Shown here one piece after another: positions 1 to 45,956 of a DNA stretch of 45,956 nt (its first letter is position 1; the number at the start of each line of letters is the position of its first letter). A program made the translations under genes and the position numbers. The notes under the pieces were generated by a model. That model searched no databases. It worked only from the letters and a program-made list of their open reading frames with translations, and was not told the origin of the DNA. The stretch comes from Bacilli bacterium (GTDB taxonomy: Bacteria; Bacillota_I; Bacilli_A; ML615J-28; CAG-313): contig JAGBDV010000005.1 in the NCBI GenBank assembly GCA_017937305.1, positions 1-45,956 on the forward strand. The letters run 5' to 3'.

Positions 1-92
1 AATACTGCACCATATGTTGGTGGATTAATGTTATGTAATGAACATGTTGGTGAATTACATAACATTAATCCACCAACATATGGTGCAGTATT
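1..92. repeat. Perfect inverted repeat at window edge (fold-back)
   Basis: Bases 1-39 are the exact reverse complement of 54-92, with a 14-base spacer. The repeat lies inside the oppF reading frame, and the spacer again carries the CACCAACAT word found in the arms. This is what a template-switch or fold-back chimera at a contig end looks like. A natural 39-bp perfect palindrome inside a conserved ATPase gene is much less likely. Confidence 0.9.
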
Positions 93-602
93 ATCAATTA
101 ATGATAAGTAATTTGTTAAAGCTTTTATACTAATTTCAATTTCATTTAAAGAAATGCCATCTAATACTGAATCACCTGATTTATGTTTTTTAATAATTTC
201 TAATAAATAATTTAATTCTCTTTTGCATTTTACATAAGAACGAGGAATCGGTGTACCATCTTTATAAGTAGAATTTAAATAAAAATTAAATTTTTTAATA
301 TTTTCTCTACTCTTCTTTAATGCATTAAGATAATACTTAGGCATAAATTCATATACTGTATGACCATAATATAAAGTCTTACCACCTGTTGTATCATATA
401 ATTGTAAAATTGTTCTACCTAGTGTTGTTTTACCACAGCCAGATTCACCTACAACACCAATTGTTTTTCCTTTTTCAAGTGTGAAAGAAACATCATCTAC
501 TGCTTTTAGTGATGTTAGAGTTTTACCAAATAAGTCTTTTGATAAAGGGAAGTATTTCTTTAAATGCTTTACTTCTAAGATTAAATTAGATTTATCATTC
601 AT
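1..602 (-). CDS. oppF: Oligopeptide ABC transporter ATPase OppF (partial, C-terminus off window)
   Basis: This is the second ATPase of the Opp importer and powers peptide uptake from the cytoplasmic face. The ATG at 602 overlaps the oppD stop by eight bases and has an AAAGGAG site upstream. Walker A (GESGCGKT) lies near residues 51-58. After ILQLYD a charged lysine-rich stretch follows, and no Q-loop or LSGGQ signature has appeared by residue 170; mycoplasma-type OppF proteins are known for an insertion here. The last ~29 codons read through the fold-back repeat at 1-92 and are probably not the real protein. Last gene of the lipoprotein-oppABCDF operon. The family call is sure; the true C-terminus is not visible. 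Confidence 0.85.
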   Translation of the reverse strand, partial: MNDKSNLILEVKHLKKYFPLSKDLFGKTLTSLKAVDDVSFTLEKGKTIGVVGESGCGKTTLGRTILQLYDTTGGKTLYYGHTVYEFMPKYYLNALKKSRENIKKFNFYLNSTYKDGTPIPRSYVKCKRELNYLLEIIKKHKSGDSVLDGISLNEIEISIKALTNYLSLIDNTAPYVGGLMLCNSPTCSLHNINPPTYGAV

Positions 603-1767
603 CAGCTTCTCCTTTCTCATCATATAAATAACATGATACGTAATGTGTATTAGAAAGTTTTACTTCACTTGGATAATTTCCATTACATTTATTAATACAT
701 TTATTACATCTATTTTTAAAGAAACATGTATTAGGTAAATTGATTGGATTAGGAACTTGACCTGGAATTGAATAAAGTGGTTCATTAGCATCAGATGTAA
801 TAAGTGGTTTACTCTTTTGCAACCCAATTGTATAAGGGTGTTTAGGATGTTTGAATATTTCAGTAACTGTACCTTTTTCAATAATCTTACCTGCATACAT
901 TACTACTACTTCATCAGCCATTTCCGCTATAACACCTAAGTCATGTGTAATTAGCATAATTGCACAACCAGTCTTCTTTTGAATATCTTTTAAAAGTTCT
1001 AATATTTGTGCTTGAATTGTAACGTCTAGTGCAGTTGTTGGTTCATCAGCAATAATTAATTTTGGATCACCTGCTAGTGCCATTGCAATCATGACACGTT
1101 GTCTCATACCACCAGATAATTCATGAGGGTAAGAAGCATATACACGTTCTGGCATTGAAATACCAACTAAATTTAACATTTCAATTGTATGTGCTTTAAC
1201 ATCTTCTTTTGACATTTCAGGGTAATGTATAAACATTACTTCATCTAGTTGATAACCAATTGTAAATACAGGATTTAGTGAAGTCATTGGTTCTTGGAAA
1301 ATCATTGTAATATCTTTTCCACGAACATTAAACATTTCTTTAGTAGGCATTTTCGCAATATTATAAGCTTTCTTTTTACCATCTTCAGAATAGCCTAAAT
1401 AATCAGAATTAAATCTGATTTCTCCACCAACTACTTGACCTTGAGGAGCTTGAACAAGTTGCATAATTGAAAGTGATGTAACACTTTTACCACAACCAGA
1501 TTCTCCAACTACACCAATAATTTTATTCTTGGGAATATTAAAACTTACACCATTTACACTTTTTACAGTTCCACTATCAGTAAAGAAATGTGTTTGTAAA
1601 TTATCAATTTCAATTATATTATTTTCATCATTCATTACAGATGTATATTCTGATACATCCATTTTTTTCTTCTTTAGAGATTCATAATATTTCATTTGTT
1701 TAATATTATATGAAATAATTTTACGACTCTCTTTTATTGATAGGTAATTTCCATTTTTCTTTGCCAT
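595..1767 (-). CDS. oppD: Oligopeptide ABC transporter ATPase OppD
   Basis: First ATPase of the peptide importer. Walker A GESGCGKS is near residue 90, the signature LSGGMRQR near 220 and Walker B LIIADEP near 240, followed by the C-terminal oligopeptide/dipeptide transporter domain with the cysteine-rich segment NTCFFKNRCNKC typical of OppD/DppD. The start is ATG at 1767, because an AGGTGA site sits five bases before it; a GTG at 1776 would give three more residues but lies inside that site. An N-terminal extension of about 50 lysine-rich residues precedes the ATPase domain, which is unusual for the family. It follows oppC by nine bases and overlaps oppF. Confidence 0.95.
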   Translation of the reverse strand: MAKKNGNYLSIKESRKIISYNIKQMKYYESLKKKKMDVSEYTSVMNDENNIIEIDNLQTHFFTDSGTVKSVNGVSFNIPKNKIIGVVGESGCGKSVTSLSIMQLVQAPQGQVVGGEIRFNSDYLGYSEDGKKKAYNIAKMPTKEMFNVRGKDITMIFQEPMTSLNPVFTIGYQLDEVMFIHYPEMSKEDVKAHTIEMLNLVGISMPERVYASYPHELSGGMRQRVMIAMALAGDPKLIIADEPTTALDVTIQAQILELLKDIQKKTGCAIMLITHDLGVIAEMADEVVVMYAGKIIEKGTVTEIFKHPKHPYTIGLQKSKPLITSDANEPLYSIPGQVPNPINLPNTCFFKNRCNKCINKCNGNYPSEVKLSNTHYVSCYLYDEKGEADE

Positions 1768-1776
1768 ATTAATCAC

Positions 1777-2826
1777 CTACTTCTTAGATTTAGGGTCCAT
1801 TGCATCACGCAGACCATCACCAACAAAGTTAAATCCAAGTACTGCAAGAACAATCATGAAACCAGCTGGAAGCCACATATTAGTATGATAACTTAATACT
1901 TGTGGGTCATTAGATGTTGCAATCATAGTACCCCAAGCAGCTTTTGGAAGTTGTACACCAAGGCCTAAATAACTAAGTGTTGATTCATATAGAATTACAC
2001 TACCAAGACCAAGTGTCATTGATACGATTAATTGTGGCATAACATTTGGAATTAAATGTTTAAAAATTCTACGCCATACTGGAAGTCCCATAACCTCTGT
2101 AGCAACAATAAATTCTTGTTCTCTTAAAGATAAAATTTGACCACGTACAAGTCTTGCAACACCACTCCAACTAAAGATTGTTATTATAACCATTAAAACA
2201 TAAATTCTTTGATCAGCAGTAAGTCCCCAAGAATCAATTAATGCAGATGCAATTAACAAAATTGGAAGAGTTGGAATACAGTTAAATATATCTACAACAC
2301 GCATTATTATTTGATCAACCCAACCACCAAAATATCCAGCTAAAGCACCAAGAATAATACCAATAATAGTTTCTAATATTACAACAATAAATCCAATCGC
2401 AAGTGAAATTCTCCCACCATACATAAGTCTAACAAATACATCAAACCCATTATCATCAGTTCCAAGTAAATGATCTTTACTAGGAGATGCATATGAATTA
2501 ATAGTTGATGTATGTTCTAATATTTGTGTAACAGTAATAGTTTCACCTTGTTCATTCGTATATGTATAAGTTGAAGGGATTTGTTGTACAACTTCTTGTC
2601 TATCAACTTGTTCTTCTCCCCATTTTGAATACACAACAGGACCTAAAAAGGAAAATACAAATAATCCAACAATCATTACAATTCCTACTAATGATAATTT
2701 AGAACGGAAGAATCTTCTAAGAATCATTCTCGCAGGACTCATCTCTTTAAATGTTTCTTTTTCTTCAACAATTGTAGTAGAATCTTTAGAAACAATAGGT
2801 TCTAATTCTTTTTCTTTTTCAGACAT
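1777..2826 (-). CDS. oppC: Oligopeptide ABC transporter permease OppC
   Basis: Inner-membrane permease subunit pairing with OppB. The first ~35 residues are charged and cytoplasmic (EKEKELEPIVSKDS), followed by a membrane segment (LVGIVMIVGLFVFSF), an extracytoplasmic loop and the binding-protein-dependent transport domain. The EAA-type loop near ATEVMGLPVWRRIFKHLIPN contacts the ATPases. It ends GDGLRDAMDPKSKK, the usual OppC/DppC end. The ATG at 2826 is preceded by AGGTGA with good spacing; the upstream GTG at 2835 lies inside that site. It sits between oppB and oppD with short gaps, as in a single transcript. Confidence 0.95.
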   Translation of the reverse strand: MSEKEKELEPIVSKDSTTIVEEKETFKEMSPARMILRRFFRSKLSLVGIVMIVGLFVFSFLGPVVYSKWGEEQVDRQEVVQQIPSTYTYTNEQGETITVTQILEHTSTINSYASPSKDHLLGTDDNGFDVFVRLMYGGRISLAIGFIVVILETIIGIILGALAGYFGGWVDQIIMRVVDIFNCIPTLPILLIASALIDSWGLTADQRIYVLMVIITIFSWSGVARLVRGQILSLREQEFIVATEVMGLPVWRRIFKHLIPNVMPQLIVSMTLGLGSVILYESTLSYLGLGVQLPKAAWGTMIATSNDPQVLSYHTNMWLPAGFMIVLAVLGFNFVGDGLRDAMDPKSKK

Positions 2827-2835
2827 TATCTTCAC

Positions 2836-3843
2836 CTACTTTCCTAAAGTTACTCTTGGATCGACTACTGAATACATAATATCAGAAAATAACGTTCCGA
2901 TAATTGTTAAGATAGCCAAGAACATGTTATATCCCATAACAAACGGAATATCTCCATCTCGTAATGCTTGATATGCAAGACGTCCAATACCATCAATACC
3001 AAATACTTGTTCTGTAATCATCATCCCACCAAATAGTGATGGTAAAATTCCCGCAAACATTGTTACAAGTGGAATCATTGTATTTCTAAATGCATGTTTA
3101 TAAATAACAGGTTTTTCAGATAATCCTTTAGCACGAGCAGTACGAATATAATCAGCATTTAAAACTTCTAACATATTAGTTCTTGTATAACGCATCAATC
3201 CACCAATTGATAATAAAACACTTACAAATATTGGTAAAATTAAGTGATGAACAATATCACCAAATTTTTGTAAATTACCAATTAAATCAGCTGAGTAATT
3301 TGCTGTAGCAGAAATTAAACCATTTGATGGAAACCATCCTAAATCAACTGAGAATATTTTAATTACAATTGCCGCAAAGAAATATGTAGGAAGTGAAAGT
3401 CCAATCATCGTAAATACTGTAACAGAATAATCTCTTATTGAATATTGATGAGTAGCACTACTAATTCCAAGTGGTATTGCTATTAAGAACTGTAGTATTG
3501 TTGCTACCAGCGCGATAGCAAACGATATCCACATATTTTCTGTAATTACTTGTCCTACAGGTTTTTCATATTTAAATGATAGCCCCAAATCCCCTTTTAA
3601 CAAATTACCAATCCATTTCACATATCCACCTGCGATACCTTTAATTGATGTATCTCCAATACCATATAGATCTTTAAATCTATCAATATCTTCTTGTTTT
3701 ATTGTACCGCTTTGTAATTGACTAGCATATTTTGTATCAACGTAATCGGTAGGCATTAATCTAACCATCGTATAGATAATAATTGATACACCTAATAATA
3801 TGAGGATAGATATCGCTAGTCGTTTAACTATATATTTAAACAT
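2836..3843 (-). CDS. oppB: Oligopeptide ABC transporter permease OppB
   Basis: Membrane permease of the peptide importer. The N-terminus MFKYIVKRLAISILILLGVS is the classic OppB/DppB first membrane helix. The EAA loop appears as YIRTARAKGLSEKPVIYKHA, and the protein ends DIMYSVVDPRVTLGK, also typical of the family. Its 335 residues are normal. The start has AGGAGG eleven bases upstream. It is separated from oppA by 62 bases carrying a long stem-loop, the only sizeable gap within the opp genes. Confidence 0.95.
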   Translation of the reverse strand: MFKYIVKRLAISILILLGVSIIIYTMVRLMPTDYVDTKYASQLQSGTIKQEDIDRFKDLYGIGDTSIKGIAGGYVKWIGNLLKGDLGLSFKYEKPVGQVITENMWISFAIALVATILQFLIAIPLGISSATHQYSIRDYSVTVFTMIGLSLPTYFFAAIVIKIFSVDLGWFPSNGLISATANYSADLIGNLQKFGDIVHHLILPIFVSVLLSIGGLMRYTRTNMLEVLNADYIRTARAKGLSEKPVIYKHAFRNTMIPLVTMFAGILPSLFGGMMITEQVFGIDGIGRLAYQALRDGDIPFVMGYNMFLAILTIIGTLFSDIMYSVVDPRVTLGK

Positions 3844-3865
3844 AATATTTAGTGCCTCCTAATTA

Positions 3866-3899
3866 GAAAATTAATTTAGTATACACTAAATTAATTTTC
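3866..3899 (-). promoter_or_regulatory. Intercistronic stem-loop between oppA and oppB
   Basis: A perfect 15-bp inverted repeat with a four-base loop fills most of the oppA-oppB gap. It has no clean U-tract on the minus strand, so a full terminator is unlikely. Such hairpins after a binding-protein gene usually protect the upstream message or stop part of the transcription, giving more binding protein than permease. The role is inferred; the pairing is seen. Confidence 0.75.
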
Positions 3900-3905
3900 A
3901 TCATC

Positions 3906-6578
3906 TTATTTTTCTACATTAAGTGAAACATTGTGGATTTCACTTGTTAATCCATAATATGGTGATAATTCACTATCTGGAGTTAAACTATCAGCATCAA
4001 TTTTATTTGTATTATAAGCATATAAATCATCTCTTTGATATGTAGGAAGTTCTACACCTAACATCATAACGATATCTAATGCATCTTTATAATATTGTTG
4101 ACGTTTTTCTTGATCATTAGTTTCTCTTGCTTTATCGATTAATTCAGATAAATCATCAATTAAACCTTGTTCATATGCATATTTATCGCTTGCAGCATTT
4201 AAGATTTGTTTATAACCCCAGTTTAATACTGAAGTAGCTTGAGAATCACGATGATATACTTGATACATATCAGGGTCAATTGTTGAACCCCAAGCCGCTG
4301 CCCATACAGTTAATGCACCACTTGATAGTTTGCTTAAAGCGTTAGCATCAGTAACAACGTTAACACTAAAGCCAACTTTATTTAAGATTTCCATTGCATG
4401 ATTCATAGCACGCCAAGCTGGATGATCTGTTTCTTGACCTGCAATAGTAAATGTATATTTACAAGTATGTTGTCCATCAGTATAGATACCATCAGCATTT
4501 AATTTAAATTTAGATTCACTATAACCACATTCTGAGCTATAAAAGCCTTCAACTAAACGTTTTAAGAATTCTAATTGTTCTTCTTCAGTAAATGTAGCAC
4601 CTGCAGTTTTACCAAGTTCTTCAACATATGCTTTATAAGCAGGATTTACAACATCAAGATCTTCAGGGATTTTAGCACCAATATAAGGATAATATGGAGT
4701 ACATCCTTCAGGATATGCCCAACTTGATTTAGACATTGGACGATATATTGCCTCAGCAGTTGTTTGATAATAGTCTACACATTCTTGAGTATTAATCGCA
4801 TGCATAATCGCTTGACGAATTCCAATATATGGAACTTTACCAGCATTAATACCGATATATCCATAACCTGAAGTTTGAATAGATGTATTGCTAATACCTT
4901 GATCTTTTTTACCATCAAGTTCTGTAATAGTTTCAGGTTTTGCATTAGGTTCAACAAAGTCAACTGCATTAGTATATAAAGCATTTAACATTTGATTTGA
5001 AGAAACTACTTGATAACGAACCTTTTTAATTTTAGCAGGGCCTAAAACATAATAAGGATTTCTTTCAAAGTAAATAACACCTAAACTATAGAAATCAGCA
5101 GCTGTAACATTTTCTAAACCACCTGATGATTTACTTGCAGCGTATGGACCAGCACCAACTGGAACACCGATTTTATCACCTTTTAATACTTCATTCATAA
5201 ATGTTTGGTTACCATATTCAACACCAAAATTAGAAACAAAGTCAAATTTTTCAATATGTTCAGCATCTGAATAATAGTACATTGGAGCAACAGCAAATGA
5301 GAAGTTCCAAATAGCTTTAGGGTCAACATTATTAATTGTAATACTTAATACTTCATTTGAATTTGCATCTATATTACCATTTTCATCATAAACTGGTTTT
5401 TCATAAGTTTTACCATTCACTGTAACAGCTTCATCTTTATTTGCAAATTTAATACCAGAAATATTAGGGAATGCACGTTCAGAATTTGAAGTAAAATATT
5501 TTTCCATTGCAGCATTTACTAAGTAATCATATAATGTAGTTGCAGTCATCCAATAACTTACAATTACATCAATTTCTTTTGGCATTTTATCATTATATAC
5601 AATATTAATAGCTTGTTCTTTTGAATAATTCTTAGCAGTATCTAATTTCCCAAGTGAGAAAGTAAGTTCTGCATTTTTCTTACTCCAAGTAATATAGCCT
5701 TCATTATAAAAGAATGCTTCAACATCAGAATTTAATAAGTTCTTATAAACTTTACCTTTATCATCTGTAAACACGATATCTTCATATGTATTTAATGAGT
5801 TAGTCCAGTCAGTTTCTAATTCATCTCTAAAGAATTCTGATGCTTTATTAAAATCTTCAACTAAGTATTGATATGAATCATAAGATGGAGTGTCTTTAAA
5901 TGAATCTTCATATGCTTGTAAATATTCTAAGAAAGAAGCATTCGTGATAATTTCATCTTGATGTTCATCATAGATAAATTCTTTTGCTTCAATTAAAGAA
6001 TTAATTCTTGTTTGAGCATCATTTTGAAATTGCTTTTTAAAGTTTTCTTGTTCTGTTTCATCTTGTGATTGAGTACGATAAGCTTCTAAGCCAACAATAT
6101 CAGTTGAATAGATTGTACTTGAACCAGAATAAACAGGATCTAAGTAAACATATAAATTAAATAATACGTCTTTAATTGTTAAATAGCTGCCATTAGAAAA
6201 ACGTACATTATTCTTTAAAACAAAATAATATGTTGTTGTTTGGTCAACATTAGGAGTACCATCATTTGTAATGATTTGTAGGTCTTTTGTAACAACACCT
6301 TCATCATCACCATAAACAACGTTACCATCTTTGTCATTACCTAACATACCAATTTGAGTTAAACCAACTACATTTGAATCAGTTGCAGATGTTGAAAAGA
6401 ATGGGCTAAATACTTTATCAACTTCTAAAGTTGAAAACACTAAAGAATCATTTTCATTATCATAATACTTTTGATCTTTATTTCCGTTAATTACATTAAC
6501 AACTATTAACGCTACCACCGCAACAACTACAACAGAAGCAGCAATAATAATACCTTTTACAAGGACATTTTTCTTCAT
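3906..6578 (-). CDS. oppA: Oligopeptide-binding protein OppA, membrane-anchored, enlarged
   Basis: Extracellular peptide-binding subunit (SBP_bac_5 family). After MKKN a single hydrophobic helix (residues ~8-30) has no lipobox cysteine, so it is probably anchored by an uncleaved helix and not by lipid. At 890 residues it is far longer than the ~540 of classical OppA. The extra length includes a charged helical stretch around residues 165-270, rich in E, D, Y and F, and a tyrosine- and aspartate-rich middle. Family features remain: FSNGSYLTIKDVLFN near the N-terminus, GAGPYAASK and YFERNPYY in the middle, and ALTVWAAAWGSTIDPDMYQVYH near the C-terminus. One base separates its start from the upstream lipoprotein stop, so the two are likely translated together. 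Confidence 0.92.
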   Translation of the reverse strand: MKKNVLVKGIIIAASVVVVAVVALIVVNVINGNKDQKYYDNENDSLVFSTLEVDKVFSPFFSTSATDSNVVGLTQIGMLGNDKDGNVVYGDDEGVVTKDLQIITNDGTPNVDQTTTYYFVLKNNVRFSNGSYLTIKDVLFNLYVYLDPVYSGSSTIYSTDIVGLEAYRTQSQDETEQENFKKQFQNDAQTRINSLIEAKEFIYDEHQDEIITNASFLEYLQAYEDSFKDTPSYDSYQYLVEDFNKASEFFRDELETDWTNSLNTYEDIVFTDDKGKVYKNLLNSDVEAFFYNEGYITWSKKNAELTFSLGKLDTAKNYSKEQAINIVYNDKMPKEIDVIVSYWMTATTLYDYLVNAAMEKYFTSNSERAFPNISGIKFANKDEAVTVNGKTYEKPVYDENGNIDANSNEVLSITINNVDPKAIWNFSFAVAPMYYYSDAEHIEKFDFVSNFGVEYGNQTFMNEVLKGDKIGVPVGAGPYAASKSSGGLENVTAADFYSLGVIYFERNPYYVLGPAKIKKVRYQVVSSNQMLNALYTNAVDFVEPNAKPETITELDGKKDQGISNTSIQTSGYGYIGINAGKVPYIGIRQAIMHAINTQECVDYYQTTAEAIYRPMSKSSWAYPEGCTPYYPYIGAKIPEDLDVVNPAYKAYVEELGKTAGATFTEEEQLEFLKRLVEGFYSSECGYSESKFKLNADGIYTDGQHTCKYTFTIAGQETDHPAWRAMNHAMEILNKVGFSVNVVTDANALSKLSSGALTVWAAAWGSTIDPDMYQVYHRDSQATSVLNWGYKQILNAASDKYAYEQGLIDDLSELIDKARETNDQEKRQQYYKDALDIVMMLGVELPTYQRDDLYAYNTNKIDADSLTPDSELSPYYGLTSEIHNVSLNVEK

Positions 6579-6579
6579 A

Positions 6580-7689
6580 TTAATTTTCTCCTTTACTAAT
6601 TATTAAATCTAAATTTTCAACGACCGAATTCTCTTTTTTAATAATATGATCGTCATTTGTAATTATTAAATTGTTCAAATCAAAATTACTAGGTAATTTA
6701 GGATTAGAACAGTTAGCGGTTATTGATACATTTTTAATATTCGAATTTGTCATATTGACACATAATGGTGAAATATAAACTTTATTTATTAAATCATACC
6801 CAACATTAACAACAAACTCAACATTTTCAAATGTAACATCAGTGATTGTAGCATTATTTAAGTTTCCAAAAACAGAACCATAAACTGCTTTTAAACTTGA
6901 ATCTAAATGATCATCTACACCTGATGATTTATCCCCTTTAATCAATACTTTAAAGTTTTTAACTGTATAGCCATTTCCTTTAAAAATCTTATTATAACTT
7001 GAAAAACTAAATTCATCACCATTAAAATCTATGTCATTCAAAAGATAAATATTTTTTGTTCTAGCATTTTTTAATTCTTTTGCAGTAGAAACTAACTCAT
7101 AATCTCCCTCAATATATTCAACAAATACATTAATAGCCAAGTCATCCTCTCCACCAGGATGTTTAAATGTTTCATCCCAATCTTCACCAAATTCATCTAA
7201 ATATTTAAGAGGTGTATAATTTTTTCTATCACTAGCAAATCCACGCCAATCATCAAATACTTCACCTTCTTTAACCTCATACGTACCAAGAATAATTAAT
7301 TTATTATTACTATCATAATAACAAACATTATATGAATATTTAACATCTTTATTCCATTTAGCATATAAAGTTAATCCTTCAAGTGGTAGTTCATCTTTAT
7401 CAAAATCCCACCTATATGTAAAGCTAGAATCTTTATACCAACCTTCTAATGTATAACCAGATTTCAAAATAGATGATTTACTTAATGTCTCAGGACTCTT
7501 AATTAATCTTTTTGAATCATTATCAAATTCATAATATTGTTTTATCGGCAATGTACAATTTTGAAAAACACCACCATTTAATTCATATACTACTTTAATA
7601 CCTTTAGGTTCTGTATTTTTATTGCTACACCCCACTAGACATAAAACAAAAAGCAGTAATAATCCATAAACTGTCAATCTTTTTAACAT
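6580..7689 (-). CDS. InlB-repeat lipoprotein, first gene of the opp operon
   Basis: A 369-residue surface lipoprotein. The signal peptide ends in LCLVGC (lipobox, Cys about 21). Residues ~32-113 match a Listeria-Bacteroides (InlB B-type) repeat: VYELNGG, then GYTLEGWYKD and TLYAKWN. The C-terminal half (YELVSTAKEL, NIYLLNDIDF, GNGYTVKNF, GSVFGNLNNATITDV, SNIKNVSI) has the rhythm of a GLUG-type beta-helix. It starts at an ATG behind GAGGAGG and ends one base before oppA. Being promoter-proximal to the importer suggests it captures substrate or anchors the transporter's surface parts, but its molecular job is unknown. Confidence 0.85.
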   Translation of the reverse strand: MLKRLTVYGLLLLFVLCLVGCSNKNTEPKGIKVVYELNGGVFQNCTLPIKQYYEFDNDSKRLIKSPETLSKSSILKSGYTLEGWYKDSSFTYRWDFDKDELPLEGLTLYAKWNKDVKYSYNVCYYDSNNKLIILGTYEVKEGEVFDDWRGFASDRKNYTPLKYLDEFGEDWDETFKHPGGEDDLAINVFVEYIEGDYELVSTAKELKNARTKNIYLLNDIDFNGDEFSFSSYNKIFKGNGYTVKNFKVLIKGDKSSGVDDHLDSSLKAVYGSVFGNLNNATITDVTFENVEFVVNVGYDLINKVYISPLCVNMTNSNIKNVSITANCSNPKLPSNFDLNNLIITNDDHIIKKENSVVENLDLIISKGEN

Positions 7690-7728
7690 AATTATTGACC
7701 TCCTCTATTTATAAACTTATTCTAGTAT

Positions 7729-7757
7729 ATTATACTACTTTTCGTCATTTATTTCAC
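7729..7757 (-). promoter_or_regulatory. Promoter of the lipoprotein-opp operon
   Basis: On the minus strand a TATAAT lies at 7734-7729, and a weak -35 (GTGAAA) at 7757-7752 is 17 bases away. It lies about 40 bases before the lipoprotein start and its GAGGAGG site. No other good promoter is seen before oppA. Confidence 0.7.
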
Positions 7758-7865
7758 CACTTAGGCACCCAATTTTTATGAAATCGTTTACTTTATTAAA
7801 TTTTGTTAATATATAGTTAATATTTAAGTATTATTATTTGTTGATTTTTTCCCACAACAAACCAT

Positions 7866-7901
7866 TAAAAAAACGATTATAGATTAAACTATAATCGTTT
7901 T
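7866..7901 (-). terminator. Rho-independent terminator after the 1632-residue protein gene
   Basis: AAAACGATTATAG pairs perfectly with CTATAATCGTTTT around a six-base loop. On the minus strand a run of U follows directly. It lies 22 bases beyond the stop at 7923. Confidence 0.92.
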
Positions 7902-7922
7902 ATATTTTATCAAATAATACTT

Positions 7923-10900
7923 TTAAGCAGCAGTATTTTCGATATGTAATTTTAATGATGTAGCTGTATTACTTGAATAAATTGAATAAGTAACCTTAAC
8001 ATAATATTCAACACCAGTTTCTAATGCACATTCTAAGTAGAAGTCATATTTATAACCAGTAAATCCAGCATCGACTTTTGCTTGGTAACCATCATTATTA
8101 CTAGAAATAGATGATGAACAAGCTATATCATTGTATACATAACCTTTAGTGTCAATTGAACCATTATTATTTGTATAAATACGATAAGTTCCACTTTCAG
8201 TAACTGTAAACTTAATATAAGTTGTATAATTTGCTTGAACTAACGATAAATTCATTGGTTCTCCAGTATATGTAAATGCACCAGCAGGTGATTTACCATC
8301 AGCATAATCAACTAATGTATAGAATGTAACTGCAAGAGTAGCTTCTTCGCTTTCAACTACTAAATAATAAACTGTATTAGCAGCAAGTTGAGCTGGAGTA
8401 TTAATTTCTGTTCTATCTAAACCATAAACTTTAACAGTTCCAAGTTCAGCTTCAAAGAAATGCCATAATACATCAGTACCAGTTGTAAATTCATAATAAT
8501 AAGTACCATTTGCATTTAATTCCATTTCAGCTTCAAGTGTTAATTCTTCAGCTGTAGTCCAGTATAAACCAGTAGCAACTTTAGTAAGGCTAGCAGTAAA
8601 TGAAGTATTATAACTTGTAGATGTGTTATAAACTTTAATTACATAAGTACCAGCTTCAAGATTTTCTACATAATAATCGCATGCAGCAGTACCAGCTAAT
8701 GTAGCAATTTTTTCAGTCATATCTGCATTATATAAATCAACAGTTTTACTATTAGTATCACTAATCGATAAAATACTTAATTTATATGTACCAGTTTCAG
8801 CAACTTCAACTTGATAGTAAGCATTATTACCATTTGCAAATTCAGCATTAATTACATCACCTAATGTATATTCAAATGGATTATTAGGATCATATCCTTG
8901 AGGATATTCAACAACTGAGAAAGTAAATGTCTTAGTTGTATTACCAGACCAGTTTTGACTAAATACTAAGTAATAAGTTTCACCAGCTTCAACAACTAAA
9001 TCAACAGCAATGCTAGTATTAGAACATGTCTTATATAATAATTGATTACTTAATGCTTCATCAGAATATACATAAACACCAGCCCATGCAGTAGTAGAAA
9101 GTTTTAATGCATATGTACCACTTTGTGTACATTCAAATTTATAAACGATTTTATGATCACTTGATTTAAATACACCAGGTTCAGTAGTAATTACATCACC
9201 AAATGTATAATCAATTGCTTCAGCAGCACAGTCATAATCATAAGAACATACTTCAGCTTTAAATGTTCCCCAACCAGTATATGAACTATATGCTAAGTTA
9301 TAAGCAGCATAATATGTATTTCCAGCTTCTAATAAAACTTTAGAATCACTAGATGTTTTACCTAATACTTCGTTACCTTCAGCATCTACAATCATAAATC
9401 TTCTATAATACTTACCACTTACAGTACCACCTACAACATTAACATCATCAACTGGGAATTTGAAATAATAGTAATCAGTTATTTCTGGAGTAAATACAAA
9501 ATAGAAATCTTGGAATTCTTCATCTGTTGTTGCATTGTAACTAAATTCCCCGTTTTCAAGTTCAACTTCTACTGCAACATCTTTTGTAGCACCAACTGGT
9601 AATTCTTCAAAGTACGCAGTTAATAAAATATCACCAGTAACACCATTAGCAGGATTAAATTCTTCAGCTTCTTCATCTAACCAATATCTAAAGATATAAC
9701 CATGTTTAGTTGGAGTCTCAGGCATAAATTCTTCAATTGAAATACCTGTCCAAACGCTAATTGGATCAATTTCATCAGCACCATCAGTATCAAATTCAAC
9801 AGTTACAGGATATAAATACTTAGCATAAAGAACAATACTTGAAACAATAATATCAGAATTTGTTAAAGGTTTAGTACATTCTGCATCATAATACCAACCA
9901 CCAAATTTCTTAGTAACATTATCACAAACAGGAGCATAAGTATCAAAGCCTTCAATATTAACAATAACATCATTTAAGTTAGCATTTAATACTGCATCTT
10001 CAACACCAGCATCTTGATATTTAAATGTAATATTAGCAGCAGGAACACCATCATTAATTACAAAGTTAGAAAGAACAGCACAGTCAGAACCTTGATTTCC
10101 ACTACTATCTTTTTGGAATTGAATTTTTAATACATCACCAGCAGCAAAAGTTTCACTAAATGAACCAGTAATATCTTGTCCATTTTTACCAGATACTTTT
10201 GATGAATAAACTTCATTACCATTTACATAAATTGTTAAATAGTCATAATTTGATTCAGAGTTAACAACATATGAGAAAGCAGTAAATGATTCTTTAGCGA
10301 ATGTAATTTCTAAAATAGATTTACTACTATTTTTACCTTTATTTCCACTTGTAAATGTACCATTAGCATCATCACATACCCATTCATAAGATCCATCAGC
10401 ACCATTAACAAATGATGTTAATACACCAGCAGGAGCAAAATTAGCAACCTTAGCATATAGAATAACATCATCAGCAGTTAGAACAGTATTAGCAGCAAAT
10501 TCAATTGTTAATGTATTATCTGTATACCAACCTAAAACTAATGCAACAAAAGTATCAGGAGTTGTTGGAGTAAATACATCGTTTTCAACTGCAGTTTCGC
10601 TACCAACTTCTTCTTCATTATACATATATGTAACAGTTACAACTTTTAACCATTTAGCATAAACAGTAGTTGATTCAGTTACACCATTTTCACCAGTAAA
10701 TTTAGTATAGAATTCTTGATCTGTATACCAACCATCAAATACATAATTAGCTTTAGTTGGTTCATCAGGTAATGTAATAGCAACATTAATATCAGTATAA
10801 ATATCTTCTACTTCAGTTCCACCATTAGAATTAAATACAACACTAACAGGAGTTCTCCATCCAGCATAAATTATAGTATCTTTTGAGATACCAGCAGCAA

Positions 10901-12821
10901 AATCAAATTCTACTGTACAATCATCATCAGCATACCAACCATTGAAATATGAACCATCTTTAAGTGGAGTTACATCTGGAGCTGTGATAGCAGCATCAGG
11001 TCTAACTAATAATTTATCAACAACAGTATCACCAGTATTAGCAAATTCTAATGTTACGCCTTCAGTATATTTTGCATAAATTGTAGTATCTGCAGTAATT
11101 CCTGTTGCAAAACTAAATACTTCTGTATATTCACTGTCTTTATACCAACCATCGAAGAAGTATCCGTCTTTTTCAGGATCAGCAGGTTTATTAATTTTTG
11201 CATTATTATAAACTTCTACTGAAGCGATTTCATTACCACCATTAGTATCAAATGATAATACTGATTTTGTATAGAATTCATCTGTAACAAATGTCATATT
11301 ACTAATTGTAGCAGTATCATCACCTTTATTTCCGCCAGAGTCTTTATTATATTGGAAATAAATAAAGTCTCCAGGAAGAACATCATAAGTGATTGTGTCT
11401 TCTTTTTCACCAGATGCTGTTACTCTTTCAGCATATGACCCATTTAATGAAGCATAAATATGTAGTTTATCCCAACCAGATTCAGAAGATACTTTATATG
11501 TAAATGTAAATGTACCACTATCAGTAAAGAATACATCCATATAAGCACCACTTGAACCTAAACCTTTATTATTAGATACAAATACACCATTATCTTCAGC
11601 ATCGACAAATGTATAACTTTCACGATAGTCTACATAGTAACCAGGTGTAGAATCATTTGTTCTTGTTATTACATAAGTAGGAACAGTTTCTGTGAAATTA
11701 GGAACTAAAATAACAGATTCACTAGTTACTGTATACGTTTCTTCATAAACACTACCACTTGCAGTATAACCATTAAATTGATAATTTTCTCTTTCAAGTT
11801 CTTCTAATTCAATTGTAGCACCAACTTTAACTAATTGAGGTTCAACAGCATAAACTTTATTATTATAGTTACCAACAAGAATATAGTCAGTATCCACTAA
11901 TGCAATAACATCACCTTCTGGTGCTAAATCTTTATTAAAGAAATATAATAAACTTAAAGCAAATTCTTCAAATAAATTTAAAGCAATATCATTAGTTTCA
12001 GCATTCTTTAATGCATTGATTTGTTCTACAGGTTTAACTGCATCAACATTTAATTCTAAGAACATATCAAGGATCCAACCCCATTTAGCACTAGTTGTTT
12101 CATTAGCAACAAAGAAATCATAAACATTTGTACCAGCACAATTTACATCACTTGCGTTAACAAGTGGAGTAGAACCATTAACTGCAGATGCTTTCCAAGT
12201 GTTAGCATCAAATTCTATAAATGAAGTATCATACGCTTTATTCCAATCAGCAACAAATAATTGTTCTAAATATTCAGGACGAGTTTCATAAGTTGCAGTA
12301 TCAACAAAAACATTTCCATTACAATCAGTATATGTTTTCATATAGTTAGTAGAAACATAATTAACAACGTTTTGAATAAAGCTACCAGTAACACTATTAC
12401 TAGCAGTCACTGCAACTTCAGCTAAATTTCTAACTACAACTTTTGAATATGAATAATTAGCACCATCATAAACATATGCAACAACACTAATATCTTGATG
12501 AGCAGCCGTCTTAGGGAAATTAACCATTGTAGCAGACATAACTGTGTTTTCTTCAGATACACCTTCAACAACTTGTTTAATTACACCAGGAGTAGCTACT
12601 GTAACTTCTGCAACTTCACCTTTTACAAATAAGAAACCATATTCATTAGTATCCTTATGGTTTACAACATTTGCAACCCATTTCATACCATTTAATCCAT
12701 CGGTTCTAATTTGTACACCATCTTCTATTTCAACTTTAGTAGGTTCACTAGCTTTAACAGCAATAAAACCTAATGATAAAACCATTAAAACAGTTAGTAA
12801 ACATAAAACTATTTTTTTCAT
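7923..12821 (-). CDS. Giant modular secreted protein with InlB-type repeats and PPC-like domains
   Basis: A 1632-residue exported protein; the signal peptide ends near FIAVKASE. Domains by rough residue: 25-390 unique N-terminal region with InlB-like fragments; ~394-517 a beta-sandwich; ~518-793 four InlB/Listeria-Bacteroides repeats (motifs GWYKDSEY, GWYADDDC, GWYTDQEF, GWYTDNTL, each closing on YAK or YAGW); ~797-923 a second copy of the beta-sandwich; ~925-1077 two more repeats; ~1078-1632 about five PPC-like sandwiches (ESGTYRIY, EAGETYYLVF, LEAGTYVIKV). No catalytic motif, LPXTG or C-terminal helix is seen, so it may be released or held non-covalently. It follows the 41-residue peptide gene, whose stop overlaps its GGAGG site. 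Probably an adhesin or glycan-binding protein; function inferred from architecture only. Confidence 0.9.
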   Translation of the reverse strand: MKKIVLCLLTVLMVLSLGFIAVKASEPTKVEIEDGVQIRTDGLNGMKWVANVVNHKDTNEYGFLFVKGEVAEVTVATPGVIKQVVEGVSEENTVMSATMVNFPKTAAHQDISVVAYVYDGANYSYSKVVVRNLAEVAVTASNSVTGSFIQNVVNYVSTNYMKTYTDCNGNVFVDTATYETRPEYLEQLFVADWNKAYDTSFIEFDANTWKASAVNGSTPLVNASDVNCAGTNVYDFFVANETTSAKWGWILDMFLELNVDAVKPVEQINALKNAETNDIALNLFEEFALSLLYFFNKDLAPEGDVIALVDTDYILVGNYNNKVYAVEPQLVKVGATIELEELERENYQFNGYTASGSVYEETYTVTSESVILVPNFTETVPTYVITRTNDSTPGYYVDYRESYTFVDAEDNGVFVSNNKGLGSSGAYMDVFFTDSGTFTFTYKVSSESGWDKLHIYASLNGSYAERVTASGEKEDTITYDVLPGDFIYFQYNKDSGGNKGDDTATISNMTFVTDEFYTKSVLSFDTNGGNEIASVEVYNNAKINKPADPEKDGYFFDGWYKDSEYTEVFSFATGITADTTIYAKYTEGVTLEFANTGDTVVDKLLVRPDAAITAPDVTPLKDGSYFNGWYADDDCTVEFDFAAGISKDTIIYAGWRTPVSVVFNSNGGTEVEDIYTDINVAITLPDEPTKANYVFDGWYTDQEFYTKFTGENGVTESTTVYAKWLKVVTVTYMYNEEEVGSETAVENDVFTPTTPDTFVALVLGWYTDNTLTIEFAANTVLTADDVILYAKVANFAPAGVLTSFVNGADGSYEWVCDDANGTFTSGNKGKNSSKSILEITFAKESFTAFSYVVNSESNYDYLTIYVNGNEVYSSKVSGKNGQDITGSFSETFAAGDVLKIQFQKDSSGNQGSDCAVLSNFVINDGVPAANITFKYQDAGVEDAVLNANLNDVIVNIEGFDTYAPVCDNVTKKFGGWYYDAECTKPLTNSDIIVSSIVLYAKYLYPVTVEFDTDGADEIDPISVWTGISIEEFMPETPTKHGYIFRYWLDEEAEEFNPANGVTGDILLTAYFEELPVGATKDVAVEVELENGEFSYNATTDEEFQDFYFVFTPEITDYYYFKFPVDDVNVVGGTVSGKYYRRFMIVDAEGNEVLGKTSSDSKVLLEAGNTYYAAYNLAYSSYTGWGTFKAEVCSYDYDCAAEAIDYTFGDVITTEPGVFKSSDHKIVYKFECTQSGTYALKLSTTAWAGVYVYSDEALSNQLLYKTCSNTSIAVDLVVEAGETYYLVFSQNWSGNTTKTFTFSVVEYPQGYDPNNPFEYTLGDVINAEFANGNNAYYQVEVAETGTYKLSILSISDTNSKTVDLYNADMTEKIATLAGTAACDYYVENLEAGTYVIKVYNTSTSYNTSFTASLTKVATGLYWTTAEELTLEAEMELNANGTYYYEFTTGTDVLWHFFEAELGTVKVYGLDRTEINTPAQLAANTVYYLVVESEEATLAVTFYTLVDYADGKSPAGAFTYTGEPMNLSLVQANYTTYIKFTVTESGTYRIYTNNNGSIDTKGYVYNDIACSSSISSNNDGYQAKVDAGFTGYKYDFYLECALETGVEYYVKVTYSIYSSNTATSLKLHIENTAA

Positions 12822-12835
12822 AATTTACATTCCTC

Positions 12836-12961
12836 CTATTCGAAGAAATCTGTTTCACCGTCTGCCCAAGGGAATTCAATAACCACACTCGCTTCAGCAG
12901 TTAGGATTTCAGATTCATAATTAACGATTTCGATAGAAGGGGTTTCATAATATTTACACAT
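12836..12961 (-). CDS. 41-residue peptide, coupled to the giant surface protein
   Basis: A short gene with an excellent start (TAAGGAGG, five bases, ATG at 12961). It ends in a TAG that overlaps the GGAGG site of the downstream giant gene, so the two are probably translationally coupled. It begins MCKYYETPSIEIVNYESE, then a short ILTAEASV segment and an acidic tail ending DGETDFFE. Small proteins of the form M-x-K-Y-x-x-P-x-I/L-E-V/I, with an acidic or Gly-rich tail, are common in gut Firmicutes and are often suspected to be modified-peptide precursors; their function is not established. There is no signal peptide and no maturation enzyme next to it. Real gene likely; role unknown. Confidence 0.75.
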   Translation of the reverse strand: MCKYYETPSIEIVNYESEILTAEASVVIEFPWADGETDFFE

Positions 12962-13006
12962 ATTTTCCTCCTTAAAGTATATATTATTTTGTGAATATAC
13001 ACTTCT

Positions 13007-13035
13007 AATATATCACTTTTCAATTTTCTTGTAAA
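13007..13035 (-). promoter_or_regulatory. Promoter of the peptide-giant protein operon
   Basis: TTTACA (13035-13030) and TATATT (13012-13007) on the minus strand are separated by exactly 17 bases, about 45 bases before the ATG at 12961. Between this and the Abi_2 terminator nothing else is seen. Confidence 0.8.
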
Positions 13036-13192
13036 GTACTATGTCTTCTAAATATACATTTTTGTGTTTTATAAATATACATTTTTTTAATTTATTTTCA
13101 TAGTTTTTTCATTTTTTTAATTTTTCCAAGACTTATACTCCCATAATAATAAGATATTTCAGCTCAATCAGAATGGAAATGTGTTGACACAC

Positions 13193-13219
13193 ACAGGAAA
13201 AATTGATTAAACAATTTTT
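13193..13219 (-). terminator. Terminator after the Abi_2 gene
   Basis: AAAAATTG (13198-13205) pairs with CAATTTTT (13212-13219) around a six-base loop. On the minus strand the 3' arm itself ends in five U. The stem is AT-rich and therefore weak. It lies 20 bases past the stop at 13239. Confidence 0.55.
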
Positions 13220-13238
13220 GTATAAAAATAATGTTTTT

Positions 13239-13931
13239 TTAAAAAAAATATAGTGATTTATAATTCTTAGGTGTAACGGGTATTGAAATCATAATTGTAT
13301 TATATATTCTTGCGTAATGAGCACAACAATTTCTTAGGTGTGTTAAACAGTATAGCCAAGAGGACAAGCAAGTAGAATTACTATTAAAAGTTCTTGCTAT
13401 TTCTTTTTGCAACTTTGTATCTAATTGTGAATACATTTTTGAAACATCACTAAAATCAAAAAATTCAATTATAACCCATAATGGAAATTTACCTTCATAT
13501 TTAGTCATATGATGAATCACAATTGGGTTCTTTTCATTTCTTTTTATATATTTATTTAAATTAGCTTGCAATATGTTCTCATCAAATTTATTATTATAAT
13601 TATTACTATCTAAATATCCAAGCGGTCCATATTTTAAAGAATGATAATATGCAATTCTTGTTTTAATTTCCACTTCTATATGTTCAATTACATAACTTAA
13701 CATATTTCTAAGTTTACGATCAAACAGATAATTTCTATATACTTTATTAAAAGAAGTCCCTTCTAAATATTTATTATCTGATTCTTTGAAAGGTAAAAAA
13801 TAAGAGGTCAATCTATAATAGTTAATATCGAGCAAAATACTATTTGTAAGTTCTTCATCTTCTATTATACAACCTCTTGTTTTTAATAATTCAATTTGTT
13901 AATCTATAGTTAAATGTTTTTTAACATCCAT
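13239..13931 (-). pseudogene. Abi_2 family (AbiD/AbiF-type HEPN) gene with in-frame stop and short C-terminus
   Basis: Abi_2 proteins are abortive-infection RNases with a HEPN fold. From ATG 13931 (GGGGG site five bases upstream) the frame reads MDVKKHLTID, then TAA at 13901-13899, then QIELLKTRGCIIEDEE, a canonical Abi_2 N-terminus (QIELLKSRG, then INYYRL). The frame stays open to 13239 with INYYRLTSYFLPF, KFPLWVIIEFFDF and the HEPN-like RNCCAHYARIYN (R-x4-H). Without read-through only an inner TTG (13835) would open the rest. The C-terminus stops soon after VTPKN at a poly-T/poly-A tract, short of the ~300 residues usual in the family. Two lesions suggest a decayed gene, though the promoter and leader remain. 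Confidence 0.8.
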
Positions 13932-13936
13932 ATATA

Positions 13937-13997
13937 CCCCCAATTATAAAAACATCTCCCCTGGGGCACATTGTAAAGAGGTGTAGGGAGTTTTATC
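13937..13997 (-). ncRNA. Structured GC-rich leader RNA of the Abi_2 gene
   Basis: Between the promoter and the Abi_2 ATG the minus strand forms a long stem: AUAAAAC-UCCC (13996-13986) with GGGGA-GAU-GUUUUUAU (13961-13946), enclosing a 24-base region that itself contains GCCCC facing GGGG. The GGGGG ribosome site (13941-13937) can compete for the same C-rich strands. AbiF-type Abi_2 genes have been reported to sit with an adjacent non-coding RNA that restrains them; I recall this without certainty. The pairing is seen, the role inferred. Confidence 0.45.
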
Positions 13998-14003
13998 AAT
14001 AAT

Positions 14004-14031
14004 ATTATATTACGAATCATAAAAAAATCAA
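14004..14031 (-). promoter_or_regulatory. Promoter of the Abi_2 leader
   Basis: TTGATT (14031-14026), 16 bases, then TATAAT (14009-14004) on the minus strand. The start of transcription would be near 13997, which places the whole structured leader in the RNA. Confidence 0.75.
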
Positions 14032-14064
14032 CCAATTTAATATACTTTTTTTAATCTTGATTTT

Positions 14065-15144
14065 TTATTCTACAATTTCATTATAGTACTCTTTAGGAAT
14101 TGTAATTATATCAAGAGTATTACCTAAAAATTGTGCTATATAGTCACCAGAAACATCATTTGTATATTCCATAATTATATTATTAACTATTGTATTATAA
14201 TAATAATTAACAGGGACAAAAGTTAAAGAACCACTAATATATCTTATATGTAATACCATTATATTATTTTTAAAGAATTCATCTGCTTCTTCTTCACTCA
14301 ATAATTCTTTATTCATACGTGGAATATTAGGATATATCTCATAATATGATTCAACATTATCTATAATTAGATATTTTCTATTTGATAAATTATATTCTTT
14401 TACAAATAATGCAAATGAATTATCATCTGAATAACTACCAAAATATAAAATTGTAGTATCTAATTTAATTTTAGTTATTTCTTCTTGAACTATTTCTCCA
14501 CATAATTTACACGTAGATTGTTTAATATACGAGTTATCAACTTTTTTTATTTCTTCTTCATAATGATGTAAATTATCATTACATGAGTAATCACTTAGTC
14601 CATTAACAGTTACTTTTATTTCACATTCTCCTTCGGGCATTCTAGCTAAATATGTTTTGAAGTTATTAGTTCCAATTAACGAATCAATTCCTTCTTTTTC
14701 TTTCCCATTAATAGTTACTGTAATATTATCATATAGTTCATGTGATACATGAAAGATTATTGCTTCTTCTGGTGCGTAATAATCATTAAGCACTTCTTCT
14801 ATTAAGTCAAAATTATCAATAACATTTACTTTATATATTTCTTCCGAATAACTGATTGTCAATACTGAATCTTTTGCAGGCATATTAAATTTTATTGAAT
14901 TAATTCCAGTTAGTTCACCTAATAATTCACCATCTAAAAATGCAAAAGTACATACATCATCTTCATATATCATTTTGACTTCTACTTCTTCTTCTGCTTT
15001 ATATTCATTCTTTATTCCTATTAATTCATATTCGGTTTGATTTTGAATTGTTAATTCATAAGTTTCACTATTACCAATATTTTCACATCCAACCAAACAT
15101 AATCCAAATACTAATAAAAACATACAAACTAATATTTTCTTCAT
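14065..15144 (-). CDS. Surface lipoprotein with one zinc-knuckle-like segment, unknown function
   Basis: A 359-residue predicted lipoprotein: the signal peptide ends LCLVGC with the lipid-modified Cys near residue 20. I recognise no enzyme family. The first 120 residues look like beta-sandwich repeats (TYELTIQNQTEYELIG, DSVLTISYSEEIYKV). Around residues 192-220 the pattern HHYEEEI, then STCKLCGEIVQEE, resembles the short H...C..C segment that recurs in large gut-bacterial surface proteins. The C-terminal part (ILYFGSYSDDNSFALF) is a further beta-rich domain. It starts behind TAGGAGG and stands alone between the Abi_2 gene and the scar region. Confidence 0.8.
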   Translation of the reverse strand: MKKILVCMFLLVFGLCLVGCENIGNSETYELTIQNQTEYELIGIKNEYKAEEEVEVKMIYEDDVCTFAFLDGELLGELTGINSIKFNMPAKDSVLTISYSEEIYKVNVIDNFDLIEEVLNDYYAPEEAIIFHVSHELYDNITVTINGKEKEGIDSLIGTNNFKTYLARMPEGECEIKVTVNGLSDYSCNDNLHHYEEEIKKVDNSYIKQSTCKLCGEIVQEEITKIKLDTTILYFGSYSDDNSFALFVKEYNLSNRKYLIIDNVESYYEIYPNIPRMNKELLSEEEADEFFKNNIMVLHIRYISGSLTFVPVNYYYNTIVNNIIMEYTNDVSGDYIAQFLGNTLDIITIPKEYYNEIVE

Positions 15145-15212
15145 ATAAATTTACCTCCTATTTATATAACAAATAAAAGTCCAATTTTGTTGGAAATATT
15201 TTACTTATTTAT

Positions 15213-15241
15213 ATTATAATACATAATTTTAAAATAATCAC
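15213..15241 (-). promoter_or_regulatory. Promoter of the 14065-15144 lipoprotein
   Basis: TATAAT at 15218-15213 with a weak GTGATT 17 bases upstream, on the minus strand. It lies about 70 bases before the ATG, and a small CCAA/TTGG hairpin lies in the leader. Confidence 0.6.
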
Positions 15242-15385
15242 TATAATCATCTCTCTTTTTAAGAGAACTTTTATTCTTTCATATATAAAACAATTTAACA
15301 TTGCAAAAGGTGACAAAAAGTTTTGTATTTTCATCTATATTATATCATTTAGAATTATGTGGTGTCAAATTATAAATCTCTTATA

Positions 15386-15410
15386 GGTTCGAGTCCGTGG
15401 TAAGTCTCCA
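15386..15410 (+). other. tRNA 3'-end fragment (possible att scar)
   Basis: GGTTCGAGTCC, then GTGGTAAGTCTCCA, reads as a T-loop, 3' T-stem strand, 3' acceptor strand, discriminator and CCA. The 5' T-stem strand (ATAGG) does not pair beyond two bases and no D or anticodon arm lies upstream, so it is not a working tRNA. Elements that integrate at tRNA 3' ends leave exactly such pieces. It stands out in an AT-rich stretch. Confidence 0.5.
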
Positions 15411-15453
15411 ATAGTTGTAAATACAACTATTAGTCTTTAAATCTAAATATTTA

Positions 15454-15591
15454 TTTTTAATTTTAAATTCTTTTACTTTTACCTTTATATATATAAATAG
15501 GATATTCTAACCTTATTTGATTAAAATACCCTATAAAAATAAAAAATAGATCATCTTTTTAAGAAGACCTATAGATTTTTATAAAAAAATG
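15454..15591. repeat. Direct repeat copy 1 (matches 16560-16700)
   Basis: About 138 bases nearly identical and in the same orientation to 16560-16700. It includes a second, slightly mismatched copy of the tRNA operon terminator (stem 15546-15572). The similarity ends at AAAATG, which in copy 2 is the encoded CCA end of tRNA-Gly; here it runs into unrelated sequence. Confidence 0.92.
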
Positions 15592-15663
15592 TGTCATTAC
15601 TACGAAATGTTTCATATTTACTTAGCTTAACTTTTCATTTTATATTCCACATATCTAATCGAT

Positions 15664-15708
15664 AAATAGAAATTTATATAACATTATTATAGCATATAAT
15701 TTCTATTT
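15664..15708. repeat. Imperfect inverted repeat
   Basis: AAATAGAAATTTATAT (15664-15679) faces ATATAATTTCTATTT (15694-15708) around a 14-base centre, with one bulged base. It is too AT-rich for a strong hairpin. It could be a binding site or an end of a lost element. Confidence 0.45.
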
Positions 15709-15756
15709 CTACAAATTATGACATATTGATATATTTTTTCATTTTATATTCACATT

Positions 15757-15787
15757 AAAAAAGCACCAAAGCATTATACCTTGATGC
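15757..15787 (-). terminator. Terminator after the AlbA_2-type gene fragment
   Basis: On the minus strand GCATCAAGG pairs with CTTTGGTGC around a seven-base loop, followed by six U. Two pairs are G-U wobbles that would be A-C mismatches on the other strand, so it works only in the minus direction. Confidence 0.85.
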
Positions 15788-15900
15788 GTATACTTGTTAT
15801 TTATATTTTACAACCACGTTTTCTCCCATATTTGATAGAGGAAGCAATCAGGAGTACATTATAATTTATCATTTACTTTAATCTAATTGACACATTTTTA

Positions 15901-16512
15901 TTATTTTAATATTTTCCAATATCCGCCTTTATTAGATCCTTCTATATCAATCATTTCTTTTTCTTTCAAACTTGTAATAATTCTGTTAATAGTTCTTCTT
16001 GGTATATTTGTTTTTTCAATTATTTCGGTAACAGTAATTTTAGGATTTTCCTTCATTAATGTGTAAATTATTTTTTCATTTTCGTTTATTGTGCCATTTA
16101 TTATGCCATTTATTATGCCATTTATTGTGCCACGGTCTAAATTTTCATAATTAGCATTATAAATTACAACACTAAAATGTGTTTCTGTAGCATAAAATTC
16201 TACATGGTTTTCTTGATCATCAAAAAGTCTATTAGTTCCATTAACAATTTTATCAAAACCACTACCACGTCTATCCATAAATTTCATTCTTGCAAATATG
16301 TCTGCTAGAATTGGATTTCTTCTAATAGATGGAATATTATTATTTAGTTCTTTATTTATTAACATACCTGATACCATTGGTCCAGGAGATGTAATAACAA
16401 TTCTATCATCATAAATATCAATTGTTACCTCTGAACCAACATTAGTATATTGTCTATGAATTATCGCATTAACAATAGCTTCTCTTATTGCTATTTCATC
16501 ATATTCTGGCAT
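15901..16512 (-). pseudogene. AlbA_2/RecG-like ATPase-fold regulator, N-terminus missing
   Basis: The product matches the C-terminal part of proteins often named ATP-dependent DNA helicase RecG-like or AlbA_2-domain transcriptional regulators. The HATPase-like segment MPEYDEIAIREAIVNAIIHR is followed by VTIDIYDDRIVITSPG, RRNPILADIF and RRGSGFDKI; a flexible GTINGIINGIINGTIN linker leads to a winged helix (VTEIIEKTNIPRRTINRII). Full-length relatives have about 200 residues before this, including the DNA-binding AlbA_2 domain. Here the frame continues upstream only as lysine-rich low complexity (about to 16574) into the direct repeat, where a stop occurs. A truncation made when the repeat was placed is the simple reading. 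It may still be expressed from inner ATG codons. Confidence 0.8.
16085..16132 (-). repeat. Four tandem 12-bp units inside the truncated gene
   Basis: TTTATTRTGCCA repeats four times without interruption (16085-16096, 16097-16108, 16109-16120, 16121-16132) and encodes the G-[TI]-I-N linker before the winged helix. Being a multiple of three, copy changes would alter linker length without a frameshift. Confidence 0.9.
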
Positions 16513-16559
16513 TTCAACCCTGCCACTTGCTTCTTTTTTCCATTTCTTCTTGGTATTCT

Positions 16560-16700
16560 TTTTTAATTTTAAATTCTTTTACTTTTACCTTTATATATAT
16601 AAAAATAAGATATTCTAACCTTATTTGATTAAAATACCCTATAAAAATAAAAAATAGATCCTCTTTTAAAGAAGACCTATAGATTTTTACAAAAAAAATG
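16560..16700. repeat. Direct repeat copy 2, directly after tRNA-Gly
   Basis: The partner of 15454-15591. One end is exactly the CCA end of tRNA-Gly; the other is fused to the truncated AlbA_2-type frame. It contains the functional tRNA operon terminator, so this is probably the original copy. Confidence 0.92.
16648..16680 (-). terminator. Terminator of the tRNA operon
   Basis: Minus strand ATAGGUCUUC pairs with GAGGAUCUAU (two G-U wobbles) around a seven-base loop and is followed by a run of U. It ends the five-tRNA transcript about 20 bases after tRNA-Gly. Copy 1 of the repeat holds a weaker version. Confidence 0.9.
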
Positions 16701-16772
16701 GAGCAGGTGACGGGAATCGAACCCGCATAACCAGCTTGGAAGGCTGGGGTTCTGCCATTGAACTACACCTGC
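16699..16772 (-). tRNA. tRNA-Gly (TCC)
   Basis: Acceptor GCAGGTG/CACCTGC, D-arm, anticodon loop CTTCCAA (anticodon TCC), T-arm GCGGGTTCGATTCCCGT and an encoded CCA. Last gene of the tRNA operon; its CCA is the breakpoint of the direct repeat. Confidence 0.97.
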
Positions 16773-16778
16773 TTATAA

Positions 16779-16855
16779 TGGTCGGGACTGCAGGATTCGA
16801 ACCTGTGACCCTCTGGTCCCAAACCAGATGCTCTACCAAGCTGAGCTAAGTCCCG
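16779..16855 (-). tRNA. tRNA-Pro (TGG)
   Basis: Acceptor CGGGACT/AGTCCCG, anticodon loop TTTGGGA (anticodon TGG), T-arm ACAGGTTCGAATCCTGC and encoded CCA. Fourth in the operon, six bases before tRNA-Gly. Confidence 0.97.
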
Positions 16856-16876
16856 AAAATAATATATTAAATTTAA

Positions 16877-16953
16877 TGGCACGCCCGAGAGGATTCGAAC
16901 CCCCAACCCCTTGATCCGTAGTCAAGTATTCTATCCAATTGAACTACGGGCGC
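16877..16953 (-). tRNA. tRNA-Arg (ACG)
   Basis: Acceptor GCGCCCG/CGGGCGT, anticodon loop CTACGGA (anticodon ACG, expected to be edited to ICG), T-arm with GGTTCGAATCC and encoded CCA. Third in the operon. Confidence 0.97.
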
Positions 16954-16963
16954 ATTTTAAAAA

Positions 16964-17040
16964 TGGCGGTCCCAACGGGACTCGAACCCGCGATCTCCAG
17001 TGTGACAGACTGACATGTTAACCAACTACACCATAGGACC
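16964..17040 (-). tRNA. tRNA-Asp (GTC)
   Basis: Acceptor GGTCCTA/TGGGACC with one wobble, anticodon loop CTGTCAC (anticodon GTC), T-arm GCGGGTTCGAGTCCCGT, discriminator G and encoded CCA. Second in the operon. Confidence 0.96.
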
Positions 17041-17049
17041 AAGAAAATA

Positions 17050-17132
17050 TGGTGCGGGTGACAGGACTTGAACCTGCACTCGTAAGAACTAGATCCTAAG
17101 TCTAGCGCGTCTGCCAATTTCGCCACACCCGC
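17050..17132 (-). tRNA. tRNA-Leu (TAG)
   Basis: Acceptor GCGGGTG/CACCCGC, anticodon loop CTTAGGA (anticodon TAG), a long variable arm as in class II tRNAs, T-arm GCAGGTTCAAGTCCTGT and encoded CCA. First in the operon, about 25 bases after the likely transcription start. Confidence 0.97.
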
Positions 17133-17163
17133 ATATTTCTTACACTCTCTTGAATGCTATAAT

Positions 17164-17192
17164 AGTATAGCATATTTTTTAAAATGAGTCAA
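17164..17192 (-). promoter_or_regulatory. Strong promoter of the tRNA operon
   Basis: TTGACT (17192-17187), 17 bases, TATACT (17169-17164), with a TGC just before the -10 as an extended element. It is among the best promoters in the window, fitting a stable-RNA operon. The terminator of the gene before it ends within its -35 region. Confidence 0.9.
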
Positions 17193-17193
17193 G

Positions 17194-17223
17194 AAAAAAG
17201 AACTTTCTTTTTAAAGAAAGTTC
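17194..17223 (-). terminator. Terminator after the phosphodiester glycosidase gene
   Basis: GAACTTTC (17200-17207) and GAAAGTTC (17216-17223) pair around eight bases; on the minus strand six U follow. It lies seven bases beyond the stop at 17231. Confidence 0.9.
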
Positions 17224-17230
17224 TCTTATT

Positions 17231-19195
17231 TTAATGTTTTTTCTTTTGAATTAGTGCTACTACTGAAATTGCGCATAATGCAGAAATAATAATTTCTGAA
17301 CTCTTCTTTCCACATTTTTTCTTTTCAACTGGAGTAACAGGAGGTTGAACTGGTTCAACATATTCTTGTACCTCAAATACTTCATCACCAGTTGAATTAG
17401 GAACAGCACCTAGATTATATGTAAATGCAATTGTAAATTCTTTAGTTTTTACTCTTGATTTTTCAAGATAATAAACTGTTGATGCTTTATCCAAAGTGAT
17501 ACTTTCTCTATCAAATTCAAGTCTTGCAAAGAATAAAGTATTTCCTGGATCACTGATTGTATATTTGAAAATATAGTGAGTATCAGTTTCTGTATAACTA
17601 TAATCTAAAAGTTGTGGTTTATCTTTACCTGTTGTAAATGTCATTGGATTAGAAGTATTAGAAAGAACACTTCCTTTATATTCTAAATCATAAGTATATA
17701 CTAACTTATATTCTTTATTAGGAAGAAGTCCTTCCCATAGATATTCATCTGTTGATATAGCTTTTGTTTCTTTATATCCTTCAGTTTCAACAGTTACTTT
17801 AACATTAGAGATTGTTACATCCTTGCATTTAGATAGATAAGAAAATTTTAAAGTACTGTCAGTAACTTTATCAATATAAAGCTTCATTTCTGGAACTACT
17901 ACCAAAATACCATTAGCATCATGTCTTTCTCCACCATCAGACGGAGTATTCATAACGTTAAAGCCACCCTTACCATCACGAATAATCATTGTAGTTGAAC
18001 CACCACCATCTAGGTTATAACCTTCTTCTACACCATAATACATCATCATAGTAGATAATTCATCATATGTCATTCCATACATACCACTAGCTTGTTGACG
18101 ACCATCTACAGTTATCATAACAATTGTACCATCAGATTTTTTACCAATAACAGTTCTTGGATGACGATAATGACTCATTCCATCACTAGCTGCTTGGTGT
18201 TCACCATCAAGCACAAGTTGTGCACCACATCCAGATAAGTTATCACATTCAGCATAATCACCAATAATATCTTGTTGAATACGAATAACAGGTTTTTTAT
18301 CAAGTAAGGACTTAACTTCTTCATTTTCAGTTACAATTGCAAATTGTCCAATATTTAAAGCTACTTCTTTATTAATACCTGATACTAAACCTTTACCATA
18401 CATTTTTGAACTAGAAGTTGCATAACCTCTTTCTTGTCCTTCAACGATATATGAATTTGTTGCAGGAACGGTATTCGTAACAGTCTCTCTTGTTCCGTCA
18501 TTCATTACATAATAAGAAAAGTATAAAGAAATTTCATTACCAGTAGGGGCTTCATTCATTTTATCAATATTAAAAGTATCTAGAACATTACCATCATTAT
18601 CATAAATTGTTAAAATATGATAATCTGTAAATTCTAATGTTTTTCCACCAATTAATGAATTAGCAGTTCCATCATTTGTAAAACCAACTTGTCTACCGCT
18701 TGATACTGCACGTACAACTTCACCATTATTAACAGAAACACCTGTAGTCTGTTTAGGAAGTGCACCATTTGAATTTATATCAAAGAAATCACCATTAATA
18801 CCAGCTAAAACAACCCAACCTGGATTATTATTTTCGAAGTCTTGAGCTAGTTTAGTTAATGTTTGTGTAGTCCATCCACCAGATGAACTATATGTCCAGT
18901 TAACTACTTTCATTACTGAAGAAGTAGGAACTTCTAAAACATTAACTACTTGAGGATCAAGAGTGTTGGTTCCTCCGATTTGTGTAGTACTTTTACTTAC
19001 TGCAATATCATTAATATATCTAATACTATAATCAATAACTTGATCAGACTTTCTTTCAGTAACTTGATATTCTGAATCTCCTGCAGCATAAACATTACCA
19101 TCAAATGCTATATCTGCATTTGCTGATAATTTTACATTTAAAGATAAAAAACTAAAAAATATCATTACAAATGTTAATATAAAAACTTTTTTCAT
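17231..19195 (-). CDS. NAGPA-domain phosphodiester glycosidase, C-terminally anchored
   Basis: An extracellular protein of about 654 residues whose core (residues ~130-460) is the NAGPA/phosphodiester-glycosidase domain found in human uncovering enzyme and in bacterial polysaccharide-related proteins. Visible motifs are GVSVNNGEVVRAVSSGRQVGF, the RTVIG block, ITVDGRQ and GYNLDGGGSTTM, which carries metal/active-site residues of the family. The C-terminal ~170 residues look like fibronectin-type beta domains. The start is ATG 19195 behind AAAGGA and opens a clean signal peptide (MKKVFILTFVMIFFSFLSL); the frame is open further upstream but with no ribosome site. The end is KKKCGKKSS, a hydrophobic helix and QKKKH, a tail-anchor or sorting-type signal. 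Single-gene unit with its own terminator. Confidence 0.88.
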   Translation of the reverse strand: MKKVFILTFVMIFFSFLSLNVKLSANADIAFDGNVYAAGDSEYQVTERKSDQVIDYSIRYINDIAVSKSTTQIGGTNTLDPQVVNVLEVPTSSVMKVVNWTYSSSGGWTTQTLTKLAQDFENNNPGWVVLAGINGDFFDINSNGALPKQTTGVSVNNGEVVRAVSSGRQVGFTNDGTANSLIGGKTLEFTDYHILTIYDNDGNVLDTFNIDKMNEAPTGNEISLYFSYYVMNDGTRETVTNTVPATNSYIVEGQERGYATSSSKMYGKGLVSGINKEVALNIGQFAIVTENEEVKSLLDKKPVIRIQQDIIGDYAECDNLSGCGAQLVLDGEHQAASDGMSHYRHPRTVIGKKSDGTIVMITVDGRQQASGMYGMTYDELSTMMMYYGVEEGYNLDGGGSTTMIIRDGKGGFNVMNTPSDGGERHDANGILVVVPEMKLYIDKVTDSTLKFSYLSKCKDVTISNVKVTVETEGYKETKAISTDEYLWEGLLPNKEYKLVYTYDLEYKGSVLSNTSNPMTFTTGKDKPQLLDYSYTETDTHYIFKYTISDPGNTLFFARLEFDRESITLDKASTVYYLEKSRVKTKEFTIAFTYNLGAVPNSTGDEVFEVQEYVEPVQPPVTPVEKKKCGKKSSEIIISALCAISVVALIQKKKH

Positions 19196-19274
19196 AATAC
19201 TATTCCTTTCTATGCAAATATTATACCACATTTTATTTAATTTGTTTATTATCTTATAAAATATTTTTTAAAAT

Positions 19275-19311
19275 TAAAAATGAGTATAATGTATTAATAC
19301 ACTATACTCAT
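19275..19311 (-). terminator. Terminator of efp
   Basis: ATGAGTATA (19280-19288) pairs with TATACTCAT (19303-19311), and the bases between continue the stem with one G-U pair. On the minus strand five U follow. It lies seven bases after the efp stop. Confidence 0.9.
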
Positions 19312-19317
19312 ATATTA

Positions 19318-19875
19318 TCAACCCTTGCAGCTATATTTACCATCAAATGTAGTAACTACAATCTTTTCACCTTGTTCAATGAAAAGAGGTACTTTAACTA
19401 CTAAACCAGTTTCGATAGTAACTTCTTTTTGTGCATTTGTTGCAGTATTACCACTAACTGCTGGAGCAGCTTCAGTAACAACAAAAGTCATTTTTTCAGG
19501 TAAGTTTACACCTAAAATTTCGCTTCCATAGAATACAATTTCAATAATTTGTCCTTCTAATAAGAACTTCTTTTCCCATTCAAGACGTTCTTCAGGAATT
19601 TCAACTTGGTCATATGTTTCCATATCCATGAAACAATATGTTTCACCACCATAAAGGTATTGCATTTTTTTCTTTTCGATAATTGCTTGTTCCATTTTTT
19701 CACCAGCAGTAAATGTAATATCATTAACTGAACCAGTTCTTAAATTACGAAGCTTAGTTCTTACGAAAGCGCCACCTTTACCAGGTTTTACGTGTTGGAA
19801 TTCAATGATTTGGTAGATTGCATTGTTATATAAAATTGTCATACCTGTCTTAAAATCAGCAGTAGAAATAGCCAT
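19318..19875 (-). CDS. efp: Elongation factor P
   Basis: Enters stalled ribosomes at the E site and helps form peptide bonds at polyproline runs. Its 185 residues in three OB-like domains are the normal length. The modification loop is HVKPGKGGAFVRTK with Lys 33 at the tip; no lysine-modifying enzyme (EpmA, YmfI type) is in the window. The C-terminus carries GLVVKVPLFIEQGEKIVVTTFDGKY, close to the family signature, but ends SCKG and not the usual Y-x-x-R. The start lies behind GGAGG, and a textbook promoter (19917-19945) drives it divergently from ispH. Confidence 0.97.
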   Translation of the reverse strand: MAISTADFKTGMTILYNNAIYQIIEFQHVKPGKGGAFVRTKLRNLRTGSVNDITFTAGEKMEQAIIEKKKMQYLYGGETYCFMDMETYDQVEIPEERLEWEKKFLLEGQIIEIVFYGSEILGVNLPEKMTFVVTEAAPAVSGNTATNAQKEVTIETGLVVKVPLFIEQGEKIVVTTFDGKYSCKG

Positions 19876-19916
19876 TTTTATAAATCCTCCATTATTTTAA
19901 TATTTCATACTTTCCT

Positions 19917-19945
19917 ATTATATCAAAAATTAGATATATTTTCAA
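19917..19945 (-). promoter_or_regulatory. efp promoter
   Basis: TTGAAA (19945-19940), 17 bases, TATAAT (19922-19917) on the minus strand, about 40 bases before the efp start. Confidence 0.88.
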
Positions 19946-19977
19946 GTCATATATTTCATTTTTATTAAATATTTTGT

Positions 19978-19983
19978 TATAAT
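19978..19983 (+). promoter_or_regulatory. ispH promoter (extended -10)
   Basis: TGTTATAAT on the plus strand, only 20 bases before the ispH ATG; the -35 region (TTCATT at 17 bases) is poor. The leader would be about 13 bases, just enough for the AAAGGTGA site. Confidence 0.6.
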
Positions 19984-20002
19984 ATAGTTAAAGGTGATAA
20001 AT

Positions 20003-20935
20003 ATGAAAAAACCAAATGTAATTAAACTTGATAAACAAGGCTTTTGTTATGGAGTAAAGAGATCTTTAAAAATAGTTCAAAACGCTGTTTATGATCCATC
20101 TATTCCTAAACCAATATATCTATTAGGAAATGTTGTTCACAATCAACATATTCATAATTATTTAACAAATCTTGGTGTAATTGTAATTGAGGGAGAAAAC
20201 AGATTAGAAATGCTTGATCAAATACCAAATAATTCTACGGTCTTATTTTCCGCACACGGGGTAAGCGATAAGGTTAGAGAAAAAGCAGCCAAAAAAAATT
20301 TAAATACAATTGATGCAACATGTCCTTATGTTGATGCAACTTTCAGATTAGTTGAAAAAGCTAGTTTAGAAAACGATATTCTATTTATCGGTAAATCTAA
20401 TCATCCTGAAACTGAAGCTATTTTAGAATTATCTGATCATGCATACCTTGTAGATCCTAAAAATATATATATAAAAGGACTAAACGAGGATCATGTATTA
20501 GTCGCACATCAAACAACTATGTCATGTTATGATATAGACAATTTATTTGAGCAAATAAAAACAGTCTACCCTAAAGCTAAAAAATTAGATATGATTTGTA
20601 GAGTAACAGAAAACAGACAAACTGAACTTAAATATATAGATTCGTTAGAATTCTCTACTCCTGCATTAATAATTGTTGTTGGTGATAAAAAAAGTAATAA
20701 CTCTACAAAACTTTATGAGCTTGCAAAAAGATCTACTAAATGTGATGCAATGTTTATCGAGTCTGTGTCAGAGTTAAACTTAAAATCAATAAGAAAATAT
20801 GAAACTATTATTATTGCATCTGGAACTTCAACACCCCTTGCAATAATTAATGAAATTGAAAATACAATAAATTCATTAGATAAAATTACCGATGAATATA
20901 TTGAAAGCAAGATATCGCTTGATGAATTAGTATAA
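20003..20935 (+). CDS. ispH: 4-hydroxy-3-methylbut-2-enyl diphosphate reductase IspH
   Basis: Last enzyme of the MEP isoprenoid pathway: reduces HMBPP to IPP and DMAPP with a [4Fe-4S] cluster. The three cluster cysteines are at 15 (GFCYGVKRS), 107 (DATCPYV) and 199 (ICRVTENRQ). HVVHN-, AHG-, HPE- and QTT-type substrate-binding motifs are present. The ATG at 20003 follows AAAGGTGA with good spacing; a GTG nine bases earlier lies inside that site. The length of 310 residues is normal. It shows that the organism makes isoprenoids by the MEP route, at least in its last step. Confidence 0.96.
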   Translation: MKKPNVIKLDKQGFCYGVKRSLKIVQNAVYDPSIPKPIYLLGNVVHNQHIHNYLTNLGVIVIEGENRLEMLDQIPNNSTVLFSAHGVSDKVREKAAKKNLNTIDATCPYVDATFRLVEKASLENDILFIGKSNHPETEAILELSDHAYLVDPKNIYIKGLNEDHVLVAHQTTMSCYDIDNLFEQIKTVYPKAKKLDMICRVTENRQTELKYIDSLEFSTPALIIVVGDKKSNNSTKLYELAKRSTKCDAMFIESVSELNLKSIRKYETIIIASGTSTPLAIINEIENTINSLDKITDEYIESKISLDELV

Positions 20936-20967
20936 ACCACTAAGGATTTTCCTTAGTGGTTTTTTTT
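20936..20967 (+). terminator. ispH terminator
   Basis: ACCACTAAGG (20936-20945) pairs perfectly with CCTTAGTGGT (20951-20960) around ATTTT and is followed by seven T on the plus strand. Confidence 0.95.
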
Positions 20968-20969
20968 CA

Positions 20970-21096
20970 ATTACTGTAATTTCTAACACTTTACCAGTGC
21001 TTTTTACTTTATAACTATAAAAAGTTCCATCTAAAGACTAATAATCTGAAATGATTTTATTGCTAAAAATAACAGTTCTTCATTTGATATAGCCAT
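20970..21096 (-). pseudogene. Remnant of a small gene (frame broken)
   Basis: From ATG 21096 the minus strand reads MAISNEELLFLAIKSFQIIS and then meets TAG at 21033-21031. Another frame is open straight after it (LDGTFYSYKVKSTGKVLEI, then TVIEKK) and runs on into the ispH terminator region. The two pieces look like one small protein split by a frameshift or a stop. No family is recognised. It lies alone between convergent genes. Confidence 0.35.
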
Positions 21097-21191
21097 ATAG
21101 TATACTCTCTTTCTATATAATAAGACTAATTTTTCTTAATTTTGCGACAATAATTTTTAATATATTAAAACTATATCATTTAAATTATATA

Positions 21192-21227
21192 AAAGCAAAA
21201 AGATTGTGAATTTAATCACAATCTTTT
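21192..21227 (-). terminator. Terminator after the alkaline-phosphatase-fold gene
   Basis: AAAAGATTGTGA (21198-21209) pairs with TCACAATCTTTT (21216-21227) around six bases; on the minus strand the 3' arm ends in U. The hairpin overlaps the stop codon of the gene. Confidence 0.88.
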
Positions 21228-22356
21228 ATTCTTCTATTTCTTCTTTTGGATCTTTGCGTTTTAATAAAATAACACAAGTTTCCATTTCTTCAGGAGTAAG
21301 TCCTGCATGATGAGCTTTAAATACTAAATCATTTTCTTTAATTTGTTCAGTGAAGTAATAACTACCTGTACCTACTGCAACAAAATCCCCTAAAGCATAT
21401 TCAATTATTTTATTTGGTGCATTTAATCCTGCCATTTGAGATTTAATAAATTCTTCCTTTGACATTAACATAAATGACTCATTAAAATATTTATTAAATA
21501 GTTCCTTAAACTCTTCTTGTTTTTCTTCTTTTACATAGAATTGTGCAAATCTTCCTTCTCCTGCAAATGGTTTAGTAAGACATTCCATAAAATCAGGGTA
21601 ATTAATAAGTTCTAAAGGTTCTACATCAATTAAACCATGATCAGCTGTAATTAAAACAATAGTTTCATTAGGGATTTCTTCTGCAAATTTATTTACAAGT
21701 TCTTCAATTTCTAAAAGTTTAACTTTAACGATTTGTGAAGTAGTTCCATATTCATGCATTAGAGTATCTGGTTCATCCCAATACATATATGTAAAATTAC
21801 TTTCTTCTTTATTACAAATTTCTTTTACTTGGTTAAATGCTTCACTTAAAGACGCAACACCATTTTCACCCCAACTAGGATAAATAGTATAATGTTTTGC
21901 ACGTTTAAGTTTGTTATACCAATAATCTCTTGGAATAATATCTTCAACTTTAAACTTATCAAAAGCTTCTTCTGTACTATTTATTTGATTCTTAAATAAT
22001 GTAATTGAAGGATCTACATTATTTAAATACAAATGCCAACCAAGCCAACCAGATTCAATTGGTGCAAGGCCTGTTGTAAATGTAGTTGTAGCTGCAACAG
22101 TTGTTGGAGGAAATACACTATTTAAGTTCATTACTTGATGAGTTTTTAAAATACTACCATTACTACAGTTTTTATCAATTATGTGACGCCCCATTCCATC
22201 AAGAACCATTAATACTACATGTTTATATTTCTTACTAAGTAAGAACTCTACAAGTGCACTTGGTTCATAATTTGTAGGGATATTGTAGTTTTTCATTAAA
22301 GCTGCAGTAAAGTTTGCAATACTATTCTTATAACTTACTAGTTGTTTCTTTGCCAT
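21226..22356 (-). CDS. Alkaline-phosphatase superfamily phosphodiesterase/nucleotide pyrophosphatase-type enzyme
   Basis: A 376-residue two-metal hydrolase of the type I phosphodiesterase/nucleotide pyrophosphatase family. Metal and nucleophile motifs occur in order: VVLMVLDGMG (Asp), FPPTTVAATTTFTTG (nucleophile Thr), WDEPDTLMHEYG (Asp and His), ITADHG (Asp-His) and AHHAGL (last His). No signal peptide, so it acts in the cytoplasm; the substrate cannot be told from sequence. It starts 15 bases after the upstream P-loop gene and shares its transcript. The same fold includes phosphonoacetate hydrolases and phosphoglycerate mutases, but the motif spacing fits the phosphodiesterase branch best. 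Confidence 0.85.
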   Translation of the reverse strand: MAKKQLVSYKNSIANFTAALMKNYNIPTNYEPSALVEFLLSKKYKHVVLMVLDGMGRHIIDKNCSNGSILKTHQVMNLNSVFPPTTVAATTTFTTGLAPIESGWLGWHLYLNNVDPSITLFKNQINSTEEAFDKFKVEDIIPRDYWYNKLKRAKHYTIYPSWGENGVASLSEAFNQVKEICNKEESNFTYMYWDEPDTLMHEYGTTSQIVKVKLLEIEELVNKFAEEIPNETIVLITADHGLIDVEPLELINYPDFMECLTKPFAGEGRFAQFYVKEEKQEEFKELFNKYFNESFMLMSKEEFIKSQMAGLNAPNKIIEYALGDFVAVGTGSYYFTEQIKENDLVFKAHHAGLTPEEMETCVILLKRKDPKEEIEE

Positions 22357-22371
22357 ATTAAAGTCTCTTTT

Positions 22372-22890
22372 CTATAAATTTTCTATAAAATCAAGCACAT
22401 CTTCACGCTTATTAAATATTTTCACATCAACATTAGGGTATTTATTAATTACTTCTAAAAGTTTAGGTGCATAATCATTATTAAATGTGAATGCCCATTT
22501 TAAGAAGCAAAAGTCAAGTTTATCAACACATCCACTTGCTAAGTCATCTCTTTCGATTAAATGTTTTTTTGTAAGTCTTTTTCTTTTGAATAAACTTGAT
22601 ATACATTTAAAACGATTCACTTTTAGAAATATTACTAAATCTGCTTTTTCAAGTCTAATATCAAGAGTTTGAATATAATTTCCATCAAAAATCCATTCAT
22701 CTGGAGTAACTAATTCTTTCGTTAAATCTTCGCAAAATGTAACAGGTTGTTTTTCCCAATTAGGTAACCAGTATATTTTATCTAGATGTGTAACTTCAAT
22801 ATTAAGTTTATTTGATAATATGTTTGATAAATATGTTTTACCACTACCAGCAGAACCTATTATCAAAATTCTCTTATATTTGCCCATCAT
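22372..22890 (-). CDS. P-loop kinase-like protein (topology modulation/FlaR-type)
   Basis: A small nucleotide kinase-fold protein of about 172 residues. The P-loop is IIGSAGSGKTYLS near residue 10; then come HLDKIYWLPNW and DEWIFDGNY, both typical of proteins annotated as DNA topology modulation protein or adenylate-kinase-like AAA_17. The lid is KRKRLTKKHLIERDD. The substrate is unknown. The ATG at 22890 is chosen because AAGGAG lies five bases before it; a second ATG follows at once. First gene of a two-gene unit with the phosphodiesterase. Confidence 0.8.
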   Translation of the reverse strand: MMGKYKRILIIGSAGSGKTYLSNILSNKLNIEVTHLDKIYWLPNWEKQPVTFCEDLTKELVTPDEWIFDGNYIQTLDIRLEKADLVIFLKVNRFKCISSLFKRKRLTKKHLIERDDLASGCVDKLDFCFLKWAFTFNNDYAPKLLEVINKYPNVDVKIFNKREDVLDFIENL

Positions 22891-22945
22891 CAATTCTCCT
22901 TATATAAACACCACATGTTGGATTGTTTATTTTATACTATTTAAT

Positions 22946-22951
22946 ATTATA
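22946..22951 (-). promoter_or_regulatory. Likely -10 for the P-loop/phosphodiesterase pair
   Basis: TATAAT on the minus strand about 55 bases before the ATG at 22890, downstream of the terminator of the lipid operon. No good -35 is seen, so this is tentative. Confidence 0.45.
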
Positions 22952-22987
22952 CAACATTTTAACCTTTTTTTCTCTAAAATTGCACGA

Positions 22988-23024
22988 AGAAAAAACTCTT
23001 TAGTTAATAATCAACTAAAGAGTT
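22988..23024 (-). terminator. Terminator of the eight-gene lipid operon
   Basis: AACTCTTTAGTT (22994-23005) pairs with AACTAAAGAGTT (23013-23024) around seven bases; on the minus strand a U-rich tail follows. It lies five bases past the last gene. Confidence 0.93.
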
Positions 23025-23029
23025 AAATT

Positions 23030-23524
23030 TTAGTAGTAATACCCACCAAGATAAGGATCTTCACCGGCTTCAGCCATCATAATCATAAATACAACAGCCA
23101 TAATGAATAATAAAATCATACAAATAAGGTTAACTACAAAACCAAATACAGCTTTACCATGATTCTTAATACTCTTCTTTCCAATAATTGAGAAAACAAA
23201 TCCAGGAACAGCAAATTCAATACCAAATAATGATAAGATATATGCAAGTGCAGGAATTTCTGAACTAACAAATGCTAAGAATGTAAGTGATAAGTTAACG
23301 ATACCAAAAATCATCCCTAGTGTTGCAAATACTTTAAATACTGCTTTTTCTTTAAATTGATAAGTACCTGTAGAAGGATTTTCATTTACATATGTAGTGC
23401 CATTATTATCAATAACTTCTACATTTTCAACTTGTTCTTTTTCTACTTGAACTTGTGAGCCACAATATGGACAAAAAACAGTCCCATCTAATAATTCTAC
23501 GCCACAGCCTTTACATTTAGCCAT
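23030..23524 (-). CDS. Zinc-ribbon membrane protein (DUF4190-like)
   Basis: A 164-residue protein. The N-terminal zinc ribbon is CKGCGVELLDG followed by VFCPYCGSQ (two CxxC knuckles, residues ~4-22). A charged linker leads to three or four membrane segments (residues ~65-155: FATLGMIFGIVNLSL, IPALAYILSLFGIE, FGFVVNLICMILLF). The tail is acidic and tyrosine-rich (EDPYLGGYYY). The class is common in Firmicutes and has no assigned biochemical role; it may scaffold membrane enzymes. It is the last gene of the lipid operon, 11 bases after the LRAT gene. Confidence 0.8.
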   Translation of the reverse strand: MAKCKGCGVELLDGTVFCPYCGSQVQVEKEQVENVEVIDNNGTTYVNENPSTGTYQFKEKAVFKVFATLGMIFGIVNLSLTFLAFVSSEIPALAYILSLFGIEFAVPGFVFSIIGKKSIKNHGKAVFGFVVNLICMILLFIMAVVFMIMMAEAGEDPYLGGYYY

Positions 23525-23535
23525 AATATTTCCTC

Positions 23536-23946
23536 CTATTTTTTATTTAATAAATTCTTAATTTTTTCATGAATATTATCCACTTGTTTACTTTCTTTAA
23601 TACCGAAAACACAAAAGTTAGCAAAGTGTTCACAATTATTATATAACAAATTATAATCGCCTTCACCAATTTTGCTCAAGGCACGTTCAATAATTAAATC
23701 ATTACTAAATTTTTTCTTTAATTCTTTTTTAGTATAAATTCTTACCTCAAGAAAACCTCCATTTAAGAAGTCTTCAACTTTAGATTTCATAACTTTAATT
23801 AATGAATGGTCTTGATACATATCAAAAGGGTGCCCAAATTCTACAACTTCATCATTACCTATATATATACCATGATGATAATATCCATTTGATAATACTC
23901 TAATATGATCCCCAGGAATAGGATCTATCATTTTCCAAGTTTCCAT
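23536..23946 (-). CDS. LRAT/NlpC-P60-fold acyltransferase-like protein
   Basis: A 136-residue protein with the permuted papain fold of lecithin:retinol acyltransferase (LRAT) and H-rev107. PGDHIRVLSNGYYHHGIYIG gives the catalytic His and NNCEHFANFCVFG the catalytic Cys in the diagnostic NCEHF motif. Family members form a thioester with an acyl chain and pass it to an alcohol or amine, or act as phospholipase A1/2. No signal peptide or membrane helix. Its ATG overlaps the acyl carrier gene stop by one base (TAATG), so the two are coupled. That neighbour makes an acyl-transfer role more likely than a peptidase role. Confidence 0.85.
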   Translation of the reverse strand: METWKMIDPIPGDHIRVLSNGYYHHGIYIGNDEVVEFGHPFDMYQDHSLIKVMKSKVEDFLNGGFLEVRIYTKKELKKKFSNDLIIERALSKIGEGDYNLLYNNCEHFANFCVFGIKESKQVDNIHEKIKNLLNKK

Positions 23947-24191
23947 TATTTTTTAGCCTTAATATAATGTACTACATCACCAACAGTTTCAAAAGAATTA
24001 AATGTAGCATCACTCATGTCAATACCAAATTGTTCTTCTATTGCAACCATTAAATAAATTAACCCTACACTAGATACACCTAAATCACTTATTATTTTAG
24101 CATCTAATGTCATATTATTAACATCAGCACTTCGATTAATAACTAATGTAAAAATCTTTTTTAATTGTTCTAATATTTCTAATTCTGTCAT
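23946..24191 (-). CDS. Acyl carrier protein (divergent attachment motif)
   Basis: An 81-residue acyl carrier protein: four-helix size, acidic, with LGVSSVGLIYLMVAIEEQF where canonical ACPs have GxDSLxxxE. The phosphopantetheine serine (second Ser of GVSS, about residue 41) is kept, but the preceding Asp is Ser and the following Leu is Val. It is probably not the housekeeping fatty-acid ACP but a dedicated carrier loaded by the ligase encoded just upstream (gap one base). It overlaps the LRAT-fold gene by one base. Confidence 0.88.
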   Translation of the reverse strand: MTELEILEQLKKIFTLVINRSADVNNMTLDAKIISDLGVSSVGLIYLMVAIEEQFGIDMSDATFNSFETVGDVVHYIKAKK

Positions 24192-24192
24192 T

Positions 24193-25716
24193 TTATAAAG
24201 CCTTTCTTGGTCTTATTATTTTCATACTTGGACTTCTTGGAAAATCTGTAGTTCTAATTACTACTTTTTGAATTTGTTCATAATCAAATAATGTTTTATT
24301 AACTTCGCTAATTAATTCTTCAACATACCCTTGTACATCTGTAATACCTTTAGGACCAAGTACTGCAGGTCTTAATATAACTTCAGCTTGAAGAATCTCA
24401 GCACCAAATTCATTAGTTTCTAATGTAACTAAGCTATCTTGAATAACATCTAAACTATTAATTTTATCTTCAATATAAGCAGGCGAAACATTTTCACCAT
24501 TTGATAAAACAATGATATCTTTAATACGCCCAATAATATATAAGAAACCATCCTCATCAAGTCTTACTAAATCACCAGTTTTAAACCAACCATCAACAAA
24601 TGCTGTTTTGTTTTCTTCTGGTTCATTATAGTATCCATCTAATAGATTATCGCCTTTAATCCAAAGTTCTGAATCAACAATTTTAATTTCTTGATTAGGA
24701 TATAAATAACCTACAGATGTTGGTTTCTTTAATCCTTCAGGATTTCCACTTACTAAGTTAGCAGTTTCTGTTAAACCATATCCTGGAAGTAGTGTTACAC
24801 CAAATTTAGGAAATTCTTCTACTAAATATGGAGGAACACTTGCACCACCACAAATAATTGTTTTTAAATTTCCACCTAAGAAACCAAGTCCAAATTGTTT
24901 TGTTAGATTTAAGAAAATTTCTGCTAAGGCTGGAACAACAATTAAAATCGTTGGTTTAACCTCTTTAATTTCTTTAAACATTGTTCTTTTATCTAAGCAA
25001 AAATAAATTGTACTACCTGTATATAAAGATGTAAGAAGATTTCTAATTAAACCAAATACATGTGTAAGAGGCATAATTGAATAATATATATCATTAAATA
25101 CTTTTTCTATTCCAAATGTACCATTTAATGTTCCAGTCATTACAGCTTTGTGGGATAATATTGCGCCCTTACTTTTTCCTGTTGTACCACCAGTTAAAAC
25201 TATACATGCAGGATCAGTTTCTTTAATATCATAATTATATTCTTTTTCTTCTACATTATATTCAGCAATCTCAATAAACTTAACCATTGGAGCCATTTTT
25301 TTTGCAAATTCTATTTTTTCAGCAATGCTTTTTTCATAGAATAAACAAGTAAGTTGGTATTTCATGCAGCAACCAAAGATTGTTTTTTCATCAAGTTGAA
25401 CAGGTAAAAGTGTTGCAACAGCACCATATGCCATTACACCAAGAGCAGTTTTAACAAAATCATAATTATTGTTACAAATCACTCCCACATTAGATTTAAA
25501 TGGTATTTGTTCATTTGATATAACTTGATTAGTCTTTTTTACATCGCTAATTAATTCTTTGTATGTAACGTTTTTTAAAGAACTTCCTACTGCAACTAAA
25601 TCTTGATATTGTTCTTCTATTTTATCTAAAAATAAAGGAATTGTCTTATCAATCTTAAGTTTACTAAAAGTTTCTTTATCTGTATATTTTTCAAAATAAT
25701 TCTTTGTGATTAACAT
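24193..25716 (-). CDS. AMP-forming acyl ligase (acyl-CoA/acyl-ACP synthetase type)
   Basis: Activates a carboxylate as acyl-AMP and passes it to a thiol. The ANL-family signature is complete: IVLTGGTTGKSKGAILSHKA (P-loop), LLPGYGLTE, WFKTGDLVRLDEDGFLYIIGR (hinge Asp), GENVSPAYIE and a C-terminal Lys in SPSMKI. About 507 residues from ATG 25716, which has an AGAGAG-type site; the TTG at 25740 overlaps the previous gene and is less likely. It lies between a PlsC gene and an acyl carrier gene, so acyl-ACP synthetase, as in the ligase half of E. coli Aas, is the favoured role. The chain specificity is unknown. Confidence 0.9.
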   Translation of the reverse strand: MLITKNYFEKYTDKETFSKLKIDKTIPLFLDKIEEQYQDLVAVGSSLKNVTYKELISDVKKTNQVISNEQIPFKSNVGVICNNNYDFVKTALGVMAYGAVATLLPVQLDEKTIFGCCMKYQLTCLFYEKSIAEKIEFAKKMAPMVKFIEIAEYNVEEKEYNYDIKETDPACIVLTGGTTGKSKGAILSHKAVMTGTLNGTFGIEKVFNDIYYSIMPLTHVFGLIRNLLTSLYTGSTIYFCLDKRTMFKEIKEVKPTILIVVPALAEIFLNLTKQFGLGFLGGNLKTIICGGASVPPYLVEEFPKFGVTLLPGYGLTETANLVSGNPEGLKKPTSVGYLYPNQEIKIVDSELWIKGDNLLDGYYNEPEENKTAFVDGWFKTGDLVRLDEDGFLYIIGRIKDIIVLSNGENVSPAYIEDKINSLDVIQDSLVTLETNEFGAEILQAEVILRPAVLGPKGITDVQGYVEELISEVNKTLFDYEQIQKVVIRTTDFPRSPSMKIIRPRKAL

Positions 25717-25729
25717 ATAATCTCTCTTT

Positions 25730-26386
25730 CTATTTTTCAATTACTTTTTTTAATTCTAGTTCTTGATTTTCTAAAAACTTAGTAACTTCATCAATTTCTT
25801 CAATAGTTGGAATCTTTGATTTTATAAGTTCTTTTACATTAATTTTATCACTAATTACAACTTGTTGTCTTTGCCACCAGTGACTCTTTTTATGAATATA
25901 AATTTGGATAATTGGAACATCACATAATGTTGCAAACATTACAGCACCAGATTTATAGTGATCGTTACTATCTTTTGTTTGAATATGACCTTCTGGGAAA
26001 ATTCCTACTAAGTGTCCATGATTAATCACATCTTGAACATTTTTAAATGTTTGCATTGAAACATTTTGTTTATTTATTTTAATACATCTTATTGCATTAA
26101 AGAAAAAACTTCTAATCTTAGTACTATATAAATCTTCTGTTGCTACAAAACTTGTTCTTCTATTCCATGTTGCAACCATTACAATTATTGGGTCAATATA
26201 TGTAGCATGATTACTAACAATAATTGCTGGTTCTTTTAGTAATCCTTTTTGTTTTCTTCCATTTAAATAATGTTTTTTTAGTCTTAAATAAATTATGGCA
26301 GGAAGAGCACCTGTAACTTTTACAAAATCATATGGAAAGTATCTATAATCAAATATTTTATTAAATTTACTAATTTTCTTTTTCAT
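25730..26386 (-). CDS. PlsC-type 1-acylglycerophosphate acyltransferase (second copy)
   Basis: Membrane-associated acyltransferase of the PlsC/LPLAT family. The HX4D catalytic motif is SNHATYIDP near residue 57 and the acceptor-binding motif is FPEGHI near 133. An N-terminal hydrophobic stretch (VKVTGALPAIIYLRL) mirrors that of the upstream paralog. ATG 26386 overlaps the end of the upstream PlsC gene; a TTG three bases before gives one extra residue. It lies directly before the ligase, the order seen within the E. coli Aas fusion (acyltransferase then ligase). Confidence 0.92.
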   Translation of the reverse strand: MKKKISKFNKIFDYRYFPYDFVKVTGALPAIIYLRLKKHYLNGRKQKGLLKEPAIIVSNHATYIDPIIVMVATWNRRTSFVATEDLYSTKIRSFFFNAIRCIKINKQNVSMQTFKNVQDVINHGHLVGIFPEGHIQTKDSNDHYKSGAVMFATLCDVPIIQIYIHKKSHWWQRQQVVISDKINVKELIKSKIPTIEEIDEVTKFLENQELELKKVIEK

Positions 26387-27005
26387 CAATCATTTTCCCC
26401 AAATCTTTGATATAAGATCTAACATAATTGCAAATGTAATCTATATTTTCTTTTTCTGTCTTACTACTATCATATAAGTCTTGCGCATAAATTGCTTCAC
26501 CAATAATTACTTTAGCACGTTTTTTACATGCATAACTACCATTAGTATATAAAGGTATTATTGGAGAACCAGATTCTAAAGCAAGATATACAAAGCTAGG
26601 TTTAAATTCAAGTAAACCAGTTTCTTCTTTTAAAGGAAGGCGTCCTTCAGGAAATATTTCTATAACTTTACCTTTATTAAGTAGATCAATACATTTACTT
26701 AAAAAACCAAAATCATAATTATCTCTTTCAACTTTTATTCCTCCAATTTTCTTTAGAAACCATCCAAATAATTTCCTTTTATTAAACATTACTTCACCAA
26801 TTACAGTATAAATATCTCGACTAAAGAATAAATACATGTTTAATACAAAGTCAAATAATCTTTTATGATTAGATACTATGATCGCACTACCTTTAATTTT
26901 TCTTGAAGTAACTTTTTTATTTACATAGTAAACTTTTTTTCTAAAGTAAAATATTTGAGGAATAAAGCCAGTTAACTTAACAAACCATAATACTATTTTT
27001 GACAT
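26370..27005 (-). CDS. PlsC-type acyltransferase (first copy)
   Basis: A second LPLAT-family protein of 211 residues. HX4D is SNHKRLFDF (residues ~45-53) and the acceptor motif is IFPEGRLP (~118). Its N-terminus (VLWFVKLTGFIPQIFYFRKKVYYVNKKV) resembles the PlsC encoded next, so the pair probably arose by duplication and then diverged around the active site. It overlaps the transporter gene upstream and the second PlsC downstream. Two acyltransferases side by side could act on the two glycerol positions or on different lysolipids. Confidence 0.9.
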   Translation of the reverse strand: MSKIVLWFVKLTGFIPQIFYFRKKVYYVNKKVTSRKIKGSAIIVSNHKRLFDFVLNMYLFFSRDIYTVIGEVMFNKRKLFGWFLKKIGGIKVERDNYDFGFLSKCIDLLNKGKVIEIFPEGRLPLKEETGLLEFKPSFVYLALESGSPIIPLYTNGSYACKKRAKVIIGEAIYAQDLYDSSKTEKENIDYICNYVRSYIKDLGKMIDEKEN

Positions 27006-28882
27006 TCTAGATCCTTAAGTAAACTATTTAGTTCTTTTTGCATAATAATTAAAGATACAATATTTAAACAACATAAACCTAATATTAAATGAAGTACACT
27101 TAAATCTTTTACATTATGTCCAAAACTTCTTTGCTTTTCGACTATTTTTTTATTTAACTTATATGCAGTAATTCCATAATAGAATGGGATTAATAATCCA
27201 ATAATAAAATGAAGCACTTTATTTTTTACTTTATCAAATTTATCAACACTATTAATTACTAAATATTGCCAAATAGCACCAAATATTGAACCAGATAATA
27301 CCCAAAGGGCAATATTAACTAAAATACTTTCTTCTTCATACAATGTTATTTTTTCTTGTGGGAATAAATCTTTATTTTCATTATACTCTTTTTCTAAACC
27401 AATTTCTTTTGCAACTTCTTCTGGTGAATAATGTTTTGGCATTTTAAATGCTAAGATAAATCCAAGTACACAAAATACTGAAACAATAACAGGAACAAGT
27501 AATGTACCTAAATTATAAACATTGTTTAGATTAGTATGAAGCATAAATGAAGCATCAACAGCATTTTCAGCCCATACAACATCTAAATTTTTATTAATAA
27601 AGAACATTTTAATATTTTCATATACAAGTGAACTTGCTATTGCACTAACAATACTCGTTGTAAAAGCTTGAGCAGCAAAATACATTGCAGAATGGTTTTT
27701 ACCAGTTAGTTTTTCTTCAACACTAGATATTTGAGCAGGAATTAAATAAGGCATCATAAAGAATGAACCAATTGCCCATGAACCAATTACACCACCAATA
27801 CATCCAATAATCATTTGAAGAGTTACATTATCTTCACCCATAAAAATTGTATTATTAATTACAAATGTTAAAATACAAATAGCAAATGAAAGCAAACATG
27901 TTTGATATGCAAATCTTAATCCTTTTCTAGCTTTTAGTTTATTAAATAAATATAACATTAAAGGTACAGGAGCAAAAGCACAAGTATTTAAAATTGCCAT
28001 TTGTGTTCCGTTCATTCCCATGCCTCCTGATATTAGTGCATTCATCGCAACTAAGAACATTTGAAGTCCAAAGAATGAACAACAGTTTACTGCACACCAT
28101 CTAAGGAATGGTTTATTTGTAAATGTTAATTTAATGCTTTCAAAAATACCAACTTTTTCTTCTTCTGCAAGTGGTGTAATATCATAACCTTCTTTAATAG
28201 CCTTAGCTTCAAATTTATCACCTTCTTTAATCATAAATAAAGGAATTAGCATTGTAGCCATTAAAGGTAGTAAAATTATTGCAAACTTATCAACATGAAT
28301 CTTAAAGACATCTAGAAGAAGTGGTACAAGTGCATAAACTAAACAATATGTAATAGTATCAAAGAATGATTTAAAACTAGATACTCTTAATCTTTGATTA
28401 TCTGTTGCACAAACTTGTGATAAACTACCATAGAATGAAATTAAGCTCATTGTATATGTTGAGAAAAATACTAAAGCCCAAGATACAATCCAAATTGTAT
28501 TACCAAGTTGATGAGTAGCACCTTCACCAAAAATAGGGATCCAGCAAAACATATAAGCAAGTGTCATTGGAATAAAACATACTGCAATCGGTGGACGACG
28601 TTTACCCCATTTAGTTTTTAGGTTATCTGTAAGTGCTGCAAGAGGAATATCTACTACTCCATCAAATATCTTTGACAAAGCCCAAAGTAATGGGAAAATA
28701 GCAGGTAAAATAAAACATGCACCACTAATAGCTTGATAACTTCCTTCTGGAAGCGCTGCTGGGTTTATTGCATCAGTAAAAAACGCACCCATCAAAATCA
28801 TTAAAAGATTGGGACCAAATCCAGATGCTGCAAACAATATCTCTTTCCATTTTTTATCTAATGTTACGAATTTTTTCTTCAT
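26993..28882 (-). CDS. GPH-family MFS transporter with C-terminal membrane extension
   Basis: A 629-residue multi-helix transporter of the glycoside-pentoside-hexuronide (GPH) branch of the major facilitator family. Residues ~1-480 carry 12 helices; the family-type loops DIPLAALTDNLKTKWGKRRPP (Asp and basic residues between helices 2 and 3) and SSFKSFFDTITYCLVY are visible. Residues ~510-620 add three or four more helices (NIALWVLSGSIFGAIW, VLHFIIGLLIPFYYGI), similar to a DUF4234-type domain. GPH members are mostly sugar symporters, but the vertebrate member MFSD2A carries lysophosphatidylcholine. Sitting between an acyl ligase and two PlsC genes, a lysolipid or fatty-acid substrate is a fair inference, not proof. 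Confidence 0.82.
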   Translation of the reverse strand: MKKKFVTLDKKWKEILFAASGFGPNLLMILMGAFFTDAINPAALPEGSYQAISGACFILPAIFPLLWALSKIFDGVVDIPLAALTDNLKTKWGKRRPPIAVCFIPMTLAYMFCWIPIFGEGATHQLGNTIWIVSWALVFFSTYTMSLISFYGSLSQVCATDNQRLRVSSFKSFFDTITYCLVYALVPLLLDVFKIHVDKFAIILLPLMATMLIPLFMIKEGDKFEAKAIKEGYDITPLAEEEKVGIFESIKLTFTNKPFLRWCAVNCCSFFGLQMFLVAMNALISGGMGMNGTQMAILNTCAFAPVPLMLYLFNKLKARKGLRFAYQTCLLSFAICILTFVINNTIFMGEDNVTLQMIIGCIGGVIGSWAIGSFFMMPYLIPAQISSVEEKLTGKNHSAMYFAAQAFTTSIVSAIASSLVYENIKMFFINKNLDVVWAENAVDASFMLHTNLNNVYNLGTLLVPVIVSVFCVLGFILAFKMPKHYSPEEVAKEIGLEKEYNENKDLFPQEKITLYEEESILVNIALWVLSGSIFGAIWQYLVINSVDKFDKVKNKVLHFIIGLLIPFYYGITAYKLNKKIVEKQRSFGHNVKDLSVLHLILGLCCLNIVSLIIMQKELNSLLKDLECQK

Positions 28883-28893
28883 ATAAAACTCCT

Positions 28894-30831
28894 TTAATTA
28901 ATTTTTCCAACAATATAGTTCGAAAATTGTAATACAGTATAGAAAGGTTCTATATTATTATTAAATTTAATATCATATTTTTCTTCTAATTTAACAAGTA
29001 AAGTTAAATAATCTAGACTTGTTCCTCCAAGATCTAAAATAACGTGCGCATTAATATCAATATCATCATTTGAGTTTAACAACTCTTTAAATACCGTTTT
29101 AACTTCTTCAATTATTTTTAATGTCACTTCATTAATATCTTCTAATTCTATTACTTTTAATTCACTAAATGGATGTAGCTTTACAACACCTTCATTAATC
29201 CATTTTGTTAATAGTTTTCTAGATACTTTAACTGCAGTTAAAGAAATTATTCTATCAAATGTATAATATACTTTATCAATATTATAATTATTAGCTCTTA
29301 AATTATCAAGTACATCTTTAACTTCTTTATTTATCTGATTAATTCTAATTTCACTTAAAGAGTTATTTAACTCTAAAACTAATGATAAATAACTTAAATT
29401 ATTTTCTTCAAGACCAAGAAGAGAGAATCTTTCAACACTAGGTAAATTAATAATAGCTTCAATAACATCAGGATTAATCTTTTCTCCACTTGAAGTAAGT
29501 ACTACATCATCAGTTCTTCCATCAATAATATAGTTACCCTTTTTATCTTTTCTTACTACATCAAAGGTATTAAAATATTCACTATGATTAATGTCAGCTA
29601 CACTATCTTTTGTTATTATCGTTTTACATATTCCATCACTTTTTACAAGTAATTGATTATCTTCATTAATTTTATACTCAACAGTTTCAAAAGGTAACCC
29701 TATAAATCTTTTGATTCTCGTATTTGCATTATAAGAAAGTTCAACAGAAGTAATTCCTATTTCTGTCATTCCATAACCATTAAATAAAGGATAACCAATT
29801 CCATTAATAACGTATGAAGCATGATAAGATAAATAACTACCACCACTTATCATAAATTGAACGCTTTCACCAAATACTTTAGCTCTAACTTCCTTAAATA
29901 GCTTTTTAGTTATTTTAAGTCCTAATCTTGGAAATATAGATTGCAACTTATTTGATAGTTTTAAACCTTTATAAAATTTATTTATCGTCTTTTCATCTTG
30001 TTTATTTATTTCTCTAATAAGCGTTTTATGAACAGTATGCCATAGCATTGGAACTGCAAATATATGTGTTACTTCATGTTTTTTTATTGTTCTAATTATT
30101 GTATCACTACTTAAATCTTTTAAAAACACAAAACATCTTCCGAAAAATGCGAACCAAAAATAAGATGCCATTAACCCAAAGATATGATAAAATGGTAAAA
30201 AAGCAAGTTGTTTTAAATAACCATGATAATGATTTTTTATAATTTTATTTCTTTTACAAATTAAATCTGAATTAGTAATTTGTGTACAAATAGCTTTTCC
30301 ATCATAAATACAAATTTTAACATTTAAACTAGTAGCTGAAGTACATAATGCTATTTCATTAGCCCAAATAAATTCATCTTTATTGAAACTTTTGATACTA
30401 TCATAATCAAAATTAGACACATTAATTTTATTTCCAACTACATCATAATCATTATCACATACAATATCTTTAATTTGTAATCTTTCAATAATTTGATTAA
30501 CTAGACTACTTCCAAGTCTCACATTTAGTAAGACAGGTTTTTTATTATTCATCAAGATTCCATATAAAGAAGTTATAAATTCTAAACTGTTTTCCATCAT
30601 TAGTCCAACATATTCAGAATTATCACTTAATAATCCCTTTAAATACGTTGCCATTTTATAAGAATATATATAGCATTCGTTATATGTTGTCTTTTTAATT
30701 CTAAATCCATCAGTTTTTTCACAGAAAATTAAATCTTTTTCACTATGAATAATCTCAAAGATTGATTTAAAATCATAATTTGAATTTTTTAATAAATTTA
30801 ATCTAGTTGTTATTATTTTATTAACATTCAT
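28894..30831 (-). CDS. AMP-ligase fused to an acyl/peptidyl carrier domain, degenerate P-loop
   Basis: First gene of the lipid operon. Residues ~15-545 are an ANL-family adenylation domain (LPFYHIFGLMAS, FNGYGMTEIGI, IDGRTDDVVLTSSGEKINPDV, a C-terminal Lys in TAVKVSRK). Residues ~565-645 are a carrier domain with LDLGGTSLDYLTLLVKLEEKY, whose GGTSL serine is the phosphopantetheine site. The usual P-loop TSGTTGxPKG is replaced by CTSATSLNVKICIYDG, so the domain may adenylate poorly or differently. ATG 30831 has a GGGAAGA site and follows a strong promoter. It probably supplies an acyl group held on its own carrier arm to the downstream transferases. Confidence 0.85.
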   Translation of the reverse strand: MNVNKIITTRLNLLKNSNYDFKSIFEIIHSEKDLIFCEKTDGFRIKKTTYNECYIYSYKMATYLKGLLSDNSEYVGLMMENSLEFITSLYGILMNNKKPVLLNVRLGSSLVNQIIERLQIKDIVCDNDYDVVGNKINVSNFDYDSIKSFNKDEFIWANEIALCTSATSLNVKICIYDGKAICTQITNSDLICKRNKIIKNHYHGYLKQLAFLPFYHIFGLMASYFWFAFFGRCFVFLKDLSSDTIIRTIKKHEVTHIFAVPMLWHTVHKTLIREINKQDEKTINKFYKGLKLSNKLQSIFPRLGLKITKKLFKEVRAKVFGESVQFMISGGSYLSYHASYVINGIGYPLFNGYGMTEIGITSVELSYNANTRIKRFIGLPFETVEYKINEDNQLLVKSDGICKTIITKDSVADINHSEYFNTFDVVRKDKKGNYIIDGRTDDVVLTSSGEKINPDVIEAIINLPSVERFSLLGLEENNLSYLSLVLELNNSLSEIRINQINKEVKDVLDNLRANNYNIDKVYYTFDRIISLTAVKVSRKLLTKWINEGVVKLHPFSELKVIELEDINEVTLKIIEEVKTVFKELLNSNDDIDINAHVILDLGGTSLDYLTLLVKLEEKYDIKFNNNIEPFYTVLQFSNYIVGKIN

Positions 30832-30864
30832 AATATCTTCCCAAATTTAAACACATTTTTATAT

Positions 30865-30893
30865 ATTATACCACTTTTAAAATTTATATTCAA
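30865..30893 (-). promoter_or_regulatory. Promoter of the lipid operon
   Basis: TTGAAT (30893-30888), 17 bases, TGG-TATAAT (30870-30865) on the minus strand, about 30 bases before the first ATG. With the terminator at 22988-23024 it frames a single ~7.9-kb transcript; no inner terminator is seen and the gaps are at most 11 bases. Confidence 0.9.
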
Positions 30894-30904
30894 GGTTTTA
30901 ATAA

Positions 30905-30938
30905 GAAAATAAGGTTTAGAGCATGATCTCTAAACCTT
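30905..30938 (-). terminator. Terminator of pheST
   Basis: AAGGTTTAGAG (30911-30921) pairs with CTCTAAACCTT (30928-30938) around six bases, with a U-rich tail on the minus strand, six bases after the pheT stop. Confidence 0.92.
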
Positions 30939-30943
30939 ATAAA

Positions 30944-33346
30944 CTATTTTCTAATTTCAATCTTATACATATATGCAAGTGTATTTAAGATTTTCTTCAT
31001 CTTTTGATTAATTACTTCATCAGTTAATGTATCAAGTGATTCTAAAGTAATTCTTACTGCAACACTCTTTTTGCCGCTTTCAATCTTATCACCAACATAA
31101 ATATCAAATACAGATACTTTCTTAATCATATTCTTATCACAACGATAGATTGCATTTAGAACTTCACCAACTGCAATATTTTGATCCATTACAAGTGCTA
31201 GGTCACGTTCAACTGAAGGAACTTTTGAAATTTGTTTAAATAATACTACATTAGATGGAATATTAAATAATGGTTCAAGTTTTACTTCAAATACATATGT
31301 AGGTTCAATATCTTCAGCTTTTACAAGTGTTGGATGAAGTTCACCTAAATAACCAATTAATTCATTATTAAGAATAATTTCAGCACTACGACCAGGGTGA
31401 AGTTCAGGACAGTTTACTGATAATGGAGCATACTTAACTTGTGCACCTACCTTATCAAACATTACATCTAACATACCTTTTACGTAATAGAAATCAACAA
31501 CTTCTTTTTTTCCTTGCCAAATAGTAGATGAATGAACACCTTGTAATGCCCCTGCAAGTAAGTAACTTTCTTTTGGTTCATTATTTTCTAATCCATATTG
31601 TTGTGCAATTTCATAAATACTTACATTATAGTTTTTACGTGCATTATTATATTTGATTACATCAATTAGACTTGGAACAATACTTCTTCTTAAAATAGAA
31701 TGTTCTTCAGTCATTGGATGAAGAAGTTTAATTTCTTTAAAATCATCGCTAAATAATACTTTACACATGTTAGATAGTTTTGGAGAAACAAGTGAATAAG
31801 AAACAGTTTCAGAAAGACCAAGACCAACTAACGTTTTGTTAATAACTTTTCTAATATGTTGAGCATGTGTAAGTTCACCTTCTACAGTCATTGATGGAAG
31901 TGTTTCATTTAACTTATCATAACCATACATTCTTGCGATTTCTTCAATTAAATCTTGTTTTATTTCAATGTCTAAACGTCTATTTGGAACAAGCACTTTA
32001 ATGTCATCACCGCATACTTCAACTGTAAACTTTAATTTTTCAAGAATTTCTTTAATTAAAACTGTAGGAATATTAATACCTAAATATTCTTCAACATATT
32101 TTTCAGTTAAGTGGATTTCTTTATCTTCAAGATGTTTGATACCTTCATGAACATAACCTTTTAATACTTTACCATCAGCATATTTTTCAAGTAAATAACA
32201 TGCATAATCAACTGCAGCAAGGCTTCTATTAAGGTCTACACCACGTTCGAAACGAACACTTGATTCACTACGAAGACCAAGTCTTGCAGAAGTTTTACGA
32301 ACTGAAAGTGGTTTAAATACTGCACTTTCTAATACAATATTTTTAGTATCTAAAGTTACTTCTGTTGATTTTCCACCCATTACCCCTGCAACACAAACAG
32401 CACGGTTATTTTCTAAATTATCAGAAATAACAATATCAGTTGATACTAGTTTTCTTTCAAGATCATCTAAAGTTTCTAATACTTCACCATCTAAAGCGTT
32501 TCTTACAATAATAGTATTCCCAAGTTTATCTTGATCGAATGAATGAAGTGGTTGACCAAATAACATTAGTACATAGTTAGTAATATCAACAACATTATTA
32601 ATAGGTCTAACACCTGATGCAATTAAACGTGCTTTAATGAATTTAGGAGATTCTTTGATTACTACATCTTTTACAATTCTTGCATAATAAGAATAACAAT
32701 CCTCTGTTTCTAATTTTACACTAATTTCATCACTTGCAAGTTTACTAACTTCTGTAAAACTACATTCTAAATTATTCATTGGAACGTTATACATTGCAGA
32801 AACATCATGAGCTACTCCAAGCATAGACATTAAATCCATTCTATTAGGTGTAAGTGATAATTCAATTAGATAATCATCAAAACATAAGTATTCTAAAGCA
32901 TCTTGACCAGGTGTAGCATCATTATCTAAAACATAGATACCATTTTGATAAATTGCAGGAACATATTTATTTTCAATTCCAAGTTCTTGTAATGAACAAA
33001 TCATTCCATTAGATTCCACACCTCTAACTTTTGAGTTTTTAATTGTTCCACCTGGAAGTACAGCACCAGGCAGTGCTACAATTACTTTTTGTCCAGCAGC
33101 GATATTAGGTGCACCACAAACAATTTGATCAACTCTCTCTCCAAGATTTACTTGACATACATGTAAATGATCTGAGTCTGGATGATCAACACATTCTAAA
33201 ACATGACCAACAACAAGATTTGTTGCTTTAACCATTTTATTAAATGTTTCTACTTCTACTGAATATAAAGACATTTCTTCTGCTAATTTTTCAGGTGAAA
33301 CATTTAAATTTATTAATTCTTTTAACCAATTATATGAAACTATCAT
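30944..33346 (-). CDS. pheT: Phenylalanine-tRNA ligase beta subunit
   Basis: Beta chain of the (alpha-beta)2 enzyme that charges tRNA-Phe. In order: an EMAP-II-type tRNA-binding domain (residues ~40-150: HVLECVDHPDSDHL, NSKVRGVESNGMICS), B1/B5 region (LTPNRMD), B3/B4 editing domain (SSVRFERGVDL), the catalytic-like core (VPNRRLDIEIKQDLIEEIARMYGYDKL) and a C-terminal FDX-ACB domain (FKQISKVPSVERDLALVMD). The length of 800 residues is standard. It begins one base after pheS and is regulated with it by the T-box. Confidence 0.97.
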   Translation of the reverse strand: MIVSYNWLKELINLNVSPEKLAEEMSLYSVEVETFNKMVKATNLVVGHVLECVDHPDSDHLHVCQVNLGERVDQIVCGAPNIAAGQKVIVALPGAVLPGGTIKNSKVRGVESNGMICSLQELGIENKYVPAIYQNGIYVLDNDATPGQDALEYLCFDDYLIELSLTPNRMDLMSMLGVAHDVSAMYNVPMNNLECSFTEVSKLASDEISVKLETEDCYSYYARIVKDVVIKESPKFIKARLIASGVRPINNVVDITNYVLMLFGQPLHSFDQDKLGNTIIVRNALDGEVLETLDDLERKLVSTDIVISDNLENNRAVCVAGVMGGKSTEVTLDTKNIVLESAVFKPLSVRKTSARLGLRSESSVRFERGVDLNRSLAAVDYACYLLEKYADGKVLKGYVHEGIKHLEDKEIHLTEKYVEEYLGINIPTVLIKEILEKLKFTVEVCGDDIKVLVPNRRLDIEIKQDLIEEIARMYGYDKLNETLPSMTVEGELTHAQHIRKVINKTLVGLGLSETVSYSLVSPKLSNMCKVLFSDDFKEIKLLHPMTEEHSILRRSIVPSLIDVIKYNNARKNYNVSIYEIAQQYGLENNEPKESYLLAGALQGVHSSTIWQGKKEVVDFYYVKGMLDVMFDKVGAQVKYAPLSVNCPELHPGRSAEIILNNELIGYLGELHPTLVKAEDIEPTYVFEVKLEPLFNIPSNVVLFKQISKVPSVERDLALVMDQNIAVGEVLNAIYRCDKNMIKKVSVFDIYVGDKIESGKKSVAVRITLESLDTLTDEVINQKMKKILNTLAYMYKIEIRK

Positions 33347-33347
33347 T

Positions 33348-34388
33348 TTAATTTTCTCCTTTGAATTGTTCTAAGAAACGACTATCGTTCAAATAGAAAT
33401 TACGAATATCATCAATACCATGACGAAGCATTGTTACACGTTCAATACCAATACCAAATGCAAATCCACGGTATACTTCAGGATCATAACCAGCAGATGC
33501 TAAAACATTAGGGTGAACCATACCAGCACCTAATACTTCAATCCAACCTGATTGTTTACACATACTACATCCTTTTCCACCACATTTAAAGCAAGAAACG
33601 TCTACTTCAACTGAAGGTTCTGTGAATGGGAAATATGATGGTTTGAAACGAATCTTACGTGAATCGCCAAACATCTTTTGCACAAATAATTGAAGAGTTC
33701 CTTTTAAATCAGACATTGTGATATGTTTATCAACAACTAAACCTTCAAATTGCATAAATTGATGTGAATGAGTAGCATCATCATCATCACGACGATAAAC
33801 TTTACCAGGTGCTAAAATCTTTACAGGAGCACCTTTTTTTTCAAGTAATGTTCTAACTTGTACAGGAGAAGTTTGTGTACGCATTAAAAGATTTTCTGTA
33901 ATATAGAATGAATCTTGCATATCACGAGCTGGGTGTCCTTTAGGAACATTTAACATTTCAAAGTTATATAAATCAACTTCTACTTCAGGTCCTTCTGCGA
34001 TACTATATCCCATACCCATAAAAATTTCTTCAACTTCTTCGATAGTTTTTGAAAGTGGATGAGATGTTCCTACTTTAAATTCTTTACCAGGAAGAGTCAC
34101 ATCAATTGTTTCATTCTTTAATCGATTATTTACTTCTTCTTGTTCAAGATATGCTCTTCTTTGAGTTACAGCACTTTCAATTTTAACTTTTACTTCATTT
34201 GCAAGTTTACCAATAATTTTCTTATCTTCAATTGATAAAGTTGCCATTGATTTCATAATTTCCCCAAGTGGACTTTTCTTTCCCATATAGAAAGCTCTTA
34301 AGTCATTAAGTTCTACTTGAGTTAAAGCAGCATTAATTTTTGTCACTGCTTCAGTTTCAATATTTAATAATTGTTCTTGAATACTCAT
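33348..34388 (-). CDS. pheS: Phenylalanine-tRNA ligase alpha subunit
   Basis: Catalytic subunit of PheRS. N-terminal coiled coil (residues 1-85), then the class II core: [43 protein letters not shown] (motif 2) and [19 protein letters not shown] (motif 3). A C-x2-C...C-x2-C zinc-type knuckle ([17 protein letters not shown]) sits before motif 3, as in many bacterial PheS. The start has TAGGAGG and follows the T-box terminator directly. Confidence 0.97.
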
Positions 34389-34403
34389 TTTTTCCTCCTA
34401 AAA

Positions 34404-34650
34404 ATAAAAAAATGCACCCTTAGTCTAAGGACGCATTAAAATTACGTGGTACCACCTTAGTTTATAATAAAAACTTATTATACACTCATTAAACCTTTTA
34501 ACGCTAGTCATGCGGGCTTGATTAGAACCACTCATAAGGCGAACACTTCTATAATCTTTACATTTAAAGCTTTCAGTCCATGGCTTTAATCCCTAATAAG
34601 AAAGAATTATATACTTTTCCTTAATCAACGCATTTATTATTTATTTACTT
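34404..34650 (-). promoter_or_regulatory. T-box riboswitch, Phe specifier, upstream of pheS
   Basis: The minus-strand leader carries the T-box core GGTGGTACCACG (34456-34445) and a terminator ATGCGTCCTTAG/CTAAGGGTGCAT followed by U. In Stem I the base TTGATTA/TAATCAA closes a specifier loop with GAGTGG-TTC, so UUC (Phe; 34527-34525) is read. Uncharged tRNA-Phe should stabilise the antiterminator and allow pheST transcription. Confidence 0.93.
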
Positions 34651-34654
34651 TAAT

Positions 34655-34660
34655 ATTATA
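34655..34660 (-). promoter_or_regulatory. pheST promoter (extended -10)
   Basis: TGT-TATAAT on the minus strand just before the T-box leader. The -35 region is only AT-rich. Confidence 0.65.
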
Positions 34661-34694
34661 ACATAATTACAAAATAAATAAAATTTTTTTGCAA

Positions 34695-34728
34695 TAAAAA
34701 AAGCTTATAAGCATTTTACTTATAAGCT
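34695..34728 (-). terminator. Terminator after the CotD-like gene
   Basis: AGCTTATAAG (34702-34711) pairs with CTTATAAGCT (34719-34728) around seven bases; on the minus strand a run of U follows. Confidence 0.93.
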
Positions 34729-34740
34729 AATATATCAATA

Positions 34741-35079
34741 CTATCTTGGCACATTAAAATTATCTGGTTCATTTACATGAATTTCACTACATGTATAATT
34801 TGGAATGAACTCATTTTGTACAACATGATGGTGTACCACTTCAGTATGATAATTATGAACATATGGTTGTTTTACAACATGATATTGATCAATCACTTGT
34901 TTTGAACAAGTTACAATTGGTGGACATTCTTTATAAATAGTTGGACACATTGGTTTTGGCATATTATTACACCCGCATGGAGTTTGAGGATTATTACATC
35001 CACAATTATTAATTTCATTTTGATTATTATTTCCCATATAATTCATATTATTAATAAAAGGATTTTGAAATTGATTCAA
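34741..35079 (-). CDS. CotD-like His/Asn-rich small protein
   Basis: A 112-residue protein with an Asn-rich head holding Cys-Gly pairs (NNCGCNNPQTPCGCNN) and a His/Tyr/Val-rich tail (QYHVVKQPYVHNYHTEVVHHH). The tail recalls the Bacillus inner spore coat protein CotD family. There is no signal peptide or helix. The start is TTG 35079, the only start with the strong AAGGAGGTGA site at proper distance. Metal binding or cross-linking through His, Cys and Tyr is possible. No sporulation gene is seen nearby, so coat function is an analogy from composition only. Confidence 0.65.
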   Translation of the reverse strand: MNQFQNPFINNMNYMGNNNQNEINNCGCNNPQTPCGCNNMPKPMCPTIYKECPPIVTCSKQVIDQYHVVKQPYVHNYHTEVVHHHVVQNEFIPNYTCSEIHVNEPDNFNVPR

Positions 35080-35174
35080 AATGTTTCACCTCCTTCTGTT
35101 ACTATAATATGTATTATTTTAAATAATGTATCAATAGACGCCTAGATTAGACAATTTATTACCTAATTATTAAG

Positions 35175-35180
35175 TATAAT
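35175..35180 (+). promoter_or_regulatory. clpP -10 element
   Basis: TATAAT on the plus strand 32 bases before clpP; no good -35 at 17 bases, and no CtsR-type direct repeat recognised. Confidence 0.45.
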
Positions 35181-35212
35181 AAATATTATAAATTATAAAG
35201 GAGTATTATATT

Positions 35213-35797
35213 ATGAATTTAACACCGATCGTTATTGAACAAAATGGAAGAGGAGAAAGAAGCTATGATATTTATTCAAGACTATTAATTGATCGTATTA
35301 TTATTTTATTTGGTGAAATAACTGATGCAACAAGTGCAAGTATTATTTCACAACTTTTATTCTTATCATCAAATGATGAAAATAAAGATATTTATATATA
35401 TATAAATTCACCAGGGGGAAGTGTAACAGCAGGATTATCTATCTATGATACAATGAAATATATTAAACCAAAAGTAGTTACAATTGGGATGGGTCTTTGT
35501 GCAAGTATGGGGGCTTTTTTATTATCTAGTGGGGATAAAAGATATGCCTTAGAAAACACTAAAATCATGATTCATCAACCACTTGGAGGTGCAAAAGGTC
35601 AAGCAACCGACATCATGATTGTTGCAGAAGAAATTATTAGAATTAAAAAGAAATTAAATGAAATACTATCTAAAAATACTAAACAGCCTTTATCAAAAAT
35701 TGAACAAGATACAGAAAGAGATTTTTATATGGATGCAGAACAAGGAGTTAGCTATGGAATAATTGATTCTATCATTAAAAATGAAAAAAAGTGTTAG
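35213..35797 (+). CDS. clpP: ATP-dependent Clp protease proteolytic subunit
   Basis: Serine peptidase that forms two seven-membered rings and degrades proteins fed by ClpX/ClpC unfoldases. The catalytic triad is Ser 98 (GLCASMGAF), His 121 ([11 protein letters not shown]) and Asp 170 (DTERDFYMD). Its 194 residues and the oligomerisation segment [16 protein letters not shown] are standard. The start lies behind AAGGAG. Monocistronic and convergent with the RluA-type gene, with a shared terminator. Confidence 0.97.
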
Positions 35798-35812
35798 AAT
35801 AAATCTAACACT
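35783..35812. terminator. Shared terminator of clpP and the rluA-relQ unit
   Basis: AGTGTTAGA (35790-35798) pairs with TCTAACACT (35804-35812) around five bases. Seven A precede it on the plus strand, so the U-tract is best for the minus strand. The hairpin overlaps the clpP stop and ends at the stop of the convergent gene. Confidence 0.85.
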
Positions 35813-36659
35813 AATTATGCTTATACCAAGAAGGATAAGTTGTAAATAATAATTTTTCTTTAGTTATTGGATGAACAAATTCTAAATAATAACTATGAAG
35901 ATGTAATATGCCATCTAGAGTTTCTTTACCATATAACATATCACCAACTATTGGAGCATTTTTACTTAAGAAATGAAGTCTAAGCTGATGAGTTTTACCA
36001 GTACAAAGTAACGCTTCAATAAATGAATGATTATTTTCTTGATAAAGTGTTTTATATACTGTTTTACTATTAATAAAGTCTGTTGTAGTATATCTTTTTA
36101 TAACACTATTTGGATCTTTTTCAATACCAAGTTCAATAATGCCATCAAGTGGAGCTACTAAATTTGATGTTTCAAGTAAATACTTTTTAGTAATAACAGT
36201 ATTTTGAAGTAGTGTTGTCATATAAGAAGTTTTTGCAAGCATAATAAGTCCTGATGTTGGTGCATCAAGTCTTGATACAAAATGAATATTAGCTAAAATT
36301 CCATTTCTTTTATAATATGACATTACGTAATTTGCTAAAGAATTAGTAAAGTGTTCTTTTGTAGGGATAGTTGCAACATTAGGTTCCTTATTAATTATTA
36401 ATAGGTATGAATCTTCATATACAATTTCAAAATCACCAAGTGTTGAAACAATATTTTCGCCTTGATCGCTTGCAGGCATAACTACTTCTAATAAATCACC
36501 AGGTCTAAGTAAAAAATGATTATCAACAATTTGATCGTTTACTAAATATTGTCCATTTCCACTTCTAATTTCTTTAAACACATGATCTGGAATTCCTTGT
36601 TTAATTAGATATCTTTTAATACGATATCCTTCTTCTTCAATTTTAAATCTTACAATCAT
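35811..36659 (-). CDS. RluA-family pseudouridine synthase (YjbO-type)
   Basis: Isomerises uridine to pseudouridine in rRNA or tRNA. The catalytic motif is FVSRLDAPTSGLIMLAKT (catalytic Asp near residue 133; the family consensus is HRLDxxTSG). A C-terminal CTGKTHQLRLHFLSKNAPIVGDMLYG completes the signature. The N-terminal ~70 residues resemble an S4-like fold with GDLLEVVMP. It follows relQ by one base, the same pairing as yjbM and yjbO in Bacillus. The target position cannot be told from sequence. Confidence 0.92.
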   Translation of the reverse strand: MIVRFKIEEEGYRIKRYLIKQGIPDHVFKEIRSGNGQYLVNDQIVDNHFLLRPGDLLEVVMPASDQGENIVSTLGDFEIVYEDSYLLIINKEPNVATIPTKEHFTNSLANYVMSYYKRNGILANIHFVSRLDAPTSGLIMLAKTSYMTTLLQNTVITKKYLLETSNLVAPLDGIIELGIEKDPNSVIKRYTTTDFINSKTVYKTLYQENNHSFIEALLCTGKTHQLRLHFLSKNAPIVGDMLYGKETLDGILHLHSYYLEFVHPITKEKLLFTTYPSWYKHN

Positions 36660-36660
36660 G

Positions 36661-37347
36661 TTACCACTTCTTATGATTTATTGTAACTTCAGATTCTAAT
36701 GGATCTGCAACTTTACTTTTATCTTCACCAAATGTTAAATCTAGTTTTTCAATTGTCGCTCTAATCGCAGTCATTTCTTCATCTAGTTTTTCAGCAGCAT
36801 GTCCTGCAGCAGTTAAACGTTCTTTTAGTTCTACAGGAATCTTTTTTTGATATTTATATTTTAAAGAATGTTCAATACTTGCCCAAAAATGCATAGCGTG
36901 AGTTCTTATTTGAAATTCAAGCAGTACTGGAATTGCGCCTTTAATTGTTTCAACAATATATCTTGCGATAATATGAAAACTTCTGTATCCGCTAGGTTTT
37001 ACATTCTTAATATAATCTCTTACTTCTAAAACCTCTAAATCCCTACGATTTCTTACAAGTTCTGCAACTTTATATACATCATCAATATATTTACAAGTAA
37101 TTCTTATTCCACCAATATCATGTACTTTTTCATCAATTAAAGCTGTTGGTACATTCATTCTTCTTGCTTTATCTAAAATACTTTGAGGACTTTTAACTCT
37201 TCCAGATACTATTTCAATCGGACAATAAAGATTCGCTTTATGGTATTGATTTTTAATACCTTCCATTTTTAAAATAAAATCTTCTACTGCTAGTTCATAA
37301 GGTTGTAGGAATATATCCCAATTAAATAATTCATTCATTTCTATCAT
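36661..37347 (-). CDS. relQ: Small alarmone synthetase RelQ (YjbM-type)
   Basis: Makes (p)ppGpp from ATP and GDP/GTP. A single RelA/SpoT synthetase domain of 228 residues: GRVKSPQSILDKARR (substrate-binding basic run), HDIGGIRITCKYIDDVY, KPSGYRSFHIIARY and VLLEFQIRTHAMHFWASIEHSLKYK (catalytic Glu). There is no hydrolase, TGS or ACT domain. A C-terminal helix (AIRATIEKLDLTF) fits the tetramer contact of RelQ. ATG 37347 has AGGTGA four bases before it. Promoter-proximal gene of the relQ-rluA unit. Confidence 0.95.
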   Translation of the reverse strand: MIEMNELFNWDIFLQPYELAVEDFILKMEGIKNQYHKANLYCPIEIVSGRVKSPQSILDKARRMNVPTALIDEKVHDIGGIRITCKYIDDVYKVAELVRNRRDLEVLEVRDYIKNVKPSGYRSFHIIARYIVETIKGAIPVLLEFQIRTHAMHFWASIEHSLKYKYQKKIPVELKERLTAAGHAAEKLDEEMTAIRATIEKLDLTFGEDKSKVADPLESEVTINHKKW

Positions 37348-37362
37348 TTTATCACCTATATT

Positions 37363-37368
37363 ATTATA
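37363..37368 (-). promoter_or_regulatory. relQ promoter (extended -10)
   Basis: TGT-TATAAT on the minus strand about 15 bases before the relQ ATG, which gives a very short leader. Confidence 0.55.
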
Positions 37369-37427
37369 ACATATTTATACAATTTTAGAGTGTAATTAAA
37401 TAAAAATAAAAAAAGTAATTAATAAAC

Positions 37428-37455
37428 TTGCATTTTAATTTTTTTTGTGTATAAT
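37428..37455 (+). promoter_or_regulatory. Promoter of the CYTH-domain gene
   Basis: TTGCAT (37428-37433), 16 bases, TATAAT (37450-37455) on the plus strand, with TTAGGAG just before the ATG at 37498. Divergent from relQ. Confidence 0.75.
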
Positions 37456-37497
37456 ATCACTGAAAAAAAGAAATAATAGTTTTAGGAGATTTATATT

Positions 37498-38067
37498 ATG
37501 GCAAAGGAAATCACAGCAGAATTCAAAACACTTTTAACAAAAGCAGAATACGACCGTATTTATGAAACAGTGAAAGACCATCCTGGTAACTTACAAACTA
37601 ACTACTATTTTGATACAAAACGTTTCACACTTAAAGCTACAGATGCTGTACTAAGAATTAAACACCGTGAAACATATACTTTAACTTTAGAAAGAAAAAA
37701 AGGGTATAACTTTATTAGAATTGATGAAGAAATAACTGAAGAAGAATTCAAAGATTTAGTAGAAAATGGAATTATTCATAATGAAAAAATAGCAGGTGAA
37801 GTAAATGATATTATCAAGGGACAAAAAATTCTAAATTTTATGAATCTTGCAACTTACCGTATTTCTATTCCATATAAAAAAGGTAAACTATCATTAGACC
37901 GCTGTGAATATGTAAATACTGTTGATTATGAACTAGAATATGAAGTTTCTAATCGTAATACAGGAAAATTAGAATTTGTTCAAATTATTAAAGACTATAA
38001 TATTGCCTATAAAAAGAGTCAAGTAAAACTAAAAAGAGCATATGATGCGTTAAGAAAAACACTATAA
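37498..38067 (+). CDS. CYTH-domain triphosphatase-like protein (YjbK-type)
   Basis: A 189-residue CYTH protein, a beta-tunnel that binds triphosphate groups. The ExExK entry motif is degenerate (KEITAEFKTLL), and the strands carry TNYYFDTKRFTL, AVLRIKHRETYTLTLERKK, FIRIDEEI and LSLDRCEYVNTVDYELEYEVS, which keep the alternating charged residues of the tunnel. In Bacillus, yjbK, yjbM and yjbO are neighbours; here it is divergent from relQ-rluA, so the association is kept though the strand is changed. Possible link to polyphosphate or triphosphate turnover; substrate unknown. Confidence 0.88.
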   Translation: MAKEITAEFKTLLTKAEYDRIYETVKDHPGNLQTNYYFDTKRFTLKATDAVLRIKHRETYTLTLERKKGYNFIRIDEEITEEEFKDLVENGIIHNEKIAGEVNDIIKGQKILNFMNLATYRISIPYKKGKLSLDRCEYVNTVDYELEYEVSNRNTGKLEFVQIIKDYNIAYKKSQVKLKRAYDALRKTL

Positions 38068-38072
38068 AAAAT

Positions 38073-38098
38073 AAAAGGAAGCATACGCTTCCTTTTTA
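38073..38098. terminator. Bidirectional terminator between the CYTH gene and spx
   Basis: AAAAGGAAGC (38073-38082) pairs with GCTTCCTTTT (38087-38096) around ATAC, with U-rich tails in both directions. Confidence 0.93.
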
Positions 38099-38524
38099 TT
38101 ATTCTTCATCTTCAAAGTCATCTTCCATATCCATAAGTCTTGTAGCTTTTAGGATATTTTCATTGTGACGAAGTTCTTTAGGTAAGAAGATTGTAATATC
38201 TTCGTTATTATAACCAACTTGTAGTTCACTTTCATTAATGATGATTGGACGCTTAAGCACACTAGGATTTTCAATAATGAAATCAATTAATGCACCAACA
38301 CTCATGCTATCTGGATCTAATTTCTTTTCTTTAAATACTTTAGATCTTGTAGAGATAATGTCATCAAAACCATTTTCACTATTTGCAAGCATTCTGTAAA
38401 TATCATCTTTAGATAATTTAATACTAAAAATATTCTTTTCAGAATATGGAATGTTGTATTGGTCAAACCATTTTTTTGCTTTACGACATGAAGCACAACT
38501 TGGAGTTGTATAAATTTGTATCAT
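38099..38524 (-). CDS. spx: Spx-family redox-sensing transcription regulator
   Basis: An ArsC-like protein of 141 residues. Cys 10 and Cys 13 form the CASC redox switch. The family markers IIENPSVLKRPIIIN (the RP pair) and FLPKELRHNENILKATRL are present. Spx binds the RNA polymerase alpha subunit C-terminal domain under oxidative stress and is degraded by ClpXP; clpP lies 3 kb away. The tail is very acidic (MEDDFEDEE), unlike the Bacillus ClpX-recognition tail. Driven by a consensus promoter. Confidence 0.9.
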   Translation of the reverse strand: MIQIYTTPSCASCRKAKKWFDQYNIPYSEKNIFSIKLSKDDIYRMLANSENGFDDIISTRSKVFKEKKLDPDSMSVGALIDFIIENPSVLKRPIIINESELQVGYNNEDITIFLPKELRHNENILKATRLMDMEDDFEDEE

Positions 38525-38556
38525 TTGTTTCCCACCTTATATATATTGCTAAATAG

Positions 38557-38585
38557 ATTTTACCACATTTTTATGAAAAAGTCAA
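38557..38585 (-). promoter_or_regulatory. spx promoter
   Basis: TTGACT (38585-38580), 17 bases, TGG-TAAAAT (38562-38557) on the minus strand. The leader of about 25 bases holds an AAGGTGG site. Confidence 0.88.
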
Positions 38586-38700
38586 GGTCAATTTTCATTA
38601 TTTTATATATATTATTGTAGAATATAAGAAAATATTATTTTTATATTATTTTTTGTTAATCAATTAATTCCTACATTAATATATTTTATACTCATTTTTC

Positions 38701-38729
38701 TTGATGAAATTAATATTTTTTGATATACT
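38701..38729 (+). promoter_or_regulatory. trpS promoter
   Basis: TTGATG (38701-38706), 17 bases, TATACT (38724-38729) on the plus strand, directly before the T-box leader. The ~110 bases between this and the spx promoter are AT-rich with nothing recognised. Confidence 0.88.
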
Positions 38730-38735
38730 TTATAC

Positions 38736-38967
38736 ATAAATAAATTAGATGAAGAGAAATAGTAAATAAGAATAATTCATTTAGGGAGCCTTAGATAGTG
38801 AAACGAGGTATGACATTTTCTTATTGAATGGATCTTGGATAAGATATGAGGAAATGCATATCCGTTAGATAAGCGTTAATTTCATAATGAGGAAAGATAT
38901 TTATCTTTTGAATTTTAGGTGGTACCACGACTAGTTCGTCCTAATACTTAGGGGAACTAGTTTTTTT
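38736..38967 (+). promoter_or_regulatory. T-box riboswitch, Trp specifier, upstream of trpS
   Basis: The T-box core GGTGGTACCACG is at 38918-38929 and the terminator ACTAGTTC/GAACTAGT with a T-run ends at 38967. In Stem I an AATAAGAA/TTCTTATT helix leads to GAA-TGG, so the specifier is UGG (Trp; 38829-38831), opposite an AGTA loop-E-like element. Uncharged tRNA-Trp should switch on trpS. Confidence 0.93.
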
Positions 38968-38984
38968 ATTTTAAGGAGGTTATT

Positions 38985-39986
38985 ATGAAAACAATCGTAT
39001 CTGGTGTTCAACCATCAGGAACTTTAACTTTGGGTAACTATTTAGGCGCAATTAAAAACTTTGTAGATTTACAAAATAATGGTGAAGAAAAAGAATTATT
39101 TGTATTTATTGCAGACTTACACGCAATAACAGTTCCACAAGAACCTGCAAAATTAAGAAATAGTATTAAAAGTCTTGCAGCACTATATATTGCATGTGGA
39201 TTAGATCCAAATGTTACAACATTATTTATTCAATCAGAAGTAATTGCTCATGCAGAAATGTCATATCTTTTACAAACAATTACATATATTGGTGAACTTG
39301 AAAGAATGACTCAATTTAAAGATAAAAAACAAAAACAAGTAGAAGGGGTTTCTACAGCTTTACTTACTTATCCTGTCTTAATGGCTGGTGATATTCTTCT
39401 TTATAATGCTGACTGTGTACCAGTAGGAGCAGACCAAAAACAACACTTAGAACTTACTAGAAATCTTGCAATAAGATTTAACTCTAAATATAGTGAGACG
39501 TTTAAAGTACCAGAACCATTAATTCAAAAAACAGGTGCTAAAATTATGTCACTACAAGAACCTACTAAAAAAATGAGTAAATCTGATAGTATTGAAAAAG
39601 CTTCTATCTTTATTCTAGATGAACCTAACATTATCAGAAAGAAAATTGCAAGTGCAGTAACTGATTGTGATGGAGTTATTAAATATGATCCAGAAAATAA
39701 ACCTGGTATTAGTAATCTATTAACTATTTATTCATGTTGTAAGAATATTTCTATTGATGATGCAGTAAAAGAAGTTGAAAGCTTAAACTATGGTGAATTT
39801 AAAAAACTTGTAGGAGATGCTGTTGTCGATGTACTTCTTCCTATTCAAACTAAATATAAAGAAATTATTAATAATAATAAATATTTAGATGAAGTATTAG
39901 ATAAAGGTGCAGAAAAAGCCAACTACTTTGCAAATAAAATGGTTGCAAAAGTTAAAAGAAAACTTGGTGTTGGAAGAAAAAAATAA
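38985..39986 (+). CDS. trpS: Tryptophan-tRNA ligase
   Basis: Class I synthetase charging tRNA-Trp; 333 residues as usual. HIGH-equivalent PSGTLTLGNYLGAI near residue 10, ADLHAIT, the substrate motif AGDILLYNADCVPVGADQKQHLEL, and the KMSKS loop at KKMSKSDS near residue 197. The start is behind AAGGAGG right after the T-box terminator. It carries no zinc motif. Confidence 0.97.
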   Translation: MKTIVSGVQPSGTLTLGNYLGAIKNFVDLQNNGEEKELFVFIADLHAITVPQEPAKLRNSIKSLAALYIACGLDPNVTTLFIQSEVIAHAEMSYLLQTITYIGELERMTQFKDKKQKQVEGVSTALLTYPVLMAGDILLYNADCVPVGADQKQHLELTRNLAIRFNSKYSETFKVPEPLIQKTGAKIMSLQEPTKKMSKSDSIEKASIFILDEPNIIRKKIASAVTDCDGVIKYDPENKPGISNLLTIYSCCKNISIDDAVKEVESLNYGEFKKLVGDAVVDVLLPIQTKYKEIINNNKYLDEVLDKGAEKANYFANKMVAKVKRKLGVGRKK

Positions 39987-40020
39987 TTGTATAGAGAATA
40001 CTCTCTATACAATTTTTTTA
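39987..40020. terminator. Shared terminator of trpS and the MurNAc operon
   Basis: TTGTATAGAGA (39987-39997) pairs with TCTCTATACAA (40002-40012) around ATAC. Long T-runs follow on the plus strand and U follows on the minus strand, so it ends both converging transcripts. Confidence 0.95.
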
Positions 40021-40761
40021 TTTTTTTAAAAAGTCTAAAATAATTCCTTGAATAAGTCTACGAAGTGGAACACTGTTATATCCATGTCCAGCACCAGGAA
40101 TTAGTTCATATTGACAGTCTTTATAATACTCAGTGTATTTCTTACTCACTTCAGGTCTAACAGAAATATCTTCAGCACCTTGAACAATTAAAACAGGTTT
40201 ATCAAATTTTTCTAATCCTTCATAGAATTCAACCCCCATTAAACTATCAAGGAATGCTTTAGAAACATAATAACCACCTAAATCAATACAATCATTTTCA
40301 GCGATTGGTTTTGTTCTAAATGTAGTTGTTAAAATATTTAACATACAGCCTGCAGGAGAAATTAAAACTAATTTTTCAATATATTCAGATTTTTCAATGC
40401 TCATTCTTGCAGCAACAGCACCACCCATAGAGAAACCACATACAATTATTTTTTTACCACCATTTAATCTTACACCTTCATCAATAGCGGCTTTTGCATC
40501 ATTTCTTGCAGTAGTAAATGTTTGATCTGAAAACTCTCCATCAGAATCTCCACTACCATAATAATCATATCTTAGTGTTGCAATTTTATTTTCTACAAAT
40601 CTTGCAGAAAGTTGTTTAAATAAGAAACTAGTTTCATTTTTATGGCCTGTATATCCATGTAAAAATACACAAATAGTTTTAAACTTTCCATCATCAGGAG
40701 TTGAAAATAACCCTCTAATAATATATCCATTAACATTTAATTCATTATAGCTAACTTTCAT
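40018..40761 (-). CDS. Alpha/beta hydrolase (serine esterase type)
   Basis: A cytoplasmic alpha/beta hydrolase of 247 residues. Oxyanion region FLHGYTGHKNE, DYYGSGDSDG, nucleophile elbow VCGFSMGGA (Ser near residue 108), acid IVQGAEDISV and His GAGHGY. It resembles feruloyl/cinnamoyl-type esterases, but no substrate can be named. It is the last gene of the MurNAc operon; its ATG overlaps the murQ stop (TAATG). The context suggests removal of an ester, for example an O-acetyl or lactyl-linked group on imported wall sugars; this is inference. Confidence 0.85.
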   Translation of the reverse strand: MKVSYNELNVNGYIIRGLFSTPDDGKFKTICVFLHGYTGHKNETSFLFKQLSARFVENKIATLRYDYYGSGDSDGEFSDQTFTTARNDAKAAIDEGVRLNGGKKIIVCGFSMGGAVAARMSIEKSEYIEKLVLISPAGCMLNILTTTFRTKPIAENDCIDLGGYYVSKAFLDSLMGVEFYEGLEKFDKPVLIVQGAEDISVRPEVSKKYTEYYKDCQYELIPGAGHGYNSVPLRRLIQGIILDFLKK

Positions 40762-41675
40762 TATTTATTCTCCTTATAAAATTTAATAGCTTTTCTAATA
40801 TTACCATGTTCTTTATTTAAACATTCATCAATAACACTATTATCTGTTTCATTAGTGAAACTTGCAAAAATTACTTTTTTAACAGTATGATATTTATCTA
40901 AAAGTTCTTTTGCTTCAGTAACACTACATTCTAAAATGGTACAAATAATATTCAAGCTTCTAGATACTAATTTTTCATTAGTAGCTTTTACATCTATCAT
41001 TAGATTTTCATATACTTTTCCCATTTTAACCATTGATGCAGTTGAAATCATATTACAAATCATTTTTTGTGCTGTACCTGATTTCATTCTTGTAGAACCT
41101 GTAATTGGTTCAGGACCAGTTACTGCAACAATTGGATACTTTACAATAGACTCAATAATTGAATTTGCACTTGTTGTGATGCATGAAGTAATTGCACCAA
41201 CTTCATTTGCATAGTTTAATCCACCAATAACATAAGGTGTTCTTCCACTTGCAGCAATACCAATTACTATATCATTTTTAGATAGATTAATATTTTCTAA
41301 ATCAACTTTACCTTGGGTAAATGAATCTTCAGCACCTTCTACAGCTTTAATAAAAGCTTTTTCTCCGCCAGCCATTAAGCATTGAACCATATTATAATCA
41401 ACACCATATGTAGGAGGACATTCTACAGCATCCAAAATACCAATTCTACCACTTGTACCTGCACCCATATATATTAATCTTCCACCTTTGATAAAAGCAT
41501 CATAAACTTTATCAACAACTTCTGCAATACTCGGTAATGCAATTTCAACAGCAATAGCAATAGTTTTATCTTCATTATTTATTTTCTTTAGAATATCTAA
41601 TGTAGGTACGATATCAATATCTAAAGTATTTTGATTTCTTGATTCCGTAGAAATCTTTTTTAAATCAACTGCCAT
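40761..41675 (-). CDS. murQ: N-acetylmuramic acid 6-phosphate etherase
   Basis: Cleaves the lactyl ether of MurNAc-6-phosphate to give GlcNAc-6-phosphate and D-lactate. SIS-domain protein of 304 residues with the family blocks STESRNQNTLDID at the N-terminus, YMGAGTSGRIGILDAVECPPT (sugar-phosphate site), GIAASGRTPYVIGGL and GPEPITGSTRMKSGTAQKMI. Its ATG overlaps the anmK stop by one base and it overlaps the hydrolase start by one base. It is the central step of the operon. Confidence 0.97.
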   Translation of the reverse strand: MAVDLKKISTESRNQNTLDIDIVPTLDILKKINNEDKTIAIAVEIALPSIAEVVDKVYDAFIKGGRLIYMGAGTSGRIGILDAVECPPTYGVDYNMVQCLMAGGEKAFIKAVEGAEDSFTQGKVDLENINLSKNDIVIGIAASGRTPYVIGGLNYANEVGAITSCITTSANSIIESIVKYPIVAVTGPEPITGSTRMKSGTAQKMICNMISTASMVKMGKVYENLMIDVKATNEKLVSRSLNIICTILECSVTEAKELLDKYHTVKKVIFASFTNETDNSVIDECLNKEHGNIRKAIKFYKENK

Positions 41676-42808
41676 TAAATTTCACCTCTAATTAAAGGAT
41701 TAGTAATATTTCCTAAAATACACTTACGAGAAGCACCTGTAACTTTAGGAACATTTGTAGGTATTCCTTTTAATGTATAATATCCTAAAATTGCAAAGCT
41801 TAATGCTTCTAATGCTTCATAATTATTTTCTTTTTCTACTTTACATGGAAGTTTTTGCAATAAACGTTCCATAATAAATTCATTAAATACCCCACCACCT
41901 GATACAATAACTCTATCAATATGTGGTAAGAATTTTTCATAAGAGAAAATAATGCAATCTGCAGTATAAGCAGCAAGTGTTGCAATAATATCACTATCAG
42001 ATCCACCTAAACCTCTTACTTTAATAATTATTTCTGAAAGGTAAGCTTCACTATATTTTTCACGACCAGTACTTTTTGGAGCTTTTTGATGTAAATATGG
42101 CTCATTCATAAGTTCTTGTAAAACTTCATCAACAACATGACCACGTTTTGCGATTTTACCACAATCATCAAAATCTTTTCTAAATAGTCTACGCATTGCA
42201 GCATCAATTAAAATATTACCGGGACCAGTGTCAAATGCAATAACATCTTTTAATTCACCAGCTTTTTTAAGATAAGTAACATTAGAAATGCCACCAATAT
42301 TTTGAAGTGCAATACTTTCTTTTTTATTTGAATATAAAACATAGTTTGCAAAAGGAACTAAAGGTGCTCCACTTCCTCCACAAGCCATATCCATTGTTCT
42401 AAAGTTACTAATAACTTTCACATCAAATGCAGCTGCTAAAACGCTAGGATCCCCAAGTTGTAAAGTTGAAGATTCATAATTATCTTTACCATCAGGATTA
42501 TGCCATACAGTTTGTCCATGCATCGCAATAAACTCTATCTCAGAAGATTTAACTTTAGAATCTTTTAATAATTTTTTAACAGCTTTAACATAAGCTTTAC
42601 TAATCTCAACATTTAAACTACATATTGTTTGAATATTACAAGGTTTGTTTGAGGAAACATTTAATATTCTTTGTTTTAATTCTTTTTCATAAGGCACGTA
42701 AGTAAAATGAACAATATTAAACTTACTATTCTTACCTTTTTTTATATCAACTAAACAAGCATCTACACCATCTAATGATGTACCACTCATAATACCTATT
42801 GCTAGCAT
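41675..42808 (-). CDS. anmK: Anhydro-N-acetylmuramic acid kinase
   Basis: Hydrolyses the 1,6-anhydro ring of anhydro-MurNAc and phosphorylates it to MurNAc-6-phosphate, the MurQ substrate. ASKHA-fold kinase of 377 residues: GIMSGTSLDGVDACLVDI (phosphate loop), IAMHGQTVWHNP, LQNIGGISNVTYL, IAFDTGPGNILIDAAM and VIVSGGGVFNEF. It implies that anhydro-sugars, the products of lytic transglycosylases, reach this cell. Eighteen bases after mupG. Confidence 0.97.
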   Translation of the reverse strand: MLAIGIMSGTSLDGVDACLVDIKKGKNSKFNIVHFTYVPYEKELKQRILNVSSNKPCNIQTICSLNVEISKAYVKAVKKLLKDSKVKSSEIEFIAMHGQTVWHNPDGKDNYESSTLQLGDPSVLAAAFDVKVISNFRTMDMACGGSGAPLVPFANYVLYSNKKESIALQNIGGISNVTYLKKAGELKDVIAFDTGPGNILIDAAMRRLFRKDFDDCGKIAKRGHVVDEVLQELMNEPYLHQKAPKSTGREKYSEAYLSEIIIKVRGLGGSDSDIIATLAAYTADCIIFSYEKFLPHIDRVIVSGGGVFNEFIMERLLQKLPCKVEKENNYEALEALSFAILGYYTLKGIPTNVPKVTGASRKCILGNITNPLIRGEI

Positions 42809-42826
42809 GAATTCACCCCTTCTTTC

Positions 42827-43855
42827 TTATTTTATAAATTTAAATCTTTTACCTTCTTTTATATGATTGATAATTACATCTGTCGCAGCAAGACTACCAA
42901 TTACATTAACTCTTTCATCTTTTGGCAAATCTTGTAATACAATGTTGATTTCACCCACATATCGCTTAAATTTTGAATTATCTAAGGTAACATCATATCT
43001 TTTTCTGTCAACTGTATTAAAACTTAAAATTTCTTCACTACTTCTTAAAGATGAGACTCTTAATATATAATTATTTAGATCAGGTCTAATTTTAAATGAT
43101 TTATCGAATAAATAATCATAATTATCATTTGAATCAATTAGTCTTAATTTTAGTAGTATTTCCTCACAATTATGCATATTTAAGATACTAATTTCTTCAG
43201 TGCTTGCATAAGCATCTCCAAAATATATCCCATTAATACCACAAGCTTTTAATTCTTCAATCGCTACATCTAAGCACATCTTACGATGAGCTTCTACAGT
43301 TGGTAATCCTTCATACATTGGAGGTCTAAAACCAATATGTGAAGGAATAAATGCACCCACGTATATTCCAACTTCATTACAAATTTTAGTCTTATTATAT
43401 ACATCAATAATATCATGACCTGTATATAACTTAGGATAAAAATTAAAAGTAAATCTTGTACGTGTTGTATTAATACCATTATCAATTAAACTTTTAATGT
43501 GTTCATATGATAATGTTGATGCATTAAGTTCAACATAATATGATGCAGTATTACTTAAATGAATAATTTCTTCATCAGTAAACCCATAATCAAGTCTAAG
43601 CGCAAATAAGCCATCAAATTCTCTTAATTTACTCATTATCGGCTTAGATACATCTAAACTTAATTTAAGGCCTAATTTATTACATTCATCAATGATACTT
43701 TGTAATTCCTCTTGTGATGTCTTAGCTTCATTAATATGAGCAGAACTAAATACATGTGTGCAACCTAACTGTTTTGCAAGATGTAAATATTTAATATTTT
43801 CTTCTTTGGAATAGTCACTAAGTCCTGCATATACACTTACACCAGTATCAATCAT
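42827..43855 (-). CDS. mupG: MupG-type 6-phospho-N-acetylmuramidase (DUF871)
   Basis: A DUF871-family protein, known from Staphylococcus aureus MupG to split MurNAc-6-phosphate-GlcNAc taken up by a PTS. TIM-barrel start TGVSVYAGLSDYSKEENIKYLHLAKQLGCTHVF, FTFNFYPKLYTG, GFRPPMYEGLPTVEAHR and GINGIYFGDAYAS, then a smaller C-terminal domain (FKIRPDLNNYILRVSS). Its 342 residues are typical. No MurP-type PTS permease lies in the window to supply its phosphorylated substrate. Confidence 0.9.
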   Translation of the reverse strand: MIDTGVSVYAGLSDYSKEENIKYLHLAKQLGCTHVFSSAHINEAKTSQEELQSIIDECNKLGLKLSLDVSKPIMSKLREFDGLFALRLDYGFTDEEIIHLSNTASYYVELNASTLSYEHIKSLIDNGINTTRTRFTFNFYPKLYTGHDIIDVYNKTKICNEVGIYVGAFIPSHIGFRPPMYEGLPTVEAHRKMCLDVAIEELKACGINGIYFGDAYASTEEISILNMHNCEEILLKLRLIDSNDNYDYLFDKSFKIRPDLNNYILRVSSLRSSEEILSFNTVDRKRYDVTLDNSKFKRYVGEINIVLQDLPKDERVNVIGSLAATDVIINHIKEGKRFKFIK

Positions 43856-43869
43856 GTAATCACCACTTT

Positions 43870-45021
43870 CTAATATAATAAATATTTTTCTCTTATTTTA
43901 ATAAAATCATTAGTAGCTTCTTCTAATAATTTAAATTGTTCATCAAGTGTTACACTATTATCAATAATAGTATCATGACCTGCTTCAAAATGGAATAATG
44001 TAGGTCTTCCTTCAACATATGGTTTATTAATCTTAAAGTGTTCACTATATGTTGTTCTTATATGATATAGCATTGTCCAACTTGTTTTTAAAGCACTAAA
44101 CTTTTTACGATCAGTTATATGTAAGAATACTCCACCACATAATTCATCTTTATATTTAGAGAATGTTGGAGTAAACCACTGAGGTCTAAATACAACACCT
44201 TCTAAATTATAACTATTAAGTTCTTTTGCAAGAGTTTCAGCTTTCATCCAAGGAGCACCAACAAGTTCAAATGGTGTAGTTGTTCCTCTACCTTCTGCAA
44301 CATTTGTTCCTTCAAAAATACAAGTAGCATTATAAACATAACATGTGTTAATTGTAGGAATGTTAGGAGTAGGTATAATCCAAGGAAGACCAGTATCTTC
44401 AAAATCCATCCATCTTTCATAACCAATCATAGGAATTACATGAAGTTTACAATTAATACCATATTCAGTATTAAATAATAATGCAAGTTCTCCAATCGTT
44501 AAACCATGACGTTGAGGCATATCATAATACCCAACAAATGAACGATATTTTTCAACATCTAAATGATTCCCTTCAACAACTTCACAGTTAATTGGATTAG
44601 GTCTATCAAAAACAACAAACTCTTTATCATGTTCAGCACATGCCATCATCGCGTAAGCCATAGTATAAATAAATGTATAATATCTTGAACCATTATCTTG
44701 AATATCAATAGACAAGATATCAACATTATCTAATACTTCTTTACTAGGTTTTTTATTTTTTCCATATAAACTATATACAGTAATTCCTGTATCTTCATCA
44801 ATATAAGTATCAAGGTGAACACCAGCTTGAATACTTGCTCTAACACCATGTTCTGGTGAAAATAAACCAACTAAATTAGTCTTTTTTCTTAAAACATCAA
44901 TACTTGATTCAAAATCACTAGTAATACCTGTAGGATTTGTAATAAGTCCTACTCTTTTATTTTTAAATAATTCCTTATAATTATCAATATTTTCAATTCC
45001 TAAAATAACTTTATTCATCAT
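43870..45021 (-). CDS. namZ: NamZ-type exo-beta-N-acetylmuramidase (DUF1343)
   Basis: A DUF1343-family enzyme, known from Bacillus subtilis NamZ to release terminal MurNAc from peptidoglycan glycans. GLITNPTGI, LFSPEHGVRA, DIQDNGSRYYTF, FDRPNPIN, MPQRHGLTIGELA, TPNIPTI and EGTNVAEGRGTTTPFELVGAPW are all present. ATG 45021 is chosen because GAGGAGG lies six bases before it; an ATG at 45036 would put this site inside the gene. There is no signal peptide, whereas secreted NamZ proteins have one, so it may work inside the cell on imported muropeptide fragments. Confidence 0.9.
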   Translation of the reverse strand: MMNKVILGIENIDNYKELFKNKRVGLITNPTGITSDFESSIDVLRKKTNLVGLFSPEHGVRASIQAGVHLDTYIDEDTGITVYSLYGKNKKPSKEVLDNVDILSIDIQDNGSRYYTFIYTMAYAMMACAEHDKEFVVFDRPNPINCEVVEGNHLDVEKYRSFVGYYDMPQRHGLTIGELALLFNTEYGINCKLHVIPMIGYERWMDFEDTGLPWIIPTPNIPTINTCYVYNATCIFEGTNVAEGRGTTTPFELVGAPWMKAETLAKELNSYNLEGVVFRPQWFTPTFSKYKDELCGGVFLHITDRKKFSALKTSWTMLYHIRTTYSEHFKINKPYVEGRPTLFHFEAGHDTIIDNSVTLDEQFKLLEEATNDFIKIREKYLLY

Positions 45022-45718
45022 CTTCTTCCTCCTCATCTACTTGATGCATAATTTTTTCAAAATCTATTTGGCTAAATTTATAATAAATAGCCGCAGTGAC
45101 TTTTACTTGTAAGAATACTGGTAGACTTATACCAACTAATAACCATATTGCAAGAACTCTAGGATCAAACATACAGAAAATAAATGTACCAATAATTAAT
45201 ACTTGTAAAACAAATAAAATTAGTGTTGTTAAGAAATATCTAAAAGTAACATAAAGACTTGTTTTATATATTTCACCAACAGTAAAACTTTCAAATGTAA
45301 CTATTAATAAAGGTAAATGAACCGATAAAATTGTAATTACGATTATCGCAACACCACATACAATAAAACCAGCATTTACAAATAATAAAGTCCAATCAAA
45401 ATCTGCAGGATCTTCGACAACTGAAGTTGCATAAAAATAAAATGCGTATAATACTACTAAATAAAGAATTAATAGTATTAGTCCTACAAAAAATGACTTT
45501 TTAAAATAATGTAAAAAGTTTTTAAAAAACTGTTTAAATACATTCATTTGATTACCTTGCTTTAGTGTTGCAGTAGTCGCAACAAACGCAGGAAAAAGTC
45601 CAATAACTGTAATCCCTAGTACAATTGTTAAAACATTAAGCACTAGTAATCGATAAACCTGATCAAAAAAACGATAAGGTTTCGAATTTAATTTTTGTTC
45701 ATAATCTACATTTGCCAT
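45011..45718 (-). CDS. YesL-type (DUF624) membrane protein
   Basis: A 235-residue integral membrane protein with about five or six helices (LLVLNVLTIVLGITVIGLF, FVGLILLILYLVVLY, FVNAGFIVCGVAIIVITIL, FLTTLILFVLQVLIIGTF) and a very acidic tail (QVDEEEEDDE). DUF624/YesL proteins often accompany sugar ABC importers and glycan operons, with no proven activity. It starts behind AAGGAG and overlaps namZ at its acidic tail. First gene of the MurNAc operon, so it may help uptake or sensing of wall sugars. Confidence 0.85.
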   Translation of the reverse strand: MANVDYEQKLNSKPYRFFDQVYRLLVLNVLTIVLGITVIGLFPAFVATTATLKQGNQMNVFKQFFKNFLHYFKKSFFVGLILLILYLVVLYAFYFYATSVVEDPADFDWTLLFVNAGFIVCGVAIIVITILSVHLPLLIVTFESFTVGEIYKTSLYVTFRYFLTTLILFVLQVLIIGTFIFCMFDPRVLAIWLLVGISLPVFLQVKVTAAIYYKFSQIDFEKIMHQVDEEEEDDE

Positions 45719-45766
45719 TGATAAACTCCTTATATTAATTCATCTAAGGTTTTTTCTCTTTTATAT

Positions 45767-45772
45767 ATTATA
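45767..45772 (-). promoter_or_regulatory. MurNAc operon promoter (extended -10)
   Basis: TGT-TATAAT on the minus strand about 50 bases before the YesL-type gene. The -35 region has only a poor match. Confidence 0.65.
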
Positions 45773-45811
45773 ACATATTTACATTGATTTTACTTAACAT
45801 TTAGTAACAAA

Positions 45812-45852
45812 ATGATTTTTTTTAAAAAAATCATCTAAGAGCTTCCGCTCTT
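45812..45852. terminator. Tandem hairpins upstream of the MurNAc operon
   Basis: An A/T palindrome (45812-45834) abuts AAGAGC-TTCC-GCTCTT (45837-45852). On the minus strand the GC hairpin is followed after five bases by seven U, a plausible terminator for a gene outside the window. On the plus strand GTTTT follows it. Confidence 0.55.
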
Positions 45853-45869
45853 GTTTTATAAGAAGCATT

Positions 45870-45897
45870 AAATCAAGTTTTATAACTTGATTTTTTG
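45870..45897 (+). terminator. Hairpin with T-run near the window end
   Basis: AAATCAAGTT (45870-45879) pairs with AACTTGATTT (45884-45893) around TTAT, followed by more T on the plus strand. No plus-strand gene precedes it, so its client is unclear; it may be part of a minus-strand leader starting at the TATAAT at 45943-45938. Confidence 0.5.
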
Positions 45898-45956
45898 TCT
45901 TATTGGTACTGTTTGACCTATATTCCTCAAGAATGATATTATATCAGTTCTGTCGG

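Follow-up and report, generated by a model that had tools for sequence, protein, structure and literature searches.

INTRODUCTION

MFSD2A is the human brain's importer of omega-3 lipids, and FakAB is the Gram-positive system that activates external fatty acids. In Escherichia coli, lysolipids flipped by LplT are reacylated by Aas, which also makes the acyl-ACP (PMC11416262). The lysoPC/GPC importers of Gram-positive bacteria were left unidentified in a streptococcal study (PMC6805115). Here, we report on an operon that brings together a transporter of the GPH family with acyltransferases, adenylating enzymes and carriers, and that lies in a stretch of 45,956 nucleotides from an uncultured gut bacterium of the Bacillota (the whole stretch analyzed, hereafter the window). 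A role of this operon in lipid metabolism is well supported by its genomic context.

RESULTS

Layout of the operon

The operon comprises eight genes, all encoded by the minus strand between positions 30831 and 23030, which we call A, T, P1, P2, L, C, R and Z. A first-pass annotation of the window had placed an eight-gene operon at 22994-30893; all genes are indeed present at the coordinates that it gave, and their domains were confirmed by Pfam calls above the curated cut-offs for all eight proteins (in gene order, AMP-binding plus PP-binding; MFS_2; Acyltransferase twice; AMP-binding; PP-binding; LRAT; zinc ribbon). The close packing that it described, with nearly all genes overlapping or at most 11 bases apart, extends to 7/7 junctions, which range from an overlap of 20 bp to a gap of 11 bp (+11, -13, -20, -11, +1, -1 and +11 bp from gene A to gene Z). 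The hairpin scan placed a terminator-like hairpin with a T tract at the end of the operon (22994..23024, minus strand) and another, belonging to the upstream pheT, at 30909..30940 (minus strand), which separates the operon from that gene; such terminator-like sites exceed shuffles (6 versus 2.2 +/- 1.5). In the consensus scan, the best promoter-like match directly upstream of gene A was at 30893-30865 (30865..30893, minus strand; TTGAAT-17-TATAAT with an extended -10, TG). In this AT-rich region, promoter-like matches as a class did not exceed the shuffle level (62 found versus 75.5 expected), so that of the one promoter and one terminator first proposed, the terminator belongs to a class above the shuffle level and the promoter is argued from its position. 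The kinase-like and phosphodiesterase genes that flank the operon were considered as members and rejected, being located beyond the terminator; the phosphodiesterase, moreover, adjoins pheT in a relative that lacks the operon.

Conservation and gene fusions

Seven genes, A-T-P1-P2-L-C-R, form a core whose order is kept in the genus of the window and in four further loci (L006, L007, L039 and L012), with differing flanking genes. Two loci of the same genus (L003 and L004) have the entire operon and its site in common with the window, and their transporters are 86-87% identical to T; this identity is 62-65% in L006, L007 and L039 and about 50% in L012, which is a Clostridia MAG. An Sfp-like phosphopantetheinyl transferase (PPTase) directly follows the core in three of these loci (L006, L007 and L039). 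Gene Z, encoding a zinc-ribbon membrane protein of 164 aa (23030..23524, minus strand; Pfam Zn_Ribbon_1, 1.8e-6), was recognized only in L003 and L004. Since it is limited to the genus, with the PPTase in its place in those three loci, gene Z is regarded from sequence comparison as a genus-specific accessory, and what recurs of the eight-gene operon is the seven-gene core. In L010 and L011, the gene set is rearranged and P1 and P2 are fused, and in L009, the adenylation-carrier protein is fused to two PlsC domains and adjoins T. Both fusions tie activation to the acyltransferases, and the L009 protein shows that the distribution of these roles over separate genes, as first described, is not general.

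In a further genome of the genus (G013), the phosphodiesterase gene lies at most 85 bp after pheT and the operon is absent, which represents an empty site. The conserved core amid differing neighbors, together with this empty site, identifies the operon as a discrete unit with a patchy distribution. The proposal to look for this gene order in related genomes was thus borne out, the core order being conserved across lineages in unrelated contexts, and the operon is genuine and conserved. At E <= 1e-60, the T-type transporter branch was confined to the order of the window in a phylum-wide sample of 392 genomes; named MAGs with other labels also carry it.

Activation enzymes, carriers and acyltransferases

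Gene A (28894..30831, minus strand; 645 aa) encodes an adenylation domain with a C-terminal acyl-carrier domain (Pfam AMP-binding, 1.7e-27; PP-binding, 8e-6). The features of an NRPS-like adenylation-carrier didomain, i.e., the adenylation fold, the carrier Ser and the catalytic Lys, are all present, and carrier Ser605 and catalytic Lys535/Arg538 are invariant among relatives. Its P-loop is diverged in the window (TSATSLNVK) and in most loci. The predicted model resembles NRPS A-PCP didomains in Foldseek, which was rejected as a means of naming the substrate, as it returned only generic A-PCP matches. Given this generic didomain fold and the diverged P-loop, gene A might not activate a fatty acid.

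Gene L (24193..25740, minus strand) encodes a fatty-acyl AMP ligase and candidate acyl-ACP synthetase (Pfam AMP-binding, 9.6e-52), which probably starts at ATG 25716 (507 aa), the start also seen in the closest relatives, L003 and L004, rather than at TTG 25740. Its adenylation signature is complete (P-loop TGGTTGKSKG, GYGLTE, TGDL and the A10 Lys intact), and the acyl-ACP synthetase 8hsy is among its PDB matches. Its identity to the synthetase half of Aas amounts to 28% (E 2e-27), a score that many other adenylating enzymes equal or better. Gene C (23946..24191, minus strand; 81 aa) encodes a free-standing acyl carrier protein (Pfam PP-binding, 1.6e-10) with the carrier-serine motif DLGVSS.

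Two PlsC-family acyltransferases are encoded by P1 (26370..27005, minus strand; 211 aa; PF01553, 2.3e-21) and P2 (25730..26389, minus strand; 219 aa; PF01553, 7.4e-20). The HX4D motif and the Glu of FPEG are invariant in P1, P2 and their relatives, and P2 is 26% identical to the acyltransferase half of Aas. Gene R (23536..23946, minus strand; 136 aa) encodes an LRAT/PLAAT-like Cys-His acyltransferase (Pfam LRAT, 1.5e-24) that matches the human PLAAT3 structure 4dot (E 2.9e-7). Its catalytic H24 and C105 (in NCEHF) are invariant among relatives, and the second active-site His of PLAAT3 is not conserved (E in the window; Q, H or E in relatives). Our literature search for LRAT-ACP operons found nothing matching.

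The transporter T

Gene T (26993..28882, minus strand; 629 aa) encodes a GPH/MFS_2 transporter (8.8e-32; 110.6 bits against Pfam MFS_2, for a cut-off of 27), with a weak NCBIfam gph match below its cut-off. Beyond the 12-helix core, about three extra C-terminal helices, already pointed out in the first-pass annotation, are seen in the predicted AlphaFold model (pLDDT 78) at about 516-549, 555-586 and 595-628. The cation site of the GPH family is kept, D74, D78 and T144 of T corresponding to D55, D59 and T121 of MelB and being invariant in 17 sequences, and T is probably cation-coupled. In the MAFFT alignment, the MelB galactoside residues Asp19, Asp124, Trp128, Lys18 and Arg149 are absent from T, which has N, L, Y, P and S, respectively, the R149 column being loosely aligned, with a Lys nearby. 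The difference is sharper at the Asp124 position, which is Asp or Asn in 5/5 E. coli GPH members tested, whereas it is Leu or Met in the 13/13 members of the T branch in this alignment. As judged from this alignment, a melibiose-type site in T is excluded. Nevertheless, a structural study of MelB describes conservation of the galactoside residues as limited to MelB orthologues and the cation site as general, MFSD2A included (PMC8329300), and since GPH members with other substrates commonly lack these galactoside residues too, their loss is by itself no pointer to lipid.

In the tree, the T branch was separate from the five glycoside-type GPH members of E. coli that were compared, with a long-branch warning. 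Neither a firm grouping of T with sugar symporters nor an unconserved gene order, the two findings named beforehand as speaking against the first reading of the operon, was encountered. Foldseek on the T model gave MFSD2A as the best match (E 6.6e-10) and MelB as the next (1.7e-8), and was rejected as a means of choosing between them because their TM-scores overlap. Of the likeness to MFSD2A first suggested, membership of the GPH family and a compatible fold therefore stand, with MFSD2A barely ahead of MelB. Sequence searches of the PDB with T alone and with a T family profile gave no matches, and a mixed profile of E. coli GPH members and FakAB-linked transporters reached both MelB and MFSD2A. 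BLASTP of T against E. coli LplT detected no similarity (best E 2.6).

A second transporter and the supply of fatty acids

The strongest evidence for a lipid reading lies outside the window, in a related transporter linked to FakAB. The same genome encodes a second transporter of the T branch, 32-34% identical, in a cluster FakB-FakA-GPH-PlsC-alpha/beta hydrolase-PlsC-like protein, and other genomes of the order carry PlsC-FakB-FakA-hydrolase-GPH clusters (L040-L042). One locus is a hybrid (L043, in G034), with an L-type ligase, an LRAT protein, a hydrolase, FakB, a GPH transporter, FakA and a hydrolase.

The ketoacyl-ACP synthase (KAS) domain PF00109 was absent from 13/15 genomes of the family; of the two that matched, one did so marginally. 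The domain was found in 14/14 control genomes. It was also absent from a 97%-complete operon carrier of the same genus and from all 10 transporter carriers found in the order, and FabH-type matches in the lineage were missing or marginal. Nearly all genomes of the lineage have PlsX, PlsY and FakA. With KAS mostly absent and PlsX, PlsY and FakA kept, the gene content suggests that the carriers probably depend on an external supply of fatty acids. The association with KAS absence reaches about p 0.05 in a hand calculation that ignores phylogeny and includes several incomplete genomes; with such small numbers of related genomes, this correlation alone is weak. With FakA, PlsX and PlsY in place, basic phospholipid synthesis in the host does not require the operon, which counts against the scavenging model proposed below.

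DISCUSSION

We propose, with slightly better than even confidence, that the operon imports a lysolipid or glycerophospho-lipid precursor and reacylates it with scavenged fatty acids in bacteria that are apparently fatty-acid-auxotrophic. For this model, we infer the direction of transport, the substrate, the activation of fatty acids by A, the pairing of PlsC enzymes with carriers and the role of R. T would bring a partly deacylated lipid across the membrane or into its inner leaflet; this lipid would be either a lysophospholipid or a glycerophosphodiester, for example GPC. Scavenged fatty acids would be activated by the two adenylating enzymes, A loading its own fused carrier and L the free ACP, and P1 and P2 would then move the chains from the carriers to hydroxyls left open on the imported acceptor. 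R may trim or trans-acylate lipids, supplying acceptors or adjusting chains, and the PPTase, where present, would make the carriers active. A more far-reaching proposal is that an undescribed bacterial branch of the GPH family imports lysophospholipids in gut Bacillota that are auxotrophic for fatty acids and feeds either a fatty-acid-kinase cluster or this dedicated two-carrier reacylation operon, as a functional counterpart of MFSD2A and LplT-Aas with an origin independent of LplT; we put it forward tentatively, at somewhat less than an even chance.

The first-pass annotation had left the choice between lysolipid or fatty-acid scavenging and an unusual lipid; the context (conserved order, FakAB-linked transporter, apparent auxotrophy) now supports scavenging, and sequence alone cannot separate the two. 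As the main rival reading, the operon could instead make an unusual acylated lipid or a fatty-acid amide and possibly export it, A and L loading acyl or amino-acyl groups onto carriers, the PlsC and LRAT enzymes building an O- and N-acylated product, and T exporting this product or importing its head group. The carriers and the PPTase are a fair argument for it, as a dedicated PPTase and a fused carrier would also suit a biosynthetic cluster: the two carriers, the A-carrier fusion and, in three relatives, the PPTase recall a small cluster of the NRPS type, and PLAAT-type enzymes can be N-acyltransferases. Moreover, there are gut bacteria in which a free adenylation enzyme, an ACP and a condensation enzyme produce fatty-acid amides (PMC13142362). 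However, a condensation domain is absent from the Pfam results for the operon proteins, and the related transporter travels with the FakA/FakB scavenging system, the L043 hybrid included. As characterized GPH members are, in addition, mostly importers, we consider such a biosynthetic role rather unlikely, at about one chance in four.

Within the scavenging model, a sub-case with another substrate would have T import a water-soluble glycerophosphodiester, which P1 and then P2 would acylate, each with its own carrier, to yield PC or a similar lipid. Such a double acylation would fit the PlsC proteins, ligases and carriers, of which the operon has exactly two each, and small polar solutes are the usual cargo of GPH transporters. 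The same route to PC is taken by mitis streptococci, with transporters and acyltransferases that are unidentified there (PMC6805115). Nevertheless, the second position is the normal acylation site of PlsC-family enzymes, no feature of T identifies a phosphodiester site, and the alpha/beta hydrolases in the clusters of the related transporter better suit imported acylated lipids, which makes this sub-case improbable. Finally, the Pfam MFS_2 assignment, the weak gph match below its cut-off and a fold as near to MelB as to MFSD2A would also agree with an ordinary GPH sugar symporter, present in a lipid operon by chance or moving the sugar head group of a glycolipid. This we regard as very improbable, since the adjacency of T to PlsC and adenylating genes is conserved across lineages, T falls outside the glycoside-type proteins of E. 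coli in the tree and differs from the five E. coli GPH members at position 124 (Leu/Met versus Asp/Asn), and the core holds neither a glycosidase nor a glycosyltransferase.

Import followed by reacylation, if true, would make this operon and its FakAB-linked relative named candidates for lysoPC/GPC import in gut bacteria seemingly without fatty-acid synthesis. The operon may explain how such bacteria build their membranes from host or dietary lipids, and would offer bacterial relatives for the study of a sugar-symporter fold turned to lipids.

Like LplT-Aas of E. coli, the operon unites an MFS transporter, a PlsC acyltransferase and a candidate acyl-ACP synthetase, and activation and acyl transfer are fused in the relative L009, as in Aas. 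Unlike LplT-Aas, it has two acyltransferases, two ligases, dedicated carriers and an LRAT enzyme, its PlsC and synthetase are separate in the window, whereas Aas is one fused protein, and it is found in uncultured Bacillota without ketoacyl synthases. The resemblance to a split LplT-Aas system first noted is not supported as descent, as T has no detectable similarity to LplT and the ligase and PlsC proteins have only generic similarity to Aas; by analogy, the operon would work like LplT-Aas in function without being a member by descent. T shares with MFSD2A the Pfam-type family, the Asp pair and Thr of the cation site and the best Foldseek match, but identity is about 12%, T has extra C-terminal helices and a lipid site that is putative, and MelB is equally close in TM-score. 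The FakAB-PlsX system, which would serve the same purpose, also occurs in this genome, where it is linked with a related transporter; it proceeds by phosphorylation, whereas the operon would adenylate fatty acids onto carriers. The OaaA-OaaACP-OaaC fatty-acid amide clusters likewise pair a free-standing adenylation enzyme with an ACP in gut bacteria; in place of their condensation domain (none in the operon by Pfam), the operon has a transporter and acyltransferases of the PlsC and LRAT types. In the GPC pathway of mitis-group streptococci and Xanthomonas, scavenged GPC or lysoPC is also acylated to PC by acyltransferases; the genes there are largely unidentified, whereas here they would form a dedicated operon with a predicted lipid role.

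A second GPH transporter from the branch of the operon's own transporter is encoded elsewhere in the same genome, on contig C2, where it is linked to fatty-acid kinase genes in a FakB-FakA-GPH-PlsC-hydrolase-PlsC cluster (locus L020, 5301-12220), and similar clusters occur at four other loci (L021, L040, L041, and L042). One relative carries a hybrid cluster (L043, 1110-9614) that combines an AMP ligase of the operon's type, a 321-aa LRAT protein, FakA, FakB, a GPH transporter, and alpha/beta hydrolases.

The Type I phosphodiesterase/nucleotide pyrophosphatase gene adjoining the lipid operon (window 21226-22356), whose substrate could be a phosphodiester, was rejected as an operon member because a relative of the same genus lacking the operon keeps this gene beside pheT. 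The window has two T-box leaders, one at 34424-34637 (minus strand) upstream of pheS and the other at 38740-38946 (plus strand) upstream of a gene encoding a class I tRNA synthetase of the W/Y type. Elsewhere in the window are a 1,632-aa protein with Listeria-Bacteroides (Flg_new) repeats (7923-12821), probably a large surface protein, an abortive-infection-like Abi_2 family protein (13239-13835) near a tRNA cluster (16702-17132), and a muropeptide/MurNAc salvage cluster with AnmK and NamZ genes (41678-45036).

In the operon's adenylation-carrier protein (28894-30831), the adenylation P-loop has diverged to TSATSLNVK in the window's genus, whereas its counterpart at locus L009 in a relative reads TSGTSGKSK, closer to the canonical motif.
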